The notes under the pieces are model-generated. The model ran no database searches. It saw only the letters and a program-made list of their open reading frames with translations, and had not been told where the DNA came from. A program made the position numbers and the translations under genes. Shown piece after piece: positions 1 to 64,000 of a DNA stretch of 64,000 bases. The stretch spans positions 5,863,001 to 5,927,000 of the forward strand of contig NZ_CP015136.1 in the NCBI RefSeq assembly GCF_001618865.1, read 5' to 3'. The first letter of the stretch is position 1; each line of letters starts with the position of its first letter. This stretch comes from Luteitalea pratensis. Its GTDB lineage: Bacteria; Acidobacteriota; Vicinamibacteria; Vicinamibacterales; Vicinamibacteraceae.

Positions 1-309
1 ATCGGTGCGTACCGGGGAGAGTGTCCATGCCGGAAGCCTGCCCCTGGCATGTTGTTGCGAGCCGCCAAGGACCTGTCGCTGAATGTCACGCGGTCCGTCC
101 TCGTCGGCGACAAGTCGACCGATATCGAGGCAGGGATGGCGGCGGGTGTGCCGCGCCTCTACCTGTTGAGTCCGGACGAGCCGGCCGGGCGGGCGACGCG
201 CCTGGCCACGCTGCGCGACCTCGCCGTCGATCTCGGCACGCGGGAGGACGCCGGGTGGAGCCCCCCAGTGTACGGGGACCGTGCGCTCGTCAGGCGAGCC
301 TGCCCATAA
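1..309 (+). CDS. gmhB: C-terminal fragment of a GmhB-type HAD-IIIA phosphatase (5' end outside window)
   Basis: The frame is open from the first base and stops with TAA at 307-309, so only the C-terminal ~102 residues are present. It contains CPCRKPAPGML, the last half of the Zn-binding Cys cluster plus the CRKP signature of D-glycero-D-manno-heptose-1,7-bisphosphate 7-phosphatase, followed by LVGDKSTDIEAGMAAG, the HAD motif with paired acidic residues that bind Mg2+. Enzymes of this family remove one phosphate from a heptose bisphosphate in the cytoplasm during LPS or S-layer heptose synthesis. A second GmhB domain lies in this window, fused to a transaldolase at 20,329-21,621, so this copy is either redundant or has a different anomer preference. 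The family is clear; the exact substrate is inferred. Confidence 0.75.
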   Translation: MGAYRGECPCRKPAPGMLLRAAKDLSLNVTRSVLVGDKSTDIEAGMAAGVPRLYLLSPDEPAGRATRLATLRDLAVDLGTREDAGWSPPVYGDRALVRRACP

Positions 310-395
310 GTCGACCCATGGCCATGGCCTTCGGCGCGTCATGATGAGCCTCGCGCGCGATTCGCCACCCGGGTCGACGCATCCGTCGACGGGTT

Positions 396-423
396 TTGAT
401 CGGCCGATGCCGCGCGATACACT
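396..423 (+). promoter_or_regulatory. Candidate sigma-70 promoter upstream of the epimerase gene
   Basis: TTGATC (396-401) and TACACT (418-423) are separated by 16 bases and match the -35 and -10 consensus at four positions each. Transcription would begin close to 430, the A of the ATG, so the message would be nearly leaderless. No other convincing signal was seen between the upstream stop (309) and this start. Weak sequence-only evidence. Confidence 0.3.
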
Positions 424-429
424 CTCCCG

Positions 430-1509
430 ATGGCTGTGGCCCTTATCACCGGCTCAGCCGGCCTGATTGGCTCGGAAGCCGTCGATTCCCTGGTCGCCCG
501 CGGGTTCGACGTCGTCGGCATCGACAACGACATGCGTCGCCGGTTCTTTGGCGACGACGCCTCGACTTCCTGGCAAAAGAGCGAACTCGAGCGACGGCAT
601 GGTCGCCGGTACGTCCACGAGGCGATCGACATCCGCGACGCCGATGCGTTGATGACGCTGTTCGACCGCTACGGCGACAGCATTCGCGTCATCATCCACA
701 CGGCCGCGCAGCCCTCGCACGACTGGGCCGCGCGCGAGCCGTTCACGGACTTCAGCGTCAACGCCACTGGCACGCTCAACATGCTCGAGGCGTGCCGGAC
801 GCATTGCCCCGACGCAGTGTTCGTGTTCACGTCCACCAACAAGGTCTACGGCGACACGCCGAACCGGCTGCCCCTCATCGAGCAGGACACGCGCTGGGAG
901 ATCGACCCGGGGCACCCATTCGCGGAGGGCATCGACGAGTCGATGAGCATCGACCAGTCGACGCATTCGCTGTTCGGGGCCTCGAAGGTCGCGGCCGACG
1001 TGCTGGTGCAGGAGTACGGCCGGTATTTCGGGATGCGGACCGGCGTCTTCCGCGGCGGTTGCCTCACCGGCCCGCACCACTCGGGCACCATGCTGCACGG
1101 CTTCCTCGCCTACCTGATGAAGTGCACGGTCACCGGCACGCCGTATCGCGTCTTCGGCTACAAGGGCAAGCAGGTTCGCGACAACATCCACAGCGCCGAC
1201 CTTGTCAGCGCGTTCCACGCGTTCATCGACGCACCGCACGCAGGCGAGGTCTACAACATGGGCGGGTCGCGGTTCTCGCACTGCTCCATGCTGGAGGCGA
1301 TCGCGCTCTGCCAGGAGATCGCGGGGCGGCCGTTGTCCTGGTCGTACGAAGAGCAGAACCGCGTCGGCGACCACATCTGGTATGTGAGCGACATCGGCAA
1401 GTTCCGCCGCCACTACCCAGCGTGGGTGCAGCAATACGACCTGACGGCGTTACTGCGGGACATCCACGACCAGAACGTGGAACGCTGGCACGCGGGCGCG
1501 ACGCGATGA
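430..1509 (+). CDS. NAD-dependent epimerase/dehydratase, CDP-paratose 2-epimerase-like
   Basis: A 359-residue extended short-chain dehydrogenase. The N-terminus has the Rossmann NAD-binding motif [10 protein letters not shown] (residues 7-16). The usual catalytic YxxxK is replaced by SLFGASK, so the Tyr position is Phe while the Lys is kept. Overall length and pattern ([33 protein letters not shown]) resemble the CDP-paratose/tyvelose 2-epimerase-like subgroup of nucleotide-sugar epimerases. It would act in the cytoplasm on a nucleotide-activated sugar for the surrounding glycan. Its stop overlaps the ATG of the downstream methyltransferase gene (ATGA), so the two are translationally coupled. 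The true substrate cannot be read from sequence, and the Phe substitution leaves the mechanism open. Confidence 0.8.
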
Positions 1510-2174
1510 CCGCAGCCGGCGGCGTGGACGTCCAGTCGATCTACGAACGGCGCTTCGCCGACACGCTGGCCTTCCGGCGAGAGATGTGGGGCGTCCTCTG
1601 CAGGGGGTTCTTCCAGCGTCACGTGTCGGAGACCGCCACGGTGGTCGAAATCGGCGCCGGCTACTGCGAGTTCATCAACAACATCCGCGCCCGCCGCAAG
1701 ATCGCCGTCGACCTGAACCCGGACACGCGGCGGCATGCTGGAGCCGACGTCGAGGTGATCCTGTCGTCGACCTCGCGCATGGCCACTCTCGACGACGGCG
1801 TCGCCGATGTGGTCTTTGCCAGCAACTTCCTGGAGCACCTGACCCGCGAGGACATTCTCGCCACACTGCGCGAGGTCAGGCGCGTGTTGACGCCGCGAGG
1901 GCAGTTCCTGATCCTGCAGCCGAACATCAGGTACTGCCGCGAAGACTACTGGCAGTTTTTCGATCACATCACGCCGCTCTGTGAACGCAGCCTGTCGGAG
2001 GCACTCGAGACGACCGGGTTCACCGTGCAGTACCTGCTCGGGCGCTTCCTGCCATTCACGACGCAGGGCCGCTTGCCCAACTCGATTGCGCTGCTCAAGC
2101 TGTATCTGCAGATCCCTCCCGTGTGGCGAATCTTCGGACAACAGAGCTTCTTCATCGCGACGCCCCGTGGCTGA
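1506..2174 (+). CDS. Class I SAM-dependent methyltransferase
   Basis: A 222-residue protein with the seven-strand methyltransferase fold. [15 protein letters not shown] is motif I, the SAM-binding glycine loop; [11 protein letters not shown] is the post-II acidic/aromatic stretch; and [20 protein letters not shown] is the Methyltransf_11-type motif III region. It has no signal peptide or membrane span and so is cytoplasmic. The ATG at 1506 overlaps the stop of the epimerase gene, and its own stop lies inside the start of the following GT2 gene, which makes a tight three-gene unit. Likely roles are methylating a sugar residue or nucleotide sugar, or capping a growing chain. The acceptor is unknown. 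Confidence 0.75.
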
Positions 2175-2952
2175 CGCGACCCGGTTGTCGCTCGTCATCC
2201 CCGCGCACAACGAGGCCGAGGGCATCACGCCGACGCTGCGCGCGTTCTCGGCCAGGCTGCGCGCCGAGGGCATCCCGTTCGAACTGGTGGTCGTCGACGA
2301 CCACAGCACCGACGGGACGGCCGAAGTGCTGGCGGGCCTGTCGGAGGAACTGCCCGAGTTGCGACGGGTCGAGAACCCGCGGCCGGGCGGGTTCGGTCAT
2401 GCCGTGCTCGCAGGGCTCGAACAGTTCAACGGCGATGCGGTCTGCATCGTGATGGCCGACGCCTCCGATGATCCGGCCGACGTCGTGACGTATTACCAGC
2501 GATTGTCGGAAGGGTTCGACTGCGTGTTCGGGTCGCGCTTCGTCCGTGGTGCGAAGGTCGTCGATTACCCCCGGCACAAACTCCTGCTCAACCGCCTTGC
2601 CAACACGTTCATCCGGCTGCTCTTCGGCCTGCGCCTCAACGACACGACCAACGCGTTCAAGTGCTACCGGCGCGGGGTGATCGCCGGCTGCCAGCCGCTC
2701 CTGAGCAAGCACTTCAACCTGACCGTGGAACTGCCGCTGAAGGCCATCGTGCGCGGCTATTCGTATACCGTGGTGCCCATCAACTGGTACAACCGCACGA
2801 CCGGCGTGTCGAAGTTGAAACTCAAGGAGATGGGGAGCCGATATCTTTTCATCGTGTTGTACGTCTGGCTCGAGAAGGTGCTGTCGCGCGGCGACTATTC
2901 TCGTCGCTCCGGAGATGCATCAGGCCGCGTCAGCGGCGATGTTCGGCGATGA
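2167..2952 (+). CDS. Family 2 glycosyltransferase (dolichol-phosphate-sugar synthase-like)
   Basis: Start taken as GTG at 2167, which overlaps the preceding gene by 8 bases and begins [20 protein letters not shown]; this matches the normal GT2 N-terminus. The 261-residue product has the GT-A features ELVVVDDHSTDGT (nucleotide-binding Asp) and VMADASDDPADV, a variant of the metal-binding D-x-D region, followed by GSRFVRGAKV as in DPM1/GtrB-like enzymes. It has no obvious C-terminal membrane pair, so it is probably a soluble or peripheral enzyme using a nucleotide sugar to glycosylate a polyprenyl phosphate or a glycan. Its 3' end overlaps the convergent GT4 gene on the other strand by 23 bases. 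Confidence 0.8.
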   Translation: MADATRLSLVIPAHNEAEGITPTLRAFSARLRAEGIPFELVVVDDHSTDGTAEVLAGLSEELPELRRVENPRPGGFGHAVLAGLEQFNGDAVCIVMADASDDPADVVTYYQRLSEGFDCVFGSRFVRGAKVVDYPRHKLLLNRLANTFIRLLFGLRLNDTTNAFKCYRRGVIAGCQPLLSKHFNLTVELPLKAIVRGYSYTVVPINWYNRTTGVSKLKLKEMGSRYLFIVLYVWLEKVLSRGDYSRRSGDASGRVSGDVRR

Positions 2953-4186
2953 CGTCCCGCAGCAGCGCGTCGTAACGGGCAGTCACCACACGACACTCGA
3001 ACTCCGCGAGCACACGGGAGCGGCCGCGCTCACCCATCGCCGACAGTGTCGAGCGATGGGCCAGGGCCTGCCGGACGGCGTCGGCAATTGCCACGGGTTG
3101 GCCGTGCGGCACCACGTAACCACACCCGGTATCGGTCACGAGCGCTGCCACGTCGGATCGGGGGTCGGTAACGGCGAGGACGGCGCGCCCGCAGGCCATG
3201 ATCCGATACAGCTTCGACGGCACGGCGTCGGCACCCGTCGCCACCGCCTGCGCCACCACCGACAGGTCGGAAGCACCGTAGATTTCGGGGACGCGTGCGA
3301 ACGGCTGATAGGGGATCAGCCGGACGTTCTCCAGGCGGTCGCGCCGGATACGCTCCGCGAACGCGGATGCCAGCGAGCCGTCGCCAATCAGCGCGATCAC
3401 GACTTCGGGCAGGTCGGCGAGCAGCGTCGCGGCGTCGAGCAGGCTCTCGAGGCCCTGCGCCGGGCCGATGTTGCCCGCATAGCTGACGACGAATCGGCCA
3501 TCGAGCGCGAACTCGCGCGAGAAACCGTTGGGTGCGGCGACGACGCTCAGCAACTCGACGTCGACGAAGTTGGGAATCACCGCCAGCTGCTGGTCGGGCA
3601 CGCCCTTCGCGCGGAGCCGTTCCCGCATGCGCTCGGCGATCAGCGTCACACGCGCCGCGCGCCGGTACACGAAGCGTTCGACGGCGAACAAGATCCGGAT
3701 CAGCGTCGGGTTACGGATGGCGCCGAGGTTGATGGCGATGTCCGGATAGATCTCCTGCACGTTGTAGACGAACGGCGCCCGGTGCCAGCGCCCGAGCAGC
3801 CAGGCCACCAGGCCAATCGACAGCGGCGGCGACGGCGCGACGATGACGTCGACCTTACGCAGCGCGGCGACGCCGACGATGAGACTGAGAACGTGGAACA
3901 GCGCCCAGGCCACGAGGCGCCGCGGGATGGACGCGGTCTTGCGTGGCATCACGGTGTGCCACACGGGGAGGTCGCCGAGGCGACTCCGATACACGAGCCC
4001 GAGCCACGTCGGGGTGAGCGGCTGTGCGGCCTCCGCGGCCGCATCCCGGTTGTAATGCGGCGTGGTCGTGACGACCGACACGGTGTGGCCACGGGCGCGG
4101 AGGTCGATGGCCAATTCGCCCATGATCTGGGCGGTGGAGACGCTGTCGGGCGGGAAGACGAGGCTCAGGATGAGCACGTGCGCCAT
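2930..4186 (-). CDS. Family 4 glycosyltransferase, WbuB/WcaI-like
   Basis: A 418-residue GT-B enzyme. The N-terminus, HVLILSLVFPPDSVSTAQ, and the internal VVAPSPPLSIGLVAWLL and YNVQEIYPDIAINLGAI are typical of the WbuB/WcaI group of sugar-transferring enzymes. The C-terminal half has SYAGNIGPAQGLESLLDA and PSKLYRIMACGRAVLAV, the donor-binding E/K-rich region. Hydrophobic stretches near residues 90-135 suggest membrane association. It transfers a sugar, perhaps an acetamido sugar as WbuB does with L-FucNAc, to the lipid-linked repeat. The last gene of the 7360-to-2930 minus-strand unit, it follows the epimerase gene by 5 bases. Confidence 0.8.
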   Translation of the reverse strand: MAHVLILSLVFPPDSVSTAQIMGELAIDLRARGHTVSVVTTTPHYNRDAAAEAAQPLTPTWLGLVYRSRLGDLPVWHTVMPRKTASIPRRLVAWALFHVLSLIVGVAALRKVDVIVAPSPPLSIGLVAWLLGRWHRAPFVYNVQEIYPDIAINLGAIRNPTLIRILFAVERFVYRRAARVTLIAERMRERLRAKGVPDQQLAVIPNFVDVELLSVVAAPNGFSREFALDGRFVVSYAGNIGPAQGLESLLDAATLLADLPEVVIALIGDGSLASAFAERIRRDRLENVRLIPYQPFARVPEIYGASDLSVVAQAVATGADAVPSKLYRIMACGRAVLAVTDPRSDVAALVTDTGCGYVVPHGQPVAIADAVRQALAHRSTLSAMGERGRSRVLAEFECRVVTARYDALLRDVIAEHRR

Positions 4187-4191
4187 GGCGG

Positions 4192-5121
4192 TCAGACGCC
4201 GGCGGCGCGTGCCCAGGCCAGGTAGCGTCGGAGCCCGTCGGCCAGCACGACGGCGGGCCTGACGCCGAGCTTGTCGTGCACCGCCGAGACGTCGGCCAGG
4301 CTGTGGCGCACGTCTCCCGGGCGAGCCGGGGCGTATTCGACGGTGGGCGGCTCGCCGGAGGCCTCGGCCATCAATGCAATCAGCGCGTTGATCGTCACCC
4401 GCGTGCCACTTCCCAGGTTGAACGCCCCTGAGACGCCGCCGTTCATCGCCGCCCGGTAATTCGCCTCGGCGACATCGTCCACGTTGATGAAGTCTCGCGT
4501 CTGCTCGCCGTCGCCAAACACGGTGAGCGGCATACCGCGCAACATGCGGTGGGCGAAGATCGGAATGACGTTGCCGTACGCGTCATACCGCTGGTTGACG
4601 CCGTAGACGTTGAAGTACCGGAGGCAGACGCACTCGAGCGGGTACAACTTGGCATAGGCCAGGCACAGCTTCTCGGCAGCAAGCTTGCTCGCGCCGTACG
4701 GTGTGTCGGGCTCGGCGGGATGATCTTCGCGAATCGGCACCGTCTTGAGCTCGCCGAAAATGCCCGCCGACGAGGAGAAGACGAGCTTGCGTACGCCAAG
4801 ACGGCGCGCCGCCTCGAGGACCGTGAGCGTGCCGAGGACGTTGATTGCCGAATCGTCGAGGGGATGCTCGATCGAGCGCGTGTTGCCGACCGATGCCGCG
4901 AGGTGAAAGACCGCCTCGCACCCGTCGATTGCCGAATGCACGGCATCGGCGTCGCGGACGTCCCCTTCGACGAACCGGATCTGCGGGAACGGGTCGAGGT
5001 TGCTGCGGTGGCCCGAGGACAGGTCGTCGAGGACGACGACCTCGTGGCCGCGCTCGAGCAGGAGCCGGACAATGTTGGAGCCGATGAAACCGGCACCGCC
5101 CGTGACGAGTGCTCTGGCCAT
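4192..5121 (-). CDS. NAD-dependent nucleotide-sugar 4-epimerase (SDR)
   Basis: An extended SDR of 309 residues from the ATG at 5121; a GTG at 5139 is also in frame, but the ATG starts directly at MARALVTGGAGFIGSN. The NAD motif TGGAGFIGSN, the catalytic YGASK and the substrate loop NVYGVNQRYDAYGNVIPIFA mark a UDP-hexose/UDP-HexNAc 4-epimerase type (GalE/WbpP). It interconverts the C4 configuration of a UDP-sugar in the cytoplasm. It lies between a GT4 gene and an FkbM methyltransferase gene in one unit. A second, related epimerase is encoded at 27,132-28,091, so the two probably serve different sugars. Confidence 0.82.
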   Translation of the reverse strand: MARALVTGGAGFIGSNIVRLLLERGHEVVVLDDLSSGHRSNLDPFPQIRFVEGDVRDADAVHSAIDGCEAVFHLAASVGNTRSIEHPLDDSAINVLGTLTVLEAARRLGVRKLVFSSSAGIFGELKTVPIREDHPAEPDTPYGASKLAAEKLCLAYAKLYPLECVCLRYFNVYGVNQRYDAYGNVIPIFAHRMLRGMPLTVFGDGEQTRDFINVDDVAEANYRAAMNGGVSGAFNLGSGTRVTINALIALMAEASGEPPTVEYAPARPGDVRHSLADVSAVHDKLGVRPAVVLADGLRRYLAWARAAGV

Positions 5122-5135
5122 GTTCGGAGGCGTCC

Positions 5136-5927
5136 TCACGCGCGAGCCGCATCGCGGCGGCGAAACAGGTAGACGTCGGGATCGCTGCCGCGCGGCAACT
5201 CGTCGAAACCCAGCGCCACGATCGCGTCGGCGACCTCACGCGGCGAGTGGCCGGGCTTGTTGTGAATTTCGATGACGATCAGGCGGCAGTTGCACAGGCG
5301 CTCGTGCCCGGGCTGGGCCAGCACGTCGTACTCGACGAACTCGACGTCGATCTTGCAGATGTCGACCGTCTGCCCGCCGTAATACCGCTCGAACAGCGCG
5401 TCGAACGTCTCGCCCATCACCACCGTCGTCGTACCGGTGCTGTTGAACGACGCGGCATAGAGACTGTCGCCGACACCGCCCTCGCCAAGGGCCAGTTCGA
5501 ACCGTGCCGGCGTGCCGCAGAGTGCGGCGTTGCGCACCTCGACGGGGCAATCGAGGTTGCGTTCGAGGTTGTAGCGCAGCCGGATGCACGTCCGGGGGTT
5601 CAGTTCCACCGAGACGACGCGGGCGAGCGGGACGCCATGATGGGCAAGAAACAGCGGGAAGCCGCCGGCGTTGGCGCCGAGGTCGAGCAGGGTGACCGGC
5701 GTCGTCGATGCAAGGTGCGCGAGGTGGTCGGCGTACATCCGCGTGGTGATCACCTCGGGAGCCCCGCTCTGATCACCGGCATCGTGATCGACGAGCACGC
5801 GCAGCCGGCCGAGGCGGTAGATCGCCAGGGACTCGCGGCGGAAGAGCAGCCGCTGGACCAGCAGGAACCATCGGTTGTCGAAGCGCCAGATCTGACGCAG
5901 TCCGGCGAGCTTTGTCGCCAGACTCAT
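5136..5927 (-). CDS. FkbM-family methyltransferase
   Basis: Start set at ATG 5927 (MSLATKLAGLRQIWRFDNRW), which overlaps the stop of the O-antigen ligase-like gene (ATGA). The 263-residue protein has a SAM-binding motif LLDLGANAGGFPLFLAHHG, then VVSVELNPRTCIRLRYNL and the FkbM-type segment DICKIDVEFVEYDVL. FkbM proteins O-methylate sugars or polyketides; in glycan clusters they usually modify a terminal or internal sugar hydroxyl. No membrane segment is seen. Together with the methyltransferases at 1506 and 29,056 and the methyltransferase domain at 35,136, this makes four candidate methylation enzymes in the locus, so a methylated glycan is likely. The acceptor is unknown. Confidence 0.8.
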   Translation of the reverse strand: MSLATKLAGLRQIWRFDNRWFLLVQRLLFRRESLAIYRLGRLRVLVDHDAGDQSGAPEVITTRMYADHLAHLASTTPVTLLDLGANAGGFPLFLAHHGVPLARVVSVELNPRTCIRLRYNLERNLDCPVEVRNAALCGTPARFELALGEGGVGDSLYAASFNSTGTTTVVMGETFDALFERYYGGQTVDICKIDVEFVEYDVLAQPGHERLCNCRLIVIEIHNKPGHSPREVADAIVALGFDELPRGSDPDVYLFRRRDAARA

Positions 5928-7360
5928 GCAGCGACCACCGTCGGGGGCGGGCTGCACCAGGCGTCGGTCGCCATGCCCCAGGTCACACCGAAGAAGAGGT
6001 ACTGCAGCTCGAAGAAGAGCAGGATATCGTAGCCCAGGTACACGACCATGAGGGTGCCGGTCACCAGGGTCACGAAGTAGCGATCGCTCGCGGGTGCACC
6101 TCGGCGCCAGATCATCCACAGCGGCCACAACAGGAAGACCATGTAAACGGCGGTGCCGAGCACACCATACCGGGCGAGCAACGTGAGGACGCTGACATGT
6201 GCCGAGGCCCAGCGTGTGTGTTTGCCGAGGAGTGCAGCGCTGCCGTGGCCCCAGACCGGACTCGATTGGAAGACCCGCCAGCCCTGGCGGATGTGATCGA
6301 GCCGACCCTCGATGCTCTTGCCGTCGGCTACTCGTACCGAGGTCACCTCCGCCACCGCCCCGACGCTCCCCACGACCGAGGTCCCGTGCGAGTCGCCGGC
6401 GTCCCGGCCTTCGCGCCCGCCCTTCGAGGCCGTCTGGCTGTCGGGCGTCGAACTCGTGATTTGCTCGATCTCGCGCCGTAGCGACTGCCGCACCGCGTGC
6501 GACTGCACCGATGTCGCCGCGTAAAGGAGGGCCACCACGGCCACCGCCGACACGACGGAAAAGACGCGGCTGCGGCGCGCCAGCAGGAAGCTCAATCCGA
6601 GGGCGGCCAGAGTTCCGACGACAGCGGTCCTCGACAGCGTCAGCGACAGGCAGACGAGATTCAGCGCGAAGAACGCGACAAGGTGCCGCGCCGGTCGGTC
6701 TGCCAGCCAGAGGTACATCACGACGAGCAGCACCAGCAGCGAGTAGATGCCGTAGAAGTTCGGGTCGAAGAAGGCAGCCGTGGCTCGCTCGAACGACAGG
6801 TCGTCGCTGATGTAGGTCTGTGATTTCGTGAGCGTCGACCCCATCGATCGAATCAGCGACTCGACCGGCAGCCGATCATAGAACGCCGAGTAGAGCGTGA
6901 TCGCCGTTGTCAGCAGCGACGACACCATGAACGCGCGCAGCAGCGCGAAACGCCGCTCCGGGGTGTCGACGTAGACCAGCACCAGCCCGGCAAAAGTCAC
7001 ATTGAGCAGGTGGTGGATGATGTCGCGCCGCAGGTCCGGGAAGCCCTGCAGGCTGGCGAAGTCGATGACGTTGATCACGACCATTGCCGACGCGACCGCG
7101 AGGAACGGCCCGAAGCGACGCTCGGGCCGTACCCGTCCGCGCAGCACGTCGACGCCGAGATAGGCCAGCCAGCCGAGCAGGACGGCGCGGTACAGCGACA
7201 GGTTCACTCCCGCCACTGCCACCCGGTAGACGTACAGCACGAGCGACAGGCACAGCGTCACGTAGAACGCGAACGTCAGGCCGTCGATGCGACTCGCGAA
7301 CCGCAGCTGCTTGCCTGAAGCCACAGGTGGGTCGAGTCGGGCGTGAGTCTCGGGATGCAT
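5924..7360 (-). CDS. O-antigen ligase/polymerase-like membrane protein (Wzy/WaaL superfamily)
   Basis: A 478-residue multi-spanning protein with about ten to twelve hydrophobic helices. A large, charged periplasmic loop (roughly residues 285-370) contains the serine-, glycine- and charge-rich stretch around GGREGRDAGDSHGTS. The pattern RTAVVGTLAALGLSFLLARR followed by a long loop with SPVWGHGSAALLG is characteristic of the Wzy_C domain in O-antigen ligases and polymerases, which act on undecaprenyl-linked glycans at the periplasmic face. First gene of its minus-strand unit; the 217-base gap to the divergent 7578 gene would hold both promoters. Ligase and polymerase cannot be told apart from sequence alone. 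Confidence 0.78.
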   Translation of the reverse strand: MHPETHARLDPPVASGKQLRFASRIDGLTFAFYVTLCLSLVLYVYRVAVAGVNLSLYRAVLLGWLAYLGVDVLRGRVRPERRFGPFLAVASAMVVINVIDFASLQGFPDLRRDIIHHLLNVTFAGLVLVYVDTPERRFALLRAFMVSSLLTTAITLYSAFYDRLPVESLIRSMGSTLTKSQTYISDDLSFERATAAFFDPNFYGIYSLLVLLVVMYLWLADRPARHLVAFFALNLVCLSLTLSRTAVVGTLAALGLSFLLARRSRVFSVVSAVAVVALLYAATSVQSHAVRQSLRREIEQITSSTPDSQTASKGGREGRDAGDSHGTSVVGSVGAVAEVTSVRVADGKSIEGRLDHIRQGWRVFQSSPVWGHGSAALLGKHTRWASAHVSVLTLLARYGVLGTAVYMVFLLWPLWMIWRRGAPASDRYFVTLVTGTLMVVYLGYDILLFFELQYLFFGVTWGMATDAWCSPPPTVVAA

Positions 7361-7509
7361 GTCTGGCTACTGTTTGCAGGGTGAAGCGAGGGCACCGCGC
7401 AGTTGCGCGGCGCGGCGCCCCCTTCGCCACGGCACAGGAGCGGCCGTTGGACGGTACCGCAGCGTCCGCGGCGGCGTCAACACGGACACAACTCCGCCGA
7501 CGTCGCGGC

Positions 7510-7537
7510 TCGACGGCGTCGGGTCGCGTGCTAAAAT
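7510..7537 (+). promoter_or_regulatory. Candidate sigma-70 promoter for the GT4-flippase-GT4 unit
   Basis: TAAAAT (7532-7537) matches five of six -10 positions and TCGACG (7510-7515) four of six -35 positions, with a 16-base spacer. It lies in the divergent gap between 7360 and 7578 in the right orientation, and stands out against the GC-rich surroundings. Transcription would start near 7544, about 34 bases before the ATG. Confidence 0.4.
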
Positions 7538-7577
7538 TACGGGTTGCGCGGCGGCTCTGGCGCCGTGTCTTCCACTG

Positions 7578-8789
7578 ATGAAATTCGTCCTCGCGACCAA
7601 TTCGTGTGTCCCAGCCGACCAGGAAGGCGGACCCGCGTACGCCACGTTCCACCTCGCCAAGGCATTGCGCGAGTGCGGCGACGCGGTCGCGATCGTCACG
7701 ACCGACCGCAACGGCGTGGAGCGGCTGACCGTACCGCTCGACCAATGGGTGGACGTCGAGGGCGTGCCAGTCTTCTATGCGCGCACGGCACCGGGCGCCT
7801 GGATCTACAGCCGCGAGTACCGGGCCGCGCTTGACGCCGTGTTGCCAGGCGCGAACGCCTGCATCATGCCGGGCATCTTCTGGAACTACACGGGCATCGC
7901 CGCGTGGCGCGCTTGCCGCCGGCACGGGGTGCCCTACGCCACCATCCCCCACGGGCTGCTCAGCCCATGGGCGCTGCGGCATCGCGGGCTGAAGAAGGCC
8001 ATCTACTGGCGACTCGTCGCGCGACGGATTGTTGCCGGCTCGAGCGCCTACCTGGCGTCGGCCGACCGCGAACGCCTCGACGCCGAGTGCGCCGGCCTGC
8101 GCCTCAAGGTGGACGTCGTGCCCAACGGCGGCGATCACCTCGACGCCGCCGCTTACACCGACCCGTCGGCCCACTGCGAGAATCTCGCCAGGATCGGCGA
8201 CGGGCGATACGTGCTGTTCCTCGGCCGCGTCCACGAGAAGAAGGGACTCGATTTCCTGATTCCCGCGTTTCCGGCAGTGGCGGCGCGCCACCCCGACGTC
8301 CGCCTGGTGATCGCCGGGGCTGTGGATCCGGCCTACGAGGCGACGTTTGCCGCGCTGCTCGCAGCCTCGCCGGTTCGTGATCGGGTGGTCGTCCTGGGCA
8401 ACGTCAGCGGCGCGCGCAAGACCGCGCTGCTTGCGCACGCGACGATGTTCGCCTTGATCTCGCACAGCGAGGGACTGCCCGTCGCGGCTGTCGAGGCGCT
8501 CACCGCGGGTCTGCCGGTCATCCTGACCGCCGAGTGCAACCTGCCGGAGATCGTCGTCGCGGACGCCGGGCGAGAGGTGCCGCGTGAGCCGGCCGCCGTC
8601 GCGGCCGCCATCAATGGTCTGCTCGACGATGAGGCCCGACGACGCGAAGTGGCTGACAACGCGCGGCGCCTCGCTCGCGATGTCTTCAGTTGGGCGGCCG
8701 TCGCGCGCCGCGTCCGCAGCATTTGCGAAGGACTCCGGACCTCGGCCGTCGCACGCCTCGGCACGGCTGCCGGTGCGTCGAGCCGCTGA
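7578..8789 (+). CDS. Family 4 glycosyltransferase
   Basis: Start set at ATG 7578 because the protein then begins MKFVLATNSCVPADQEGG, a normal GT-B N-terminus; the upstream in-frame extension is low-complexity and overlaps the divergent promoter region. The 403-residue enzyme shows FLGRVHEKKGLDFLIPAF (start of the donor-binding domain) and SHSEGLPVAAVEALTAGLPV, the EX7E-type motif of GT4 retaining transferases. It is cytoplasmic or peripheral and adds a sugar from a nucleotide donor to the lipid-linked acceptor. The flippase gene follows after 3 bases and a second GT4 gene follows that with a 4-base overlap, so assembly and flipping genes are co-expressed. Confidence 0.85.
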   Translation: MKFVLATNSCVPADQEGGPAYATFHLAKALRECGDAVAIVTTDRNGVERLTVPLDQWVDVEGVPVFYARTAPGAWIYSREYRAALDAVLPGANACIMPGIFWNYTGIAAWRACRRHGVPYATIPHGLLSPWALRHRGLKKAIYWRLVARRIVAGSSAYLASADRERLDAECAGLRLKVDVVPNGGDHLDAAAYTDPSAHCENLARIGDGRYVLFLGRVHEKKGLDFLIPAFPAVAARHPDVRLVIAGAVDPAYEATFAALLAASPVRDRVVVLGNVSGARKTALLAHATMFALISHSEGLPVAAVEALTAGLPVILTAECNLPEIVVADAGREVPREPAAVAAAINGLLDDEARRREVADNARRLARDVFSWAAVARRVRSICEGLRTSAVARLGTAAGASSR

Positions 8790-8792
8790 GCG

Positions 8793-10091
8793 ATGGCCGG
8801 CGGGCCGATGAGGCAACCGGCCGTCCTCGCTGCGCTGGCCACCTGCAACCTGGCTGTTACCTTCGGCTTCCAGTGGCTGCCGGTGATGGCCCTTGGTGTC
8901 GGCGCCTCCACCGACGCCTTCTTCGTCAGCAACCTGGTACCGCAGTTGGTCCTCGCGGTGATTGGCGCCAATCTCACGAGCGTGCTGACGCCGCAGTTGT
9001 CGACGCACGAAGGCGTGCGCTTCTCGACCACCGCGTGGACGTTCGCCTACGGCCTCGCGGCGGCCGCCGTGCTCGTCAACGGCCTGCTCTGGGTGGCTGC
9101 ACCGCTGTGGGTGTCGTGGGTGGCGCCTGGTTTCGACGCATCGACGTTGGCCCTCACGCTCGACCTCGTACGCATCCAGCTTGTCGGTTCGGCGTGCTCG
9201 ATGCTGCTGATGGCGACGTGGGCGGCGGCGTACGCGCGGCACCAGTTCGTCCGCGTCGAGACCACCGGCATCCTGGCGGGGCTTGTCGGACTCCTTGTGG
9301 CGTGGGTACTGATGCCGAGTCACGGCGTGCACGCGATCGCCTGGTCCTTGGTGTTGCGCGCGGTACTCCAGGTCGTGTTCCTGGTGCCTGCGCTCGGGCC
9401 GGTGCAGCGTCTGGACTGGCAGGCGGCGGGCGGGCCGGCGGCGCTGCAGCGGCTCACGCCGCTGATGGCCGGCGCGCTGTACTATCGCGCCGACCCGATC
9501 GTCGAACGCGTGCTCGCCTCGTTCGCGCCACCCGGCCAGTTGTCGATCCTGAACCTCGGGCAACAGGCGTACGGCGCCGCAACACAGATCGTGACCCGTG
9601 CGCTCATCAACCCGATGATGCCCGGGCTCGCACGCTCCGCCGCGGCACGCGCGTGGGCCGAGTTCGCGGCCACGGTGCGGCGCCGACTCGTCCTCGTGCT
9701 TGCACTCGCCGTCGGCGGATGGCTGCTGCTGGCGGCTGCCGGGCGGCCGGTGATGGCCGCCGTCTTCGCCCGGTGGCTCGATCCGGGCGAGATCGCGCTC
9801 CTGCATGCGGTGCTGATCGCGCTAGCCGGCGTCGGGGCAGGCGGCGTGGCCGGCCAGGTGCTGACCGTCGGCTTCTATGCCTACGGCAACACGGTCACGC
9901 CCACACGGGTCGGCGTGATCGGCTTCACGCTCGGCATCCTGCTGAAGGCCGCCGGGTTCTGGTGGGGCGGAATCGTCGGGCTGGCGGTCGCCACGTCGAT
10001 CTCGTACGTCGGCAACGCCTGTGCGCATCTGCTCCTGCTCCGGCGCGATGTCGCGGCGCAGGCACGGCGCGTGGAGGTCCCGGGCCCATGA
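8793..10091 (+). CDS. MurJ/Wzx-like lipid-linked oligosaccharide flippase
   Basis: A 432-residue integral membrane protein with about twelve helices and the MOP-superfamily MurJ/MviN look: an N-terminal GASTDAFFVSNLVPQLV stretch, SVLTPQLSTHEG, and the central YYRADPIVERVLASFAPPGQL that carries the conserved charged residues. MurJ/Wzx proteins flip undecaprenyl-diphosphate-linked glycans from the cytoplasmic to the periplasmic leaflet. Placed between two GT4 genes, it is more likely a dedicated Wzx than the housekeeping MurJ. An in-frame ATG at 8808 is an alternative start. With the Wzy/WaaL-like protein at 5924 it suggests a flippase-dependent route that coexists with the Wzm/Wzt exporter elsewhere in the window. 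Confidence 0.8.
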   Translation: MAGGPMRQPAVLAALATCNLAVTFGFQWLPVMALGVGASTDAFFVSNLVPQLVLAVIGANLTSVLTPQLSTHEGVRFSTTAWTFAYGLAAAAVLVNGLLWVAAPLWVSWVAPGFDASTLALTLDLVRIQLVGSACSMLLMATWAAAYARHQFVRVETTGILAGLVGLLVAWVLMPSHGVHAIAWSLVLRAVLQVVFLVPALGPVQRLDWQAAGGPAALQRLTPLMAGALYYRADPIVERVLASFAPPGQLSILNLGQQAYGAATQIVTRALINPMMPGLARSAAARAWAEFAATVRRRLVLVLALAVGGWLLLAAAGRPVMAAVFARWLDPGEIALLHAVLIALAGVGAGGVAGQVLTVGFYAYGNTVTPTRVGVIGFTLGILLKAAGFWWGGIVGLAVATSISYVGNACAHLLLLRRDVAAQARRVEVPGP

Positions 10092-11155
10092 CACCGCTGC
10101 GCGTGTGCGCCATCACGGCCGGCCGCAACGCACCGCCCGCTCGCTTCCGGATTCGACAGCATCTGCAGCCCCTGCGGACGATGGGCGTCGAGGTCACCGA
10201 GTACGTGCCGCGCGTGCCGCAAGCCATGCCGATGCCCGGGATGCTGCGGCATGTGCGACGACGCTGGCTGGGGCCCGTCAGTGCGGCGTGGGCCCTGGCC
10301 CACGCGGCCGCACGCCTGCCCGCCATCGTCGACAGCCGGACGTTCGATGCCGTGTGGCTCGAGCGGTCGTTTGCACCGGGGCTCGATCCGCTGGCGCGGC
10401 TGATCCGCCGGCCACTGGTGCTCGATATCGACGACGCGGTATGGCTAGAGGGCCTTGCGGGAAAGGGCCTGCCGGGGCTGACCCGCCAGGCTGCGGCGGC
10501 AATCGCCGGCAACCGCTACCTGGCCGACTGGCTGGCTCCGTTCTGCTCGAACGTGCACATCGTGCCGACCGCCATCGACTGTCAGCGCTTCTCGCCCGCC
10601 AGCAGGCACGCGGGGGCGGCGGCGCGGCAGGGCTTCGTCATGGGCTGGACCGGTACGGCCGGCAACTTCCGTCATCTGGAGTCGATCGCCCCGGCACTGT
10701 CGCGCGTGCTGCGGGAGGTGCCAGGCGCGTCGCTGCTCGTGATCGCCGAGCGCGAGCCGCAGTTACCAGCCCTCGTCGGGCTGCCCGTCACCTTCGTGCG
10801 CTGGTCGCCCGTGGTGGAGGTGACGGCGCTGGCGGGCGCCGACGTCGGCATCATGCCGCTCGAAGACAATGAATGGACGCGCGGGAAGTGCAGCTTCAAG
10901 ATGCTGCAGTACATGGCCCTCGGCCTGCCCACCGTGGTGTCGCCGGTCGGCATGAACCGAGACGTGCTGGCGCACGGCGAATCGGGGATCGCGGCTGTCA
11001 GCCAGGATGACTGGGTCGCTGCCCTACGTCAGTTGGCCGGCGACCCGGACTTGCGGCATCGGCTCGGCAGCACCGGCCGGGAGGTGGTGCTGGCCCACTA
11101 CGACGTGCCGGTCGTCGCGGCACGGATCGCCGCCGCGTTGCGATCGGTCGCGTGA
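10088..11155 (+). CDS. Family 4-like glycosyltransferase
   Basis: A 355-residue GT-B protein; the ATG at 10,088 overlaps the flippase stop (ATGA). The N-terminal domain carries RFRIRQHLQPLRTMGVEV and LVLDIDDAVWLEGLAGKG, a pattern common to GT4 enzymes that begin with the 'PPARFR' acceptor signature. The C-terminal domain shows MGWTGTAGNFRHLESIAPAL and CSFKMLQYMALGLPTVVSPV, the donor-sugar binding region. It is cytoplasmic, and its substrate is unknown. Last gene of the 7578-11,155 unit; a hairpin at 11,166-11,182 separates it from the convergent fnlC-like gene. Confidence 0.8.
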   Translation: MTPLRVCAITAGRNAPPARFRIRQHLQPLRTMGVEVTEYVPRVPQAMPMPGMLRHVRRRWLGPVSAAWALAHAAARLPAIVDSRTFDAVWLERSFAPGLDPLARLIRRPLVLDIDDAVWLEGLAGKGLPGLTRQAAAAIAGNRYLADWLAPFCSNVHIVPTAIDCQRFSPASRHAGAAARQGFVMGWTGTAGNFRHLESIAPALSRVLREVPGASLLVIAEREPQLPALVGLPVTFVRWSPVVEVTALAGADVGIMPLEDNEWTRGKCSFKMLQYMALGLPTVVSPVGMNRDVLAHGESGIAAVSQDDWVAALRQLAGDPDLRHRLGSTGREVVLAHYDVPVVAARIAAALRSVA

Positions 11156-11165
11156 GCGGTGCCGT

Positions 11166-11182
11166 CGGGCGTCCAACGCCCG
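11166..11182. terminator. Bidirectional terminator-like hairpin between convergent genes
   Basis: Perfect 7-base arms CGGGCGT (11,166-11,172) and ACGCCCG (11,176-11,182) around a CCA loop, in the only 30 bases between two convergent genes. There is no uridine run on either side, so it may stop transcription only with Rho, or merely block read-through. Confidence 0.4.
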
Positions 11183-11185
11183 CCT

Positions 11186-12283
11186 TCACTGGTGGCGACG
11201 AAGGCTGAGCCGACCGAGCACCAGTTTCACCACCGTGCGCGCCACAAGCGGAACTTCGTACTCCGGCGGGGCCTGCCAGTCGGGCTCCTGGGCGAGCACC
11301 AGCCGCATCGCCCGGACCACGTGTTCCGGATCGGCGCCGCTCAGTATGTTGCTGCCGCATTCCAGCGTCTCGGGCCGTTCGGTGACGTCGCGGATCGTCA
11401 CGTTCGGGACGTGGAAGATCGCGCATTCCTCTTGTACCGTGCCGCTGTCGGACAACACCGCCCGGGCCTCGCGTTCGAGCCGCACGAAATCGAAGAAGCC
11501 GAGCGGGTCGAGCAGGCGGACGTGCGCCGGGTCCGGCGTCAGGCCGGCCAGCCGGAGCCGATGCGCGGTGCGTGGGTGCACGCTGAAGAGCACCGGCAGG
11601 GAGAACTCGCGCGACACGTCGACGATGGCGCCGACAAGACGGGCCAGGCGGGCGGGGTCGTCCACGTTCTCGGCGCGGTGCATCGTGAGCAGGAAGAACC
11701 CGCGCGGCGCCACACCGAAGCGAATCAGGGCATCGCTGGCGTCGATGTGCGATCGATAGTGCGTCAGCACCTCGCCGATCGGATTGCCGGTGATGAAGAT
11801 CCGCTCGCGCTCGATACCTTCCCGAACGAGGTTCTCCTTGCTGCGGACGGTGTACGGCATCAGCACCGTGCTCGAGTGGTCGATGACCCGTCGGTTGATC
11901 TCCTCCGGCACGCGATCGTCGTAGCACCGGTTCCCCGCTTCCATGTGGTAGACGGGGATGCCGAGGCGGGCGGCGACCAGCGCCGAGAGTCCGCTGTTCG
12001 TGTCGCCGAGGATCAGCACGCGGTCGGGCCGTTCGCGTTCGAGGACCTCGCCGATGCGGGTGAAGAGTTCGCCGATCTGTGCGGCGGCGCTGGATCCGGA
12101 GACGTGCAGGTGCTCGTCCGGCGCGCGAACGCCGAGTTCGCGGAAGAACACGTCGGAGAGGTTCGGGTCGTAGTTCTGGCCGGTGTGGACGAGGCGATGC
12201 GTACCCGCGTCGTCGAGCATGGGGATCACCCGGCTCAGCCGGATGATCTCCGGCCGCGTGCCGACGACGGTCATGACCTTCAT
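11186..12283 (-). CDS. UDP-HexNAc 2-epimerase, WecB/FnlC-like
   Basis: A 365-residue non-hydrolysing UDP-N-acetylhexosamine 2-epimerase. Signature segments include VVGTRPEIIRLSRVIPML at the N-terminus, HTGQNYDPNLSDVFF, VLILGDTNSGLSA and HMEAGNRCYDDRVPEEINRR, all typical of the WecB/FnlC GT-B-like fold. It sits last in the order reductase, dehydratase, 2-epimerase, matching FnlB-FnlA-FnlC (WbjC-WbjB-WbjD). The C2 epimerisation would therefore complete a UDP-L-FucNAc or UDP-L-QuiNAc pathway rather than make ManNAc; this is inference from neighbours. It starts 7 bases after the dehydratase gene. Confidence 0.85.
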   Translation of the reverse strand: MKVMTVVGTRPEIIRLSRVIPMLDDAGTHRLVHTGQNYDPNLSDVFFRELGVRAPDEHLHVSGSSAAAQIGELFTRIGEVLERERPDRVLILGDTNSGLSALVAARLGIPVYHMEAGNRCYDDRVPEEINRRVIDHSSTVLMPYTVRSKENLVREGIERERIFITGNPIGEVLTHYRSHIDASDALIRFGVAPRGFFLLTMHRAENVDDPARLARLVGAIVDVSREFSLPVLFSVHPRTAHRLRLAGLTPDPAHVRLLDPLGFFDFVRLEREARAVLSDSGTVQEECAIFHVPNVTIRDVTERPETLECGSNILSGADPEHVVRAMRLVLAQEPDWQAPPEYEVPLVARTVVKLVLGRLSLRRHQ

Positions 12284-12290
12284 GGCAATC

Positions 12291-13337
12291 TCAGGCCTTC
12301 AGTTCGGCGGGCAGCGGTTCGGCCAGGTACGGCGCGAGCAGGTCGCGAAGGCCGGCGTGATCGAGGGTGATGTCGGCCGACGAGTACTCGCTGCTCAGCA
12401 CCGTGCTCGACGTGCTCTGGGGCTCGCATTCCGGCAGCATCGGGCAGATCACGTAGTACCCGTTCCGCTCGAGGGTCCGATGACACTCCTCTTCGGACAC
12501 CATGATCTCGTGGATCTTCTCGCCCGGACGAATGCCGGTGTAGGCGATCGGGATGTCGCGACCGTCGATCAGCACCTCGGCGAGATCGGTCATGCGGGCC
12601 GCCGGGACACGCGGCACGTAGATCTCGCCGCGTTGCGCGTGCTCGAGCGCCGCCAGCACCGTGTCCACCGCGCCATCGAGCGTGAGCAGGAAGCGCGTCA
12701 TCTCCTTGAGCGTGATCGTCACCGGGCCGCCGTGGGCGATCTGCTCGAGGAACAACGGCACCACCGATCCCCGCGACGCGACGACGTTGCCGTAGCGGAC
12801 GCAGGCAAAGCGCGTATCGGGCTGGCGCAGGTTGGCCTCGACGAGGATGCGCTCCATCACCGCCTTGGTCATGCCCATGACGTTGATCGGCTTGCACGCC
12901 TTGTCGGTGGAGATGCCGACAACGGTCTCGACGCGCGAACTCGCGGCCATCGTCGCCCGCACCAGCGCGTCGGCGCCCATGACGTTCGTACGTACGGCCT
13001 CGACCGGGAAGTACTCGCAGGCCGGCACCTGCTTCAGCGCCGCCGCGTGGATGACGATGTCGGTGCCGCGCAGGACCTCCACAAGCGTGTCGTCGTCGCG
13101 GACGTCGCCGATACGAAAGGCCAGCGCCTCACGCGCCTGCTCGTAGATGACATCGTCGGTCGCCGCCCGCCGGTGGAGGAAGCGCAGGCGCATCTCGTGC
13201 TGCTTGGCTTCGTCGCGCGACAGCACCGTCACCCGGGCAGGACGCCCCAAGCTGCCGTCGAGCAGGCGGCGGACGATCCGCTGCCCCAAAGAACCCGTCC
13301 CCCCCGTCACCAGTACCCGCTTGTTGTCTAACGTCAC
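12291..13337 (-). CDS. UDP-GlcNAc 4,6-dehydratase/5-epimerase, FnlA/WbjB/CapE-like
   Basis: Start chosen at GTG 13,337 (VTLDNKRVLVTGGTGSLG), which overlaps the upstream reductase stop (GTGA) and gives 348 residues, the normal family length. The Rossmann motif is TGGTGSLGQRI. The catalytic Tyr is replaced by Met in NVMGMTKAVMERI, as is usual in the inverting CapE/FnlA/FlaA1/PglF dehydratases, with STDKACKP supplying the conserved Asp-Lys pair. The reaction converts UDP-GlcNAc into a 4-keto-6-deoxy-L-arabino sugar. Reductase and 2-epimerase genes flank it, defining a three-step L-sugar donor pathway. Confidence 0.88.
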   Translation of the reverse strand: MTLDNKRVLVTGGTGSLGQRIVRRLLDGSLGRPARVTVLSRDEAKQHEMRLRFLHRRAATDDVIYEQAREALAFRIGDVRDDDTLVEVLRGTDIVIHAAALKQVPACEYFPVEAVRTNVMGADALVRATMAASSRVETVVGISTDKACKPINVMGMTKAVMERILVEANLRQPDTRFACVRYGNVVASRGSVVPLFLEQIAHGGPVTITLKEMTRFLLTLDGAVDTVLAALEHAQRGEIYVPRVPAARMTDLAEVLIDGRDIPIAYTGIRPGEKIHEIMVSEEECHRTLERNGYYVICPMLPECEPQSTSSTVLSSEYSSADITLDHAGLRDLLAPYLAEPLPAELKA

Positions 13338-14236
13338 TTCGATTCCTCGTGTCCTGAAAGGGAACGCACGTCCTCGTACCGTGTCGGGTCGGCGGCCATC
13401 CTGGCCACCATGGCTTCCCACGACGGCGGCACATACCCCGTCGCGGCGCGGAAGCGCGCGCTGTCGAGACTGCGATCGATGCGCGGTTGGTCACGCGGAT
13501 TCAGCGTCACGCGTGCCGCAAAGGCTGCGTCCAGCAGGTCGAGGAGGGACAGCTTGTCGATTGCCGCCGCCGAGACATGATACAGGCCCTCCAGGCCGTG
13601 GTGCCGCTCGAGCACATCGAGGATGATGCCTGCCAATTCGGTGGTCGTGAAGCCGCTGAACACCGCGCCGCGGTAGCCGTCGGCGGTCAGTCCGCGACGG
13701 CCGAGGAACCATTCCACGAGGCCCGACGAGCCGTGCAGTTCGCGGCCGATGATCGACGTCCGCAGCGTCAGACAGCCGCTGCCGGTCACCTCGCCGAGCG
13801 CCTTCGAGCGGCCGTACAGGTCCGGCGCATCCGGCACCTCGCCCTCGACGCGCCCGCCCCGCGAGCCGTCGAACACGCAGTCGGTGCTGATTTGCACCAA
13901 TCGCGCGCCACGGGCCGCACAGGCCCGGGCCAGCAGGTGCGGCAGCAGCGCGTTGATGGTGATCGACTGCACCGGGTCCTTCGCGCCCGCGAGTTGCTTG
14001 ATAATGCCGACGCAGTTGATCACCGCATCCGGCCGCGCCCGATCGAGGGCCGCCTCCACGGTCTCGAAGTGGAAGGCGTCAACGCCGACGCACGTCCGCC
14101 GCGGATTACCCAGGCCGATCGCGCGCAGCGCCGGCGTGACGGTACGCACCGTGGCCCACGTCTCGAATCTGGCGTCGGCCAGTTGCCAGACCTTGTGGCC
14201 CAGCATCCCGGCGCCACCCACCACGAGCACTCGCAT
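13334..14236 (-). CDS. RmlD-type SDR reductase for UDP-4-keto-6-deoxy-L-HexNAc
   Basis: Start placed at ATG 14,236: AGGGAG lies 9 bases upstream of it, whereas the ATG at 14,245 directly abuts that site. The 300-residue protein has GGAGMLGHKV, ISTDCVFDGSRGG and DLYGRSKALGE, the RmlD-like NADPH-binding and YxxxK motifs. Canonical FnlB/CapF/WbjC enzymes are ~370 residues with a C-terminal cupin domain, which is absent here; the RmlD-like reductase WbvR of the UDP-L-QuiNAc pathway is a better size match. It would reduce the 4-keto intermediate made by the adjacent dehydratase. First of the three pathway genes, and translationally coupled to the second. Confidence 0.8.
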   Translation of the reverse strand: MRVLVVGGAGMLGHKVWQLADARFETWATVRTVTPALRAIGLGNPRRTCVGVDAFHFETVEAALDRARPDAVINCVGIIKQLAGAKDPVQSITINALLPHLLARACAARGARLVQISTDCVFDGSRGGRVEGEVPDAPDLYGRSKALGEVTGSGCLTLRTSIIGRELHGSSGLVEWFLGRRGLTADGYRGAVFSGFTTTELAGIILDVLERHHGLEGLYHVSAAAIDKLSLLDLLDAAFAARVTLNPRDQPRIDRSLDSARFRAATGYVPPSWEAMVARMAADPTRYEDVRSLSGHEESK

Positions 14237-14278
14237 CCGATTCATCTCCCTGTGCGCCCCAGCAGGGCCGCATGATGC

Positions 14279-16234
14279 TCAGTCCTTCAGGCGACCCTGC
14301 CCTGCGGTCAGCCCGGCCGCCGGCGGGCCGCTGCGGCTCGACACGCCCTGCGGGCTGGCGGGTCGCAATGCGGCCTCGACACGCAGCGATGGCACGAACG
14401 TCGGCACGGCTTCGGCCAGAAGCCGCTGCAGCGTCAGCGGATCGTCGACGATGGAGGCCCGCTCCAGGCTGCGGATGCAGGCGTTCAATGCCTCGCCATG
14501 CAGCGGCGGTTCCGGTTCCTGGACCCGGAAGACGTCGCCTTCCGCCACCGGCTCGATCAGACTGTTGTCCTCCCACAGGTGCTCGGCAAGCTTTTCCCCG
14601 GGCCGCAATCCCGTGAAGACGATTTCGATCTCGTCCGGCTCGAACCCGGACAGTCGAATGAGGTCCGTCGCCAGATCCACGATGCGCACCGGCTGCCCCA
14701 TGTTCAACACGAACAGCTCACCACCGTGCGCGAAACCGCCGGCCTTGAGCACCAGGTACACGGCCTCCGGGATGGTCATGAAGTACCGGGTCATGTCCGG
14801 ATCGGTCACCGTCACCGGGCCGCCGCGCGCGATCTGTCGCCGGAAGAACGGCACGACGCTGCCTCGGCTCCCGAGCACGTTGCCGAAGCGCACCGCGAGG
14901 AAGCGCCGGCCGCTTCGGGCGGCGGCATCGCGCACGATCATCTCCGCAATCCGCTTGGTGGCCCCCATGACGCTCGACGGCTGCACGGCCTTGTCGGTCG
15001 AGATCAACACGAAGCGCTCGACGCCATGCGCCAGCGCGCATTCGACGAGCGTCGCGGTGCCGACGACGTTGTTGGCGACCGCCTCGGCCGGATGCGCCTC
15101 CATCAGCGGCACATGCTTGTGCGCAGCCGCGTGGAACACCACCGACGGGCGATGCGTCGCGAAGACCCGATCGAGGCTGCTGCGGTGCCGGATGTCGGCG
15201 ATCACCGCGGACACGTCGATGGCCGGGAAGGTATGGCGGATGTGCTCAGCGCAGTCGAAGATGCTGTTCTCGCCATGGCCGACCAGGACGAGCGTCCTGG
15301 CGCCGGCCTTGGCAATCTGCCGACAGAGCTCGCTGCCAATCGAGCCGCCCGCGCCGGTGATCAGGACGTGCTGGTCACGCAGGTAGCTGGCCGTGTCCGG
15401 AGCCGCGACGATCGGCCGACGCCGCAGCAGATCGGTGATGTCGACCTCGCGCAGGCGCGACACACTGACGCCGCCCTCGAGCAGTTCGAACACACCAGGC
15501 ACCACCTTGGCGGGGACGCCGGCCTGCCGCGCCGCCTGCACGAGGTTGCGCAGCACCGGACCGGGGGCCTTGGGCATGGCAATGACCACCTCGTCGACGT
15601 GGCGCGCGAGCACGACCTCGCCCAGTTGGTCAAGGCGCGCCAGCACGCGGATCCCTTGAATGGACTTGCCGAGCTTGCCGCGATCATCGTCGAGGAACCC
15701 GACGGGCTCCAGGCCGAGCTGCGGGTTGCGCTGCATCTCGCGTACGACCATGGTCCCGGCCTGCCCCGCGCCGACGACGAGCACGCACTTGCCCTGCGAC
15801 GGCCGACGGCCGTGGTCCCTTGACGCCGCCCGCGCCTCGGCCAGCACACGCACCGCCACGCGAACGCCAGAAACGGCGAGCAGCGTCAGGAGCCAGTCGA
15901 TTGCGGGTACTGAACGGGGATATGCCGACACCCACCCCGTGGAGACGGCAGCGAGGGTCGCGGCACCGAACAGCACGGTTGCTGACGACACCGCGGTGAC
16001 GATGGTGAGCAGGTCACCGAGTCCCACGAACCGCCAGTACCGCGCGTACAACCCGAACGCGTAGAAGACCGGCAGCTTGAGGAGCGGCGCCGCCAGCAGC
16101 GAGAAGCGCACGGCTTCGGCAAACGGGTGGTCGGCCGCGAGCGGCGCCTGCCAGTCGAGCCGAAGCACGAAGGCGACGGCGACGCACAGCAGCACGGCCA
16201 CGGCGTCGACGATGAGAATGTAACGGTTTCGCAT
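14279..16234 (-). CDS. Membrane-bound nucleotide-sugar 4,6-dehydratase, WbpM/PglF/CapD-like
   Basis: A 651-residue, full-length WbpM-type protein. Residues ~1-110 hold four hydrophobic helices. A first Rossmann fold, VLVVGAGQAGTMVVREM, lies near residue 150, and the catalytic SDR domain begins with ITGAGGSIGSELCRQI. As in this family, the active-site Tyr is replaced by Met in SVMGATKRIAEM, with STDKAVQPS upstream. It would convert UDP-GlcNAc into UDP-4-keto-6-deoxy-GlcNAc at the cytoplasmic face of the inner membrane. It follows the WecA/WbpL-like gene by 6 bases and a WbpV-like reductase gene just upstream, the trio that in Pseudomonas makes and attaches D-QuiNAc or D-FucNAc. Confidence 0.9.
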   Translation of the reverse strand: MRNRYILIVDAVAVLLCVAVAFVLRLDWQAPLAADHPFAEAVRFSLLAAPLLKLPVFYAFGLYARYWRFVGLGDLLTIVTAVSSATVLFGAATLAAVSTGWVSAYPRSVPAIDWLLTLLAVSGVRVAVRVLAEARAASRDHGRRPSQGKCVLVVGAGQAGTMVVREMQRNPQLGLEPVGFLDDDRGKLGKSIQGIRVLARLDQLGEVVLARHVDEVVIAMPKAPGPVLRNLVQAARQAGVPAKVVPGVFELLEGGVSVSRLREVDITDLLRRRPIVAAPDTASYLRDQHVLITGAGGSIGSELCRQIAKAGARTLVLVGHGENSIFDCAEHIRHTFPAIDVSAVIADIRHRSSLDRVFATHRPSVVFHAAAHKHVPLMEAHPAEAVANNVVGTATLVECALAHGVERFVLISTDKAVQPSSVMGATKRIAEMIVRDAAARSGRRFLAVRFGNVLGSRGSVVPFFRRQIARGGPVTVTDPDMTRYFMTIPEAVYLVLKAGGFAHGGELFVLNMGQPVRIVDLATDLIRLSGFEPDEIEIVFTGLRPGEKLAEHLWEDNSLIEPVAEGDVFRVQEPEPPLHGEALNACIRSLERASIVDDPLTLQRLLAEAVPTFVPSLRVEAALRPASPQGVSSRSGPPAAGLTAGQGRLKD

Positions 16235-16240
16235 CGAATC

Positions 16241-17281
16241 TCAACCGGCTGCGGGCGGCGATACCGCCCGCGTCGCCAGGATCCAGAGTGTCACGGCGGC
16301 CACGACCAGGCACGACGCCGTCATCAGTACGCCCGTGCGGCCTGCGACCGTCAGCGACAACGCCGCGGCCAGGCCCACTCCCGCCAATGCGCCATAGAGC
16401 ATGGCGACCGCACGGTGGGTCCATCCTCCCACAATGAGCCGCTGATACAGATGCGACCGGTGCGCCTCCCAGATGCGCTCGCCCTTGGACGAACGCCATG
16501 CAAGCGTGGTGAGGGTATCGAACAGGAAGGGCCACAAGACCAACACGGTGGGCAACCACAAGCGATCCCCACCCAGCACCCACGGTACCGTCGCGAGCAG
16601 GAAGCCGAGCAGGGCACTCCCCGCGTCACCCATGAAAATCCGCGCGGGGCTCCAGTTGTGGAAGAGGAACCCGGCCACGGCGCCCAGCAGGACCACGCCA
16701 CACGCCTGTAGCGCGACACTGCCCTGCTGGAGCCCGAACATCACCCAGCTCACGCCGGCCACGGCGGCCTGGACACCGGCGATCCCGTCACTGCCATCCA
16801 TGAAATTGAACGCGTTGATGAACCAGGCAACCCACAGCACCATCACCGTAGCACCCGCGGCAACGGGCAGGGACATCGACCCGAGCGGGCCCAGATCGAC
16901 CACACGAACGCCACCTATCAGCCCTACCAGGACGACCGCCGTCAGGAGGTGGACGCCGAGACGCACCGACGCACCAACCGATCGCACGTCGTCGACGAAC
17001 GACACGAGGGCAATCGCCGCACCGATGGCGACGATCGCCCACAGCCCGCGAGCCTCGCTCGACGTGGCGACGGGCGAGGCAGCGACGATCGACAGGCCGG
17101 CAAGCAGCACGACCGCCAGGCCGACGCCGCCGAGTCGCGGCGTCGGTGTCGCGTGAGAGCTCCGGTGGTTCGGATGATCGAGGAGCGCCAGCGCGAGCGA
17201 CATCCGGCGTACGACTTCGACGAGCGTCGCGGTCAGGAGCGCCGCGATGACGCCCGCGCCAAGCAGGACGGCTGCGATCAT
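16241..17281 (-). CDS. Polyprenyl-phosphate HexNAc-1-phosphate transferase, WecA/WbpL-like
   Basis: A 346-residue integral membrane enzyme of the MraY/WecA superfamily with about ten helices. Conserved motifs: RSSHATPTPRLGGVG (cytoplasmic loop 1), VSFVDDVRS (Asp-Asp pair that binds Mg2+), NAFNFMDGSDGIAG, RIFMGDAGSALLGF, and EAHRSHLYQRL (His motif). It transfers a UDP-activated HexNAc-1-phosphate, here probably a 6-deoxy sugar such as QuiNAc or FucNAc, to undecaprenyl phosphate, the committing step of glycan assembly. ATG at 17,281 overlaps the upstream reductase stop (ATGA). It is the only initiating transferase seen in the window, so it is the likely starter for the main glycan. Confidence 0.9.
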   Translation of the reverse strand: MIAAVLLGAGVIAALLTATLVEVVRRMSLALALLDHPNHRSSHATPTPRLGGVGLAVVLLAGLSIVAASPVATSSEARGLWAIVAIGAAIALVSFVDDVRSVGASVRLGVHLLTAVVLVGLIGGVRVVDLGPLGSMSLPVAAGATVMVLWVAWFINAFNFMDGSDGIAGVQAAVAGVSWVMFGLQQGSVALQACGVVLLGAVAGFLFHNWSPARIFMGDAGSALLGFLLATVPWVLGGDRLWLPTVLVLWPFLFDTLTTLAWRSSKGERIWEAHRSHLYQRLIVGGWTHRAVAMLYGALAGVGLAAALSLTVAGRTGVLMTASCLVVAAVTLWILATRAVSPPAAG

Positions 17282-18324
17282 CCTGCGTCGCTCCGCCGTC
17301 CGAGTGTGCCGTCTTGCCGCATGCGTGCGACGACCTGCTGCCAGCCCTGCGTCAGGCCGTACTGCGGCGCGAATCCAAGGGCGCCGCACAGGTGCCTGCC
17401 ATCCACGGCGATGTCCTCGAGCAGCTTGTCGAGCATCGCCCGCGTGACGGGCGGCGTGCGCCGAGCGACTCCGGCGAGCGCTTCGATCGCGGTCGCGCCA
17501 ACCGTCGCGATGGCAACGGGAACGCGGAGGCGCGGCGGGCGTCGGTCCACGGCGCGGGCAATCGCGACCACGATGTCGCGGACCTGGTGTACCTGCCCGT
17601 CGGTCACGTTGAAGACGTTGCCGGGAGCTGCTGGATGGGTGGCGGCCAGGACCAGCGCGCGCGCGACGTCGGATTCATGCACGAGCGTCCGCCGATTCCG
17701 CCCTGCGCCGACGGGGACGTACCAGCCGCTCGCGATGGACTGCACGAGCCGTCGGTAGTTGCCCTTGACATGTGCGCCGTAGACGGCCGCGAGCCGGAGG
17801 ACCACCCCCGAGCTGCCGCCAGACACGGTCGCGCCGAGCGCATGGCGTTCTCCCGCGAGCTTCGTGACGGCATACGGGGTGTCTGGAGCACAAGGTGACG
17901 TTTCGGTCCGCGCCGGTGTGCCCGGTTCGGTGCGCCCGTACACGGCAATCGTGCTCGTGTACACGAGGCGGCGAACACCCGCGGCTTCGCAGGCGCGCAC
18001 GAGGTTCGCGGTGCCTTCGTCGTTGACGCGTCGGTATGCGTCGGCCAGGGAGGGAGGCGGATTGGCGATGTGAAGCAGGCCCGCCAGGTGGATCACGATG
18101 TCGATCCCGTCCAGCGCGGGATGAAGCGTGTCCAACATGGTGAGGTCACCGACCCGCGGTTCGATGCCGTGCGCGGATGTCGGAGTGCGTTGAAGGGTGC
18201 GAAGTATCGCGCCGGCGGCGACCAGCGCCGCGACCACTTCGGGGCCGAGAGCGCCGGTCGCTCCCGTCACGAGTACCCGGCGGCCAGACAGCGGCGCGCC
18301 CCCTTCAGCGAGTCCTTGCTGCAC
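17278..18324 (-). CDS. SDR reductase/epimerase, WbpV-like (UDP-D-QuiNAc/FucNAc synthesis)
   Basis: Start set at GTG 18,324 because GGAGG lies 8 bases upstream; earlier GTGs at 18,330 and 18,339 overlap that site or precede it. The 348-residue extended SDR has TGATGALGPEVV, VYTSTIAVYG and PYAVTKLAGE (complete YxxxK). The context (WbpL-like and WbpM-like genes directly downstream) points to the C4 reductase WbpV/WreQ that turns UDP-4-keto-6-deoxy-GlcNAc into UDP-D-QuiNAc or its C4 epimer. Cytoplasmic. Sugar identity is inferred from synteny, not from the sequence itself. Confidence 0.78.
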   Translation of the reverse strand: MQQGLAEGGAPLSGRRVLVTGATGALGPEVVAALVAAGAILRTLQRTPTSAHGIEPRVGDLTMLDTLHPALDGIDIVIHLAGLLHIANPPPSLADAYRRVNDEGTANLVRACEAAGVRRLVYTSTIAVYGRTEPGTPARTETSPCAPDTPYAVTKLAGERHALGATVSGGSSGVVLRLAAVYGAHVKGNYRRLVQSIASGWYVPVGAGRNRRTLVHESDVARALVLAATHPAAPGNVFNVTDGQVHQVRDIVVAIARAVDRRPPRLRVPVAIATVGATAIEALAGVARRTPPVTRAMLDKLLEDIAVDGRHLCGALGFAPQYGLTQGWQQVVARMRQDGTLGRRSDAG

Positions 18325-18353
18325 GCTCACGACCTCCACGGTCCGAAGCGACG

Positions 18354-20315
18354 TCACCGGCCATGCCGCCGCGGCATGAACGCCCACTGCCCCGAGGCGA
18401 GCTTCCCAAGCTCGGCCGTACAGTCGGTCACGACAGGAGGTGCCGTTCCCAGCGGTTCGCCTACCGCGAAATGCCATCGGATCGGGCGAGAGTCGTAGTA
18501 CCGCACGCCGTTGTAGAACAGCACCTGCTTCAGTTGCTGCACCTGGAAGTCGACCGCTTCGCGCCGCTCCACGGGGACTTCTCCTACCGAAATGCCAACG
18601 GCGCGACATCCGAGGTACGGAACCGGCGTGAGGGCCCACGCGTGATCCACCTTGAGTCCCGCCGCTTGCACCGACGGATACGTCGCGCTGTCGTACCCGA
18701 TTCCACTGGGGTCGCGGGCGACCCAGAATCGCAAGCCCCCGAAACCCAGTTGCAGTACGAGGTAGACGACCGCGAACGCCGCTGTGGCCCACTCGCGATG
18801 CACCGGCGTGGGGCTATCCGCGCCTGTCTTCCTGACGGCGCGGGCAAGGCCGAGGCAGAGCACGAGGAACAGGTAGGGCGAGAGATATGACAGCGCCTTG
18901 CCGAACGCCCACAGCTGATTTCGCGACACCAGGTGCAGCAGGAAGGCGGTACCGACGGCGACGATCGTCGTCAGATATGCAGTCGCGGGATTGCGGAGCA
19001 CCTGCCCGAGCAGGCCTCGGGCGAGAGAGAGGTACGAGCCGGCCGAGAGCGTCGCGGCTGCGAGTATCCAGCCCCAGCGGACGAGCCGGGGTGTCGCGTA
19101 AATGGGCGTCACAAAGAACAAACCCTGCAATGCGAGAGAAAGATTGAGAACCGTGCTGGGCCACTCCAGTCGCCCGGTCGCGGCACCATGAATCCCCCGC
19201 CAATAGTTGTCGAAGTACCGCCACCACTCCGGTGCCTGCGCATTCTGGAAGGCGAGCTGGGTCTGCAGCAGGCCGATGGTCGCTTCCCAGTTCGGCAAGG
19301 ACGACAGCAGTACCGTGATCACCGGCAGCAGCGCGAGGCTGGCCGCCGCCGCCACTCCGGGCATACGGCGGGCTACCACGAACCACGCGACGCTGGCTGC
19401 TCCCAGGAACGCGGCGTGCAGCACGGCGCTCTCGGGATAGAACAGGAACATGCCCGAGCTGAGGGTCGCCGTGACCACGTACTCCCCGACGGCGGACGTG
19501 CGCCCTGCCCCGGGGGCACCGAGACATCGCAGGAGCCGCAGGTACGCAAACACGGTGGCGACCGATAGCGACAGGGACGCCATCTGCGACCACGCATTCA
19601 GGTCGAAGACGTACTGCCCCCAGAAGCCGAACACGAACGCGAGTGCGGGGGCCACGACCAGCGCACGTCCCGGCGCCGTGACGCCGTGGACGTCGAGCAG
19701 TTCCCGCCACGCGAAGGCGACCGCCGGGAAGGCCAGCGCCCACAGCGCTGTGACGTAGAGGAACGCAAGCAGGTGCAGATTACCCGTCCCCCCGGGCATC
19801 ACCAGGGCAGCGGTCAAGGCAACTGCTGGTCGCAGGTTGATCCACTTCACCCCATAGGCGAGCACGTCGCGGTCGAGGAAGTTGGTGGGGGCCATGTGCT
19901 GATATTCACTAGCCGGATTGGCCCAGACCGCGAGTGTCTGGTTGATGTAGTTGAACTGGTCCCAGTGGTTGCCGCGAAAGACGTAGTACTGAGGTCCGGA
20001 GAGGGCCGCTGGCAGCGCAAGGACCAGGAACACCGCGACCAACACGAGCAGGTGTCCCCAGACCTGCCGCGACAGGCGTGCGCGGATCAGGAGCACTGCG
20101 CACATGACCGCCACGACCCCCAGTGCGCCCCGGATCACGTGTACGGGCAGGTTGAGCCCGAAGTAAAGGGCGTTGGCGCCGAGCCCCACGAGACACAGGC
20201 CGAGGGGCGCGGCGAGCCAGTCGTGCTCCTGTGCCCCGCAGGTCAGCAGGAGGACGCGGCCCAAGACCCAGAACAGCCCGAGCAGGGTAAGGACCACGGA
20301 CACTTCGAGGATCAC
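18354..20315 (-). CDS. Large multi-spanning membrane protein, GT-C glycosyltransferase-like, unassigned
   Basis: A 653-residue protein with at least twelve predicted helices and a soluble C-terminal tail of ~110 residues. GTG start. The first large loop after helix 3 contains YVFRGNHWDQFNYINQTLAV, with an acidic/aromatic layout reminiscent of the catalytic Asp loop of GT-C enzymes (ArnT, PMT). These use polyprenyl-phosphate sugars on the periplasmic side. No family was recognised with confidence. It sits between the transaldolase fusion gene and the WbpV-like gene, and comparable large proteins are encoded at 29,903 and 39,312. A role as a late-acting sugar or modification transferase is inference. 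Confidence 0.6.
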   Translation of the reverse strand: MILEVSVVLTLLGLFWVLGRVLLLTCGAQEHDWLAAPLGLCLVGLGANALYFGLNLPVHVIRGALGVVAVMCAVLLIRARLSRQVWGHLLVLVAVFLVLALPAALSGPQYYVFRGNHWDQFNYINQTLAVWANPASEYQHMAPTNFLDRDVLAYGVKWINLRPAVALTAALVMPGGTGNLHLLAFLYVTALWALAFPAVAFAWRELLDVHGVTAPGRALVVAPALAFVFGFWGQYVFDLNAWSQMASLSLSVATVFAYLRLLRCLGAPGAGRTSAVGEYVVTATLSSGMFLFYPESAVLHAAFLGAASVAWFVVARRMPGVAAAASLALLPVITVLLSSLPNWEATIGLLQTQLAFQNAQAPEWWRYFDNYWRGIHGAATGRLEWPSTVLNLSLALQGLFFVTPIYATPRLVRWGWILAAATLSAGSYLSLARGLLGQVLRNPATAYLTTIVAVGTAFLLHLVSRNQLWAFGKALSYLSPYLFLVLCLGLARAVRKTGADSPTPVHREWATAAFAVVYLVLQLGFGGLRFWVARDPSGIGYDSATYPSVQAAGLKVDHAWALTPVPYLGCRAVGISVGEVPVERREAVDFQVQQLKQVLFYNGVRYYDSRPIRWHFAVGEPLGTAPPVVTDCTAELGKLASGQWAFMPRRHGR

Positions 20316-20328
20316 GTCGTTGTTCTCA

Positions 20329-21621
20329 TTACAGCGAGAACCCGGCCCTTACTGCATCGTCGCGAAACATCTGGACCGTCTCCAGAGAGAACTGGTCGAG
20401 GTCCTTGCCGACGAGTTCGAGCTTCTTGAGGATGTCGTTGGTGGCGGTGATGATGTCGCAACCCACGGCGTCGGCCTGGAAGATGTTCAGGAGTTCTCGC
20501 GGACTCGCCCAGAGCAGCTCGGTGTTCGGGGCCAGGCCCGTCAACTCGCGGGCGGCCGCCATCATTGGCACCGGATCGCGGCCGGTATCGGCAACACGGC
20601 CGGCAAACACCGACACGACCGTCGCGGCGCCGCCCTTGACGGCCAGGCAGACGTCCCGCACCTGGGCCAATGTCATCAGGGCCGTCACGTTGAGCTTCAC
20701 CCCGGACTTCGACAAGCGCTCGATGAGCGGCAGAGAAGACTCGGCGCGCGTGTTGGTGATCGGGATCTTCACGTACACGTGCTCGCCCCACGAGGCTATG
20801 GACGCGGCCTGGCGCTCCATCTCGTCGAACTCGTCGGAGAACACCTCCAGCGAGAGAGGCCGATCGGGGATGGCCAGGACGATGTCGCGGGAGAACGCTT
20901 CGTAGTCCGCGATGCCAGCCTTGCGCATCAGCGTCGGGTTGGTGGTGAAGCCCTTGATGCGCGGATTGCCGTACATCTCGAGCATGCCGGCACGGTCTGC
21001 GCCGTCTGCGAAGAGCTTGATGCGAAGCGCATCGGCAGAAGGCGTCGCTTCGGCACGCGTGTCGCGGCTGATCTGATCGACGATCCAGGTCACGGCTTCC
21101 TCCAGGGAATGTACGGTCAGGTCGGCCGGTGGGTCAGGCCGGGCCTCGCGATAAGAGTAGTCGATGAAGACGGTCCGGCACCCGGCGCGCCGCCCGGCGT
21201 CCACGTCCCGCCAGCGGTCTCCCACGATGAAGGACCGCCCGAGGTCGATGTGCCAGCGCGCCGCCGCATCGACCAGCAGGCCGGGGCGCGGCTTGCGGCA
21301 CGCGCAGTCGTCGGCATTGTCGTGATAGCAGGCGGCCAACGCGTCGAGCCCAACGGCCGCGGCCACCTGCCTGTTGAGGGCATCGGCCTCGGCCCTGGTC
21401 TGCGTCCCACGCGCGACGTCGGGCTGGTTCGTGACGGCAATCGCCAGGCACCCCAGCGCCCGAACCCGGTCCACGCCACGAGCGGCCGTCGCCTCGATCT
21501 CGAGTTCGTCGACCGACGAGGGCGGATACGGCCGGCCATCTCGCACGACTGCCCGGTTCAGCACACCGTCCCGATCGAAGAAGACGGCGCGACGGCCGCG
21601 GCTCAGCGGACCGACTCCCAC
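20329..21621 (-). CDS. GmhB-type HAD phosphatase fused to a transaldolase
   Basis: A single 430-residue frame joins two enzymes. Residues ~10-175 form a GmhB-like HAD phosphatase: FFDRDGVLN with nucleophile Asp16 and acid/base Asp18, a Zn site from Cys98, His100, Cys106 and Cys108, and FIVGDRWRDVDAG. Residues ~198-430 form a TalB/TalC-type transaldolase: FADGAD with Asp206, FTTNPTLM, and Schiff-base Lys285 in HVYVKIPITN. Transaldolases swap a dihydroxyacetone unit between sugar phosphates, so this half could supply sedoheptulose 7-phosphate while the other half removes phosphate from heptose bisphosphate. GTG start at 21,621 overlaps the SIS gene by 19 bases. The kinase and nucleotidyltransferase genes of the same route lie just upstream. 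Confidence 0.87.
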   Translation of the reverse strand: MGVGPLSRGRRAVFFDRDGVLNRAVVRDGRPYPPSSVDELEIEATAARGVDRVRALGCLAIAVTNQPDVARGTQTRAEADALNRQVAAAVGLDALAACYHDNADDCACRKPRPGLLVDAAARWHIDLGRSFIVGDRWRDVDAGRRAGCRTVFIDYSYREARPDPPADLTVHSLEEAVTWIVDQISRDTRAEATPSADALRIKLFADGADRAGMLEMYGNPRIKGFTTNPTLMRKAGIADYEAFSRDIVLAIPDRPLSLEVFSDEFDEMERQAASIASWGEHVYVKIPITNTRAESSLPLIERLSKSGVKLNVTALMTLAQVRDVCLAVKGGAATVVSVFAGRVADTGRDPVPMMAAARELTGLAPNTELLWASPRELLNIFQADAVGCDIITATNDILKKLELVGKDLDQFSLETVQMFRDDAVRAGFSL

Positions 21622-22199
21622 TTGGTCTCGTGCGCCTTGAGGGCCGGGTGCGAGACGAAGAGGTGCCAGACCACCGCCTGGAACGCCTCGGCATGCGGCG
21701 TGGTGTGCGTCACGTTGACGGTGGGCACGATCACGCAGGCATCGGCCGACTTCGCAGTGTAGCCGCCATCGCGCCCGACGATCCCGACGACGCGCGCGCC
21801 GGCAGCTTTCGCCGTGTCGATCGCGGCCACCAGATTCGGGCTCACGTTCCGCTCGGCATCACCGCCGCCGACCGAGAAAATCAGGACGACGTCAGCGGCC
21901 GAGATCCGGCTCGTCGTGAGCCACGACGCGAAGACGGTCGCCCAGCCTTCGTCGTTGGTGCGCGCCGTCAACTCCGACACGTTGTCGGTCGGCGCATACG
22001 TTTCGATGCCGACGATCTTGCGGAAGTCGTTCACGGCATGCGAGGCATTGGCGGCGCTACCGCCGACGCCGAGGATGAAGAGGCGTCCACCTGCGGCGCG
22101 CGCCGCCGCGAGCACGGCCACCACGGCCTCGATGGCGTCGCGGTCCAGGGCCCGGGTGATCTCGACGACTTCTTCCAGATACTGCGCTGCAAAGCTCAC
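21603..22199 (-). CDS. SIS-domain sedoheptulose-7-phosphate isomerase, GmhA-like
   Basis: A 198-residue SIS protein; GTG at 22,199 overlaps the upstream nucleotidyltransferase stop (GTGA). The sugar-phosphate site is seen in LFILGVGGSAANASHAVNDF and in VLIFSVGGGDAERNVSPNL, and a conserved THTTPHAEAFQAVVWHLF near the C-terminus provides the acidic/His pair. GmhA converts sedoheptulose 7-phosphate to D-glycero-D-manno-heptose 7-phosphate. It diverges from E. coli GmhA in the segment after residue 50 (RKIVGIETYAPTDN), a variant expected in non-LPS heptose clusters. Adjacent genes encode the matching kinase, guanylyltransferase and phosphatase. Confidence 0.8.
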   Translation of the reverse strand: MSFAAQYLEEVVEITRALDRDAIEAVVAVLAAARAAGGRLFILGVGGSAANASHAVNDFRKIVGIETYAPTDNVSELTARTNDEGWATVFASWLTTSRISAADVVLIFSVGGGDAERNVSPNLVAAIDTAKAAGARVVGIVGRDGGYTAKSADACVIVPTVNVTHTTPHAEAFQAVVWHLFVSHPALKAHETKWESVR

Positions 22200-22939
22200 G
22201 GCTGCTCCTTGGCGTGTGAGGCACCACCACCGGCGACGAGGCGGCGCATGTCCTCGAGTCCCTCGAACGATCCCACTTCGTAGAAGCGCTCGTGCACCTC
22301 GTACCCGGCCAGTTGCCCGGCTTCGGAAAGCGCCCTGTACGTATCGGCCAGATCGACGACGGTGTCGGCGGGCATGGCGGCGATGACGTCGCGCGAGACA
22401 ATGCCGAGACCGTAATCGATGTAGTGCATCGTCGGCGTCTGCATGCGCTTGTCGTAGCGAACGGTGCCGGTGCCGTCGTACTCGACGTTGCTGCGATCCC
22501 ACTGCCCGTCGTTGCGGAACACGGTCATCAGCGCGGCCCGTCCCAAGCGGCCATAGGCCTCCTGCACCGGACGCATGTCGATCGGCAAATACGAATCGCC
22601 GTACAGCACGAACACCGGGCCGTCGAGCAGTGGAAGCGCCCGACGAAGGGCGCCGCCGGTCCCGAGCAGACGCTCCCCGTCCAACGAGTAGCGGACGGCA
22701 AGCCCATACTCGGCGCCGTCGGCCACCACCTCCTGAATGCGTTCGCCCAGGTACCCCGCACAGACGATGACCTCGGTCACACCCTCGCGTCGCAGCAGCT
22801 CGAGCTGCCAGGCAATGAAGGGGCGCCCGGCCACGTCGACCAGGGCCTTCGGGATGGTCTCGGTGATCGGCCGCAGGCGGGTGGCCAGCCCTCCGGCCAG
22901 CAGCGCCACCGGCAGCATCGCGTCGTTCGCGCCCGCCAT
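22196..22939 (-). CDS. hddC: Heptose-1-phosphate nucleotidyltransferase, HddC-like
   Basis: A 247-residue nucleotidyltransferase with ALLAGGLATRLRPITETIPK (the G-x-G-x-R-x(n)-PK signature), LVDVAGRPFIAWQL, LLGTGGALRRALPLL and VLYGDSYLPID (metal-binding Asp). Size and sequence match HddC, which makes GDP-D-glycero-alpha-D-manno-heptose from the 1-phosphate and GTP; other short sugar nucleotidyltransferases look similar, so nucleotide choice is inferred from neighbours. It starts 2 bases after the GHMP kinase stop and ends within the start of the SIS gene. Cytoplasmic and soluble. Confidence 0.8.
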   Translation of the reverse strand: MAGANDAMLPVALLAGGLATRLRPITETIPKALVDVAGRPFIAWQLELLRREGVTEVIVCAGYLGERIQEVVADGAEYGLAVRYSLDGERLLGTGGALRRALPLLDGPVFVLYGDSYLPIDMRPVQEAYGRLGRAALMTVFRNDGQWDRSNVEYDGTGTVRYDKRMQTPTMHYIDYGLGIVSRDVIAAMPADTVVDLADTYRALSEAGQLAGYEVHERFYEVGSFEGLEDMRRLVAGGGASHAKEQP

Positions 22940-22941
22940 GA

Positions 22942-23925
22942 TCAGGACTGCGTCACGACGGCGGTGCCTTCGAAGTCGAAGCGGAAGCGCACCTCCTGCA
23001 GGCCCGCCTCACGCAGCGCCCGCCGCAGCCGCGCTTTGTCCTCGGCATAGAACATCAGGAACCCGCCACCGCCGGCGCCAATCAGCTTGCCCCCCACCGC
23101 GCCGTTCTCGCGCGCCAGGTCGTACCACGCGTTGATGTGCGGGTTGCTCATATTCGCGGAGCGCTTCTTCTTGTGCTCCCAGTGCACGTTCATCAACTCG
23201 CCGAAGTGGTGCAGATTCCCGGCCTCGAGCGCCTCCTTGCTCTCGCGCCCGAGCTCCTTGATGAAATGCAGGTTGGCGACCATCTCGCGGTCGTTGTCCT
23301 TGCTCTTGGTGTCCTGCTCCTGGAGGATCGCCGACGCAGATCGCGAGTAGCCGGTGAAGAACAGCAACAGGTTGTCTTCGAGTTCGTACACCGTGTCCGG
23401 CGCGACCTTCAGCGGCCAGGCCTCGACCTTGCCGTTGGGCAGGTAGCGGAAGCAGGTCAGGCCGCCGTAGGCCGCGATGTACTGGTCCTGCTTGCCGATC
23501 GGTTCGCCGAGCTTGTCGATCTCGATCTCGCAAGCCTGTTCGGCGAGCTCCTCGGGATGGACCAGGTGCTTGCGGTGCGCATGCAGGGCCTTGAGGAGCG
23601 CCGTCGTGAAGCTGCCCGACGAGCCGAGCCCGGTCCCCGCCGGAATGTCCGCCATGCTGGCGATTTCCAGAAACGGCGCCTCGACCCCCGTCATGCGCAT
23701 CGCTTCCCGTACGATCGGGTGTTGCACGTCTTCGACCCGTTCGACGCGTTCGAGCTTCGAGTACTTCACGATCAGCTCCGGCACGAACGTGCGGTGCACC
23801 GTGATGTAGACGTACTTGTCGATGGCCGCGGCGACGACAAAGCCGCTGTGCTCGCGGTAGTACGACGGCAGGTCCGTGCCGCCGCCACCGAGGGAGATGC
23901 GTAGGGGACTGCGCGTGATGATCAT
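22942..23925 (-). CDS. hddA: D-glycero-alpha-D-manno-heptose 7-phosphate kinase, HddA-like (GHMP kinase)
   Basis: A 327-residue GHMP kinase. The N-terminus IITRSPLRISLGGGGTDLP is the sugar-binding segment, PAGTGLGSSGSFTTALL the ATP-binding motif, and GKLIGAGGGGFLMFYAED the C-terminal glycine motif. It phosphorylates the anomeric hydroxyl of D-glycero-D-manno-heptose 7-phosphate to give the 1,7-bisphosphate. Together with the SIS, GmhB and HddC-like genes immediately downstream it completes the GDP-heptose route. The ATG overlaps the Gfo/Idh stop (ATGA), so both are co-translated. Assignment is firm for the family and strong for the heptose substrate. Confidence 0.88.
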   Translation of the reverse strand: MIITRSPLRISLGGGGTDLPSYYREHSGFVVAAAIDKYVYITVHRTFVPELIVKYSKLERVERVEDVQHPIVREAMRMTGVEAPFLEIASMADIPAGTGLGSSGSFTTALLKALHAHRKHLVHPEELAEQACEIEIDKLGEPIGKQDQYIAAYGGLTCFRYLPNGKVEAWPLKVAPDTVYELEDNLLLFFTGYSRSASAILQEQDTKSKDNDREMVANLHFIKELGRESKEALEAGNLHHFGELMNVHWEHKKKRSANMSNPHINAWYDLARENGAVGGKLIGAGGGGFLMFYAEDKARLRRALREAGLQEVRFRFDFEGTAVVTQS

Positions 23926-24932
23926 GACTTGACGGCGCCCAGCGGCTCACCGAGCGCGGGCGACATGGCGTACAGCGTCTCGACGATGCGCAGTGCGGCG
24001 ACGGCATCCTCGAGGCCACCGTTCACGGGCGTGCCAGTGGCGATGCAGTCGAGCACGTGCGCGAACTCGGCGTCCCAGGACGCGTCGGCGCCGGGGTACT
24101 CGTGGATCGTGGTCTCGGGTGGCCCCATCTGCGGCAACATGCGGTAGACCGACAGGCGTTCGGTCCCGTAGCTGCCCCCAAGACCCTCGATGTGCAGCTT
24201 CGCGTCGCGGGCATAGATCTCGAAGGAGAACAGGTTCTTCCACTCCGTGCAGCTGGCCTGCAGCCACGCGATCTGTCCGCCGGGCGTCCGCAGCAGAGCG
24301 AAGCCGTTGTCCTCGACCTCCCAGTTCCAGAAGTAGCGGCTCACCTGTCCCTGGACCGAGGTGAATTCGCCGGCGAACCAGCGCGCCAGGTCGATCAGGT
24401 GCACGCCCTGATCCAGCATCTCGCCGCCCCCGGAGATGGCTGGTGTGCCACGCCACTCCCTCTCCATTCCCAACCGGCCGCCCTGGCCGTACCTGCCGCG
24501 GATGAACATCAACGGACCGCACGTCCCCGACTCCCAGATCTCGCGCGCCTTCACGAACGCCGGATGGAAGCGGTGATTGAAGCCCACCTTGACGACCAGA
24601 CCGCGTGCGTGCGCCGTGGCCACGAGGGGTTCGAGTTCGACGCTGCGTCGTGCCGCCGGCTTCTCGACGATCACGTGCTTGCCAGCGTCGATCGCCGCGC
24701 CGACCAGCGCCGCCAGCGCATCGTTGGTGGCGGCCAGAGCGACGAGCTGGATGTCCGGATTGGCGATGACGTCGAGTGGCGCCGCTGCCACGACGCATCC
24801 GGGATGTTGCGCCGCCAGGCTTGCCGCGCGCTCGTGGTGCAGGTCCGCCACTGCCACCAGGCGATGCGGCGCACGGATCACGGCCGCGCGCTTGCGCCCG
24901 ATCAACCCGCACCCGACGATGCCGACGTTCAC
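23922..24932 (-). CDS. Gfo/Idh/MocA-family oxidoreductase
   Basis: A 336-residue protein from GTG 24,932, which overlaps the SDR stop (GTGA); an ATG at 24,947 adds five residues. It has NVGIVGCGLIGRKRAAV (NAD(P)-binding Rossmann motif), VIVEKPAARRSVE (the EKP catalytic-loop motif) and GGGEMLDQGVHLIDLARWF (acidic/His cluster near the substrate). This superfamily oxidises or reduces sugar hydroxyl groups, often at C3 of a nucleotide sugar, and frequently precedes a transamination step. It lies between an SDR and the heptose genes, so it may tailor the heptose or a separate sugar. The only aminotransferase in the window is at 44,129. Substrate unknown. Confidence 0.8.
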   Translation of the reverse strand: MNVGIVGCGLIGRKRAAVIRAPHRLVAVADLHHERAASLAAQHPGCVVAAAPLDVIANPDIQLVALAATNDALAALVGAAIDAGKHVIVEKPAARRSVELEPLVATAHARGLVVKVGFNHRFHPAFVKAREIWESGTCGPLMFIRGRYGQGGRLGMEREWRGTPAISGGGEMLDQGVHLIDLARWFAGEFTSVQGQVSRYFWNWEVEDNGFALLRTPGGQIAWLQASCTEWKNLFSFEIYARDAKLHIEGLGGSYGTERLSVYRMLPQMGPPETTIHEYPGADASWDAEFAHVLDCIATGTPVNGGLEDAVAALRIVETLYAMSPALGEPLGAVKS

Positions 24933-25801
24933 GAGGGAGTGCCCCATTGCTTGCCGCGATCCTCGGGCACGATGCGCCGCAGCGTGTAGATGTCCGATCC
25001 GCGAAGCTGCTCGGCCAGCTGCGGCAATTCGGCCCACGGGTCCCAGACCGCGCTGATCAAACGGCCGCTGACGCCGCGCGCCGCCGGTGACGCCAGAAAG
25101 GCGCACAACTCCGCGCCGCGGTCCAGCGGCGTGCCGCCAGAGGCCTTCTGCTTCAGCGCCTGCGCATAGAACGCCTCGCCCACCCGCTCGGCGCCGGCGT
25201 CCAGGACCTCGTCGAGCAAACGCGTGTTCAGCGCGCCAGGAGCGACGGCATTCACCGTGATGCCTGCGTCGGCCACTTCTTCGGCGAGCGTCTCGCCGAA
25301 ACGGACCAGGGCCGCCTTGGACGCCGCGTAGGCACTGAGGAACGGCATCGGCTTTGTCGCGCCACCACCGGACAGGAGCACGATGGCGCCGTGTCCCTGG
25401 GCCCGCATGTGCGGCAGGGCCGCACGGCAGCACAGCACCGCGCCGCCGAGGTTGATGGTGATGGCGTCGGACCACTCCTGCCAGTCGACGGTCTCGATCG
25501 GCCCCTTCGGCCCGTACACGCCGGCATTGCACACGAGCACGTCGAGTCCGCCGAAGGCCGACACGGCGGCCGCGACCATCGCCTCGACGTCGGCCGGACG
25601 GCTCACGTCGGCAGGCATCCACTGCACCATGTCCGGCGACGCCGCGAGAGCCTGCAGCGCCCGGCCCGACTCGTCGAGCCGTGCCGCGTTTCGCGCGCAT
25701 AGGAAGACCCGCGCGCCTTCCTGCACGTACCGGCGCGCCACGGCCTCGCCGAACCCCTGATTGGCGCCGGTCACCAGCGCGCGCACACCTTGCAGTGTCA
25801 T
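24929..25801 (-). CDS. Classical short-chain dehydrogenase/reductase
   Basis: A 290-residue classical SDR: TGANQGFGEAVARRY (TGxxxGxG cofactor motif), LVCNAGVYGPKG (NAG), and LLSGGGATKPMPFLSAYAAS followed by K (Ser-Tyr-Lys triad). A C-terminal extension of ~40 residues (from about SGRLISAVWDPWAEL) goes beyond the usual 250-residue core and may shape the substrate pocket. Cytoplasmic NAD(P)-dependent oxidoreductase. It is translationally coupled at both ends, to the dehydrogenase gene upstream and the Gfo/Idh gene downstream (4-base overlaps), so it very likely acts in the same sugar-modifying pathway; the substrate is unknown. Confidence 0.8.
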   Translation of the reverse strand: MTLQGVRALVTGANQGFGEAVARRYVQEGARVFLCARNAARLDESGRALQALAASPDMVQWMPADVSRPADVEAMVAAAVSAFGGLDVLVCNAGVYGPKGPIETVDWQEWSDAITINLGGAVLCCRAALPHMRAQGHGAIVLLSGGGATKPMPFLSAYAASKAALVRFGETLAEEVADAGITVNAVAPGALNTRLLDEVLDAGAERVGEAFYAQALKQKASGGTPLDRGAELCAFLASPAARGVSGRLISAVWDPWAELPQLAEQLRGSDIYTLRRIVPEDRGKQWGTPS

Positions 25802-27135
25802 TCCGCTGTCCCCACCGTCACGTACTGCAGACGCCGGTCACCCTGCAGGGCCGTCGCCAGAAAACCCGAAGCATCGAGCACCGGCGTCGACGTCCTGGTG
25901 GCTGCGAACGTGTCGGCCGTGATTTGCCGGAACTCCGGCCACTCGGTGGCCACGACCACGGCGTCGGCGTCGAGAAGCGCGGCACTGGCGTCGCCGACGA
26001 GACGGACGCCGGCTGGCAAGCCATCGGCGCCAGCCCGCACCAGCGGATCGAACGCCGTCACCTGCGCGTCCTCGGCAACGAGGCCCTCGCACAACTCCAC
26101 CGCCGACGACCGACGAAGGGTATCGGTGCCGGGCTTGTAAGTGAGGCCGAGGATGGAGATCCTCGCGCCGCGCAGTGACGGCAACAGAAGCCGCAGCGCC
26201 GCGAGCGCCCACCCGCGATGCGCATCGTTGCTGGCCCGAACGCCGTCGAAGAGCGGCGTCTCGACACCAACCGCTTGGCCCTGCGCAATCAGGTAGCCGA
26301 TGTCGCGCGCCAGCGTTCCGCCGGCGTATGCACCTCCGGGCTTGACGTACGCCCTGGACCCGATGCGAACATCGGTCTTCAGCGCGCGCTCGACTTCGCG
26401 GGCATCTCCGCCGCTGCGCTCGGCAAGGCGCGCCAGCTCGTTGATGAAGACGACCGATGTGGCCAGGAACGCGTTGATGGCGTGCTTGGACAGTTCCGCG
26501 GACTCGACGCGCATGAACTCGAGGGGCGCGGCGAGGGGAGCGAGCAGCTCGCGAATCCTGTCAGCGTCGCCGGAGGTCCTTACGCCGAAGACGACCCGGT
26601 CTGGACGCGTGAACACTTCGATGGCCTTGCCCAGGCGCAGGTTCTCGGGGCTACTCGCAAAAGTCGCACCGCCCTCGGGCAGGGTGCGGCGATAGGCCTT
26701 CTCGAGACGCGCCACCGATCCCACGGGCACCTGCGACGACACGATGACCAGCGCCTCGGGATGCAGCACCGGGAACAGCGCCTCCACCCCTTGCAGCACG
26801 GCGCCAACATCGGCGCGATCCTGATCATCGACCGGCGTGTCCCATGCCACCCACACGAACGGCGCGCTTGCCAGCGCCGCCGGGTCGCTGCTGAACCGCA
26901 GTCGTCCGGCAGCGAGCCCCGCTTTCACGAGGTCGGCCAATCCCGGTTCGTGCAGCGGGGGTTCTCCTCGCGACAGGCCTTCGGTCACCGAGGCCTGCGG
27001 ATCGAAGCCCAGCGTGGCAATCCCGAGCGAGGCGAGGCAAGCCGAGGTCACCGATCCGAGATGCCACAACCCGACGACGGCGACGCGGGGGACGAAGGAT
27101 TCGCTCACCGCCGGAGTAGCCCCCTCGGGCCTCAT
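25798..27135 (-). CDS. UDP-glucose/GDP-mannose dehydrogenase-family protein lacking the usual catalytic Cys
   Basis: Start set at ATG 27,135, overlapping the epimerase stop (ATGA), giving 445 residues. VAVVGLWHLGSVTSACLASL is the N-terminal NAD-binding motif of the 'GLWHLG' variety, with STYLP-type helices in the middle and ILGLTYKPGTDTLRRSSAVE as the C-terminal UDP-binding domain. In the catalytic loop, where UDP-glucose 6-dehydrogenases carry GG-S-C-x-P-K-D, this protein reads KPGGAYAGGTLARDIGYL, with no Cys at or near that site. It may therefore catalyse a two-electron oxidation or use another mechanism. It belongs to the - strand sugar-nucleotide block. Confidence 0.75.
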   Translation of the reverse strand: MRPEGATPAVSESFVPRVAVVGLWHLGSVTSACLASLGIATLGFDPQASVTEGLSRGEPPLHEPGLADLVKAGLAAGRLRFSSDPAALASAPFVWVAWDTPVDDQDRADVGAVLQGVEALFPVLHPEALVIVSSQVPVGSVARLEKAYRRTLPEGGATFASSPENLRLGKAIEVFTRPDRVVFGVRTSGDADRIRELLAPLAAPLEFMRVESAELSKHAINAFLATSVVFINELARLAERSGGDAREVERALKTDVRIGSRAYVKPGGAYAGGTLARDIGYLIAQGQAVGVETPLFDGVRASNDAHRGWALAALRLLLPSLRGARISILGLTYKPGTDTLRRSSAVELCEGLVAEDAQVTAFDPLVRAGADGLPAGVRLVGDASAALLDADAVVVATEWPEFRQITADTFAATRTSTPVLDASGFLATALQGDRRLQYVTVGTAE

Positions 27136-28091
27136 GCGCGACGCTCCAGCAGCCACGTGTTGTCCTGCAGATACGCCAGGGTACGCAGGATGCCGTCGCG
27201 AATCGTCAGGCGGGGCTCCCAGCCGAGGCTGTTGACCCGTTCGGTGTCGAGGAGGATGAACGGACTGTCGCCAATCCAGCCGCGCTCGCCGCCGGTGTAC
27301 TCGCGAACCGGCTGCACGCCGAGCGCTTCGCAGATGTAATCGAGCGACGTGTTGACCTCGACGTACTCCTTCGTGCCGAGGTTGTAGACGTTCACGGGCG
27401 CCTCGGCCTTGCTGGTCACGGCCAGCATCGCGTCGATGCAGTCCTGGACGTAGAGGTAGCTCTTGCGCTGTCGCCCGTTGCCGAGGACCTGGATCCGCGA
27501 CGGGTCCGTCCGCAGCTTGTTGAAGAAGTCGAACACGTGCCCGTGCGTGTAGCGCTCACCGAGGATCGAGACGAACCGGAAGATGTACGCCTGGAAGCCG
27601 AAACCGGCCGCATAGGCCGCGAGCAACCCCTCCCCGGCCAGCTTGCTGGCCCCATACAGCGACGTCTGGATGGGAAACGGCGCCGTCTCTGGCGTCGGGA
27701 AGACGTCGGGTTCGCCGTAGATGGAACCCGTCGACGAGAACGCGATGCGGCGCGCACCGGCGCTGCGCATGGCCTCGAGGACGTTGTAGGTGGCAATCGT
27801 GTTCTGTTCGAGATCGCGCCTGGGATGCTGCGTGCCGAACCTGACATCGGCGTTGGCCGCCAGGTGGAAGACGAAATCACATCCCGCCATCGCCGCGGTC
27901 AGCGTCTCGAGATCCAGCACGTCGCCCCGCACGAAGCGGAACCGCTCCGACTGCCTCGCCGGCTCGAGGAACTCGCCGAGCCCGGTACTCAGATTGTCGT
28001 AGCCCACGACGTCGTGGCCGGCGGCCAGCAGCCGGTCCACGAGGTTGCTACCAATGAAACCGGCAGCGCCGGTCACGCACACTCGCTGCAC
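27132..28091 (-). CDS. NAD-dependent UDP-sugar 4-epimerase-like SDR
   Basis: A 319-residue extended SDR from a GTG start (MQRVCVTGAAGFIGSNLVDR). It has the NAD motif TGAAGFIGSN, the catalytic SLYGASKLAGEGL, and PVREYTGGERGWIGDSPFIL near the C-terminus, a signature of GalE-like/UDP-glucuronate epimerase-like family members. It would interconvert a UDP-hexose or UDP-uronic acid at C4. The following gene in the same direction is the Cys-less dehydrogenase, overlapping by 4 bases, so the two may process the same UDP-sugar. It differs from the epimerase at 4192, which carries NVYGVNQRYDAYGN instead. Confidence 0.8.
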   Translation of the reverse strand: MQRVCVTGAAGFIGSNLVDRLLAAGHDVVGYDNLSTGLGEFLEPARQSERFRFVRGDVLDLETLTAAMAGCDFVFHLAANADVRFGTQHPRRDLEQNTIATYNVLEAMRSAGARRIAFSSTGSIYGEPDVFPTPETAPFPIQTSLYGASKLAGEGLLAAYAAGFGFQAYIFRFVSILGERYTHGHVFDFFNKLRTDPSRIQVLGNGRQRKSYLYVQDCIDAMLAVTSKAEAPVNVYNLGTKEYVEVNTSLDYICEALGVQPVREYTGGERGWIGDSPFILLDTERVNSLGWEPRLTIRDGILRTLAYLQDNTWLLERRA

Positions 28092-28190
28092 GCGCCCTCC
28101 TCAGGGCTCGTGGATCGCCAGCATCCGATCGATGCCGACGGCCACTCGAAAAACCGCAGGTACTGAATCCGGGAGCGGCCGTACCGATGG

Positions 28191-28943
28191 TCACGGACGC
28201 GACGAGGACGGCACGGGCACCCGTCGCGGCGCCGCCCTCCGGTGCATCCAGCGGACCGACAGCACGTCGCGGACATTGCGGACGTTACCCGCGATCAGGT
28301 CCAGCCGGCTGTCGCCATCGTCGCGCCAGCGGACCGGCACCTGCTCGAGGCGGTAGCCTGCGCACTTGGCGAGATACAGGATCTCGACGTCGTACATGTA
28401 GCCGTCGATCTGCTGTCGTGTGAACAGGTCGCGCGCGACATCGCCGCGGAAGAACTTGAAGCCGCACTGCGTGTCGGCAATGCCGTTGAGGCCGACCGCG
28501 GCGTGCATGAACAACGCGAAACCGCGCGAGCCGACCCGCCGGTACAGTTTCTGGGGCCGCTCGATGAGCGCGGCCTCGCCGGCGCGTGACCCGATGACGA
28601 GGTCGGCCCCGCCCGTGAGCAGGGGCAGCACCTTGTCGAGTTCGTCGATCGGCGTCTTGTTGTCGGCGTCCGTGAAGCCGATGATGTCGCCGGTGGCGAG
28701 GGCCACACCCTCCCGGATGCCGCGACCTTTGCCGCGACGCTCGGGAGACCCGATGACGACGATGCCCGGACGCGCGGCGGCAAGCGCGCTCACCAGTTCA
28801 CGAGTGCTGTCCGTGCCGTCGGCAGAGACGATGATCTCCGACGCCAACCCCTTGCGCTCGAAATACTCGAGCGCATCGGTCACCGTGCCGACGATGCGCT
28901 CGGCTTCGTTGTACGCGGGGATGACCAGACTTATGGCGGGCAT
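28191..28943 (-). CDS. Family 2 glycosyltransferase, dolichyl-phosphate glucose/mannose synthase-like
   Basis: A 250-residue GT2 enzyme: ISLVIPAYNEAERIVGTV (N-terminal donor site), EIIVSADGTDSTRELV (ADG in place of DDG), GDIIGFTDADNKTPIDEL (the D-x-D metal site), RRGKGRGIREGVALATG, and DTQCGFKFFRGDVARDLF, the DPG-synthase hallmark, and RWRDDGDSRLDLIAGN. It lacks a C-terminal transmembrane pair. These proteins make polyprenyl-phosphate-linked sugars used by GT-C enzymes, which fits the large membrane proteins in the same block (18,354 and 29,903). Ends with an arginine-rich tail. Confidence 0.82.
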   Translation of the reverse strand: MPAISLVIPAYNEAERIVGTVTDALEYFERKGLASEIIVSADGTDSTRELVSALAAARPGIVVIGSPERRGKGRGIREGVALATGDIIGFTDADNKTPIDELDKVLPLLTGGADLVIGSRAGEAALIERPQKLYRRVGSRGFALFMHAAVGLNGIADTQCGFKFFRGDVARDLFTRQQIDGYMYDVEILYLAKCAGYRLEQVPVRWRDDGDSRLDLIAGNVRNVRDVLSVRWMHRRAAPRRVPVPSSSRP

Positions 28944-29055
28944 GGATAGCTAGGCCGGGCGCGGTCTGCTCGGCAAACGTCCCTACTCTAGCAGATGGTC
29001 CCGGCCCGTCCGATCATCTGGGCCGTTGTGCCACAGCCGCCTCGACTCCCGCCCC

Positions 29056-29781
29056 TTATTCCGTCATGTCCCTGCGCGGCACGGCTCGAACTGCCACACA
29101 GAGATTCAACGTCTGCACCGGTATGGGCAGGGGGAAGTATGACCGCCACGCGATGTCGAAGTACTTGTCGAATTCCACCAGGATCTCTTCAAGGCTGCTG
29201 ACATGTTCGTTCCGGATGATCGGCGTGTAATCCATCCGAAACTGTTTCCGGAACAGCCGCTCTGCTGAGATCTTGCGCGCCAGTCCGTAGGCGAGGCCAC
29301 CTTCGCACGGCATGACCACGTCCAGATACCCTCCGGGCCGCAGCAGGCGGTGCATCTCGGCCAGAGCCAGCGGCAGATTCCGTAGATGCTCGAGTACGTG
29401 GATCACAACGATGCGGTCGAAGAAACCGTCAGTCCACACCTGGCGTGCTTCGATGGAGCCACAGACGACACGATCGGCCGGGAAGGCCTTCGCGAGCTCG
29501 TCGCAGAACTCCTGACGATACTCGAGGCAGTAGTAGTCCTGACGCTGCAGATCTTCGAACTTGCTATGGGCGCCCAGCCCCGCGCCGACCTCGAGTGTGC
29601 GGGTGCCTTCGCGCACTGGCAGCGTTGCAACGGCACCGTGGTTGAACTTCTCGATCAGGCCATATTTCGCAGGAAGCTCCTCGTGCCAGAGCTTCATGAA
29701 CCCCTCGCGCGCCGCCTCCTGCGCGGCGTTCAGGACGGGAGGATGCTTGGGCCACGTCGGCAGGCTGGAATCCTTGGGCAT
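29056..29781 (-). CDS. SAM-dependent methyltransferase
   Basis: Start set at ATG 29,781 (MPKDSSLPTWPKHPPVLN); an in-frame ATG at 29,871 would add 30 low-similarity residues. The 241-residue protein shows TRTLEVGAGLGAHSKFEDL (motif I), YYCLEYRQEFCDELA (acidic loop) and IVVIHVLEHLRNLPLALAEM, followed by LRPGGYLDVVMPCEGG (motif III). A C-terminal hydrophobic patch suggests loose membrane association but not a span. It lies just downstream of the large membrane protein gene (32,476-29,903) and probably methylates a glycan residue. Acceptor unknown. Confidence 0.7.
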   Translation of the reverse strand: MPKDSSLPTWPKHPPVLNAAQEAAREGFMKLWHEELPAKYGLIEKFNHGAVATLPVREGTRTLEVGAGLGAHSKFEDLQRQDYYCLEYRQEFCDELAKAFPADRVVCGSIEARQVWTDGFFDRIVVIHVLEHLRNLPLALAEMHRLLRPGGYLDVVMPCEGGLAYGLARKISAERLFRKQFRMDYTPIIRNEHVSSLEEILVEFDKYFDIAWRSYFPLPIPVQTLNLCVAVRAVPRRDMTE

Positions 29782-29902
29782 CTGTTCGTTCTGCAGTATG
29801 CGATGCCAATCTCTGGCACGAAAGCGGAGAGCGCCGCCTCCACGTGCGTGCCGCGTAGTGTATGTCGCCATGGCCACGAAGGCCAACGCGCGTCGCGCGA
29901 CG

Positions 29903-32476
29903 TCAGGGCGTCGCGCAGTCCTGCGGTGAGCTGACCTGCAGGTCGTGAATGCCCAGCAGGAGTGTGCGGCGGTCGCCATTCGACAGGGTCGGGACGTTCG
30001 ACTCATCCAGTGCCTCGAACCAGACTCGAGAGGTGCCCGCGGGTACATGCACAGGCAGGGCGAATGCGCCGTTCCCCAGTGTCGTTTCGTAGGACGCCCC
30101 GCCGGCGGTGATGCGAAGGCGGCGAACCGGCTTGCCCGACACCGAGGGGCCGAGCATGGCAACCCCGGTGAGTACCACCGATGCCGGCTCGCGCGCCGAC
30201 ACATCGACGACAGCCGCGTCGCGGCCAAGCCAGAAGAATGGCTGTCCGTTCAGGGCCTCCATGCCGTTGGGGTTCTCCACCGCGACAACCTTCGATGGAT
30301 TTGCGCGCAGGCCGACGGAGAGGTCCGCTACGCCGAGAATGAGTTCACGTTGGTCCGCAGTCGCCGACGGCACGTTGGCCGCATCCATGGGAAGAAAACT
30401 GACAGTCGAGGTACCTGCTCGCACCGGCACCTGCAGCTGCAACTCGGGAGGCGTGACGATGACGATCCGCGGTGTCTCCCCAGCGTAAGTCACCTCGAGG
30501 CGCCGTGTCGGGCCACTGACACGGGGCCCGGGAAAGATCCTGGCGGACCAGACGAGACAGCCAGCCTGGGGCGTCACCACGGTGAACGTCGTGGCGCCCC
30601 CGCCCATCCAGAAGGTCTGTCGTCCACCCCCTTGTTCGAACCCATTGGGCGTCGAGCTCCGGGTGACCACCGCCCAGCCTTGCGGGTCTGTCGCCCACAG
30701 CCGGTATCGTCTGCTCTGCCAGGCCAGCGTCCACCCGCCGCCTTCGACGACCGGCCCGGGATCCCAGGCATCCGTGAGCAGGTACTGAACGGCAGACCAG
30801 GGCAGCGCATCCGACTCCACGGAGCGTCGCACGTGGTCCAGGTCGAAATACCCTCGCGTCGTGCCGAGGCGCATCTTGACGTCGCGAAGGAAGTACGTCG
30901 CCCAGTGCTCGGCCTCGGCGTCCTCGACGAACACGCCGATCGGCTTGTCCCCCACCAACGAGGCCACGTGTTCCGCGACCCGGAAGTCGCGCATGGTCGT
31001 CAGCTGTCCTTCCCTGACGAGGGGAAGCATCGAGCGGCCACCGGCAATCACCGGAATGGCGAGCAACACGAGCGCGCACGCACTGGCCAGCAGCCGCCGT
31101 CGATGCAGCGCGAACGAAGGGACCGCCTCGGTCGATGCAAGCAGCACCACCCACCAGCCCGACAGGATCATCTTGAAGGCCCCATACGGGTAAGCCTGCA
31201 CGAACAAGAAGATCAACCCGCCCCCCAAGGGAATCACCGCAGCGGCGAGGAGGCCGTACTCACGACGACGGGCCCAGCGCACGAGTCCGGCAAGGAGCAG
31301 GGACGTCAGCAGGATGGCGACGAACGTGCGCGGCCAGAACAAGCGCAGGTACTGATGCTCGCCACCCAGCCCCCACAGGCCATTCAGGACGTGACGTGGG
31401 ATGAGCAGCGCCAGGAAGCCGCCGGCACCCGGACGGACTCCCGACGACAGGCCAGCTGACGCCTGGCTGACGAAGAACCGCATCATCGTCGGGATGTTCG
31501 GTCCGAGCAGCACGAGCGTGGTGGCAGCCCCGAGCAACGCGCGGCTGACCGTGCCCGGGGCCCGCACCTGCCATACCTGCCAGGCGGCCGACAACGCCCA
31601 CGCCGAGCCCATGACCATGCCGAATTCCGGATAGGCGTAGATCATCGCCGCCAGCCACGCGCCGAGGCCGATCCAGACGGCCGATGATGCAAGCGGCGAG
31701 ACCCAGACCAAGGCCGTCATCGCCGGCCATGCGCTGAGTGCCACGAGGTTGTCGTAATTGGTCAGGTCAACGGCGTTCAACACCCAGCCCGACCCCACCG
31801 TACAAAGGACGAACAGGATGCGGTGCTCGTGGGCCAGCGCACGGACCTCCGCAACCAGGAGGCAGGCCGAGGCGAAGCTGAACAGCACTACGGCCAACAG
31901 GAGGCCGGCGGCGCGTTGCGTATCCCCCGGGCTCGTCAGGCACGACAGCAAGCCGAGCAGGCTGCTTCCCACATGCCGCGTGTTCGCAAGATGAAACGCG
32001 AACTCGTACACGGGCCCTAGGTCGCCCCCGGTGCCGCGCGGAAACGTCCAGAGATATTGGCCGTAGGAGGCATAAGACCAGCCGTCGGGAAACCGGCTCC
32101 CGGGATAGTCGTCGAGTCCGAAGACGAAGTAGGGAAGCAGGGTGACCGCCGGGACTGCCAGGCACGCCACCAGGGCCCAGCAGGGCCGTCCGGTGAGGAG
32201 GCTGCGGTTGCGGCGCAGTTCGCCCAGCCCTCGGAGGGAGAGGACCACCGTCACGGCCCAGAGGGGCGCCACGACCACGCTGACACGCACGGCCATCGTG
32301 GCGCTCATCCCGAGCACGAGAGACCAGAAAGCCAGCGTCGCGGGCGGAGCTGCGAACAGTCGCTGACGCCAGGAGAGGCCTGGCCAGCTGGCCAGCAGAC
32401 CGACGCCGGCTGTTGTCATCACGCCCGCGGTCAGCAGGTACACCAGTAGCGAAGGAAGGAACTGCCCGTCACTCAT
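29903..32476 (-). CDS. Large GT-C-like membrane protein with tandem C-terminal beta-sandwich-like repeats
   Basis: An 857-residue protein. Residues ~10-480 contain about twelve hydrophobic helices with an early loop FPDGWSYASYGQYLWTFPRG, resembling GT-C first loops. The C-terminus holds two similar ~115-residue repeats at ~608-721 and ~734-848. Both show PNG(F/M)E, FW(M/L)G, GP-x-VSG with RRL, P-V-x-x-GTS, NVP and an LG(V/I)xDL ending. Such repeats probably fold as paired beta-sandwiches on the periplasmic side and may bind glycan. Function is unassigned; its place upstream of a methyltransferase and downstream of gmd fits a late sugar-transfer or modification step. Confidence 0.6.
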   Translation of the reverse strand: MSDGQFLPSLLVYLLTAGVMTTAGVGLLASWPGLSWRQRLFAAPPATLAFWSLVLGMSATMAVRVSVVVAPLWAVTVVLSLRGLGELRRNRSLLTGRPCWALVACLAVPAVTLLPYFVFGLDDYPGSRFPDGWSYASYGQYLWTFPRGTGGDLGPVYEFAFHLANTRHVGSSLLGLLSCLTSPGDTQRAAGLLLAVVLFSFASACLLVAEVRALAHEHRILFVLCTVGSGWVLNAVDLTNYDNLVALSAWPAMTALVWVSPLASSAVWIGLGAWLAAMIYAYPEFGMVMGSAWALSAAWQVWQVRAPGTVSRALLGAATTLVLLGPNIPTMMRFFVSQASAGLSSGVRPGAGGFLALLIPRHVLNGLWGLGGEHQYLRLFWPRTFVAILLTSLLLAGLVRWARRREYGLLAAAVIPLGGGLIFLFVQAYPYGAFKMILSGWWVVLLASTEAVPSFALHRRRLLASACALVLLAIPVIAGGRSMLPLVREGQLTTMRDFRVAEHVASLVGDKPIGVFVEDAEAEHWATYFLRDVKMRLGTTRGYFDLDHVRRSVESDALPWSAVQYLLTDAWDPGPVVEGGGWTLAWQSRRYRLWATDPQGWAVVTRSSTPNGFEQGGGRQTFWMGGGATTFTVVTPQAGCLVWSARIFPGPRVSGPTRRLEVTYAGETPRIVIVTPPELQLQVPVRAGTSTVSFLPMDAANVPSATADQRELILGVADLSVGLRANPSKVVAVENPNGMEALNGQPFFWLGRDAAVVDVSAREPASVVLTGVAMLGPSVSGKPVRRLRITAGGASYETTLGNGAFALPVHVPAGTSRVWFEALDESNVPTLSNGDRRTLLLGIHDLQVSSPQDCATP

Positions 32477-32563
32477 CTTCTCTCGACCTCAGTGGACCGC
32501 TGGACCCGGTCCAACACCACCATGGGGTCGATCGCAGAGAGCTGAATTCCTTCGCTGCGCAAG

Positions 32564-32585
32564 GAACCTGCCCTGGTTCAGGTTC
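32564..32585 (-). terminator. Hairpin downstream of the GDP-mannose dehydratase gene
   Basis: Arms GAACCTG (32,564-32,570) and CAGGTTC (32,579-32,585) around an 8-base loop, lying 22 bases beyond the gmd stop at 32,608. No uridine run follows, so this is only a candidate attenuator or Rho-assisted terminator between gmd and the large membrane protein gene. Confidence 0.3.
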
Positions 32586-32607
32586 GGGACGGCAATCCCG
32601 ATGACGC

Positions 32608-33597
32608 TCACGCCAGTGGCTGCGCCGGCACCGCTGCCTTCTCGAGCCGCGCGACGTCGGCCTCGACCATCATCTTCACCAGGGCCGGAAAGTCGACGTC
32701 CGGCGTCCACCCGAGTTGCGTTCGCGCCTTGGTGGGGTCCCCGATCAACAGGTCCACTTCGGCCGGCCGCAGGAACCGCGCGTCCACCTTGACGTAACGC
32801 TCCCAGTCCAGGCCGACGTGCCCGAACGCGATCTCGACCAGTTCGCGGACCGGATGCGTCTCGCCCGTGGCGACCACGTAGTCGTCGGGCGTGGCCTGCT
32901 GCAGCATCAGCCACATCGCCTTGATGTAGTCGCCAGCGAAACCCCAGTCGCGCCGTGCGTCGAGGTTGCCAAGCGGCAGGCTGTCAGCCAGACCGAGCTT
33001 GATGCGGGCCACACCGTCGGTCACCTTGCGGGTGACAAACTCGAGGCCGCGCCGCGGCGATTCGTGGTTGAAGAGGATCCCCGAGCAGGCAAACATCCCG
33101 TAACTCTCACGATAGTTCACCGTGATGTAGTGCCCGAAGACCTTCGAGACGCCATACGGCGAACGCGGATGGAACGGCGTGTCCTCGCTCTGCGGCACCG
33201 CGCGCACCTTGCCGTACATTTCGCTCGAGCTCGCCTGGTACATCCGCGTGTCGGGCTTGACGTGCCGGATCGCCTCCAGCACGCGGGTCACGCCCTGGCT
33301 GTTGAACTCGCCGGTCAGCAACGGCGTGTCCCATGAGGCCGGCACGAACGACATGGCGGCGAGGTTGTAGAACTCGTCGGGCCTCACCTCGTCCATCAAC
33401 CGGACCAGCGACAATTGGTCGAGCAGGTCGGCGGACCGGAGTTCGACCCGGTCGAGCAGGTGTTCGATGCGCCACAGGTTGGGGGCCGAGGAGCGGCGGA
33501 CAACGCCGACGACGCGGTAGCCCTTGTCGAGGAGGAACTCGGCCAGGTAGGACCCGTCCTGCCCGGTGATACCCGTGATGATTGCGGTCTGTGACAT
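32608..33597 (-). CDS. gmd: GDP-mannose 4,6-dehydratase
   Basis: ATG start at 33,597 ([20 protein letters not shown]) gives 329 residues, slightly short of the usual ~345. [16 protein letters not shown] is the Gmd NADP motif; [36 protein letters not shown] and [19 protein letters not shown] are family-diagnostic active-site segments. The enzyme makes GDP-4-keto-6-deoxy-D-mannose, precursor of GDP-L-fucose, GDP-D-rhamnose or GDP-perosamine. No dedicated GDP-fucose synthase or GDP-4-keto reductase is recognised nearby, although the RmlD-like protein at 42,010 or the SDRs could take that role. First gene of the long minus-strand block. Confidence 0.92.
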
Positions 33598-33753
33598 GTG
33601 AGGTCGAGAACCGGTGCCACGTGCTGACTGGCCGCCGGGCATGGAATACCGAGCGTCAGGAGGGCCGCTCAAACCGACCTAGTGTACCCCAAGGTGCCCG
33701 GGTCCCAGTGCTCGACAGCCGCAGCCGGAGAGAGGTGCGCTAGGCTGACGCGG

Positions 33754-35139
33754 ATGACCGGTCCGGCCGCGCCCGCTGTCGACGTCCAGGGACTCGACCG
33801 CGCGTTCGACATCTTCCCAAGCGACCAGGCTCGTGCGCGTCACGCACTGTGGTCGGCGGCCGCACGCCTGCCCGGGCTGGGAACGCGGGCACGGCAACGG
33901 CGCGACGCGATCGGCACCAGGACCTGGGCGCTCCGGGATGTGTCGTTCGCGGTGGGTCGGGGCGAGTCGGTCGGGTTCATCGGCGCCAACGGATCCGGCA
34001 AGTCCACGCTCCTGCATGTGCTGTGCGGAACGCTGGCGCCGTCGGGCGGGCTGGTCCGGACGTCTGGGCGCATCGGCGCGCTCCTCGAACTCGGCACCGG
34101 CTTTGCGGCCGACCTGACCGGACGCGAGAACGTGCGGCTCAGCGGGCTGCTGCATGGTCTCGACGAGGCCACGGTCGCCTCTCGCGAGGACGCCATCGCC
34201 GCGTTTGCCGACATCGGCGCCTATCTCGATCAACCGGTCCGCACCTACTCGAGCGGCATGTACGTGCGCCTGGCCTTCGCGGTGATGGCTCACGTCGATG
34301 CCGACGTGATGATCGTCGACGAGGCGCTGGCAGTGGGTGACATCCGTTTCGTGCAGAAATGCCTGGCACACCTCGAGCGCTTCCGGGCCGCCGGCGGCAC
34401 CCTCCTGTTCGTCAGCCACGATCTTCCGGCCGTGCAGCGCCTCTGCCAGCGGGTCATCTGGCTCGATCGGGGTCGGCTTCGCATGGATGGCCCCCCGCGT
34501 GATGTCACCGAGGCGTACTTCGATTCGATGATCGGTGCTCCGTCGCCGGGAAGCGGGAGTCGGGAGTCGGGAGTCGGGAGTCGGGAAGCGGGAGTCGGGA
34601 GTCGGCCAGAAGACCTCACGGCGGGCCCTGAAACGCCGCAGGCTGCCGCCCGCGCGGCATCAGCGGGCGACGACGGCGCAGAGCATGGGGGCACTTTGGG
34701 CAAGGCGCGCATCGCCGACGTTCGCCTTGTGGACGACACCGGCAGCCTCGTCGCGTCCGTGCGTGGCGGCGAGCGCCTGACGCTGTTTGTCGAAGCGGCC
34801 GGAGTCGGCTGGCTTCGGCAGCCTGTCGTCGGCTTCTACGTGAAGGACCGGCTCGGCCAGCAGCTGTTCGGCGAGAACACGCTGGCAGCGGTCACCGCGG
34901 CACCGAGGCACGCCGACACCCTCGTGGCGCGCTTCCGCTTCGTGATGCCGCGACTCTTCCCGGGCGAATACCTCGTCGCGGTGGCAATCGCCGACGGCAC
35001 GCAGGCGGACCACGTGCACCACGAGTGGCGTCACGAGGCCTGGCACTTCACGTCCGCGTGGCCAGGCGGGGCGACGGGCATGGTGGGCATCGACGTCGAC
35101 GCGTCGTGGGTCATCGCATACGACACGACGGACCGCTAA
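33754..35139 (+). CDS. wzt: ABC transporter ATP-binding protein with glycan-binding C-terminal domain (Wzt)
   Basis: Start set at ATG 33,754 (MTGPAAPAVDVQGL), giving 461 residues. Walker A is GANGSGKSTLL, the signature loop YSSGMYVRLAF, Walker B MIVDEALAVGD, and the H-loop SHDLP. From ~residue 320 a C-terminal beta-rich domain of the Wzt type (GKARIADVRLVDDTGS to HFTSAW) should recognise the glycan end before export. Its permease partner is not adjacent; the best candidate is the Wzm-like protein at 45,277. The linker (~residues 265-284) is encoded by a heptamer DNA repeat. Last codons overlap the convergent methyltransferase gene by 4 bases. Confidence 0.9.
   Translation: MTGPAAPAVDVQGLDRAFDIFPSDQARARHALWSAAARLPGLGTRARQRRDAIGTRTWALRDVSFAVGRGESVGFIGANGSGKSTLLHVLCGTLAPSGGLVRTSGRIGALLELGTGFAADLTGRENVRLSGLLHGLDEATVASREDAIAAFADIGAYLDQPVRTYSSGMYVRLAFAVMAHVDADVMIVDEALAVGDIRFVQKCLAHLERFRAAGGTLLFVSHDLPAVQRLCQRVIWLDRGRLRMDGPPRDVTEAYFDSMIGAPSPGSGSRESGVGSREAGVGSRPEDLTAGPETPQAAARAASAGDDGAEHGGTLGKARIADVRLVDDTGSLVASVRGGERLTLFVEAAGVGWLRQPVVGFYVKDRLGQQLFGENTLAAVTAAPRHADTLVARFRFVMPRLFPGEYLVAVAIADGTQADHVHHEWRHEAWHFTSAWPGGATGMVGIDVDASWVIAYDTTDR
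34548..34605. repeat. Intragenic heptamer array inside wzt
   Basis: Consecutive heptamers of the form CGGGAGT, with CGGGAAG variants, fill 34,548-34,605 in the wzt linker. Related GGGAATCGGGATTCGGGAG tracts occur near 50,738-50,763. The reading frame survives, encoding a Gly/Ser/Arg/Glu-rich linker, so the array is a tolerated, possibly length-variable insertion. Confidence 0.85.
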
Positions 35140-36866
35140 CGGTTGGCGCCAGCCAGGCGCCGCGCGACAGCACGGAGAGCACCACGCAACCGCGGCGTGC
35201 GGCGCGCGATCCCATCCAGCCGCGCCAGCGCCCTGATGGCAAGGGCCTGCTGCAATCGACGGAACTCCGCGGCCTCGCCGGCCAGGACAGCGGCCGACGC
35301 CGGCGTCGGAGCCACCACCCTGTACTCGTCGAGGTCGGCGAGCACCCGCGCTTCGCCACCGCGGGCGGCGATCTCCGGGACCTGGGCGGCCAGCGCCGCG
35401 GCGAACTCGCGCTGCACCGCCACGTCGCGCAGCAGCACCACGGCCGTCTCGTGCGCCTGCCGCAGTTCCGCCATCCGCTCGCCCAGCTGCCGGCAGAGCA
35501 TGTCGCGATCCGCAGCCAGGTCGGCCAGGCGCGCAGCCATCTGCTCGCGCCCCTCTTCACGCAGGTTCTCGAGCGCGTGCAACGCGTCGCGCGCCACCTC
35601 CACCTCACGCTCCAGGCGTTCGCGTTGGGCACGCAGGCCACGCTCGCGTGCATCGAAGTGCTCGCCCAGCTCACGTGCCTGTGATTCGAGTCGTGCGCCA
35701 GCCTCGAGCCGCAGCGCCTCGAGTTGCGTGCGCAGGTCACGTTGCTGCGTCTCGAGTTGGGCGCCCAGCTCACGCTCCCGCGTTTCGAGTCGTGTGCTCA
35801 GATCGCGCTCGCGTGCGTCGAACTGCGCGCCCAGCTCGTGTGCCTGTGATTCGAGTCGTGCACCAGACTCGAGCCGCAGCGCCTCGAGTTGCTCCCTCGA
35901 CGCGCGTTCCTGGCCGGCGAGGCGCACGTCGTGCTCCAGCGCCTGCGCCTGCAACTGCGCGCCCAGCTCGCGCCCCTGGGCTTCGAATCGTGTGCCGAGA
36001 TCGCGGACCTGCGTCTCGAGATGCACCACGTACTCGCCGACGCGACGCAACTCGCTGGTCGCGGCGTCGAGGCGTGCGGTGCCGTCGGCCTCGGTGCGGA
36101 TGGCGTGGTCCTCGAGGGCGCGGTATGTGCTCTCGACATTCCGCAGGCGGCTGACGACCGCCTGAAGGAGCCCGCCACCGGGCGGCGATCCCGCTCCGGG
36201 CACGGCGACGACGAAGAACTGGTAGACGCGCGAGAGCGGATCGGCAGCGATCATCTCGATGACACTTGCCGGGACGTCCTCGGACGACATCGGCAATTCC
36301 GTTTCCGTGACCATCTTCTCGATCGTCAGCACGTCGAGCGCGTGCAGGCCCGCCCCCGTCAGGAGCAGGTCCAGCTGCGACCGATCGAAGAAATGCAGGT
36401 GCGTCCGATCGAGCAGCCCGGTGTCGGTACGCGGGAAGCGCCCGTGCAGGAGCGAGAGGCGCACGGCGGCGTGCGCGACGTTGGGCAGGGAAATCAGCAG
36501 TCGTCCACCCGGCGCGAGCCACGACCGTACGCGGGCCAGCAGCGCCGCCGGGTCGACGAGATGCTCGAGGACGTCGAGCAGCAGGATCACGTCGAACTCG
36601 CGGCGCGGCAGGTCGTCCTCGTCGAGCGCGTCGAGATCGGCCCGCACGAACGGGATGCCGTGTGCCGCGAGCGCCTGCACGCCGGCGGCATCGCGTTCCA
36701 CCGCGGTCACGGCGCACCCGCGCGACTGGAGGACGCGGGCGACAGAACCGTCGGCGGCGCCCAGATCCAGCACCCGGCTGCCCGGCGGCACTGCGAGCAC
36801 GGCGAAGGTGTGAGCGTTGTTCAGATCGGCGAGATCGACCTCGCGGCTATACCGGATGACGGACAT
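35136..36866 (-). CDS. SAM methyltransferase fused to a long coiled coil
   Basis: Start set at ATG 36,866 (MSVIRYSREVDLADLNNAHT), giving 576 residues. Residues ~25-180 are a methyltransferase domain: VLDLGAADGSVARVLQ (motif I), VTAVERDAAGVQALA, ILLLDVLEHLVDPAALL and LAPGGRLLISLPNVAH. From ~residue 240 to 520 lies an almost unbroken coiled coil rich in Glu, Arg, Ala, Leu and Gln. A 30-residue block (LEALRLESGARLESQAHELG onward) occurs twice with few changes. WbdD-type O-antigen caps use exactly such a domain-plus-coiled-coil build to set chain length, next to Wzt; this gene is convergent with wzt here. That role is inferred. Confidence 0.75.
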   Translation of the reverse strand: MSVIRYSREVDLADLNNAHTFAVLAVPPGSRVLDLGAADGSVARVLQSRGCAVTAVERDAAGVQALAAHGIPFVRADLDALDEDDLPRREFDVILLLDVLEHLVDPAALLARVRSWLAPGGRLLISLPNVAHAAVRLSLLHGRFPRTDTGLLDRTHLHFFDRSQLDLLLTGAGLHALDVLTIEKMVTETELPMSSEDVPASVIEMIAADPLSRVYQFFVVAVPGAGSPPGGGLLQAVVSRLRNVESTYRALEDHAIRTEADGTARLDAATSELRRVGEYVVHLETQVRDLGTRFEAQGRELGAQLQAQALEHDVRLAGQERASREQLEALRLESGARLESQAHELGAQFDARERDLSTRLETRERELGAQLETQQRDLRTQLEALRLEAGARLESQARELGEHFDARERGLRAQRERLEREVEVARDALHALENLREEGREQMAARLADLAADRDMLCRQLGERMAELRQAHETAVVLLRDVAVQREFAAALAAQVPEIAARGGEARVLADLDEYRVVAPTPASAAVLAGEAAEFRRLQQALAIRALARLDGIARRTPRLRGALRAVARRLAGANR

Positions 36867-38808
36867 CGGCGCCCTCCATCGTCGTGTCCACGAGCCAGGC
36901 AGCCCAGTCCGTGGAGGTCGGCACACCCGCCATCGCGCGATCGATGGCCGCACGATGTGCGCGCCAGGTATCGACGTCGCGCAATCGCGCGACGACCGCC
37001 GCCGCAAAGGCGACCGCATCGTCGTGCACCGCAATGACTTCACCCTGCAGGCCCTCGAGACCCTCGGCGCCAACGGTAGTCGCGACCACCGGCACGCCGT
37101 ACTGCAAGGCCTCGACGGTCTTGAGCTTGACGCCTGCGCCGAACCGCAGTGGCGCGATTGCCACCCGCACGCGGCGGTAGAAGTCCGCCAAATCCGGGAC
37201 GAAGCCCTCCGCATGCAGGTGCATGCCCTCGAACCGATCCAGCGGCGCGGGCAACGAACCGGTCACGCGCACACGCGCCCACGGCACCTCGGCGACGACC
37301 AGCGGCAACACCTCCGTGACGAACCACTCGAGCGCGTCGCCATTGGGGGAACTCGCGCCGGCCAGCCAGCCGGCGACGAAGGCGATGTCGGCGCGTCCGG
37401 CCAGCGAGGCCTCGGTCGGCGCGGCACGACACAGCCATGGTGTCATCACCCGCACGCGCCGTGCGCCATGGGCTTCGAAGAACGCGGCTTCGTCGCGGGA
37501 CACGCAGACGATCTCGTCGGCGCAGCCGGCAATCGCGATCTCCGCCTCGAGCCACGCCGCCGCCTGCGTCCTCAGCAAGGACGCCGTGGCGTCGTCGTCA
37601 GCGAGGCCAGCCTGCCGCAGCAGTCGGCGGTGATAGAGGGCCTCGGCGTCGTACACCAGCCGCGGCCGCCGCTCCGGCGGGAGTCGTTCGAAGAGGGTGC
37701 ATGCGCGGCGTGCGTTGTTGGGGCGCGACACGATGACGACGTCGCTGGCGCCGACCTCGCGCTCGAAAGCCTCGTCACCACCGTCCACCACGGCGATCCC
37801 GGCGCCAGCCAGGGACGGCACGAACCTGGCCTCGAGTTCGGTTGGCAGGACGCGCACGCGCGCGCCACAGTCAGCCAGCCCGTGCAGCATGTCGGCCATC
37901 CGATCGAAACCGGAGCCGATCCCATGGCTCGGCACCCGATCGTCGACCACGAGCACGCGAGGCCCCGTCCCCTCGAGGCGCGCCACCGCAGCCGCCTCGG
38001 CCAACGGCACATGGGCAGCCTCGGTCGGCGCCGCCACGCGCGACTCCAGCAATGCCCCGCGCTGCAAGACCAGTCGCTGGTGATGGCGGGCAAACAGGAA
38101 CTGCTTGAAGTGTGACGAGGAGCTTGCCGACTCGGCGTGGATCACCTCGCTGCGCGGGTCCACCCAGACCTCCAGGCCGACGAGATCCAGCGCCAGGCAG
38201 AAGTCGACGTCCTCGTAGTACGCGGGATGGTACTGCTCGTCGAAGCCGCCGACGGCATCCCAGGCCTCGCGGCGCACCAGCAGCGCACACGCCGAACAGT
38301 AGTCGACGCGACGACGCCAGCGCCACGCGAGCGAGGCCCGCGACGTGCCGCGGCCAAACGGGCGAGTGGTGCCGTCCCGCCAGATGATCGAACCGACTTC
38401 CTGGACGAGCCCGTCACCGCCGATCACCCGCGGCCCGACCGCCCCGGCCCGTGGGCGCTCCGCCATGGTCTGGAGCAATGGCTCGAGCCATCCCGGCGAG
38501 ACGAGGACGTCGTCATTCAGGAAGGCGATGAATGGTGCGACGCTGCTTCGCACGCCGAGATGACAGCCACCGGCAAAACCGCGATTGGTCGGACTGTCCA
38601 CGATTCGCACCCCACTGGCGGCGTGCGCCACGTCGCGGACCGCGGTGTCGGCGCCGTTGAGGACAACGATGACGTCGGGCGGGGTGGGGCTGTCGGCGTG
38701 GGCGTGCCGGAGGGCGCCGAGACAGGCCGCAAGATGCGCGGCCTGCGAGACCGTCGGAATGATCACGCTCACCTCCGGGGCGCAATCCTGCGGACGGTCT
38801 GAGTTCAT
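36847..38808 (-). CDS. Two-domain glycosyltransferase (GT2 N-terminal, GT4 C-terminal)
   Basis: A 653-residue protein from ATG 38,808; an ATG at 38,826 would add six residues. Residues ~10-260 are a rhamnosyltransferase-like GT2 domain: VSVIIPTVSQAAHL, DSPTNRGFAGGCHLG, FIAFLNDDVLVSPGWLEPLL (D-D-x metal site) and CALLVRREAWDAVGGFDEQY. Residues ~290-640 form a GT-B domain with GSGFDRMADMLHGLADCG and a donor-binding stretch RFGAGVKLKTVEALQYGVPV. Such fusions add two sugars, or act as a polymerising transferase. The gene overlaps the methyltransferase/coiled-coil gene by 20 bases, so both are made together. Confidence 0.82.
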   Translation of the reverse strand: MNSDRPQDCAPEVSVIIPTVSQAAHLAACLGALRHAHADSPTPPDVIVVLNGADTAVRDVAHAASGVRIVDSPTNRGFAGGCHLGVRSSVAPFIAFLNDDVLVSPGWLEPLLQTMAERPRAGAVGPRVIGGDGLVQEVGSIIWRDGTTRPFGRGTSRASLAWRWRRRVDYCSACALLVRREAWDAVGGFDEQYHPAYYEDVDFCLALDLVGLEVWVDPRSEVIHAESASSSSHFKQFLFARHHQRLVLQRGALLESRVAAPTEAAHVPLAEAAAVARLEGTGPRVLVVDDRVPSHGIGSGFDRMADMLHGLADCGARVRVLPTELEARFVPSLAGAGIAVVDGGDEAFEREVGASDVVIVSRPNNARRACTLFERLPPERRPRLVYDAEALYHRRLLRQAGLADDDATASLLRTQAAAWLEAEIAIAGCADEIVCVSRDEAAFFEAHGARRVRVMTPWLCRAAPTEASLAGRADIAFVAGWLAGASSPNGDALEWFVTEVLPLVVAEVPWARVRVTGSLPAPLDRFEGMHLHAEGFVPDLADFYRRVRVAIAPLRFGAGVKLKTVEALQYGVPVVATTVGAEGLEGLQGEVIAVHDDAVAFAAAVVARLRDVDTWRAHRAAIDRAMAGVPTSTDWAAWLVDTTMEGADVRHPV

Positions 38809-38856
38809 GCTTGCGCATGCTACCATCCGCGGCGCGCACGCGAGGGGGCGTCGCCC

Positions 38857-39315
38857 GTGATGCCGCGCCGCTTCCTGTGTCTCGTCATCGTGATCATCGG
38901 CAGCCAGGCCTGGCCGCTCTCCCTCCTGTGGCCGGCGTTGCCCGGCAGTGAAGCTGGCCGTTCACCAAGCAGTGATGTCCTGATGCAGGCGCTGCCGCTG
39001 CCCGACGCCGCGCAGCGCATCGACGCACTCGATCACGCGCTGCCCCTGTCACCAGGCGTCGTCGTCGGCCACGCGCCAGGCGATCAACTCGCCAGCGCCT
39101 ATTTCGTGCTGTCCATGCGGCTCTGGCCTCGTCGCGTGAGTTACGTCGCCTGCGAGCCCTCGCCGCACCTGGAACAGTTCCGGTCGCCACACCCCATGCC
39201 CGGGCTCACCTGGCGCATCGACCTGTTTCCGGCAGTCGCCACGCCGTTGCGCGCCAGCGCCTCGCCCCCACCCCAGGACGTCGCGGCACTCTGCGCCGCG
39301 ACGCCGCCGCCGTGA
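38857..39315 (+). CDS. Small hypothetical exported or membrane-anchored protein
   Basis: A 152-residue unrecognised protein; GTG at 38,857 is followed at once by an ATG at 38,860, and GAGGGGGCG precedes it. Residues ~5-30 (RFLCLVIVIIGSQAWPLSLL) form a signal peptide or anchor. The rest carries several prolines and two Cys residues (YVACEPSP; LCAATPPP). Its stop overlaps the GTG of the next gene, a GT-C-like membrane protein, so it may be an accessory subunit of that transferase. No function can be assigned. Confidence 0.55.
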   Translation: MMPRRFLCLVIVIIGSQAWPLSLLWPALPGSEAGRSPSSDVLMQALPLPDAAQRIDALDHALPLSPGVVVGHAPGDQLASAYFVLSMRLWPRRVSYVACEPSPHLEQFRSPHPMPGLTWRIDLFPAVATPLRASASPPPQDVAALCAATPPP

Positions 39316-40613
39316 CCGGACGGGTACTCGCCGCGATTGCCGTGAGCTGGGCGGCCGGGGGTGGCGTGGTGGCGCTCGCCTGGCCCCGCTCTCACTCGCT
39401 GCCGTGGGTCGCATGGCTGGCGCTGGCCGGCCTGGTTGGTCCGTTCACCGTCGGCGCCGCGCTGTTAATCGCAGGGAACGCCGGTGTGACGGCGCATCTC
39501 TCGGTGCCGTGTATCGCCGGACTCGCCCTCGGCGGCTTCGCCTGGGGCTCGAGGCGACGGTGGAAACAGTTACCGGTGGCCGCGCGGACACCGGCGCTGG
39601 TGATGGTGACGCTCGTCCTGGCGATCGGCTGGAGCGCCTGGATCGCCGGACGCACGCACCTCGGGTGGGACGGCACGGTCGTGTGGTACCAGAAGGCGCG
39701 CATCCTCGCGGCGGGTTCGGGGACCATGCCGACGACGACCCTCGCCGACCCGACACGCTCATGGACCGCGCCCGACTACCCGCTGCACGTGCCGCTGGCG
39801 ATGGCATGGGTGCGGTTGTGGCAGCCGGTCGAGGACGAGCGGGCGATGAAGGCGCTGCCCGCCGCATGGTGCGCGGCGATCCTGCTGCTGGTGGCGGCCG
39901 CGGTCCTCGAGCGGTCCGGATCGGCCTCGTGGACGGTGGCCGCCGTGATGGTGATCGCGTCCGCGCCCCGCCTCCTGATCGGCGAGGGCAGTTTCACGAG
40001 CGGCTACGGTGACGGTCCCGTCGCCGGGTTGCTGGCGGCCCTGATATGGCTGCTGTGGCGCAGCGACCACGCCGCGGCACGCGCGTGGTGGCCGCTGCTC
40101 GCGATCGTCGCCGCGGCGCTTGCGGCGACCAAGCAGGAGGGATCGGTGGCCGTCCTGGGTGCGGCCGTCGTGTGTGCGCGGTATGGGCGTGAGTGGCGCC
40201 GGATCTGTTTTGCCGGCCCCGCGCTGGCACTTGCCCTCGGTTGGCAGGCATGGACCATCGGCGCAGGCGCGTCGAGTGGGATGGCCTACGAGTGGCACGG
40301 CGTCGCCACGTCGGTGGCACGGCTCCGGCCGATCGTGACCGCTTACTTGTCCGAGTTTGCCAATATCCGCACCTGGGGAGTTTTATGGCCGAGCTTGACT
40401 CTCCTGGCGGTCCTCCAGCGACGTACCCTGCCTGGTCCAGAAACGGGGATCGTGCTCACCGTCTCGGCTGTAAGTGCTTTGGCCTTTGTAGGTTCCGACT
40501 GGCCAGACGTGAGCATGCACCTAAATGTCACTGTCCCGCGTCTAACTGGTGCGATTGTACCTTCGATAGTAGTCGCCTGTTTCGGCGCCGGTAGTTCGCA
40601 AAAACAGAACTAA
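39312..40613 (+). CDS. Multi-spanning membrane protein, GT-C glycosyltransferase-like
   Basis: A 433-residue membrane protein with about ten hydrophobic helices; GTG start overlapping the preceding stop. After helix 3 the loop THLGWDGTVVWYQKARILAA has the Asp/Trp pattern of lipid-sugar-dependent GT-C enzymes, and further on come EDERAMKALPAAWCAA and TKQEGSVAVLGAAVV. No signature is strong enough to name a family. The last ~250 bases (from ~40,370) are noticeably less GC-rich than the rest, which may mean the 3' end is less constrained or was acquired separately. Paired with the small protein encoded just upstream. Confidence 0.6.
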   Translation: MTGRVLAAIAVSWAAGGGVVALAWPRSHSLPWVAWLALAGLVGPFTVGAALLIAGNAGVTAHLSVPCIAGLALGGFAWGSRRRWKQLPVAARTPALVMVTLVLAIGWSAWIAGRTHLGWDGTVVWYQKARILAAGSGTMPTTTLADPTRSWTAPDYPLHVPLAMAWVRLWQPVEDERAMKALPAAWCAAILLLVAAAVLERSGSASWTVAAVMVIASAPRLLIGEGSFTSGYGDGPVAGLLAALIWLLWRSDHAAARAWWPLLAIVAAALAATKQEGSVAVLGAAVVCARYGREWRRICFAGPALALALGWQAWTIGAGASSGMAYEWHGVATSVARLRPIVTAYLSEFANIRTWGVLWPSLTLLAVLQRRTLPGPETGIVLTVSAVSALAFVGSDWPDVSMHLNVTVPRLTGAIVPSIVVACFGAGSSQKQN

Positions 40614-40643
40614 AGTCGCCAATAACACTGACTATCGGCCTTG

Positions 40644-40665
40644 GATCGCGAACCGCTCCGCGATC
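40644..40665 (+). terminator. Hairpin after the GT-C-like gene
   Basis: Perfect 7-base arms GATCGCG (40,644-40,650) and CGCGATC (40,659-40,665) with an 8-base loop, 31 bases past the stop at 40,613. No T-run follows, so termination strength is uncertain; it would separate the upstream pair from the sigma-54-driven gene. Confidence 0.35.
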
Positions 40666-40749
40666 TGGCGCTCTCGCGGGGCATCGTTTCCCTTGGTTTG
40701 TGGCGCGACCACTGCGATTCCGGGCAGACGTCGGCTCTTTCCGTTGAGG

Positions 40750-40765
40750 TGGCACCGTGGTTGCA
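40750..40765 (+). promoter_or_regulatory. Sigma-54 (RpoN) promoter of the PEP-CTERM gene
   Basis: TGGCAC (40,750-40,755), five bases CGTGG, then TTGCA (40,761-40,765) matches the -24/-12 consensus TGGCAC-N5-TTGC fully. Transcription would start near 40,776, about 26 bases before the ATG at 40,802. Sigma-54 control of PEP-CTERM genes through PrsK/PrsR is known in other bacteria, which makes this match more credible. An enhancer site for the activator was not identified. Confidence 0.75.
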
Positions 40766-40801
40766 ATGACTAGGATGGCGCCCCCCCGGGCCATAAAGTC
40801 C

Positions 40802-41836
40802 ATGACCAAACATTTTGCGTTTCTTGTTGCAGCCGCCCTTACGGTCAGCCTTCCCGGCACCGCAAGCGCAGGCAGCGTCGCCTTGTTCCCCGACCTTGCT
40901 TTCAGGCAGGTGGCCGCAGGCTCCTCCAACGGTGCCGGAGGTGCAGGCTTCTGGGACAACAGGTCCTACGACAGCTGGACGCAGGGCAACGGCATCGCCA
41001 GTCCGTGTACGGCGGGCGCAATCATTTTCGGCGGCGGGTGCGACTGGAGGGGCTTCTCGGCGCCGGTCGGGGGCAACCCGTACCAGCAACTGACCAACCC
41101 GATCCAGGCCAACGCCGGGAACATGCGGTATCTGGGCACGAGCGACGGCAGCATCCCGGACAACTTCTACTTCACTTCAGTTGGGCCCTGGGCGCTGGAC
41201 TTCTCGGTGCTGTTCCAGTTGTCGGCGTGGGACAACACCGTGGAATTCGGCTGGTACGAGGCCGGTAACCCCAACAACCGCACGAGCCTGTTGCCCAAGG
41301 CCGGGCGGCCATCGGGCCCCTACAGTGCCAACGACGGCAGCATCATGGCGGACGGCACGGTTTCAGCCCTCATCCCGCCCGATTTCGGCTTGTATTACCG
41401 GAACACGCGGTACGGCGATACCCCGGGCAAGGAAATCCTGTTCTTCACCGAGTCCCGGTTCAATCGCGTCGGCGGCTACTTCTCCTACTTCACCGACCCG
41501 ACATCTGGCCTCGACCTCCTGAGCTTTCTGCGGGAAAACCTCGACGACGAACTCGAATTCGCCGATTTCTTCAACGCCATCAGGCGGCAGCAATTCGCAT
41601 TGTTCGCCGACGGGAGCGGCCGCTACTGGCTCGGGCTGGAGGATCAGCTGGGCAGCATCACGAATGCCTTCTGCTCGAACCGCGGACTGCAGCCCTGCTC
41701 CGACTACGACTACAACGACCTGATCCTGAGCTTCAAGGCGCCTGACGACCCAACCGACGTGCCGGAACCGGCGACGCTGACGCTCCTGGGCGCCGGTCTC
41801 CTCGCCGCGTCCTGGGCGCGGCGCCGGGCCCGCTAG
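40802..41836 (+). CDS. Exported PEP-CTERM sorting-domain protein
   Basis: A 344-residue protein from ATG 40,802 (MTKHFAFLVAAALTVSLPGT); upstream in-frame ATGs lie within the sigma-54 promoter region. A signal peptide ends near AGTASA. The mature part contains DYDYNDLILSFKAPDD, a DUF4114-like segment. The C-terminus VPEPATLTLLGAGLLAASWA followed by RRRAR is a textbook PEP-CTERM tripartite tail (PEP motif, hydrophobic helix, basic end), which exosortase recognises for processing and surface or matrix delivery. No exosortase gene is seen in the window. Such proteins usually work with exopolysaccharide, consistent with the surrounding glycan locus. Confidence 0.88.
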   Translation: MTKHFAFLVAAALTVSLPGTASAGSVALFPDLAFRQVAAGSSNGAGGAGFWDNRSYDSWTQGNGIASPCTAGAIIFGGGCDWRGFSAPVGGNPYQQLTNPIQANAGNMRYLGTSDGSIPDNFYFTSVGPWALDFSVLFQLSAWDNTVEFGWYEAGNPNNRTSLLPKAGRPSGPYSANDGSIMADGTVSALIPPDFGLYYRNTRYGDTPGKEILFFTESRFNRVGGYFSYFTDPTSGLDLLSFLRENLDDELEFADFFNAIRRQQFALFADGSGRYWLGLEDQLGSITNAFCSNRGLQPCSDYDYNDLILSFKAPDDPTDVPEPATLTLLGAGLLAASWARRRAR

Positions 41837-41913
41837 CCAGGACAAGGAACGGCGGCCTGCGGCTCCCCCGCGCTGGCCGCCTTGCAGTACCGGCCGCGTC
41901 GGCGACCGTTCGT

Positions 41914-41953
41914 CGGCACCAGTGACCTCCCGTCGTTGGTGCCGATTTCATTT
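41914..41953 (+). terminator. Rho-independent terminator after the PEP-CTERM gene
   Basis: Arms CGGCACCA (41,914-41,921) and TGGTGCCG (41,937-41,944) around a 15-base loop, followed by ATTTCATTT. The T-rich tail stands out in this GC-rich DNA. It lies 78 bases past the stop at 41,836. Confidence 0.55.
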
Positions 41954-42009
41954 GTCTGCGGGCCACAGGCTGTCGCGGCGCGGCTGAGGGCCTTGCGCCC
42001 GTCGTCGGC

Positions 42010-42846
42010 TCAGAGGGTGGTCACGTAGCGCGACACCGCGTCCTGCCACGTCGGCAGCGGCCAGCCCACGGCTTCGGCCAGCTTGTGGTTGTCCAGGGCG
42101 CAATACACGGGCCGCTTGGCCTTCAACCTGACGTCGTTCACGGACGTGAGCATCAGCAGCGCCGGATCGGCGCCGAGCAATCCCGCGATGTGGCGGCCGA
42201 CGTCGGCCCAGGTCCCGTGTCCGCTGTTCACGCAATGGAAGACGCCGGACGGCGTGTCGCGTGCGAGCAGCGCCAGCGTCGCATCCCGTACGTCACCCAC
42301 GTAACTCGGCGTGACGATCCGGTCCCTGAACACCGGCGTCGAACGGCCGTCGCGCAACGCGGCGGCGATCTTGTCGACGCTGCTGCGGGCATGGCGACCG
42401 CCGAACAGGCTCTCGACGCGGAGCACGTACCAGCGCGGCGCATCGCGGGCGAACCACTCGCCGAGCAGCTTGGAACACCCGTAGACGCTCACCGGACGGG
42501 CGCGATCCCCTTCGAGATACGGCGACGAGGCTTCGCCATCGAACACGAAGTCGGTGCTGTAGTGCACGAAGGTGGCGCCTGTCCTGGCGGCCGCGGCGGC
42601 CATCGACCGTACCGCCATCGAGTTGACAGCGAGCGCCGTCGACGCATCGTCCTCGGCGCCGTCGACGTTGTTGTAGGCCGTGCAGTTGACGAGGACATCG
42701 GGCTGGATGCGCTCGACGGCGGCAAGCAGCGCATCCCGATCGGTGACATCGACGTCGGCTCGCGTGAGCCCGACCACGTCGTGCCCGGGCGTGGCGGCAA
42801 ACGTGCTCCCGAGCTGTCCCGCGGCACCGACGACCAGCAGTTTCAT
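42010..42846 (-). CDS. dTDP-4-dehydrorhamnose reductase-like protein (RmlD family)
   Basis: ATG 42,846 overlaps the stop of the symporter gene (ATGA); the product has 278 residues. Key segments: MKLLVVGAAGQLGSTFAATP (NAD(P)H motif), VNCTAYNNVDGAEDDASTAL (the RmlD-specific stretch), STDFVFDGEASSPYLEGD and VSVYGCSKLLGEWFARD (YxxxK). RmlD reduces a 4-keto-6-deoxy sugar nucleotide. No RmlA, B or C gene is present in the window, so it may instead act on the Gmd product or another 4-keto sugar. It is the second RmlD-like enzyme here; the first, at 13,334, belongs to the L-HexNAc pathway. Confidence 0.82.
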   Translation of the reverse strand: MKLLVVGAAGQLGSTFAATPGHDVVGLTRADVDVTDRDALLAAVERIQPDVLVNCTAYNNVDGAEDDASTALAVNSMAVRSMAAAAARTGATFVHYSTDFVFDGEASSPYLEGDRARPVSVYGCSKLLGEWFARDAPRWYVLRVESLFGGRHARSSVDKIAAALRDGRSTPVFRDRIVTPSYVGDVRDATLALLARDTPSGVFHCVNSGHGTWADVGRHIAGLLGADPALLMLTSVNDVRLKAKRPVYCALDNHKLAEAVGWPLPTWQDAVSRYVTTL

Positions 42847-44123
42847 CGGAATTGCTCGATCTGCCGGTCGTCGAGCACGCCTTCCCAACGCGCCACGACC
42901 GCGGTGGCCAGGCAGTTGCCCGTGACGTTCACGGCGGTCCGCCCCATGTCGAGAATCTGATCGATACCGAGAAGGATGGCCGCGCCTTCGAGCGGCAGGC
43001 CGAAGGTGCCGAGCGCCGCCGTCAGGACGACGAGCGCGCCGCGAGGCACTCCCGCAACGCCCTTGCTGGTCAGCATCAGGGTCAACATCATCATCAACTG
43101 CTGCCCCAGGGACATCTGAAGCCCAGCCAACTGCGCCACGAACACACTCGCGATGGAGAGGTACAACGTCGTCCCATCGAGATTGAAGCTGTAGCCGGTG
43201 GGCAGGACGAATCCGACGATGTTGCGTGGCACGCCGAAGCGCGCCATCACCTCGAGGGCCTTGGGCAGCGCGGCCTCGGAGCTCGCGGTGGTGAACGCGA
43301 TCAGGAACGGCTCGCGAATGGCCCGCAGGAACGTGAAGAACGGCACGCGGATCAGCAGCGCGACACCGCCGATCACGATGAACAGGAAGACGAACAACCC
43401 GAGGTACATGACGCCCACCAGCTTGCCGAGCGTGAGCAGGATGCCGGGACCGCGGCCACCGACCGTGGCGGCCATGGCGGCCATCACGCCGAGCGGCGCG
43501 AACATCATCACGTAGGCGGTGAACTTGAACATCACCTGCGCGACCGATTCCAGGAACTCGAGGACGGGACGTCCCTTCTCGCCGATGCCCGCCAGCGCCA
43601 CCCCGAAGAAGGACGCGAAGACGACGACCTGGAGGATGTCGCCACGTGCCATGGCGTCGAAGATCGACGTCGGGAAGAGGTGCAGGAAGATCTCGGTGAC
43701 CGACTGCTGCCGCGTGGCCATCACCGCGACGTCGGTCGTCGCCGTGCCGGCAACGCTGACCCCTGCGCCGGGCTGGAACCAGTTCACGAGGCCCAGCCCC
43801 AGGAACAACGCGATGGTCGTCGCCACCTCGAAGTAGACCAGCGCCTTGAGGCCGATGCGGCCCATGGCCTTCATGTCGCCGGTGCCGGCGATGCCGACGA
43901 CAAGCGTGCTGAAGAGCAGCGGCGCGATGATCATCTTGATCATCCGCAGGAACGCGTCGGCCAGCGGCTTGATCGTCACCGCAACGTCCGGCCTGATGGC
44001 GCCGAGCGCGACGCCGATGGCCAGGCCGAGGAAGATCTGCGTGGTCGCGCCCGGCCACCATGACGGACCGGCCGCAGGAATCGCCGCTGGGGCAGCAGGC
44101 GCCTCGATCTCGATCCTCGCCAT
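42843..44123 (-). CDS. Dicarboxylate/amino acid:cation symporter (DAACS, GltP/DctA-like)
   Basis: ATG 44,123 chosen because GAAGG sits ~11 bases upstream; a GTG at 44,132 would overlap the aminotransferase stop. The 426-residue integral protein shows the DAACS serine-rich hairpin AFTTASSEAALPKALEVM and the substrate-binding FNLDGTTLYLSIASVFVAQ, with VNVTGNCLATAVVARWEG at the C-terminus. It imports C4-dicarboxylates, glutamate or similar acids with H+ or Na+. It sits between an aminotransferase and an RmlD-like reductase in one coupled unit, which is unusual; it may supply glutamate as amino donor, but that is speculative. Confidence 0.88.
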   Translation of the reverse strand: MARIEIEAPAAPAAIPAAGPSWWPGATTQIFLGLAIGVALGAIRPDVAVTIKPLADAFLRMIKMIIAPLLFSTLVVGIAGTGDMKAMGRIGLKALVYFEVATTIALFLGLGLVNWFQPGAGVSVAGTATTDVAVMATRQQSVTEIFLHLFPTSIFDAMARGDILQVVVFASFFGVALAGIGEKGRPVLEFLESVAQVMFKFTAYVMMFAPLGVMAAMAATVGGRGPGILLTLGKLVGVMYLGLFVFLFIVIGGVALLIRVPFFTFLRAIREPFLIAFTTASSEAALPKALEVMARFGVPRNIVGFVLPTGYSFNLDGTTLYLSIASVFVAQLAGLQMSLGQQLMMMLTLMLTSKGVAGVPRGALVVLTAALGTFGLPLEGAAILLGIDQILDMGRTAVNVTGNCLATAVVARWEGVLDDRQIEQFR

Positions 44124-44128
44124 GGGCT

Positions 44129-45247
44129 TCACGCCTTCGCGTAGAACGCGGCGATGGTCTCGACCACGTACTGTTGCTGCGCCTCGTCGAGTTCGCTGTA
44201 GATGGGCAGCGCCAGCGTTTCGGCCGCCGCCCGCTCGGCCTCCGGCAGCGCGCCGGCCGGCACACCGAGATACGCGAAACAGGGCTGCAGGTGGAAGGGC
44301 ACCGGGTAGTAGACCTCGCACCCGACGCCATGCGAGCGCAGGTGATCGCGCAGCGCGTCGCGGCGTGCGGCACGGATGACGAACTGGTTGTAGATGTGCC
44401 GCCGCCCGGGCAGTTGCACCGGCAACAGCACCGGTGAGTCCGGCGCGATCGCGGCGAACAGGCGGCGATAGCGATCGGCGTTGCGCCGGCGCGCTTCGGT
44501 CCAGGCCTCGAGGTGCCGCAGCTTGACCCGCAACACCGCCGCCTGGATCGCCGCCATCCGGAAATTCCCGCCGACCTTCTCGTGGTGATACGTCCGCTGC
44601 GCGCCATGGACACGCAGGAGCCGCACTCGCGCGGCCATCTCGTCGTCCTTGACGGTGACGAGCCCGGCGTCACCGGCCGCGCCAAGGTTCTTGCTCGGAT
44701 AGAACGAAAAGCAGCCGAAACGCCCGAGCGTCCCGAGCGCCTGGCCGTCCAGCGTGGCGCCGATCGCCTGTGCGGCGTCCTCGATGACCTCGACTCCGTG
44801 TTCGGACGCCAGCGCGACCAGCGGCCCCATGTCGGCAGCCTGGCCGTACAGATGGACCGGCACGATGGCCCTGGTGCGCGACGTGATGGCCCGGCGCACG
44901 GCGTCGATGTCGAGGTTGCAGCTCACGGGCTCGATGTCGACCAGCACCGGTGTCGCGCCAGTGCGACTGACGCAGCCCGCGGTCGCGAAGAACGAGTACG
45001 TCGGGACGATGACCTCGTCGCCAGGCCCGAGGTCCAGTGCCATCATCGCGACCAGCAGGGCATCGGTGCCCGAACTCACGCCGATCGCATGGCTCGCGCC
45101 GAGGTAAGCCGCCACTTCCGCTTCAAAGGCCTCGACCTCCGGACCGAGGATGAATTTCTGCGTATCGACCACGTGGGTGACGGCCTCGACGACGGCGTCC
45201 CGGATCGGGGCATACTGGGCAGCGAGGTCGAGCAGCGGCACCTGCAT
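44129..45247 (-). CDS. PLP-dependent sugar aminotransferase (DegT/DnrJ/EryC1/StrS family)
   Basis: ATG 45,247 (MQVPLLDLAAQYAPIRDAVV) is preferred; an ATG at 45,259 adds four residues. The 372-residue protein has AIGVSSGTDALLVAMMAL, VIVPTYSFFATAGCV, VIEDAAQAIGAT and the Schiff-base lysine in FSFYPSKNLGAAGDAGLV, all hallmark StrS-family segments. These enzymes transfer an amino group from glutamate to a keto-sugar nucleotide in the cytoplasm. Possible keto donors are the products of WbpM, Gmd or the Gfo/Idh enzyme in this locus. The divergent wzm gene starts 29 bases away, so both may share regulatory DNA. Confidence 0.88.
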   Translation of the reverse strand: MQVPLLDLAAQYAPIRDAVVEAVTHVVDTQKFILGPEVEAFEAEVAAYLGASHAIGVSSGTDALLVAMMALDLGPGDEVIVPTYSFFATAGCVSRTGATPVLVDIEPVSCNLDIDAVRRAITSRTRAIVPVHLYGQAADMGPLVALASEHGVEVIEDAAQAIGATLDGQALGTLGRFGCFSFYPSKNLGAAGDAGLVTVKDDEMAARVRLLRVHGAQRTYHHEKVGGNFRMAAIQAAVLRVKLRHLEAWTEARRRNADRYRRLFAAIAPDSPVLLPVQLPGRRHIYNQFVIRAARRDALRDHLRSHGVGCEVYYPVPFHLQPCFAYLGVPAGALPEAERAAAETLALPIYSELDEAQQQYVVETIAAFYAKA

Positions 45248-45276
45248 CACTGGCTGCATGCTACACTCGGCCCGCC

Positions 45277-46056
45277 GTGGCGGCCAACGATCTCCGTGCC
45301 CTCGTGGCCTACCGCGGCCTGCTCCGCGGCTTCGTCCAGCGTGATCTCACCGTCAAGTACAAGGGCTCCCTGCTCGGCGTGGCGTGGTCGCTGCTGCACC
45401 CGCTCGTGATGGTGGCTGTGTACACGCTCGCATTCCGGTACGTGGTGCGCGTGCCCATCGAGCGCTTCCCGCTGTTCCTCCTGAGTGGCCTGCTGCCGTG
45501 GATGTACTTCGCCAGCGCACTCTCGGCGGCGACCAGCTCGATTGCCGACAACGGCACGCTCGTCCGCAAGGTGGCGTTCCCGCGGGCGGTCTTGCCCCTG
45601 GCCGCGGTGGCCTCTGCCCTCGTGCAGTTCGCGCTGATGTACACCGTGCTCGTACCGACGGCGCTGATCATGGGGGCCGGATTGTCGTTTGCGTGGGTGG
45701 CGCTGTTGCCGGTCGTGGTGCTGCAGACGGCCTTCACCGCCGGGCTCGGGCTACTGCTCGCCACGGCCTATGTGTTCGTGCGCGACGCCCGCCATCTGCT
45801 CGACGTCGCCCTGCAGGTGTGGTTCTGGCTGACGCCGATCATCTATGCGGCCAGCCTCGCCCCGGCAAACCTCCGCCGGTGGCTGCAGTTCAACCCGATG
45901 CTGCACTTCGTCACCGCGTACCAGGACATCGTCACGAAGCATGCGGTGCCGTCGCTGGCGACGTTTGCGCTGCTCGCGGTGCTCGCCGCCGTCTCCCTCG
46001 CCACCGGCTGGACGGTCTTCGGCCGCGCCCAGAAGCGGTTCGCCGAATACGTATAG
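45277..46056 (+). CDS. wzm: ABC-2 type glycan export permease (Wzm)
   Basis: A 259-residue protein with six hydrophobic spans and the ABC-2 motif PFTRAVLPLAAVAS-type region (here FPRAVLPLAAVASALVQ), and VKYKGSLLGVAWSLLHPLV at the N-terminus, the coupling-helix region of Wzm/RfbA proteins. GTG start. With a Wzt-type ATPase it moves finished, lipid-linked polysaccharide across the inner membrane. The only glycan-type ATPase in this window is at 33,754, about 10 kb away and separated by ten genes on both strands. A TACACT -10-like hexamer at 45,262-45,267 precedes the start. Confidence 0.88.
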   Translation: MAANDLRALVAYRGLLRGFVQRDLTVKYKGSLLGVAWSLLHPLVMVAVYTLAFRYVVRVPIERFPLFLLSGLLPWMYFASALSAATSSIADNGTLVRKVAFPRAVLPLAAVASALVQFALMYTVLVPTALIMGAGLSFAWVALLPVVVLQTAFTAGLGLLLATAYVFVRDARHLLDVALQVWFWLTPIIYAASLAPANLRRWLQFNPMLHFVTAYQDIVTKHAVPSLATFALLAVLAAVSLATGWTVFGRAQKRFAEYV

Positions 46057-46160
46057 AGAATTGCAAGATTTCACAATTTCACAATTTCAAGGCCACCACG
46101 AACCTTCGCAGCATTGATGGAGGTCGTGCAATTCCGAAATTCTGAAATTCTGGAATTCGT
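46055..46160. repeat. AT-rich dispersed repeat, copy 1 (inverted with respect to copy 2)
   Basis: An AT-rich island of short AATTTCA/GAATTTC-like units around a ~35-base GC-rich centre between wzm and the next gene. Its reverse complement aligns with copy 2 (47,511-47,607) over the centre (both contain GGTTCG flanked by matching bases) and the AATTTC arrays. It abuts both flanking stop codons. Confidence 0.75.
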
Positions 46161-47485
46161 CAGGGCCACACCACGCGTGCCGCCCCTGGCGGCAGCGCGC
46201 GCGACCACTCGATGCGTGGCTCGGTCCAGACGGGCACGTCGTTGACGGCGTTGCCCCACCGCTCCGGCGTTGTCTCGAGGACAATGACGATGCGCTGTCC
46301 GGCCCAGGGCTGCAGCGGGATCTCGAGCGGCACGAGCCCACGGTGCTCGGGCACACCGAGCGGGAAGAGCGTGAGGTCCGCGGCCGTCGTGCGACCACCG
46401 GCGTGGTCGACGTACACCCGCATCTGGATGCCGTCGCTTTGGCGGTCCCACATGTCCGCTCGCATCGCTGCCCCTAAACGCAGCACGGCGCCCCGCGGCA
46501 CGTCGACCTCCCAGCGGATAGTCGAGGTGGGCAGCGCAACGATTGCGCGATGGATGCGCCAGGCGAACAATGCCGGCTCCACCGAGATGGCTCCGTGTAG
46601 CGACGACCAGCTCGTCTCGATGTGGGCATCTGGTAAAGCATCGATCAGATCAAGGGATTGGTACCGGCCGATCGGAAGCGTCGTCAGCAACACGCCCGTG
46701 ATGACGATGAGCCAGACACTCACCCGCGCGGCCGGTGGGGCTGTGGCGCACGACGAGACCCCTGCCTGAAGCGGCGCCACGTCCGCGGGCGCCTGGGCGT
46801 CCGCGGCGGGGCCGAGCACCCCAACGGCCAATGCACACGCCCACGCAAGCACGGCATTGAAGATCGCGAGGGCCACCGCGATCGTCGGCCAGGCGCGTAC
46901 CCATGCCGGCCAGGGGCGAAGCACCTCGTGCAGCCAGTACGTGAGCGTGGCGCGGCGTGTCGTGGTCTCGAAGACGAGATCGCCCCACTGCTCGCGGCCG
47001 TCGACGAACAGGCGTCCCGCGCGCACCACGTCGTCGCGGGTGACAGCCAGACCGATAGCGGGGCCATCCGCCATGTGCACGTGGCGGACATCCACCTGGT
47101 ACCTATGGCCGCGTGAAGCCCTGATCGGCCGGAACGGCACGTGCAGCGCGACGCCACTGCTCACGCGTGTCGCAGGGATGGCGACACGCAGGAGTCGCTG
47201 TCGCGACTCGCCCCGTGCCTGCAGCAGGTCGACCACCAACTCGCCGCGCGGCGGGCCGCCGACGACGAGCGGCCGAATCCACACGCCATCCAGCCCGTCG
47301 GCGCCCATTTCGAAGGTCTGCGACACTCCGCCAGGCGCGCCGGCCGAGACGGTCCGCCCGTCATGCCGGCCCGCCCACGTGGACACGATCCCGTGCGGGG
47401 TGAAGCACCAACGATCGACTTGCCAGGCGAGCAGCGCGCCATAGAGCAGCAGGAAGGCCGCCCGCGCGCGGGAGGACGAACGCAC
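46160..47485 (-). CDS. Unassigned membrane protein between inverted repeats
   Basis: A 441-residue protein from a GTG start. It has an N-terminal hydrophobic helix (AAFLLLYGALLAWQ), a second pair around residues 190-220 and a further helix near residue 255 (VWLIVITGVLLTTL), with two soluble domains: residues ~50-170 and ~280-441. The C-terminal part includes IRWEVDVPRGAVLRLGAAM and VLETTPERWGNAVNDVPVWT, which look beta-rich. No family was recognised. Both ends are bordered by copies of the same AT-rich repeat in opposite orientation, so the gene could be a mobile passenger. Its place between the exporter and the catabolic locus gives no clue to its role. Confidence 0.5.
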   Translation of the reverse strand: MRSSSRARAAFLLLYGALLAWQVDRWCFTPHGIVSTWAGRHDGRTVSAGAPGGVSQTFEMGADGLDGVWIRPLVVGGPPRGELVVDLLQARGESRQRLLRVAIPATRVSSGVALHVPFRPIRASRGHRYQVDVRHVHMADGPAIGLAVTRDDVVRAGRLFVDGREQWGDLVFETTTRRATLTYWLHEVLRPWPAWVRAWPTIAVALAIFNAVLAWACALAVGVLGPAADAQAPADVAPLQAGVSSCATAPPAARVSVWLIVITGVLLTTLPIGRYQSLDLIDALPDAHIETSWSSLHGAISVEPALFAWRIHRAIVALPTSTIRWEVDVPRGAVLRLGAAMRADMWDRQSDGIQMRVYVDHAGGRTTAADLTLFPLGVPEHRGLVPLEIPLQPWAGQRIVIVLETTPERWGNAVNDVPVWTEPRIEWSRALPPGAARVVWP

Positions 47486-47510
47486 GGGAGACAGGGTAGA
47501 TCACCGCACG

Positions 47511-47607
47511 TGGAAATTTCAGAATTGCAGGAATTTCAGAATTTCATTAACACCGCCATGGTTCGAGCTGCCGGCGACGGCCGTGAAATCCTGAAATTTC
47601 GCAATTA
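47511..47607. repeat. AT-rich dispersed repeat, copy 2
   Basis: Similar array of AATTTCAG-like units with a GC-rich centre containing GGTTCGAGCTGCC. It is inverted relative to copy 1 across the 1.3-kb gene between them. Its last three bases (TTA, 47,605-47,607) form the stop codon of the downstream ribulokinase-like gene on the minus strand. Confidence 0.75.
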
Positions 47608-49254
47608 CTTCAGTTCGCGCAGCCGATGCATCAGGTCGTTGCCGCGACCGAAGTGATCGTAGAGGTCCACGTACAGGCGGTAGAGGGCGGTGTAGCGTTC
47701 GTGAGCTGCCCGATCGCAGTGATAGCGCTCGGTGGGTCTGGGTGCCATCGCCGCCGCCGCAGCCTCGATGGATGCATGGCCCTCGGCCGCCTCCCCTGCC
47801 GCCACCGCGCCCAGCATGGCCGCCCCCAGACCGGATGCCTGTGAAGCACCCGCCACCTCGATCTCGATGCCGAGGACGTCTGCGTAGATCTGCATCAACA
47901 TGCGGTTACGCGTGAGTCCGCCGCCGGCGACCACGCGGGTGACGGGGACGCCGCCGCTCCGCAGGGCATCGGCAATCACCCGTGTACCGAACGCGGTGCT
48001 CTCGACGAGGGCCCGGTAGATGTGTTCGGGGCGTGTCGCCAGCGTGGCTCCCACCAGCAGCCCACTCAACTCGGCGTCGACGAGCGTGCTGCGGTTGCCG
48101 TTCCACCAGTCGAGCGCCACGAGGCCGGTCTCGCCCGGGCGCAGCCCGGCCGCCCGCGTGCTCAGCACGTCGTGCGCGGAGACCTGCAGCCGCGCGGCTT
48201 CGGCCTGCACGTCAGCCGGCGCGAGCGCGTCCACGAACCACGCGAAGCTGTCGCCAACGGCCGCCTGTCCCGCCTCGTACGCGAACAGGCCGGCGACGAT
48301 GCCGTCCTCGACCACGCCGGCCACGCCCGGTACCAGCTGCTCGCGTTCGGCAAGCAAAAGGTGACACGTCGAGGTACCGAGGATCAGCATCAGCGATCCG
48401 GCGCTCGTCGCGCCGCTGCCGAGTACACCGGCATGGGCGTCGATCAGGGCCGCGCCAACGGCGGTGCCGGGCTCGAGGTGCAGTCGCTCCGCCCACTCCG
48501 CGGTCAGCGTGCCGACGCGCGTGCCAGGCGCTACCACGGACTGCCCACCACCCCTGCCGGAGTAGAAGCCACTCAGCCCGGGATGGAGTGCCTGCAGGTA
48601 CGCGTCCGAGGGGTAGCCCTCGTGCTTGTGCCACAGGCCCTTGTAGCCGGCGGCGCAGGCATTGCGGGCAAACGTGCCGGTGAGCTGCCAGACGACCCAG
48701 TCACCGCCCTCGACGATCAGATCGGACGCCGCAAATACCTCTGGCGCTTCCTCGAGCACCTGCAGGGCCTTGGGCAGCATCCATTCCGAGGAAATCCGCC
48801 CTCCGTATCGTGCGAGCCAGGTCTCGTTGCGCGCGGCGGCGACCTCGGTGACGCGGGTGGCCTGGGGCTGGGAGGCGTGGTGCTTCCACAACTTGGGCCA
48901 CGCGTGTGGCTCCCCGCGGTAGCGCGCCTCGTGCATCAGCGGGACGCCCACCGACGTGACCGGCAACACCGTGCATGCGGTGAAATCGATGCCGAGTCCG
49001 ACGATGTCGGCGGCGGGGACGCGGGCACTCGCAAGGGCCTCACGCACACTCGCCTCCAGCGCCTCCAACCAGTTGCCGGGATGCTGCAGCGCCCATTCGG
49101 CGCCGAGCGCGGCGCCCGTCGTCGGCAACTGCTCGTCGATGACCCCATGCCTGTATGCGCTGACGCCGCTGCCGAGGACACGACCGTCATGGACGTCGAC
49201 GACGAGCGCACGCGCCGACTCGGTACCGAAATCCAGGCCGATGACGGCGGTCAT
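47605..49254 (-). CDS. araB: Ribulokinase-like FGGY carbohydrate kinase
   Basis: ATG 49,254 overlaps the isomerase-family gene stop (ATGA), giving 549 residues, close to AraB. The N-terminal FGGY domain starts AVIGLDFGTESARALVVDVH (phosphate-binding), with IVGLGIDFTACTVLPV, and the C-terminal domain has AALIDAHAGVLGSGAT and VVAGGGLTRNRMLMQIYADV (adenosine motif). Ribulokinase phosphorylates L-ribulose on the way to xylulose 5-phosphate. Together with the adjacent isomerase-family protein it points to L-arabinose (or L-fucose-like pentose) breakdown. No AraD epimerase gene is present in the window. The stop lies within the AT-rich repeat. Confidence 0.85.
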   Translation of the reverse strand: MTAVIGLDFGTESARALVVDVHDGRVLGSGVSAYRHGVIDEQLPTTGAALGAEWALQHPGNWLEALEASVREALASARVPAADIVGLGIDFTACTVLPVTSVGVPLMHEARYRGEPHAWPKLWKHHASQPQATRVTEVAAARNETWLARYGGRISSEWMLPKALQVLEEAPEVFAASDLIVEGGDWVVWQLTGTFARNACAAGYKGLWHKHEGYPSDAYLQALHPGLSGFYSGRGGGQSVVAPGTRVGTLTAEWAERLHLEPGTAVGAALIDAHAGVLGSGATSAGSLMLILGTSTCHLLLAEREQLVPGVAGVVEDGIVAGLFAYEAGQAAVGDSFAWFVDALAPADVQAEAARLQVSAHDVLSTRAAGLRPGETGLVALDWWNGNRSTLVDAELSGLLVGATLATRPEHIYRALVESTAFGTRVIADALRSGGVPVTRVVAGGGLTRNRMLMQIYADVLGIEIEVAGASQASGLGAAMLGAVAAGEAAEGHASIEAAAAAMAPRPTERYHCDRAAHERYTALYRLYVDLYDHFGRGNDLMHRLRELK

Positions 49255-50702
49255 CCCAGCACCTCGCACTCGACGCCGAGCACGTCGCACACGCCCTGGA
49301 GTTCACGGAGGCAATCGCCGTAGACGCCGTGGATGTGGTTGCAGTTGAACGCCTGGATGAAGGCGTCCGGGGTGCACGAGAACTTCGCGAAGGCGTGCGG
49401 CCAGTTGTCCTGGCTGATCGCGGCCACTTCGTGCGCCCGGGCACCGAGGTCGGCGAACTCGGCGCGGAAGGCCACCATGCGGTACGTGCCTGCACGACGC
49501 GTGAGGCGTGCCAGCGTCACCGGTCCTGGTGCCGCCACGTGGTACACCGACGCGCCACCTGCCGGGAAGTAGAAGCCCTGAGGACGGAACTCGGTCAACG
49601 CGAGGTTCACCGCCGGATCCGTGCTGCGACCGGCGAAGTACGTCGCGTGCTCACCGCTGTTGCACAGATCCCACAGGCCGAGATCGGCGTGGTAGTGCCG
49701 CACGTCGGCAAACAGCACCGGCGTGCCTGCCAGGTGCTTGAAGATCTGCATCGTCAGCGCGGCGTCGGAATCGGCCTCCGTGGAACAGACGATCGACGGC
49801 TTGGGCGTGCCGTCGGGGTGATACGGGTCGTTGAGGAACGCCTCGGCGACGTCCGCGGTGGCGAAGTGTTCGGTGAGCTCGCGCTGGCCCTTGATGCCGC
49901 AGAAGTCGTAACCGAACTCCTCGATCAGATCGATGGCGCCGTAGTACATGGCGAGCTGGCGCCGCAACAGCTCCTCGGTGAGGCGGAAGGTGGCGTCGGC
50001 CGCGGTCCAGTGAATCTTGCCGAGGTGCGCTGAGAGATAGTCGAGGGCCGGCTGAACACGGGTCCCCTGGGCCAGTTCCCTCTCGGCACGGCGTACGAGC
50101 TCGTACTGGTCGACGTGATCGACGTCGATGCCGAACTCGGCCATCCATTGGGCGGGATCGATGACCGTGGTGTCGATGCCGAGAGACCGTCCGCCGATCA
50201 GGGCATAGGTCAGCCCACGCAGGCGACGGGCCGCGGCGACGGCACGTACGCGCGAGACCAGCGCACCGTACACGGCCGGATCCTCGAGGTCGCCAAACGT
50301 CTTGGTGAAGCGGATACCCGCCTGGTCGAGCGATCCCGCGTTGGCCAGCATGCCGACCAGCCCCGGATACTGCGGGTTGACGTTCGAGAACATCGCGATC
50401 GGCTGCGGGCAGAACTGCGCCGCCACGCGCGCGTACTGCGGCCACGCCCACACCGAGAAGTTGAAGATGACGGCATCGACGTCGGCCGCGGCCATCGCCT
50501 TGCCGTTACGCACGGCGATGTCGTTGCGCCAGATGACTTCGTCGCCGAGCACCACCTCGTGCCCGTCGGCGCGCAGCCTGCCGGCCAATGCATCACGGAA
50601 CTGCCGCTGCACCGGAGCAAGTGGCTGACTCAGGAAGTCGCGGCCGTCCCCGAAATCCAGGAGGCCGATGCGGAGCGGGCGGGGCTGCAGATGATCGAGC
50701 AT
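49251..50702 (-). CDS. L-fucose/L-arabinose isomerase-family protein
   Basis: ATG 50,702 (MLDHLQPRPLRIGLLDFGDG) gives 483 residues; the frame stays open upstream but only through the REP-like repeats. It has VDAVIFNFSVWAWPQYARVA, LTYALIGGRSLGIDTTVIDP, GIKGQRELTEHFATADVAEA (with the Glu/Asp metal ligands expected of the family) and FKHLAGTPVLFADVRHYHAD. Family members convert aldoses to ketoses with Mn2+. The partner gene is a ribulokinase-like kinase, so an L-arabinose-type isomerase is the best guess; length fits L-arabinose isomerase (~500) better than FucI (~590). Exact sugar unknown. Confidence 0.75.
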   Translation of the reverse strand: MLDHLQPRPLRIGLLDFGDGRDFLSQPLAPVQRQFRDALAGRLRADGHEVVLGDEVIWRNDIAVRNGKAMAAADVDAVIFNFSVWAWPQYARVAAQFCPQPIAMFSNVNPQYPGLVGMLANAGSLDQAGIRFTKTFGDLEDPAVYGALVSRVRAVAAARRLRGLTYALIGGRSLGIDTTVIDPAQWMAEFGIDVDHVDQYELVRRAERELAQGTRVQPALDYLSAHLGKIHWTAADATFRLTEELLRRQLAMYYGAIDLIEEFGYDFCGIKGQRELTEHFATADVAEAFLNDPYHPDGTPKPSIVCSTEADSDAALTMQIFKHLAGTPVLFADVRHYHADLGLWDLCNSGEHATYFAGRSTDPAVNLALTEFRPQGFYFPAGGASVYHVAAPGPVTLARLTRRAGTYRMVAFRAEFADLGARAHEVAAISQDNWPHAFAKFSCTPDAFIQAFNCNHIHGVYGDCLRELQGVCDVLGVECEVLG

Positions 50703-50764
50703 GTCACTCACCGGCCTTCGGCATTCGGCCTTCGGCCTTGGGAATCGGGATTCGGGAGTCGGTT

Positions 50765-50849
50765 GGTAGGGACGGCTCTCCGAGCCGTCCATGTCCACGA
50801 TCGCGACCACTCGGATCGGACGTGGACGCCTCGGAGAGGCGTCCCTACC
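50765..50849. repeat. Paired REP-like palindromes in inverted orientation (BIME-like)
   Basis: Two hairpins, GGACGGCTC/GAGCCGTCC (arms 50,770-50,778 and 50,782-50,790) and GGACGCCTC/GAGGCGTCC (50,824-50,832 and 50,836-50,844), face each other. The outer ends GGTAGGGAC and GTCCCTACC are inverted repeats. The unit lies between the sialidase stop and the isomerase start. A related single element is at 57,961. Confidence 0.85.
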
Positions 50850-50903
50850 TTCTGCGTTCGGCGTCGGGCGTCCGCGTTCGGCGTTCTGCGTTCGGCGTTG
50901 GAC

Positions 50904-50973
50904 GTCAAGCGTCAAGCGTCAAGCGTCAAGCATCAAGCGGCAAGCATTAGGCGTTAGGCGTTAGGCGTTAGGC
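50904..50973. repeat. Heptamer tandem array
   Basis: Ten consecutive 7-base units: GTCAAGC four times, ATCAAGC, GGCAAGC, ATTAGGC and GTTAGGC three times. The array runs up to the stop codon of the 50,975 sialidase gene (TAA, read on the minus strand at 50,975-50,977). Copy number may vary between strains. Confidence 0.85.
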
Positions 50974-50974
50974 G

Positions 50975-52270
50975 TTAACGTGTGTCCCCTGCCTCCACCC
51001 ACATCTCGTCGAACACCGCGTGCTTGATCGACTTGCGCAGCACCCTCCCCTGCGCGTCCTTCGCGCTCTGCGCCGGTGGCAGGAAGATGCTGTAGGTGAC
51101 GTGAATCATCCCGTCCTTCGACTGGATGATCGACGGGTAATGGTACTGCCCGGTGGCGTCGCCGGTCGCGCCGTCCGGGTCGCGTTCGAGATGCCGCGTG
51201 ACCGGCCACGTGCGTCCCTCGTCGCTGGACAGCGAGATCGCGAGACTCTGCCGGCCGCGCTCGAGGTCGTTGTAGACGAGCGCCCAACGGCCACTCTTCA
51301 GGACCAGAACGTCGACGCTCGTACCGGGATTGGGCAGCGACCCGTCGCTCACCGTCGTCCACGTCTCGCCGCGGTCGCGCGACTCACTCACGTGCACGCG
51401 CTTCGGGGCAGGGCCGTTGTCGCGCATGTACGCGACGATGGTGCCGTCGCGGCGACGCGCGAGTGCGGGCTGGATGTTGCCGCCGCCCACGAGCGGATCG
51501 CTCGCCTTCCAGGTGGCCCCACTGTCGTCGCTGATGGCCATCAGCGAGAAACTGAAGCCGTCTGAATAGAGCGGGACGATGATGCGGCCGTCCTCGAGCT
51601 GGAGCGGGTGCACACGGGTCATCCAGCCGAGGCGACGCGTCAGCTTGTCGGCGGCGTCGGTCTTGAGCTTCTCGAGATACCCACGTGCCTTCGCGCCGGC
51701 CTCGCCCTGAGGCAGGGCCGCGGCCAGGCGGTCGGCCTCGCGACGCGTGACTTCCGCGAAGCGATCACCGGGCGTGATGTGCATGACCTCGCTGGTGTCC
51801 CAGTGCGGCACCTCGCCGACCGGCCACGTTCGCGCCGTCTTCACCTTCATCAACGCGGTGTGCCACTCGTTGGCGAGGATGGTGGGCCACAGCAGCCAGA
51901 GTCTGGCGGTGCGGTCCACGAACAGGGTGGGATTGGTGTCGGGGTACCCAGGGGTGTCGGCAAGCCTGGCTGGGGCCGTCCAGGTCGTCGTGCCCTTGCG
52001 CTGCCAGGCCCCGAGCAGTTCCACGTCGTCAGCGGTGCGCTCGCCGGAGCCGTGGAACCACGTCACCAGCAGGTGGCCGTCGGGGTGCTCGACGATGCTC
52101 GAGGAGTGGTTGTGCCAATGCTCCACGGGGAACAGCAGTTCCGAGCGGTAGTGTCCCCGCGGTGGCGGCGCTTGCGCGGCGACAACAGGCCGCGCTCGGA
52201 GAGCGGGCCATACCGTCGTGACGGCGGCCACGACGGCCGCCAGAATTCCTGCCTTTACAACACGTTGCAT
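50975..52270 (-). CDS. Exported BNR/Asp-box sialidase-like glycoside hydrolase
   Basis: ATG 52,270 is preceded by AGGG at a good distance; 431 residues. Residues ~5-32 are a signal peptide (VVKAGILAAVVAAVTTVWPA). Three Asp-box-like repeats are seen: SDDSGATW, SRDRGETW and SSDEGRTW. HWHNHSSSIVEHPDGHLLVT and LVTWFHGSGERTADDVEL belong to the BNR_2 (exo-sialidase-like) family. It would cleave a terminal sugar, classically sialic acid, in the periplasm or outside. Divergent from the TonB receptor gene, with a shared 292-base control region. A related gene at 56,763 carries a stop codon. Substrate is not proven by family alone. Confidence 0.78.
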   Translation of the reverse strand: MQRVVKAGILAAVVAAVTTVWPALRARPVVAAQAPPPRGHYRSELLFPVEHWHNHSSSIVEHPDGHLLVTWFHGSGERTADDVELLGAWQRKGTTTWTAPARLADTPGYPDTNPTLFVDRTARLWLLWPTILANEWHTALMKVKTARTWPVGEVPHWDTSEVMHITPGDRFAEVTRREADRLAAALPQGEAGAKARGYLEKLKTDAADKLTRRLGWMTRVHPLQLEDGRIIVPLYSDGFSFSLMAISDDSGATWKASDPLVGGGNIQPALARRRDGTIVAYMRDNGPAPKRVHVSESRDRGETWTTVSDGSLPNPGTSVDVLVLKSGRWALVYNDLERGRQSLAISLSSDEGRTWPVTRHLERDPDGATGDATGQYHYPSIIQSKDGMIHVTYSIFLPPAQSAKDAQGRVLRKSIKHAVFDEMWVEAGDTR

Positions 52271-52368
52271 CGATCCCTGCTCCCGGCGCGATGCGGACCA
52301 GCCGAGGCGCCCGCGCATCGGCGGACACGCTAGCCGATCCCGGCCGCCTTTTCAATCATGGCTGGGCT

Positions 52369-52384
52369 GTTTCAAAAATGAAAC
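52369..52384. promoter_or_regulatory. Candidate operator: inverted repeat between divergent genes
   Basis: GTTTCA (52,369-52,374) and TGAAAC (52,379-52,384) flank AAAA, a perfect dyad typical of a regulator-binding site. It lies 19 bases upstream of the candidate -35 element at 52,403 and 99 bases from the divergent sialidase start, so one protein could control both arms. No regulator gene was recognised in the window. Confidence 0.4.
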
Positions 52385-52402
52385 GCCTATATCAAATTTC
52401 AA

Positions 52403-52431
52403 TTGACAGGTTCCACCGGCCGGAGTTTCAT
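52403..52431 (+). promoter_or_regulatory. Candidate sigma-70 promoter for the TonB receptor operon
   Basis: A consensus -35 box TTGACA (52,403-52,408), a 17-base spacer and TTTCAT (52,426-52,431, four of six -10 matches). It lies within an unusually AT-rich stretch from ~52,355 to 52,435. Transcription from ~52,438 would give a leader of ~125 bases before the ATG at 52,563. Confidence 0.45.
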
Positions 52432-52562
52432 GGTTGACGCGCCTCGACACGCATACGAACGGGTGGGTCCGTTCTCCGTTCCGCGTTCCTCCCGTCGCGG
52501 GTCGGACGCGTGTGAGGCGCCCCGAGCGCGGCGCGCGATTCTCTACTGAAGGACGAGACCCA

Positions 52563-55500
52563 ATGATCAGGACTATCACTCGAGTGGCGCTGATGGCGCT
52601 GCTGGTCGCGGCGGGCGCTGGCGGCCTGCAAGCGCAAACGACGACCGGCGGACTGACGGGCGTGATTCGTGACAGCGACGGCGGAGTTGTGCCGGGCGCG
52701 ACGGTAAACGCCACGGCCACCGCCACAGGCACGACGCTCTCCGCGGTCACCGACGAGGCCGGGCAGTACCTGCTGCGAGGCCTGCCGGTCGGCACCTACA
52801 AGGTGCAGGTCGAACTTGCCGGGTTCCAGACCGTCCACGTGGAAGGCGTTGTCATCCGCGTGAACGAAGAGGTACGCACCGACATCGTGCTGAAGGTCGG
52901 CAATCTCACCGAATCGGTCACCGTCAGCGGCATCAGCACGACGGTGGACACGGTCTCGAGCACGCTCAAGACGGTCGTCGACCAGAAGCGCATCGAGGAA
53001 CTGCCGCTGAACGGGCGCAACCCGACGCAGCTGATGACGCTGGTGGCGGGCGTGATCCCCGACAACCGCGCGAACGTGACATCAGGAGCGACGTATCCCG
53101 GCGCGACCGGCATCTCATCCAACGGCGCGCGCGCGAACTCCACCAACTACATCATGGACGGCGGGTCGAACAACGACCACTACAGCAACGCCTCCAACCC
53201 GATGCCAAATCCCGACGCCCTGCAGGAGTTCTCGGTCCAAACCAACTCCTTCAGCGCCCAGTACGGTCGCAACGCCGGCGCGATCGTGAACGCCGTCACG
53301 CGCTCGGGCACCAACAGTTTCCGCGGGCTCGCCTTCGGCTACTTGCGCGACAAGTCGATGAACGCCAACAACTTCTTCACGCCCGGTAAAGACGACGGCC
53401 TGAACCGCAAGCAGTTCGGCGGCACGTTCGGCGGTCCGGTCATCAAGAACAAGACGTTCTTCTTCGGGTCCTACCAGGGCACGCTCCAGGATCAGCGTCC
53501 AGCCGACCGCACGGCGCTGGTGCCAACCGCCGCCCAACGCAACGGCGACTTCTCGGGCTACTCCCGCGTCCTGCGTGACCCGCTGACCGGCCAGCCCTTC
53601 CCGGGTAACGTCATCCCGGCCAATCGCATCCACCCTGCTGCGGCGGCCGTCCTGGGCAAGTACCTGCCGCTGCCCAATCCCAACGCCGGCGATCCCGTGA
53701 ACACACTGCGGTTCGCGTCGCCGGCCAACCTCGACGACCACCAGTACCTGGCGCGCGTCGACCACACGTTCAGCAGCAACCACCGTCTCTACGGCCGCTA
53801 CTGGAAGTCCAAGGCCTCGACGCCGGCGTACCTGGACACCGCCAATGTGTTGACCAGCTCGTTCGGCCGCACCTGGGACAACCAGATCATCTCGGCCAAC
53901 GACACGTGGGTGATCTCGCCCTCGCTGGTCAACAACGTGGTGTTCACCCACAACCGGACGTACAACGACAACTTCCAGATCGACATTCCGTCGTACGCGG
54001 ACCTGGGTATCCCCGGTGTGTACAACGACGCGACGCCGCAGTGGTTCTTCAACGTCCCCGGCTGGTTCAACATCAACACCGGCGACACCAACCAGTTCAA
54101 TCGCGACGAATACCAGCTGCTCAACACGCTCCGCTGGACCAAGGGCCGTCACGAGATCGCCACCGGCGTCGACTACAGCTACGGCAAAGGCGACATCATC
54201 AACAACTTCCGCGCCAACGGCCGCTACACGTTCAACAACTCGGCGCCGTTCACCGGTGATGCGATGGCCGACTTCCTGCTCGGCGAGTTCCAGTCCTTCG
54301 AGCAGGGTGTGGGCGAGTACAAGAACACCCGCTTCCACTACCTGGCCGCGTTTGCCGAGGACACGTGGCGCGTCAACCCGCGCGTGACCCTCACGATGGG
54401 CCTGCGCTGGGATCCGAATGTGCCGTACACGGACGCGAACGGGCGTCTTGCGGGCTATCGCCCCGGCCAGGAGTCGCAGGTCTACACCAACGCACCGGTC
54501 GGCATGCTGTATCCCGGCGACGCGGGCTTCCCAGACGGAGGCTACGACAGCAGCTGGGGCCTGTTCGCGCCACGCGTCGGCGGCGCCTGGGACGTCACCG
54601 GCGACGGCAAGACCAGCATCCGCGCCGGCTACGGGCTGTTCTACGACAAGCCGAACAGCATCACGACCAACAGCGCGGCAAACGTGGGGCCGTTCGGTAC
54701 CGTGGCGCGCGTGGACGGCAACGCCACCACCGGCTTCGACAACACCTGGGGCACCGCGACCAACCCGTTCCCTGTGGACGTCTACAACGTACCGTCGGAC
54801 GCCCCCGTCGTCCTGCCGTTCAACGCCTTCAGCTATGCGGCCGACATGCGCCCGGGCAAGATGCACTCGTGGCACGTCACCGGTGAGCGCGAGATCTTCA
54901 AGGCCACGATGCTGCGGGTGGCGTACGCGGGTTCACGAGGCGATGGCCTGACGATCGGCATCGAGCGCAACCCGGCCATCTACGCGCCCGGGGCCACCAC
55001 CGGCACGACCAACCAGCGCCGGCCGCTGTTCCCCGACTACGGAACCATCACGAGCATCGAGCCGCTCGGCAAGTCGACGTTCCACTCGCTCCAGGTCACG
55101 GTGGACAAGCGCCTCAGCGGCGGGCTGTCGCTGCTGTCCAACTACACGCTCAGCAAGAGCACGGACAATTCGTCGCAGAGCAAGCAGACCGGCACGACCG
55201 CGGTCAACCCGTTCGATCTCTCCTACGACTGGGGTCCGGCTGAGTTCGACCGGCGCCACCGCTGGGTGACGTCGCTGCTCTGGCAGATTCCTGGCCAGTT
55301 CGACAACGCCGCTGTCAACGCCGTCCTGGCGGACTGGAACCTGACGGGTATCTACACGATCATGAGCGGCCAGCCGTTCACGGTCACCAGCGGTGTCGAC
55401 AACGCCCGCTCTGGCACTGGCACCCAGTTCGCAGACCAGGTCGGCGATCCCGAACTCTCGAGCGATCGGCCCAAGTCCGAGCGCCTCGCGCAGTGGTTCA

Positions 55501-55796
55501 ACACGTCGGCCTTCACGGTCAACGCGCTCGGGACGTTCGGCAATGCCGGGCGCAACTCGCTGCGCGGCCCGGACTTCCAGACGCTCGACCTGGGGCTGCA
55601 CAAGACGTTCTCGATCACGAACCGCGTTCGCACGCAGTTCCGCCTCGAGGCCTTCAACGCGCTCAACCGCGCCAACTTCAATCTCCCCGAGGGCAACCGC
55701 TCGTCGAGCAACTTCGGCCGCATCACCGCGGCGAACGCGGCGGGCGGTGGGAGCGATCCCCGCATCCTCCAGCTGGCCCTGCGGACCTGGTTCTGA
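52563..55796 (+). CDS. Oar-type TonB-dependent receptor with carboxypeptidase-regulatory domain
   Basis: ATG 52,563 (MIRTITRVALMALLVAAGAG) gives 1077 residues; GAAGGA lies about 11 bases upstream. A signal peptide ends near LQAQ. Residues ~27-110 are a CarboxypepD_reg (CNA_B-like) domain (GLTGVIRDSDGGVVPGATVN), followed by the plug region (EELPLNGRNPTQLMTLVAGV, YIMDGGSNNDH) and a long beta-barrel ending LQLALRTWF with the terminal Phe of outer-membrane barrels. Oar-like receptors are plentiful in Acidobacteriota and import large glycans or peptides. The next genes encode a lyase and sialidase-like hydrolases, so glycan uptake is plausible. Confidence 0.9.
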   Translation: MIRTITRVALMALLVAAGAGGLQAQTTTGGLTGVIRDSDGGVVPGATVNATATATGTTLSAVTDEAGQYLLRGLPVGTYKVQVELAGFQTVHVEGVVIRVNEEVRTDIVLKVGNLTESVTVSGISTTVDTVSSTLKTVVDQKRIEELPLNGRNPTQLMTLVAGVIPDNRANVTSGATYPGATGISSNGARANSTNYIMDGGSNNDHYSNASNPMPNPDALQEFSVQTNSFSAQYGRNAGAIVNAVTRSGTNSFRGLAFGYLRDKSMNANNFFTPGKDDGLNRKQFGGTFGGPVIKNKTFFFGSYQGTLQDQRPADRTALVPTAAQRNGDFSGYSRVLRDPLTGQPFPGNVIPANRIHPAAAAVLGKYLPLPNPNAGDPVNTLRFASPANLDDHQYLARVDHTFSSNHRLYGRYWKSKASTPAYLDTANVLTSSFGRTWDNQIISANDTWVISPSLVNNVVFTHNRTYNDNFQIDIPSYADLGIPGVYNDATPQWFFNVPGWFNINTGDTNQFNRDEYQLLNTLRWTKGRHEIATGVDYSYGKGDIINNFRANGRYTFNNSAPFTGDAMADFLLGEFQSFEQGVGEYKNTRFHYLAAFAEDTWRVNPRVTLTMGLRWDPNVPYTDANGRLAGYRPGQESQVYTNAPVGMLYPGDAGFPDGGYDSSWGLFAPRVGGAWDVTGDGKTSIRAGYGLFYDKPNSITTNSAANVGPFGTVARVDGNATTGFDNTWGTATNPFPVDVYNVPSDAPVVLPFNAFSYAADMRPGKMHSWHVTGEREIFKATMLRVAYAGSRGDGLTIGIERNPAIYAPGATTGTTNQRRPLFPDYGTITSIEPLGKSTFHSLQVTVDKRLSGGLSLLSNYTLSKSTDNSSQSKQTGTTAVNPFDLSYDWGPAEFDRRHRWVTSLLWQIPGQFDNAAVNAVLADWNLTGIYTIMSGQPFTVTSGVDNARSGTGTQFADQVGDPELSSDRPKSERLAQWFNTSAFTVNALGTFGNAGRNSLRGPDFQTLDLGLHKTFSITNRVRTQFRLEAFNALNRANFNLPEGNRSSSNFGRITAANAAGGGSDPRILQLALRTWF

Positions 55797-55806
55797 GGAT
55801 CGACAC

Positions 55807-56763
55807 ATGCAGGAACGTTCTTCCATGACGGAGGCCTCCGGGCCTCCGTCGATCACCGGCCTGTTCTCGGCCGCGGTCACGCCGCGCACCGAGTCCGGCG
55901 CCGTCGACAATGCCGCTTTCGACCGTGTGCTCGACCTGCTGCTCTCAGCCGGCGTCGACGGTGTCTGCCTCGGTGGCGCCACGGCCGAATATCCCCACGC
56001 GACGCGCGATGAACGCCTCGACCTGATCGAGCGGACTGCCGCACGGATCGGCGATCGTGCGCTGCTCGTCGGCATCGGGGCCGCGGCGCCGACCGACGTG
56101 GTGCCCCTCGGGCGGGCCGCGTTCAACGCAGGTGCACGAGCGGTGCTCCTCTCGACGCCACTGTTCTTCCGCTACGCGCAGGAAGACATCGAGGCGTTCT
56201 GCCTGGACACGGCCGCGGCGCTCGGCGGTCCGGTCCTGCTGTACGACCTGCCGTCGTTCACCACGCCCTTCAGCACCGAGACCGTGCTGCGCCTGTTGCA
56301 CGGCGCGCCGCACATCATCGGCATCAAGGACAGCAGCGGCCAGCAGGATCGGCTCGCGCAATTGGCGCACGCACGCGGCGACAAGCCTTGGCGCCTGCTC
56401 GTCGGCGACGACGGGATGCTCGTGGAGGCGATGGCACAAGGCTGGGACGGCTGCATCTCCGGCACGTCCGGCGCCTTCCCGGAGCTGATGGTCGCCGTCA
56501 CGCGAGCGGCCAAGGCTCGCGACGAGGCCGTCCTCGGCGTGCTGGTGCCGCTGCTGCGCGAACTGTTCGCGCAACAGGGGGTATTCCCCACCCCATGGGC
56601 CATCAGGATCGGCCTCGAGGCCCGCGGCATCCCGGTCGGCCCGTTGCCGCTGCCGGCGTCGCCCGGCCGGCAGGCGCAGCGGGCGGCGTTCATCGAGTGG
56701 GTGCCGGGCTGGCTCACCCGGGTCGAACAGGCCCTCGGCCTGTCGCTCGTGGGCGCGCGCTGA
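55807..56763 (+). CDS. DapA/NanA-family aldolase (N-acetylneuraminate lyase-like)
   Basis: ATG 55,807 or the in-frame ATG 55,825; 318 residues from the first. The TIM-barrel family motif GGATAEYPHATRDER (a GG-x-T-x-E variant), Tyr146 in LLYDLPSFTTPFS and the Schiff-base Lys174 in IGIKDSSGQQ are all present. NanA splits sialic acid into ManNAc and pyruvate, but this family also includes 2-keto-3-deoxy sugar acid aldolases and dihydrodipicolinate synthase. Association with sialidase-like genes favours a nonulosonic acid. No NanE or NanK gene is seen, so the identification as NanA stays provisional. Stop overlaps the next gene's ATG (TGATG). Confidence 0.75.
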   Translation: MQERSSMTEASGPPSITGLFSAAVTPRTESGAVDNAAFDRVLDLLLSAGVDGVCLGGATAEYPHATRDERLDLIERTAARIGDRALLVGIGAAAPTDVVPLGRAAFNAGARAVLLSTPLFFRYAQEDIEAFCLDTAAALGGPVLLYDLPSFTTPFSTETVLRLLHGAPHIIGIKDSSGQQDRLAQLAHARGDKPWRLLVGDDGMLVEAMAQGWDGCISGTSGAFPELMVAVTRAAKARDEAVLGVLVPLLRELFAQQGVFPTPWAIRIGLEARGIPVGPLPLPASPGRQAQRAAFIEWVPGWLTRVEQALGLSLVGAR

Positions 56764-57965
56764 TGCGACGCCGCGTCCTCCTGCCGCTAGCGGCGCTGAT
56801 CATTTGCGCGTGGGCAGGGACGGACGCGGCGGAAGATTTCACGACCGCGGCGATCTTCACCGACGCCCGCGGTCACGTCCACGCCTCCTCGATCGTCGAG
56901 ACACCGGCAGGCGCACTGCTGGTGGCGTGGTACGAGAACGGCAGCCCGGATGGTCCCGGACCCTTCGAGGGCCAGGACATGGACAAGCGGCAGGACGTCC
57001 GCATCAGCGGCGCTCGTCGAGCCCCTGGTGCCGCACAGTGGAGCCGGCCGTTCACGCTCGCCGACACCGCCGACCTGCCCGACAACAACCCGGCGCTCGG
57101 CATCGATGCTGCCGGGCGCCTGTGGCTCGTGCACGCGACGCTGCTCGGCGTGCCGGAATAAGCCTGGGGCAGTGCGCTGACGCGCGCCCTCATCTCCTCC
57201 GACTACGAACGCGAGGGCACGCCGCGGTGGGATGGCTCGCACACGATCGTGCCCAAGCCGCCGCACTTCACGAGTGATGTCGCGCGCGCCGCCGAGGCCG
57301 TCCGTGTCGGTCCCGGCCGCACGACCGACGTGGCCGCTCGCGCCAACCGGCTGCTGTCCGCGATCGCCGACCCGTATGCCCGGCACCTCGGCTGGATGCC
57401 GCGCAACCACCCACTCGTCCTTCCCGACGGCACCGTGCTCGTCCCCCTCGCGAACGAGAACGTGAACATGGCCGCGATGGCACTGGCGCAGGACGGCGGC
57501 ACGACATGGACGTTCTCGTCGCTCGTGCCCACGGCCGGCGTCATCCAGCCATCGGTGATCCGCCTCGGCGACGGCACGCTGCAGGCGTACTTCCGCGACG
57601 CACGTGGCACGGGGCGCATCGGGCGCAGCACGTCGACCGACCAGGGACGCACATGGAGCGAAGCGGCGGCCACCGACCTGCCGAATCCCTCGGGTGGCAT
57701 CGAGGCGATCGTCCTGCGCAGCGGCGCCATCGCCGTCGTCCACAACGACCACTCGGGACAGGAACGTGACCGGCTGTCCATCGCGCTGTCCAACGACGGC
57801 GGGCGTACATGGCCGACACGGAAGGTGATTGTGCACGTGCCCGGAGGGCGGTTCGACTACCCCTCGATCATCCAGGCGCGCGACGGGCGCATTCATGTGA
57901 CCTTCTCGGACAACCTGAAGACGGTGCGTCACGTGTCGTTCACGGAGGGCTGGATCAGCCGGTAG
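56763..57965 (+). pseudogene. Sialidase-like gene interrupted by an in-frame TAA
   Basis: ATG 56,763 opens a signal-peptide-bearing frame (MRRRVLLPLAALIICAWAGT) that reads to a TAA at 57,159-57,161 (codon 133), after LWLVHATLLGVPE. The same frame resumes immediately with AWGSALTRALISSDYEREGT and runs to TAG at 57,963-57,965. Together they form a 400-codon BNR_2 sialidase like the one at 50,975, with Asp boxes such as SNDGGRTW. A single base change would explain the stop. The final TAG is the GGTAGGGACC start of a REP-like element. Sequencing error is an alternative. Confidence 0.85.
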
Positions 57966-57986
57966 GGACCGCTCTCCGAGCGGTCC
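57961..57986. repeat. REP-like palindrome
   Basis: GGTAG followed by perfect arms GGACCGCTC (57,966-57,974) and GAGCGGTCC (57,978-57,986) with a TCC loop. Same design as the two hairpins at 50,765-50,849. It supplies the TAG stop of the interrupted sialidase gene. Confidence 0.85.
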
Positions 57987-58030
57987 ATCGCCGCGCCCAG
58001 GCCTTCGGCATTCGGCCGTCGGCCTTCGTC

Positions 58031-58081
58031 GGTAGGCAGGCGCCGCCGATCGACGCGTCGACCTGAAGGTCGACGCCTACC
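58031..58081. repeat. REP-like palindrome with GGTAGGC/GCCTACC ends
   Basis: Inner perfect dyad GTCGACCTGAAGGTCGAC (58,057-58,074), outer ends GGTAGGC (58,031-58,037) and GCCTACC (58,075-58,081). The 24 bases 58,057-58,080 recur unchanged at 59,359-59,382, and part of them at 61,677-61,692. Confidence 0.85.
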
Positions 58082-58172
58082 GACCTCCTGACACTGGAGA
58101 GAGCCTCGAGAACGACCCCGGGGTGAGCAGCCGCGATGCGCTGGTGCGGCTAGACGGCTCCGCTGACGACTG

Positions 58173-58197
58173 TAGCCGCCGACCTTCAGGTCGGCGG
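58173..58197. repeat. REP-like palindrome upstream of a sialidase gene
   Basis: Perfect 10-base arms CCGCCGACCT (58,176-58,185) and AGGTCGGCGG (58,188-58,197) with TC between, preceded by GTAG. A variant of the 58,057 element; it lies 23 bases before the ATG at 58,220. Confidence 0.8.
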
Positions 58198-58219
58198 TCG
58201 CGATAGTTCGAGAATTGCC

Positions 58220-59335
58220 ATGAATCGCCGTACGTTTCTCGCCAGTTCCGCCGTGCTGTTGGCGGCCTCGACCAAATCCATCGCGCAAGGCTCCGCGGAA
58301 CACGTCACGGTATGGCGCGAGCCGGGCCGCTACGGCGGCTGGCCCGCCAACCACGGCATCTGGAGCTGGGGTGACGAGATCCTCGTCGGGTTCACGGCCG
58401 GTGTGTTGAAGACCGACGACATGACGCGCCACCCCATCGACCGCTCCGCGGGCGAACGTCACGTGCTCTCGCGCTCGTTGGACGGCGGGCGCACATGGCG
58501 GCTCGAGGAGCCTGCCACTCTGCAGCCGCCGCGTCCGGAGCGGCGTGCCGTCACCGGCGAGCCCCTGCGGCTGCCGGCGCTCCAGCCGCTCGCCCGTCCA
58601 ATCGACTTCACGGCGCCGGGCCTCGCGCTGACCTTCCGTACGGCGCATGGCACAACCGGCGCATGGCTCTTCGCGAGTACCGACCGGGGACGGACGTGGC
58701 AAGGACCCTATGCGGTGCCGGCCTTCGACACGCCGGGACTCGATCCCCGCACCGATTACCTCGTGCTCGGGCGTCATGAACTGCTCGTGGGCATGACCGC
58801 ACTCAAGACCAATGGCAAGGAGGGACGCCCGTTCGCGCTGCGCACCCGCGACGGCGGCCTGACGTGGGAGCGCCTCGGCTGGATTGGCCCGGAAACCGAT
58901 GGCTTCCGCATCATGCCGGCCACTGCGGCCCTCGGTGCCAATCACCTCTTCTCGGTGATCCGCCGCCGCGACGACACCAGGCACAGCCTCGAGGGGTACC
59001 GCACGCGCGATGGTGGCGCCACCTGGGTCGAGACCGGCATCGTCGCCGCCGACACGGGGCGCGGCAACCCGGCCAGCCTCGTGCGCCTCGGCGATGGTCG
59101 GCTCTGCTGCGTGTACGGCTATCGCGCCGAGCCGTTCGACATGCGCGTGGTCGTCAGCGGCGATGACGGCGCGTCGTGGTCGACGCCGCGTCCGCTGCGC
59201 GAGGGCGCATCCGACTGGGACCTCGGCTACCCGCGCTCGGTCGTGCGGCCGGATGGGCGGGTGGTGTCGGTCTATTACTTCAATGACGCGTCCAGTCCGG
59301 AGCGCTACATCGCCGCGACGATCTGGACGCCGTGA
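58220..59335 (+). CDS. Exported sialidase-like BNR-repeat protein, intact, Tat-type leader
   Basis: A 371-residue protein starting MNRRTFLASSAVLLAASTKS, a twin-arginine-type leader with a hydrophobic core. Beta-propeller Asp boxes are visible in SLDGGRTWRL, STDRGRTWQG, TRDGGLTW and TRDGGATW. The family core GGWPANHGIWSWGDEILVGF and SSPERYIAATIWTP are shared with the frameshifted gene at 59,393, showing tandem duplication. It is a different sub-branch from the proteins at 50,975 and 56,763. Sialidase-like exo-hydrolase in the periplasm; the true substrate is uncertain, as this sub-branch lacks a readable RIP motif. No candidate promoter was found; repeats precede it. Confidence 0.78.
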   Translation: MNRRTFLASSAVLLAASTKSIAQGSAEHVTVWREPGRYGGWPANHGIWSWGDEILVGFTAGVLKTDDMTRHPIDRSAGERHVLSRSLDGGRTWRLEEPATLQPPRPERRAVTGEPLRLPALQPLARPIDFTAPGLALTFRTAHGTTGAWLFASTDRGRTWQGPYAVPAFDTPGLDPRTDYLVLGRHELLVGMTALKTNGKEGRPFALRTRDGGLTWERLGWIGPETDGFRIMPATAALGANHLFSVIRRRDDTRHSLEGYRTRDGGATWVETGIVAADTGRGNPASLVRLGDGRLCCVYGYRAEPFDMRVVVSGDDGASWSTPRPLREGASDWDLGYPRSVVRPDGRVVSVYYFNDASSPERYIAATIWTP

Positions 59336-59358
59336 CCGACGCATCGTGCGAGGAACGC

Positions 59359-59382
59359 GTCGACCTGAAGGTCGACGCCTAC
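59359..59382. repeat. REP-like palindrome between tandem sialidase genes
   Basis: Identical over 24 bases to 58,057-58,080 (GTCGACCTGAAGGTCGAC then GCCTAC). It lies in the 57-base gap before the next sialidase-like gene, 11 bases upstream of its ATG. Confidence 0.85.
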
Positions 59383-59392
59383 AGATTTACCA

Positions 59393-60573
59393 ATGAATCG
59401 TCGATCGTTCCTTACCCACTCCGCCGCGGCCGTGGCCGCATCGACCATCGCCTCTGGCTTGCGGGCCCAGCAGCCGGCGGCGACACCGCCGACGCCTCGT
59501 CCGCTGCCGCTCCCCGCCAACGGCCTCGAGCACGTCGAGATCTGGCGGCAGCCGGGCCACTATGGCGGCTGGCCCGCGAACCACGGCATGTGGATCTGGC
59601 GCAACGAGATCGCGGTCGGCTTCAGCGACGGTCACCTGAAGGTCGGCGACCCGGACCGGCATCCGGTCGATCGCACGAAGCCGGAGCGTCACCTGCTCGC
59701 GCGCAGCGCCAACGGCGGCCGTGACTGGGCCATCGAGATTCACCAGGACCTCGTACCGCCACCGCAGCCCGGGCACATGTCGGGCGTCCCCACGGAGAAG
59801 GACGGGCGCATGCCGGTGCCACTCACCGAGGCGCTCGATTTCTCGGCCGCGGGGTTCGCGATGACGCTGCGGATGGCCGACAAGGACACGGGGCCCTCAT
59901 GGTTCTGCGCGTCGGCCAATCGCGGACGCACATGGATGGGGCCATGGGCGCTGCCGGCGTTCGGCACGCCCGGCATCACCGCACGCACCGACTACTTCGT
60001 GATGGACGCCAGGCACCTGGTCGCGATCGTCACGGCCGCCAAGCCGAACGGCAAGGAAGGCCGTCCCCTCGCCATCGAGACACGTGATGGTGGGCTGACG
60101 TGGTCGATGCTCGGGTGGATCGGACCCGAGACCGCAGGTTGGCGCATCATGCCAACCACGGTGAAGCTGGCCGACGGACGCTTCTACAGCGTCATCCGGA
60201 CCCGCGAGGGCGAGCGGCACAGCCTCGAGGCCTTCACACGTCGAGCGATGGCGGTCGCACATGGGCGGCGGCGGGCACGCCGGTCGCCGACACGGGACGT
60301 GGCAACCCTGGTGCGCTGCTGGCGCTGGCCGACGGGCGTCTCGCGCTCATCTACGGCCAACGCAAGGCCCCTTACGGGATGTACGCCGTCATGAGTGAAG
60401 ACCAGGGACGCACGTGGGCGCCGCCGGTCACGCTGCGTGACGATGCCGTGGATTGGGACCTCGGGTACCCGCGTGCCGTCCTGCGCGCCGATGGCGTCAT
60501 CGTGACCGCGTACTACTACAACGACCGCACGAGTCCCGAGCGCTACATCGCCGCGACGTTGTGGAAACCCTGA
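59393..60573 (+). pseudogene. Sialidase-like gene with a frameshift
   Basis: ATG 59,393 (MNRRSFLTHSAAAVAASTIA) opens a Tat-type leader and the same beta-propeller as the preceding gene (GGWPANHGMWIWRNEIAVGF). After EGERHSLEAF the frame goes wrong at ~60,236-60,239. The correct continuation, SSDGGRTWAAAGTPVADTGR, is in another frame and ends SPERYIAATLWKP at 60,573. The sequence reads TTCACACGTCG where TTCACGTCG would keep the frame, so a duplicated AC explains the shift. Without repair the product would be 333 residues with a scrambled tail. An indel error in sequencing is possible. Confidence 0.85.
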
Positions 60574-60897
60574 GGACGGCGGGCGTCCCAGCGTGGTCGT
60601 GCATCGACCTGACTGCGACCGATGGGCTACGCGATCGCGAATCGCAGCGAGCGTGCGAATCGGCTCGACAGGGAACCGCCGACCCACACAACTCAGCACG
60701 CGAGGGACCGCTCGGCGGGCGCCAGCTCGGCGCTATTGAACGTTGGTCCTGCCCGCCAGCATGAGGCGTATATTCAGGGAACAATTGCAGGAAGGCGCCG
60801 GATCTTGGGGAGGACCTTCGAACGTCGGGGCACGAGCTGAGTCGACGCGCCTCGATGCCGGCCCAATGTACCGAGCCAGCGCAGAACGGAGGACTCG
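60574..60897. other. Intergenic stretch with no recognised gene
   Basis: 324 bases between the frameshifted sialidase and the next gene. A TATATT hexamer at 60,769-60,774 could be a -10 box but has no matching -35. GGAGG at 60,888-60,892 is the probable ribosome-binding site of the 60,898 gene. No RNA gene or repeat of the kinds seen nearby was found. Confidence 0.5.
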
Positions 60898-61626
60898 ATG
60901 GCCCGCGTCATCACAGCGGACACGCGCCACGGAAGCGGCGGGCATCGCATCACGACCGCGCTGCTGGCCGTCGGGCTTTGCGCATGCGAGGGTCGTCCAA
61001 CCTCACCAACGGCAGACATGACGCCGCCGGGCACCGCGTCCCTTTCGGAGCGCCTCCACGCGACGATTCAGCTGATCGACGACGACGACACGCCGGTCCA
61101 GGGAGCGGCGGTGGAGGCCCTCCTGAGGCTGGGCGACGCACCGCGCACGGCGACGGCGACCTCGGACTCGGACGGAGTCGCAACCATTGAACTCGCCGTC
61201 CCTGCGGTCGAGGCCGTCGCGACGCTGGCCACCGTGTCCGTCCGACGCGAGGGCTTCGAGCCGACGCGAGCGCTGGTCGCAATCGGACGCAGTCCAGGCG
61301 CTGCTCAGCAGATCCGTGTCCTCAGGCAACTGCACCTTTCGCCGGGCCAGTCGCTCGGCGCACGCTTGTTCAGCACCGGGCCGCACTGCGGCATCGACGA
61401 GTTCCTCTGCCGCGTCGTCTACATCGTGCCAACGCGGAGCGGCACGCTGACGATCGCCGTCAGGGGCGACGACGACCGGCTTACGGTGGACCTCGAGCCG
61501 GTTTGGGCGGCGTATCGACGCGCGGCGCAATACTCGCTCGCCGTGGACGCCGGAACGGGCCTCACCGTCGCGGTGCTCGGCGAGCGCGACGCCCGTTTCA
61601 CGGTGACCGCCACCTACGACCGCTGA
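60898..61626 (+). CDS. Putative lipoprotein with Ig-like or carboxypeptidase-regulatory-like fold, unassigned
   Basis: A 242-residue protein with a GGAGG ribosome-binding site 5 bases before the ATG. The N-terminus ends in LLAVGLCACEGRPTSP, where LCAC is an acceptable lipobox with Cys at about residue 30, so the mature protein may be lipid-anchored. The mature part begins with a Ser/Thr/Pro-rich segment, then QLIDDDDTPVQGAAVEALLR and TATATSDSDGVATIELAVPA, which resemble the beta-strand edges of a carboxypeptidase-regulatory or Big-type domain. It contains two further Cys residues (HCGIDEFLC). Function unknown; it may bind extracellular material for the neighbouring glycan system. Confidence 0.55.
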   Translation: MARVITADTRHGSGGHRITTALLAVGLCACEGRPTSPTADMTPPGTASLSERLHATIQLIDDDDTPVQGAAVEALLRLGDAPRTATATSDSDGVATIELAVPAVEAVATLATVSVRREGFEPTRALVAIGRSPGAAQQIRVLRQLHLSPGQSLGARLFSTGPHCGIDEFLCRVVYIVPTRSGTLTIAVRGDDDRLTVDLEPVWAAYRRAAQYSLAVDAGTGLTVAVLGERDARFTVTATYDR

Positions 61627-61676
61627 TCGGGGCCATCAGTTGGACGCGCGTCGACACCGTAGCCTTGGCGAAGGTG

Positions 61677-61692
61677 GAAGGTCGACGCCTAC
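61677..61692. repeat. Partial REP-like element supplying a stop codon
   Basis: GAAGGTCGACGCCTAC, identical to the right half of the elements at 58,057 and 59,359, with a degenerate left half. The CTA at 61,689-61,691 is the TAG stop codon of the tctA-like gene on the minus strand. Confidence 0.75.
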
Positions 61693-63203
61693 AGCGTGTC
61701 GCTATCGGGAACCGACGAATCCGGCAGGCGGCTGTCTCCGCCCTTCGAGAACAGCGGCCACAGCAACGTGAGGGCGCCCAGTGCCAGGAACAACAGGGAG
61801 ATCGGCCGGGTGACGAACGTCGCCATGGAGCCCTCTGAGAGCGCGAGCGCGCGGCGCAGGTTCGACTCCGCCATCGGTCCGAGGATGAGGGCGAGCACGA
61901 GCGGCCCCATCGGGAACCCTTGCTGCCGCAGCAGGAACCCCAGGACGCCGCCGATCAACGCCGTCCACACGTCACCGGTCGACTGGTTCAGCGCGTAACT
62001 GCCGCCCAGAGCCACGGCAAGGACCGTCCCCCAGAGGTACTGGTCCTTGATCTTGAGGATCTTTGCCAGCACGCGGGCGCCGAGCAGGCCCCACACGAGC
62101 GTGACCAGCGACGCCATGAACACCAGGGCCACGATCGTCGCGACGAGATCCGGGCGATTGCGGAACAGCAGCGGGCCCGGCTGCAGGCCATGCATGAGCA
62201 ACGCGCCAATCAGCACCGCGCCCGCCGAATCGCCGGGAATACCGAGCGCAAGCGTGGTCACGAGCGATCCGCCGATGCCTGCGTTGGCGCCGGTCGTCGC
62301 CGCGATCAGTCCTTCGAGCGACCCCTTGCCGAACTTCTCCGGCGTCTTCGAGAAGCGCCGGCTCTGATCCCACGCGAGGATGGCGCCGACGTCGGCGCCG
62401 GCAGCCGGCATGATGCCGATCCAGATCCCCATCAGCGATCCGCGCAACCCGTGCATCCAGAGCGGCCGGGCCTCCTCGCGCGTCGGCAGCATGTTGGTCG
62501 TCTGGGTGGAGCCGTCGAGTTGCTGGCGCGGCGCGTTCACCATCTGGGTGAACACCTCGGCGATGCCGAACAGGCCCACCATCACCGGGATGAAGGAGAC
62601 GCCGTCGAGCAGTTCCGGTTGCCCGAACGTGAACCGTGGATAGCCGGTGATGGCGTCCAGCCCGACGACGGCCAGCAGCAGCCCGAGTAGACCCGTCGCC
62701 AGGCCCTTGAGCATCGATCCGCCAGAGACGCCGACGATCGTGCTGAGGCCGAAGACGGCCACCGCGAAGTACTCCGCCGGGCCGAACCGCAGCGCGAGGC
62801 GCGACAACGGCAGCGCCGCAATCAACAGCACGACGAGACTGAGGAAGATGCCGAGGAAGGCGCCAATGGCGTTGAGGCCGAGCGCGAGCCCTGCCCTGCC
62901 CTGGCGCGCGAGCGGGTGGCCGTCCCACGTCATGGCAATCGACGCGGGTGTGCCTGGCGTGTTGAGCAGGATGGCCGGGACGCCACCGCTGAAGATGGCC
63001 GAGACCAGCAGGCCGAGCAGCATCGCCATGGCCTGATCCGGCTTCACCCAGAACGTGAACGGCGTCAGAACAGCCAGCCCCATCGTTGCCGTGAAGCCGG
63101 GCAGGCTCCCGAACAGCACACCGAGGCACACGCCGATCAGGACGTAGAGCCATGCGTCTGGCGACAGCATGGGTGCGAGCAGGAGCATCGGATCGCCAGG
63201 CAT
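61689..63203 (-). CDS. tctA: Tripartite tricarboxylate transporter large permease, TctA-like
   Basis: ATG 63,203 gives 504 residues, the standard TctA length, with about twelve hydrophobic helices. Conserved stretches include GSLPGFTATMGLAVLTPFTF, GVPAILLNTPGTPASIAMTW and ATTGANAGIGGSLVTTLALG with GIPGDSAGAVLIGALLMHGL, the repeated substrate-path motifs of the family. It works with the TctB-like small subunit encoded 2 bases upstream and the TctC-type binding protein before that. The cargo could be a carboxylate such as citrate or a sugar acid. Placed beside the sialidase locus, import of an acidic breakdown product is plausible but inferred. Confidence 0.92.
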   Translation of the reverse strand: MPGDPMLLLAPMLSPDAWLYVLIGVCLGVLFGSLPGFTATMGLAVLTPFTFWVKPDQAMAMLLGLLVSAIFSGGVPAILLNTPGTPASIAMTWDGHPLARQGRAGLALGLNAIGAFLGIFLSLVVLLIAALPLSRLALRFGPAEYFAVAVFGLSTIVGVSGGSMLKGLATGLLGLLLAVVGLDAITGYPRFTFGQPELLDGVSFIPVMVGLFGIAEVFTQMVNAPRQQLDGSTQTTNMLPTREEARPLWMHGLRGSLMGIWIGIMPAAGADVGAILAWDQSRRFSKTPEKFGKGSLEGLIAATTGANAGIGGSLVTTLALGIPGDSAGAVLIGALLMHGLQPGPLLFRNRPDLVATIVALVFMASLVTLVWGLLGARVLAKILKIKDQYLWGTVLAVALGGSYALNQSTGDVWTALIGGVLGFLLRQQGFPMGPLVLALILGPMAESNLRRALALSEGSMATFVTRPISLLFLALGALTLLWPLFSKGGDSRLPDSSVPDSDTL

Positions 63204-63205
63204 GA

Positions 63206-63619
63206 CTAGAAGCGGACTCCGAGACCGCGCTCGAACAGCACTTGCAGGACGGTGGCCATCAGCACGGCCGCGACGCCCGCCGCCCGCCATGGCAAGCCCG
63301 TGATGCGGAGGAACGCGATCAGCACGACGCCGGTGAGCACACCGTGGCCATGGGGAACCACGCGCCAGAAGAGCGCATAAGCGGCCAGCAGTCCCATGGT
63401 GGCGGGCACGGCACGGTGATACCGCACCCACGCCGGAGCGCTCGTGCCGGGCGCGCGATAGATGAGGGCGCTGACGATGACCAGTGCGACGCCGAGCACG
63501 CGCGGGACCACGGCCGGGCCTGGCACACCCTGGCTGCCCGGCGGCCACGGCATGGTCGCCGCGACGATGGCCAGGCCGAGCACGGCGAGGACGATGGAGA
63601 CGACGCGCGGGCCGCTCAT
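63206..63619 (-). CDS. tctB: Tripartite tricarboxylate transporter small permease, TctB-like
   Basis: ATG 63,619 overlaps the TctC stop (ATGA) and gives 137 residues with four hydrophobic helices (VVSIVLAVLGLAIVAATM, VLGVALVIVSALIY, GLLAAYALFWRVV, LTGVVLIAFLRITG). The PGPAVVPRVLGVAL segment is typical of TctB. It forms the membrane complex with TctA in the inner membrane. Short compared with the 145-160 usual length, but all four helices are there. Confidence 0.85.
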   Translation of the reverse strand: MSGPRVVSIVLAVLGLAIVAATMPWPPGSQGVPGPAVVPRVLGVALVIVSALIYRAPGTSAPAWVRYHRAVPATMGLLAAYALFWRVVPHGHGVLTGVVLIAFLRITGLPWRAAGVAAVLMATVLQVLFERGLGVRF

Positions 63620-64000
63620 GCGCGCACGAACCCGAACTCGCGCACGAGGCGTGCGTAACGCGTCGCTTCGCTCTCCACGAAGGCGCGGAACGCCGCCGAA
63701 TCCAGCGGTTGCACGTCGAGGCCTGCGGTCTGGCAGTACTGCACGAAGGTCGGCTGCCGGAACGCCGCGAGCACATCCTGCTCGAGGCGCGCCAGCGTCG
63801 ATGCGGCGACGCCCTTCGGCATCATGAAGCCGCCCCATGCCTCGAAGATCAGGTCGAGCCCTACGCTGCGGAACGTGGCCGCTTCGGGGAACACCGGCGA
63901 CGGCGCCTCGGCCATGATGCCCAGCAGCCGCACCGCCCCGCCGCGGACCAGTGCCTGCACTTCGGGCACGCCGGCCATCACCGCGTCGACGTGACCTCCC
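63616..64000 (-). CDS. tctC: Tripartite tricarboxylate transporter substrate-binding protein, TctC-like (5' end outside window)
   Basis: The C-terminal ~128 residues of a BUG-family (Bordetella uptake gene) periplasmic binding protein. The frame is open to the edge at 64,000 and reads GGHVDAVMAGVPEVQALVRG, then VRLLGIMAEAPSPVFPEAAT and EAWGGFMMPKGVAASTLARL, all typical of the second lobe. It delivers the substrate to TctAB. First gene of the operon. The N-terminal lobe and signal peptide lie outside the window. Confidence 0.88.
   Translation of the reverse strand, partial: GGHVDAVMAGVPEVQALVRGGAVRLLGIMAEAPSPVFPEAATFRSVGLDLIFEAWGGFMMPKGVAASTLARLEQDVLAAFRQPTFVQYCQTAGLDVQPLDSAAFRAFVESEATRYARLVREFGFVRA

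Follow-up and report, generated by a model that had tools for sequence, protein, structure and literature searches.

The protein P0001 (857 aa), encoded in a stretch of 64,000 nucleotides of Luteitalea pratensis (contig NZ_CP015136.1; the whole stretch is referred to as the window), is probably a periplasmic, lipid-donor-dependent glycosyltransferase of the GT-C type, in which two C-terminal domains resembling carbohydrate-binding modules (CBMs) hold the acceptor glycan. Its gene lies within a locus for a surface polysaccharide that includes the genes of an ABC exporter (Table 1) and occurs in a single copy in its own genome. A GT-C enzyme is favoured because of the topology of the protein together with the content of the locus, which holds Wzm, Wzt with a Wzt_C domain, a methyltransferase with a putative ruler, Gmd and a GT2 protein.

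Table 1. Features of the window that bear on P0001, with positions counted from the first letter of the window.
Feature	Position	Strand	Basis or remark
P0001, 857 aa, multi-spanning core and twin C-terminal domains	29903..32476	-	ORF, ATG start, stop 29903-29905
P0001 residues 1-480, hydrophobic core	31037..32476	-	hydropathy; putative GT-C assignment
P0001 residues 481-599, hydrophilic juxtamembrane region past the last hydrophobic segment, presumably periplasmic	30680..31036	-	loop 453-461
Repeat 1, P0001 residues 600-728, predicted CBM35/CBM6-like beta jelly roll	30293..30679	-	alignment and model
Repeat 2, P0001 residues 729-857, 37% identical to repeat 1	29906..30292	-	fold by homology
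Gmd, GDP-mannose 4,6-dehydratase, immediately upstream of P0001	32608..33672	-	TIGR01472, 434 bits, cut-off 415
Methyltransferase adjoining P0001	listed ORF 29056-30228, true start uncertain	-	
GT2 protein, two genes downstream of P0001	28191..28943	-	candidate lipid-linked donor synthase
Wzt, ABC transporter ATPase with C-terminal Wzt_C (O-polysaccharide-binding)	33682..35139	+	ABC_tran 7e-17, Wzt_C 3e-26
Methyltransferase domain followed by a proline-free segment, next to Wzt	35136..37214	-	candidate chain terminator with coiled-coil ruler
Wzm-type ABC-2 membrane subunit of polysaccharide exporter	45277..46056	+	family match
Wzy_C protein (O-antigen-ligase domain)	5924-7360	-	family match
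MurJ/MVF-family flippase	8793..10091	+	possible donor flippase, unproven
P0005, second orphan multi-spanning protein, 653 aa	18354..20315	-	weak collinear alignment with P0001 residues 101-473

The tail of P0001 is a true internal tandem duplication. Residues 604-721 and 730-848 are identical at 44 of 120 positions with three gaps (BLASTP, E 3e-19), so that the units which the first-pass annotation had aligned at about 608-721 and 734-848 were right to within a few residues. The Smith-Waterman score of repeat 1 against repeat 2 was 159, as compared with a mean of 30.3, a standard deviation of 5.3 and a maximum of 56 in 1000 shuffles. Since the codon-aligned DNA of both copies is identical at just 184 of 372 positions (49.5%), the duplication is an old one. 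All motifs named earlier were found in both repeats, namely PNGFE at 610 and PNGME at 736, FWMG at 622 and FWLG at 748, GPxVSG, RRL, AGTS, NVP, as well as LGVADL at 714 and LGIHDL at 841; E614/E740 and D718/D845, which were considered with a view to the Ca2+ site of a CBM6/CBM35-type module, are also kept.

Neither repeat matched a Pfam family at E<=10 in a search whose HMMER filters drop most weak matches, in keeping with the earlier remark that the unit of about 115 residues fits no recognised family, and the whole protein gave no match at E<=1 in Pfam (24736 models) and NCBIfam (18950 models), GT-C families included, or in PHROGs. Pfam holds models for Emb proteins, and these sequence domains were absent from P0001 at E<=1; likewise, the P0001 gene was not among the nine places in the source genome that match PF13231. 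PDB sequence searches with P0001 or the repeats returned just antibody chains at E of at least 0.41 and no CBM. The Wzt_C family (PF14524) remained unmatched by either repeat, while the Wzt of the same locus, taken as a positive control, matched; Wzt_C is, as the repeats may be, a glycan-recognition domain of this locus, but it is carried by Wzt and is a cytoplasmic exporter domain. As judged by these searches, the repeat domain is a new sequence family.

The fold was approached with an AlphaFold model of repeat 1, calculated from a two-row alignment with repeat 2 as the sole other row, which reached a mean pLDDT of 70.5 and a pTM of 0.64 and was almost all beta. The beta-sandwich that the first-pass annotation had proposed to look for by structure prediction was recovered in this model with ten strands. 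A Foldseek search against the PDB gave 27 matches with E<=1e-3 (best E about 1e-4), 25 of which were CBM structures or glycan-acting enzymes that we read as carrying one, the other two being an intraflagellar-transport chain (2yc4) and GITRL (4e4s). CBM35/CBM6 modules, or enzymes read as their bearers, headed the list (6ueh, 2w3j, 2cdp, 2vzr, 2w46), with modest TM-scores to CBMs of about 0.37-0.58, mostly 0.45-0.56 at the top. When VIA-align 2 was run on the best 1000 Foldseek matches, ranks 1-9 were all occupied by CBM35 (Z 10.1 to 9.5, rmsd 3.0-3.3, 106-115 of 129 residues aligned), and the program's own note gives 7-8 as the typical best Z where there is no clear match. Rank 1, 4qaw, is presumably Xyn30D carrying a CBM35.

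From this model repeat 1 is assigned with moderate confidence to the CBM35/CBM6-type jelly rolls, and repeat 2, by its homology (37% identity), should have the same fold. Of the novelty claimed for the unit, the part concerning sequence stood and the part concerning structure did not, because the fold predicted for it, the CBM6/CBM35 jelly roll, is well known; the model therefore backs the idea of glycan binding and not that of a novel fold. Glycan binding is the likely role of the twin domains. CBM35 and CBM6 resemble repeat 1 in length and in the fold predicted for it (about 110 residues aligned at Z about 9-10), but their identity to the repeats is about 12-18% with no Pfam match, and they sit on a hydrolase, whereas the repeats sit on a membrane transferase-like core.

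In this core (residues 1-480) hydropathy marks 13 segments, with a weak one at 341-359, which bears out the many-spanning core postulated earlier and by hydropathy gives the many-spanning hydrophobic layout sought in a GT-C protein; GT-C enzymes are described with 7-13 helices (PMC11127046). Segment 4 is followed by a loop of 71 residues (120-190) with D122, D123 and D131, which is placed in the periplasm because the K/R-rich loop 80-100 (five K/R in 21 residues), presumably cytoplasmic under the positive-inside rule, precedes it. By the same rule the tail (481-857) is placed in the periplasm because loop 453-461, with three K/R in nine residues ahead of the last hydrophobic segment, should be cytoplasmic, so that both loop 120-190 and tail come one hydrophobic segment after a loop rich in K/R. 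The periplasmic position proposed for the repeats agrees with this reading of hydropathy and charge. In GT-C enzymes one or more acidic catalytic residues are located in an extracytoplasmic loop or domain, usually after helix 1, and it is typical of these enzymes that the first large loop in the periplasm is acidic; in P0001 the loop comes after segment 4 instead, and D122, D123 and D131 are putative catalytic residues. The core also has a YPE motif at 282-284. Its topology is a GT-C-like layout; the class itself we infer, because no GT-C family matched and the AlphaFold model of residues 1-599, for which the alignment offered a single remote row, had a pLDDT of 38.2 and a pTM of 0.25 and is unusable for fold. 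The transferase-like core of the first-pass annotation is thus favoured by topology and locus, and lacks backing from Pfam, NCBIfam and the model.

A possible relative of the core is P0005, which is encoded in the same window, has no Pfam or NCBIfam match, was found in one of 297 genomes of the phylum, its own, and is like P0001 in layout and in the YPE motif. Among 12 comparisons, uncorrected for their number, the P0001 core reached Z 2.7 with P0005 and Z 2.9 with P0002 (6 of 300 class-preserving shuffles reached the score in each case) and Z -0.6 to 1.6 with ten other ORFs of the genome, namely nine PF13231 places and one GtrA place, each represented by the long frame of highest hydrophobicity, which in some cases may be the wrong one. 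BLASTP of P0001 against P0005 gave E 2.7, and kinship of the core with P0005 or P0002 is suggestive only. The 30% identity given for the core alignment A2 was set aside as evidence, this being an optimised gapped alignment. A third membrane protein without a family match is encoded at 39312-40613 (+); it has 433 aa, 12 hydropathy segments, a 67-residue loop after segment 4 and a GT-C-like layout.

Among the genomes searched, sequence comparison found P0001 in its own genome only. The full-length protein was recovered in one of 297 genomes of the phylum (E<=1e-3) and one of seven of the family, itself in each case, and in four of 193 of the class at E<=0.01, namely itself and three at E 0.0045-0.0071, the three genome sets overlapping. 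These three matches (L027-L029) were rejected as relatives, since none of the ORFs around them looked like a membrane protein with this kind of tail. The repeat profile (A1) matched 12 of 396 genomes, its own and 11 others (E 3.6e-4 to 0.0096), and the three of the 12 rows that were examined (L008, L009, L014) were rejected by eye; the core profile (A2) found only its own two members in the 396 genomes. Beyond the phylum, sampling comprised one scan of genome contigs, one extra genome, viral contigs, plasmids and phages. In the scan a stretch of 30 residues of repeat 2 was matched at five loci with 57-60% identity, two of which (L020, L024) were read, appeared by eye to be a flagellar-hook-like protein and were taken as chance matches, and the extra genome, which bears L020, gave a 39-column repeat match (E 4.2e-4). 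No relative of P0001 was present in viral contigs, and tblastn searches of plasmids and phages, with P0001 or its tail as query, gave no match or single matches at E 0.3 and 1, which covered 6% and 23%; P0005 had one match to plasmids at E 9. In a control search the Wzm of the same locus was recovered in 69 of 99 genomes, with identities as low as 26%, and therefore the negative result for P0001 in the one phylum sampled is not due to a blind search.

With regard to the neighbouring genes, the GT2 protein resembles polyprenyl-phosphate-hexose synthases; its best NCBIfam models were those of a dolichyl-phosphate hexose transferase and of AglJ, and it scored far below the cut-off of either. GtrA is a usual flippase partner; none was found in the window, which counts against the proposed GT-C enzyme, and the one match of the genome lies far away. 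In the protein next to Wzt the proline-free segment extends over 267 residues with a periodicity of 3.6 residues, and, a methyltransferase joined to a helical ruler having been described for ruler-type chain terminators (PMC11127046), it is by analogy a candidate for a WbdD-like chain terminator with a molecular ruler.

Further observations concern other parts of the window. The block at 20329-23925 (-) has an ORF matching both HAD-hydrolase and transaldolase, a SIS-domain protein, a nucleotidyl transferase and a GHMP kinase; it looks like an NDP-heptose cassette, in which the HAD-transaldolase fusion in one ORF seems unusual. A PEP-CTERM surface protein lies within the polysaccharide locus at 40757-41836 (+), and the 441 aa protein at 46160-47485 (-) is without Pfam or NCBIfam match and has a few hydrophobic segments with hydrophilic flanks. 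From 47605 to 56763 follow genes resembling sugar catabolism (FGGY kinase, L-fucose isomerase, BNR-repeat protein, TonB-dependent receptor and DHDPS-family protein). ORFs 2915-4225 (+), 10021-10872 (+) and 18814-19743 (-) look like wrong-frame translations and were not regarded as genes.

By its architecture P0001 would be a variant of the GT-C enzymes already known to carry CBM tails; the enzyme type itself is not new. A close parallel is ORF12 of Citrobacter youngae O1, a GT136 ribofuranosyltransferase, which according to PMC11127046 (2024) has a multi-spanning GT-C core and a C-terminal CBM that bound unmodified O-polysaccharide. Its locus, like that of P0001, comprises an ABC transporter for O-polysaccharide and a Wzt CBM, together with a terminator with coiled-coil ruler and a lipid-linked donor route, for both of which the P0001 locus has candidates. 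As described, however, ORF12 bears a single CBM, the fold of which is immunoglobulin-like, and has a phosphoribosyl transferase as donor synthase (PMC11127046), whereas P0001 has two homologous domains, predicted to be jelly-roll-like, and a GT2 protein as candidate synthase. Similarly, the mycobacterial arabinosyltransferases EmbA/B/C and AftD combine GT-C cores with periplasmic CBMs of jelly-roll or beta-sandwich type (PMC7341804, PMC3044687). In EmbC the acceptor is bound by a C-terminal jelly roll that resembles CBM families 6 and 36, and mutation of a tryptophan in it abolished acceptor binding and lipoarabinomannan synthesis (PMC3044687). Yet the two C-terminal subdomains of EmbC have different folds (PMC3044687), the two periplasmic CBMs of EmbB are located at the N- and C-terminus, respectively (PMC7341804), and P0001, in which the copies are homologous, tandem and C-terminal, is without any Pfam match, unlike the Emb proteins (GT53). 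In the literature nothing was found on a GT-C enzyme with tandem carbohydrate-binding modules in an O-antigen context, nor, by titles and beginnings of abstracts, on an O-antigen glycosyltransferase with CBM in Acidobacteria.

As a periplasmic GT-C-type enzyme, P0001 would depend on the GT2 protein or another synthase to put a sugar on polyprenyl phosphate, and on a flippase, possibly the MurJ-family protein of the window, to turn the lipid-linked sugar over. The multi-spanning core would then bind the lipid donor, with the acidic loop 120-190 as active site, while the twin jelly rolls would project into the periplasm and hold the acceptor, which is probably the chain that Wzm/Wzt export, and P0001 would thus act on a polymerised chain. 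Two modules in series might give higher avidity or two sites that read along the chain. An elaboration that we put forward only tentatively, regarding it as unlikely, is that the tandem pair forms a two-site clamp on the ABC-exported O-polysaccharide, in which the copies diverged to read two positions of the chain (for instance a side-chain site and the terminus) and would thus set where or how often the core adds sugar.

It is doubtful, on the other hand, that the core is a GT-C-type transferase with twin jelly rolls that are mainly structural or dock proteins (as lid, dimer contact or exporter link) and bind no glycan. A jelly-roll fold by itself does not show function, BcsB and GITRL being also among the fold matches, and ORF12 truncated of its CBM was still active, therefore glycan binding need not be essential (PMC11127046); yet the best-ranked fold matches of repeat 1 are carbohydrate-binding modules, and GT-C enzymes that have been characterised with tails of this kind use them to bind glycan (PMC11127046, PMC3044687, PMC7341804). 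We find it rather improbable that P0001 is a polysaccharide polymerase, a ligase or an export-accessory membrane protein with twin domains that handle glycan. The missing GT-C family match, the core model at pLDDT 38 and the export and ligase-type genes of the locus would fit such a protein, but Wzm, Wzt and a Wzy_C protein distinct from P0001 already exist in the window, and an acidic first large loop in the periplasm, as predicted here, is typical of GT-C enzymes. That the twin domains have a fold unlike CBMs, the model being an artefact of its two-sequence alignment, is very improbable despite the two rows, the spread of mean pLDDT from 57.6 to 70.5 among the five models and the values below 50 at model residues 102-108, since the pTM of 0.64 and a VIA Z near 10, above the background, argue against it.

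If P0001 is a GT-C-type transferase with glycan-binding twin domains, a design hitherto found in mycobacterial arabinan synthesis and enterobacterial side-chain addition, a GT-C core plus CBM, would reach into an isolated sequence family, there with two homologous modules in tandem. Residues 600-857 would then be a compact, soluble pair of domains, the glycan specificity of which would be directly testable.
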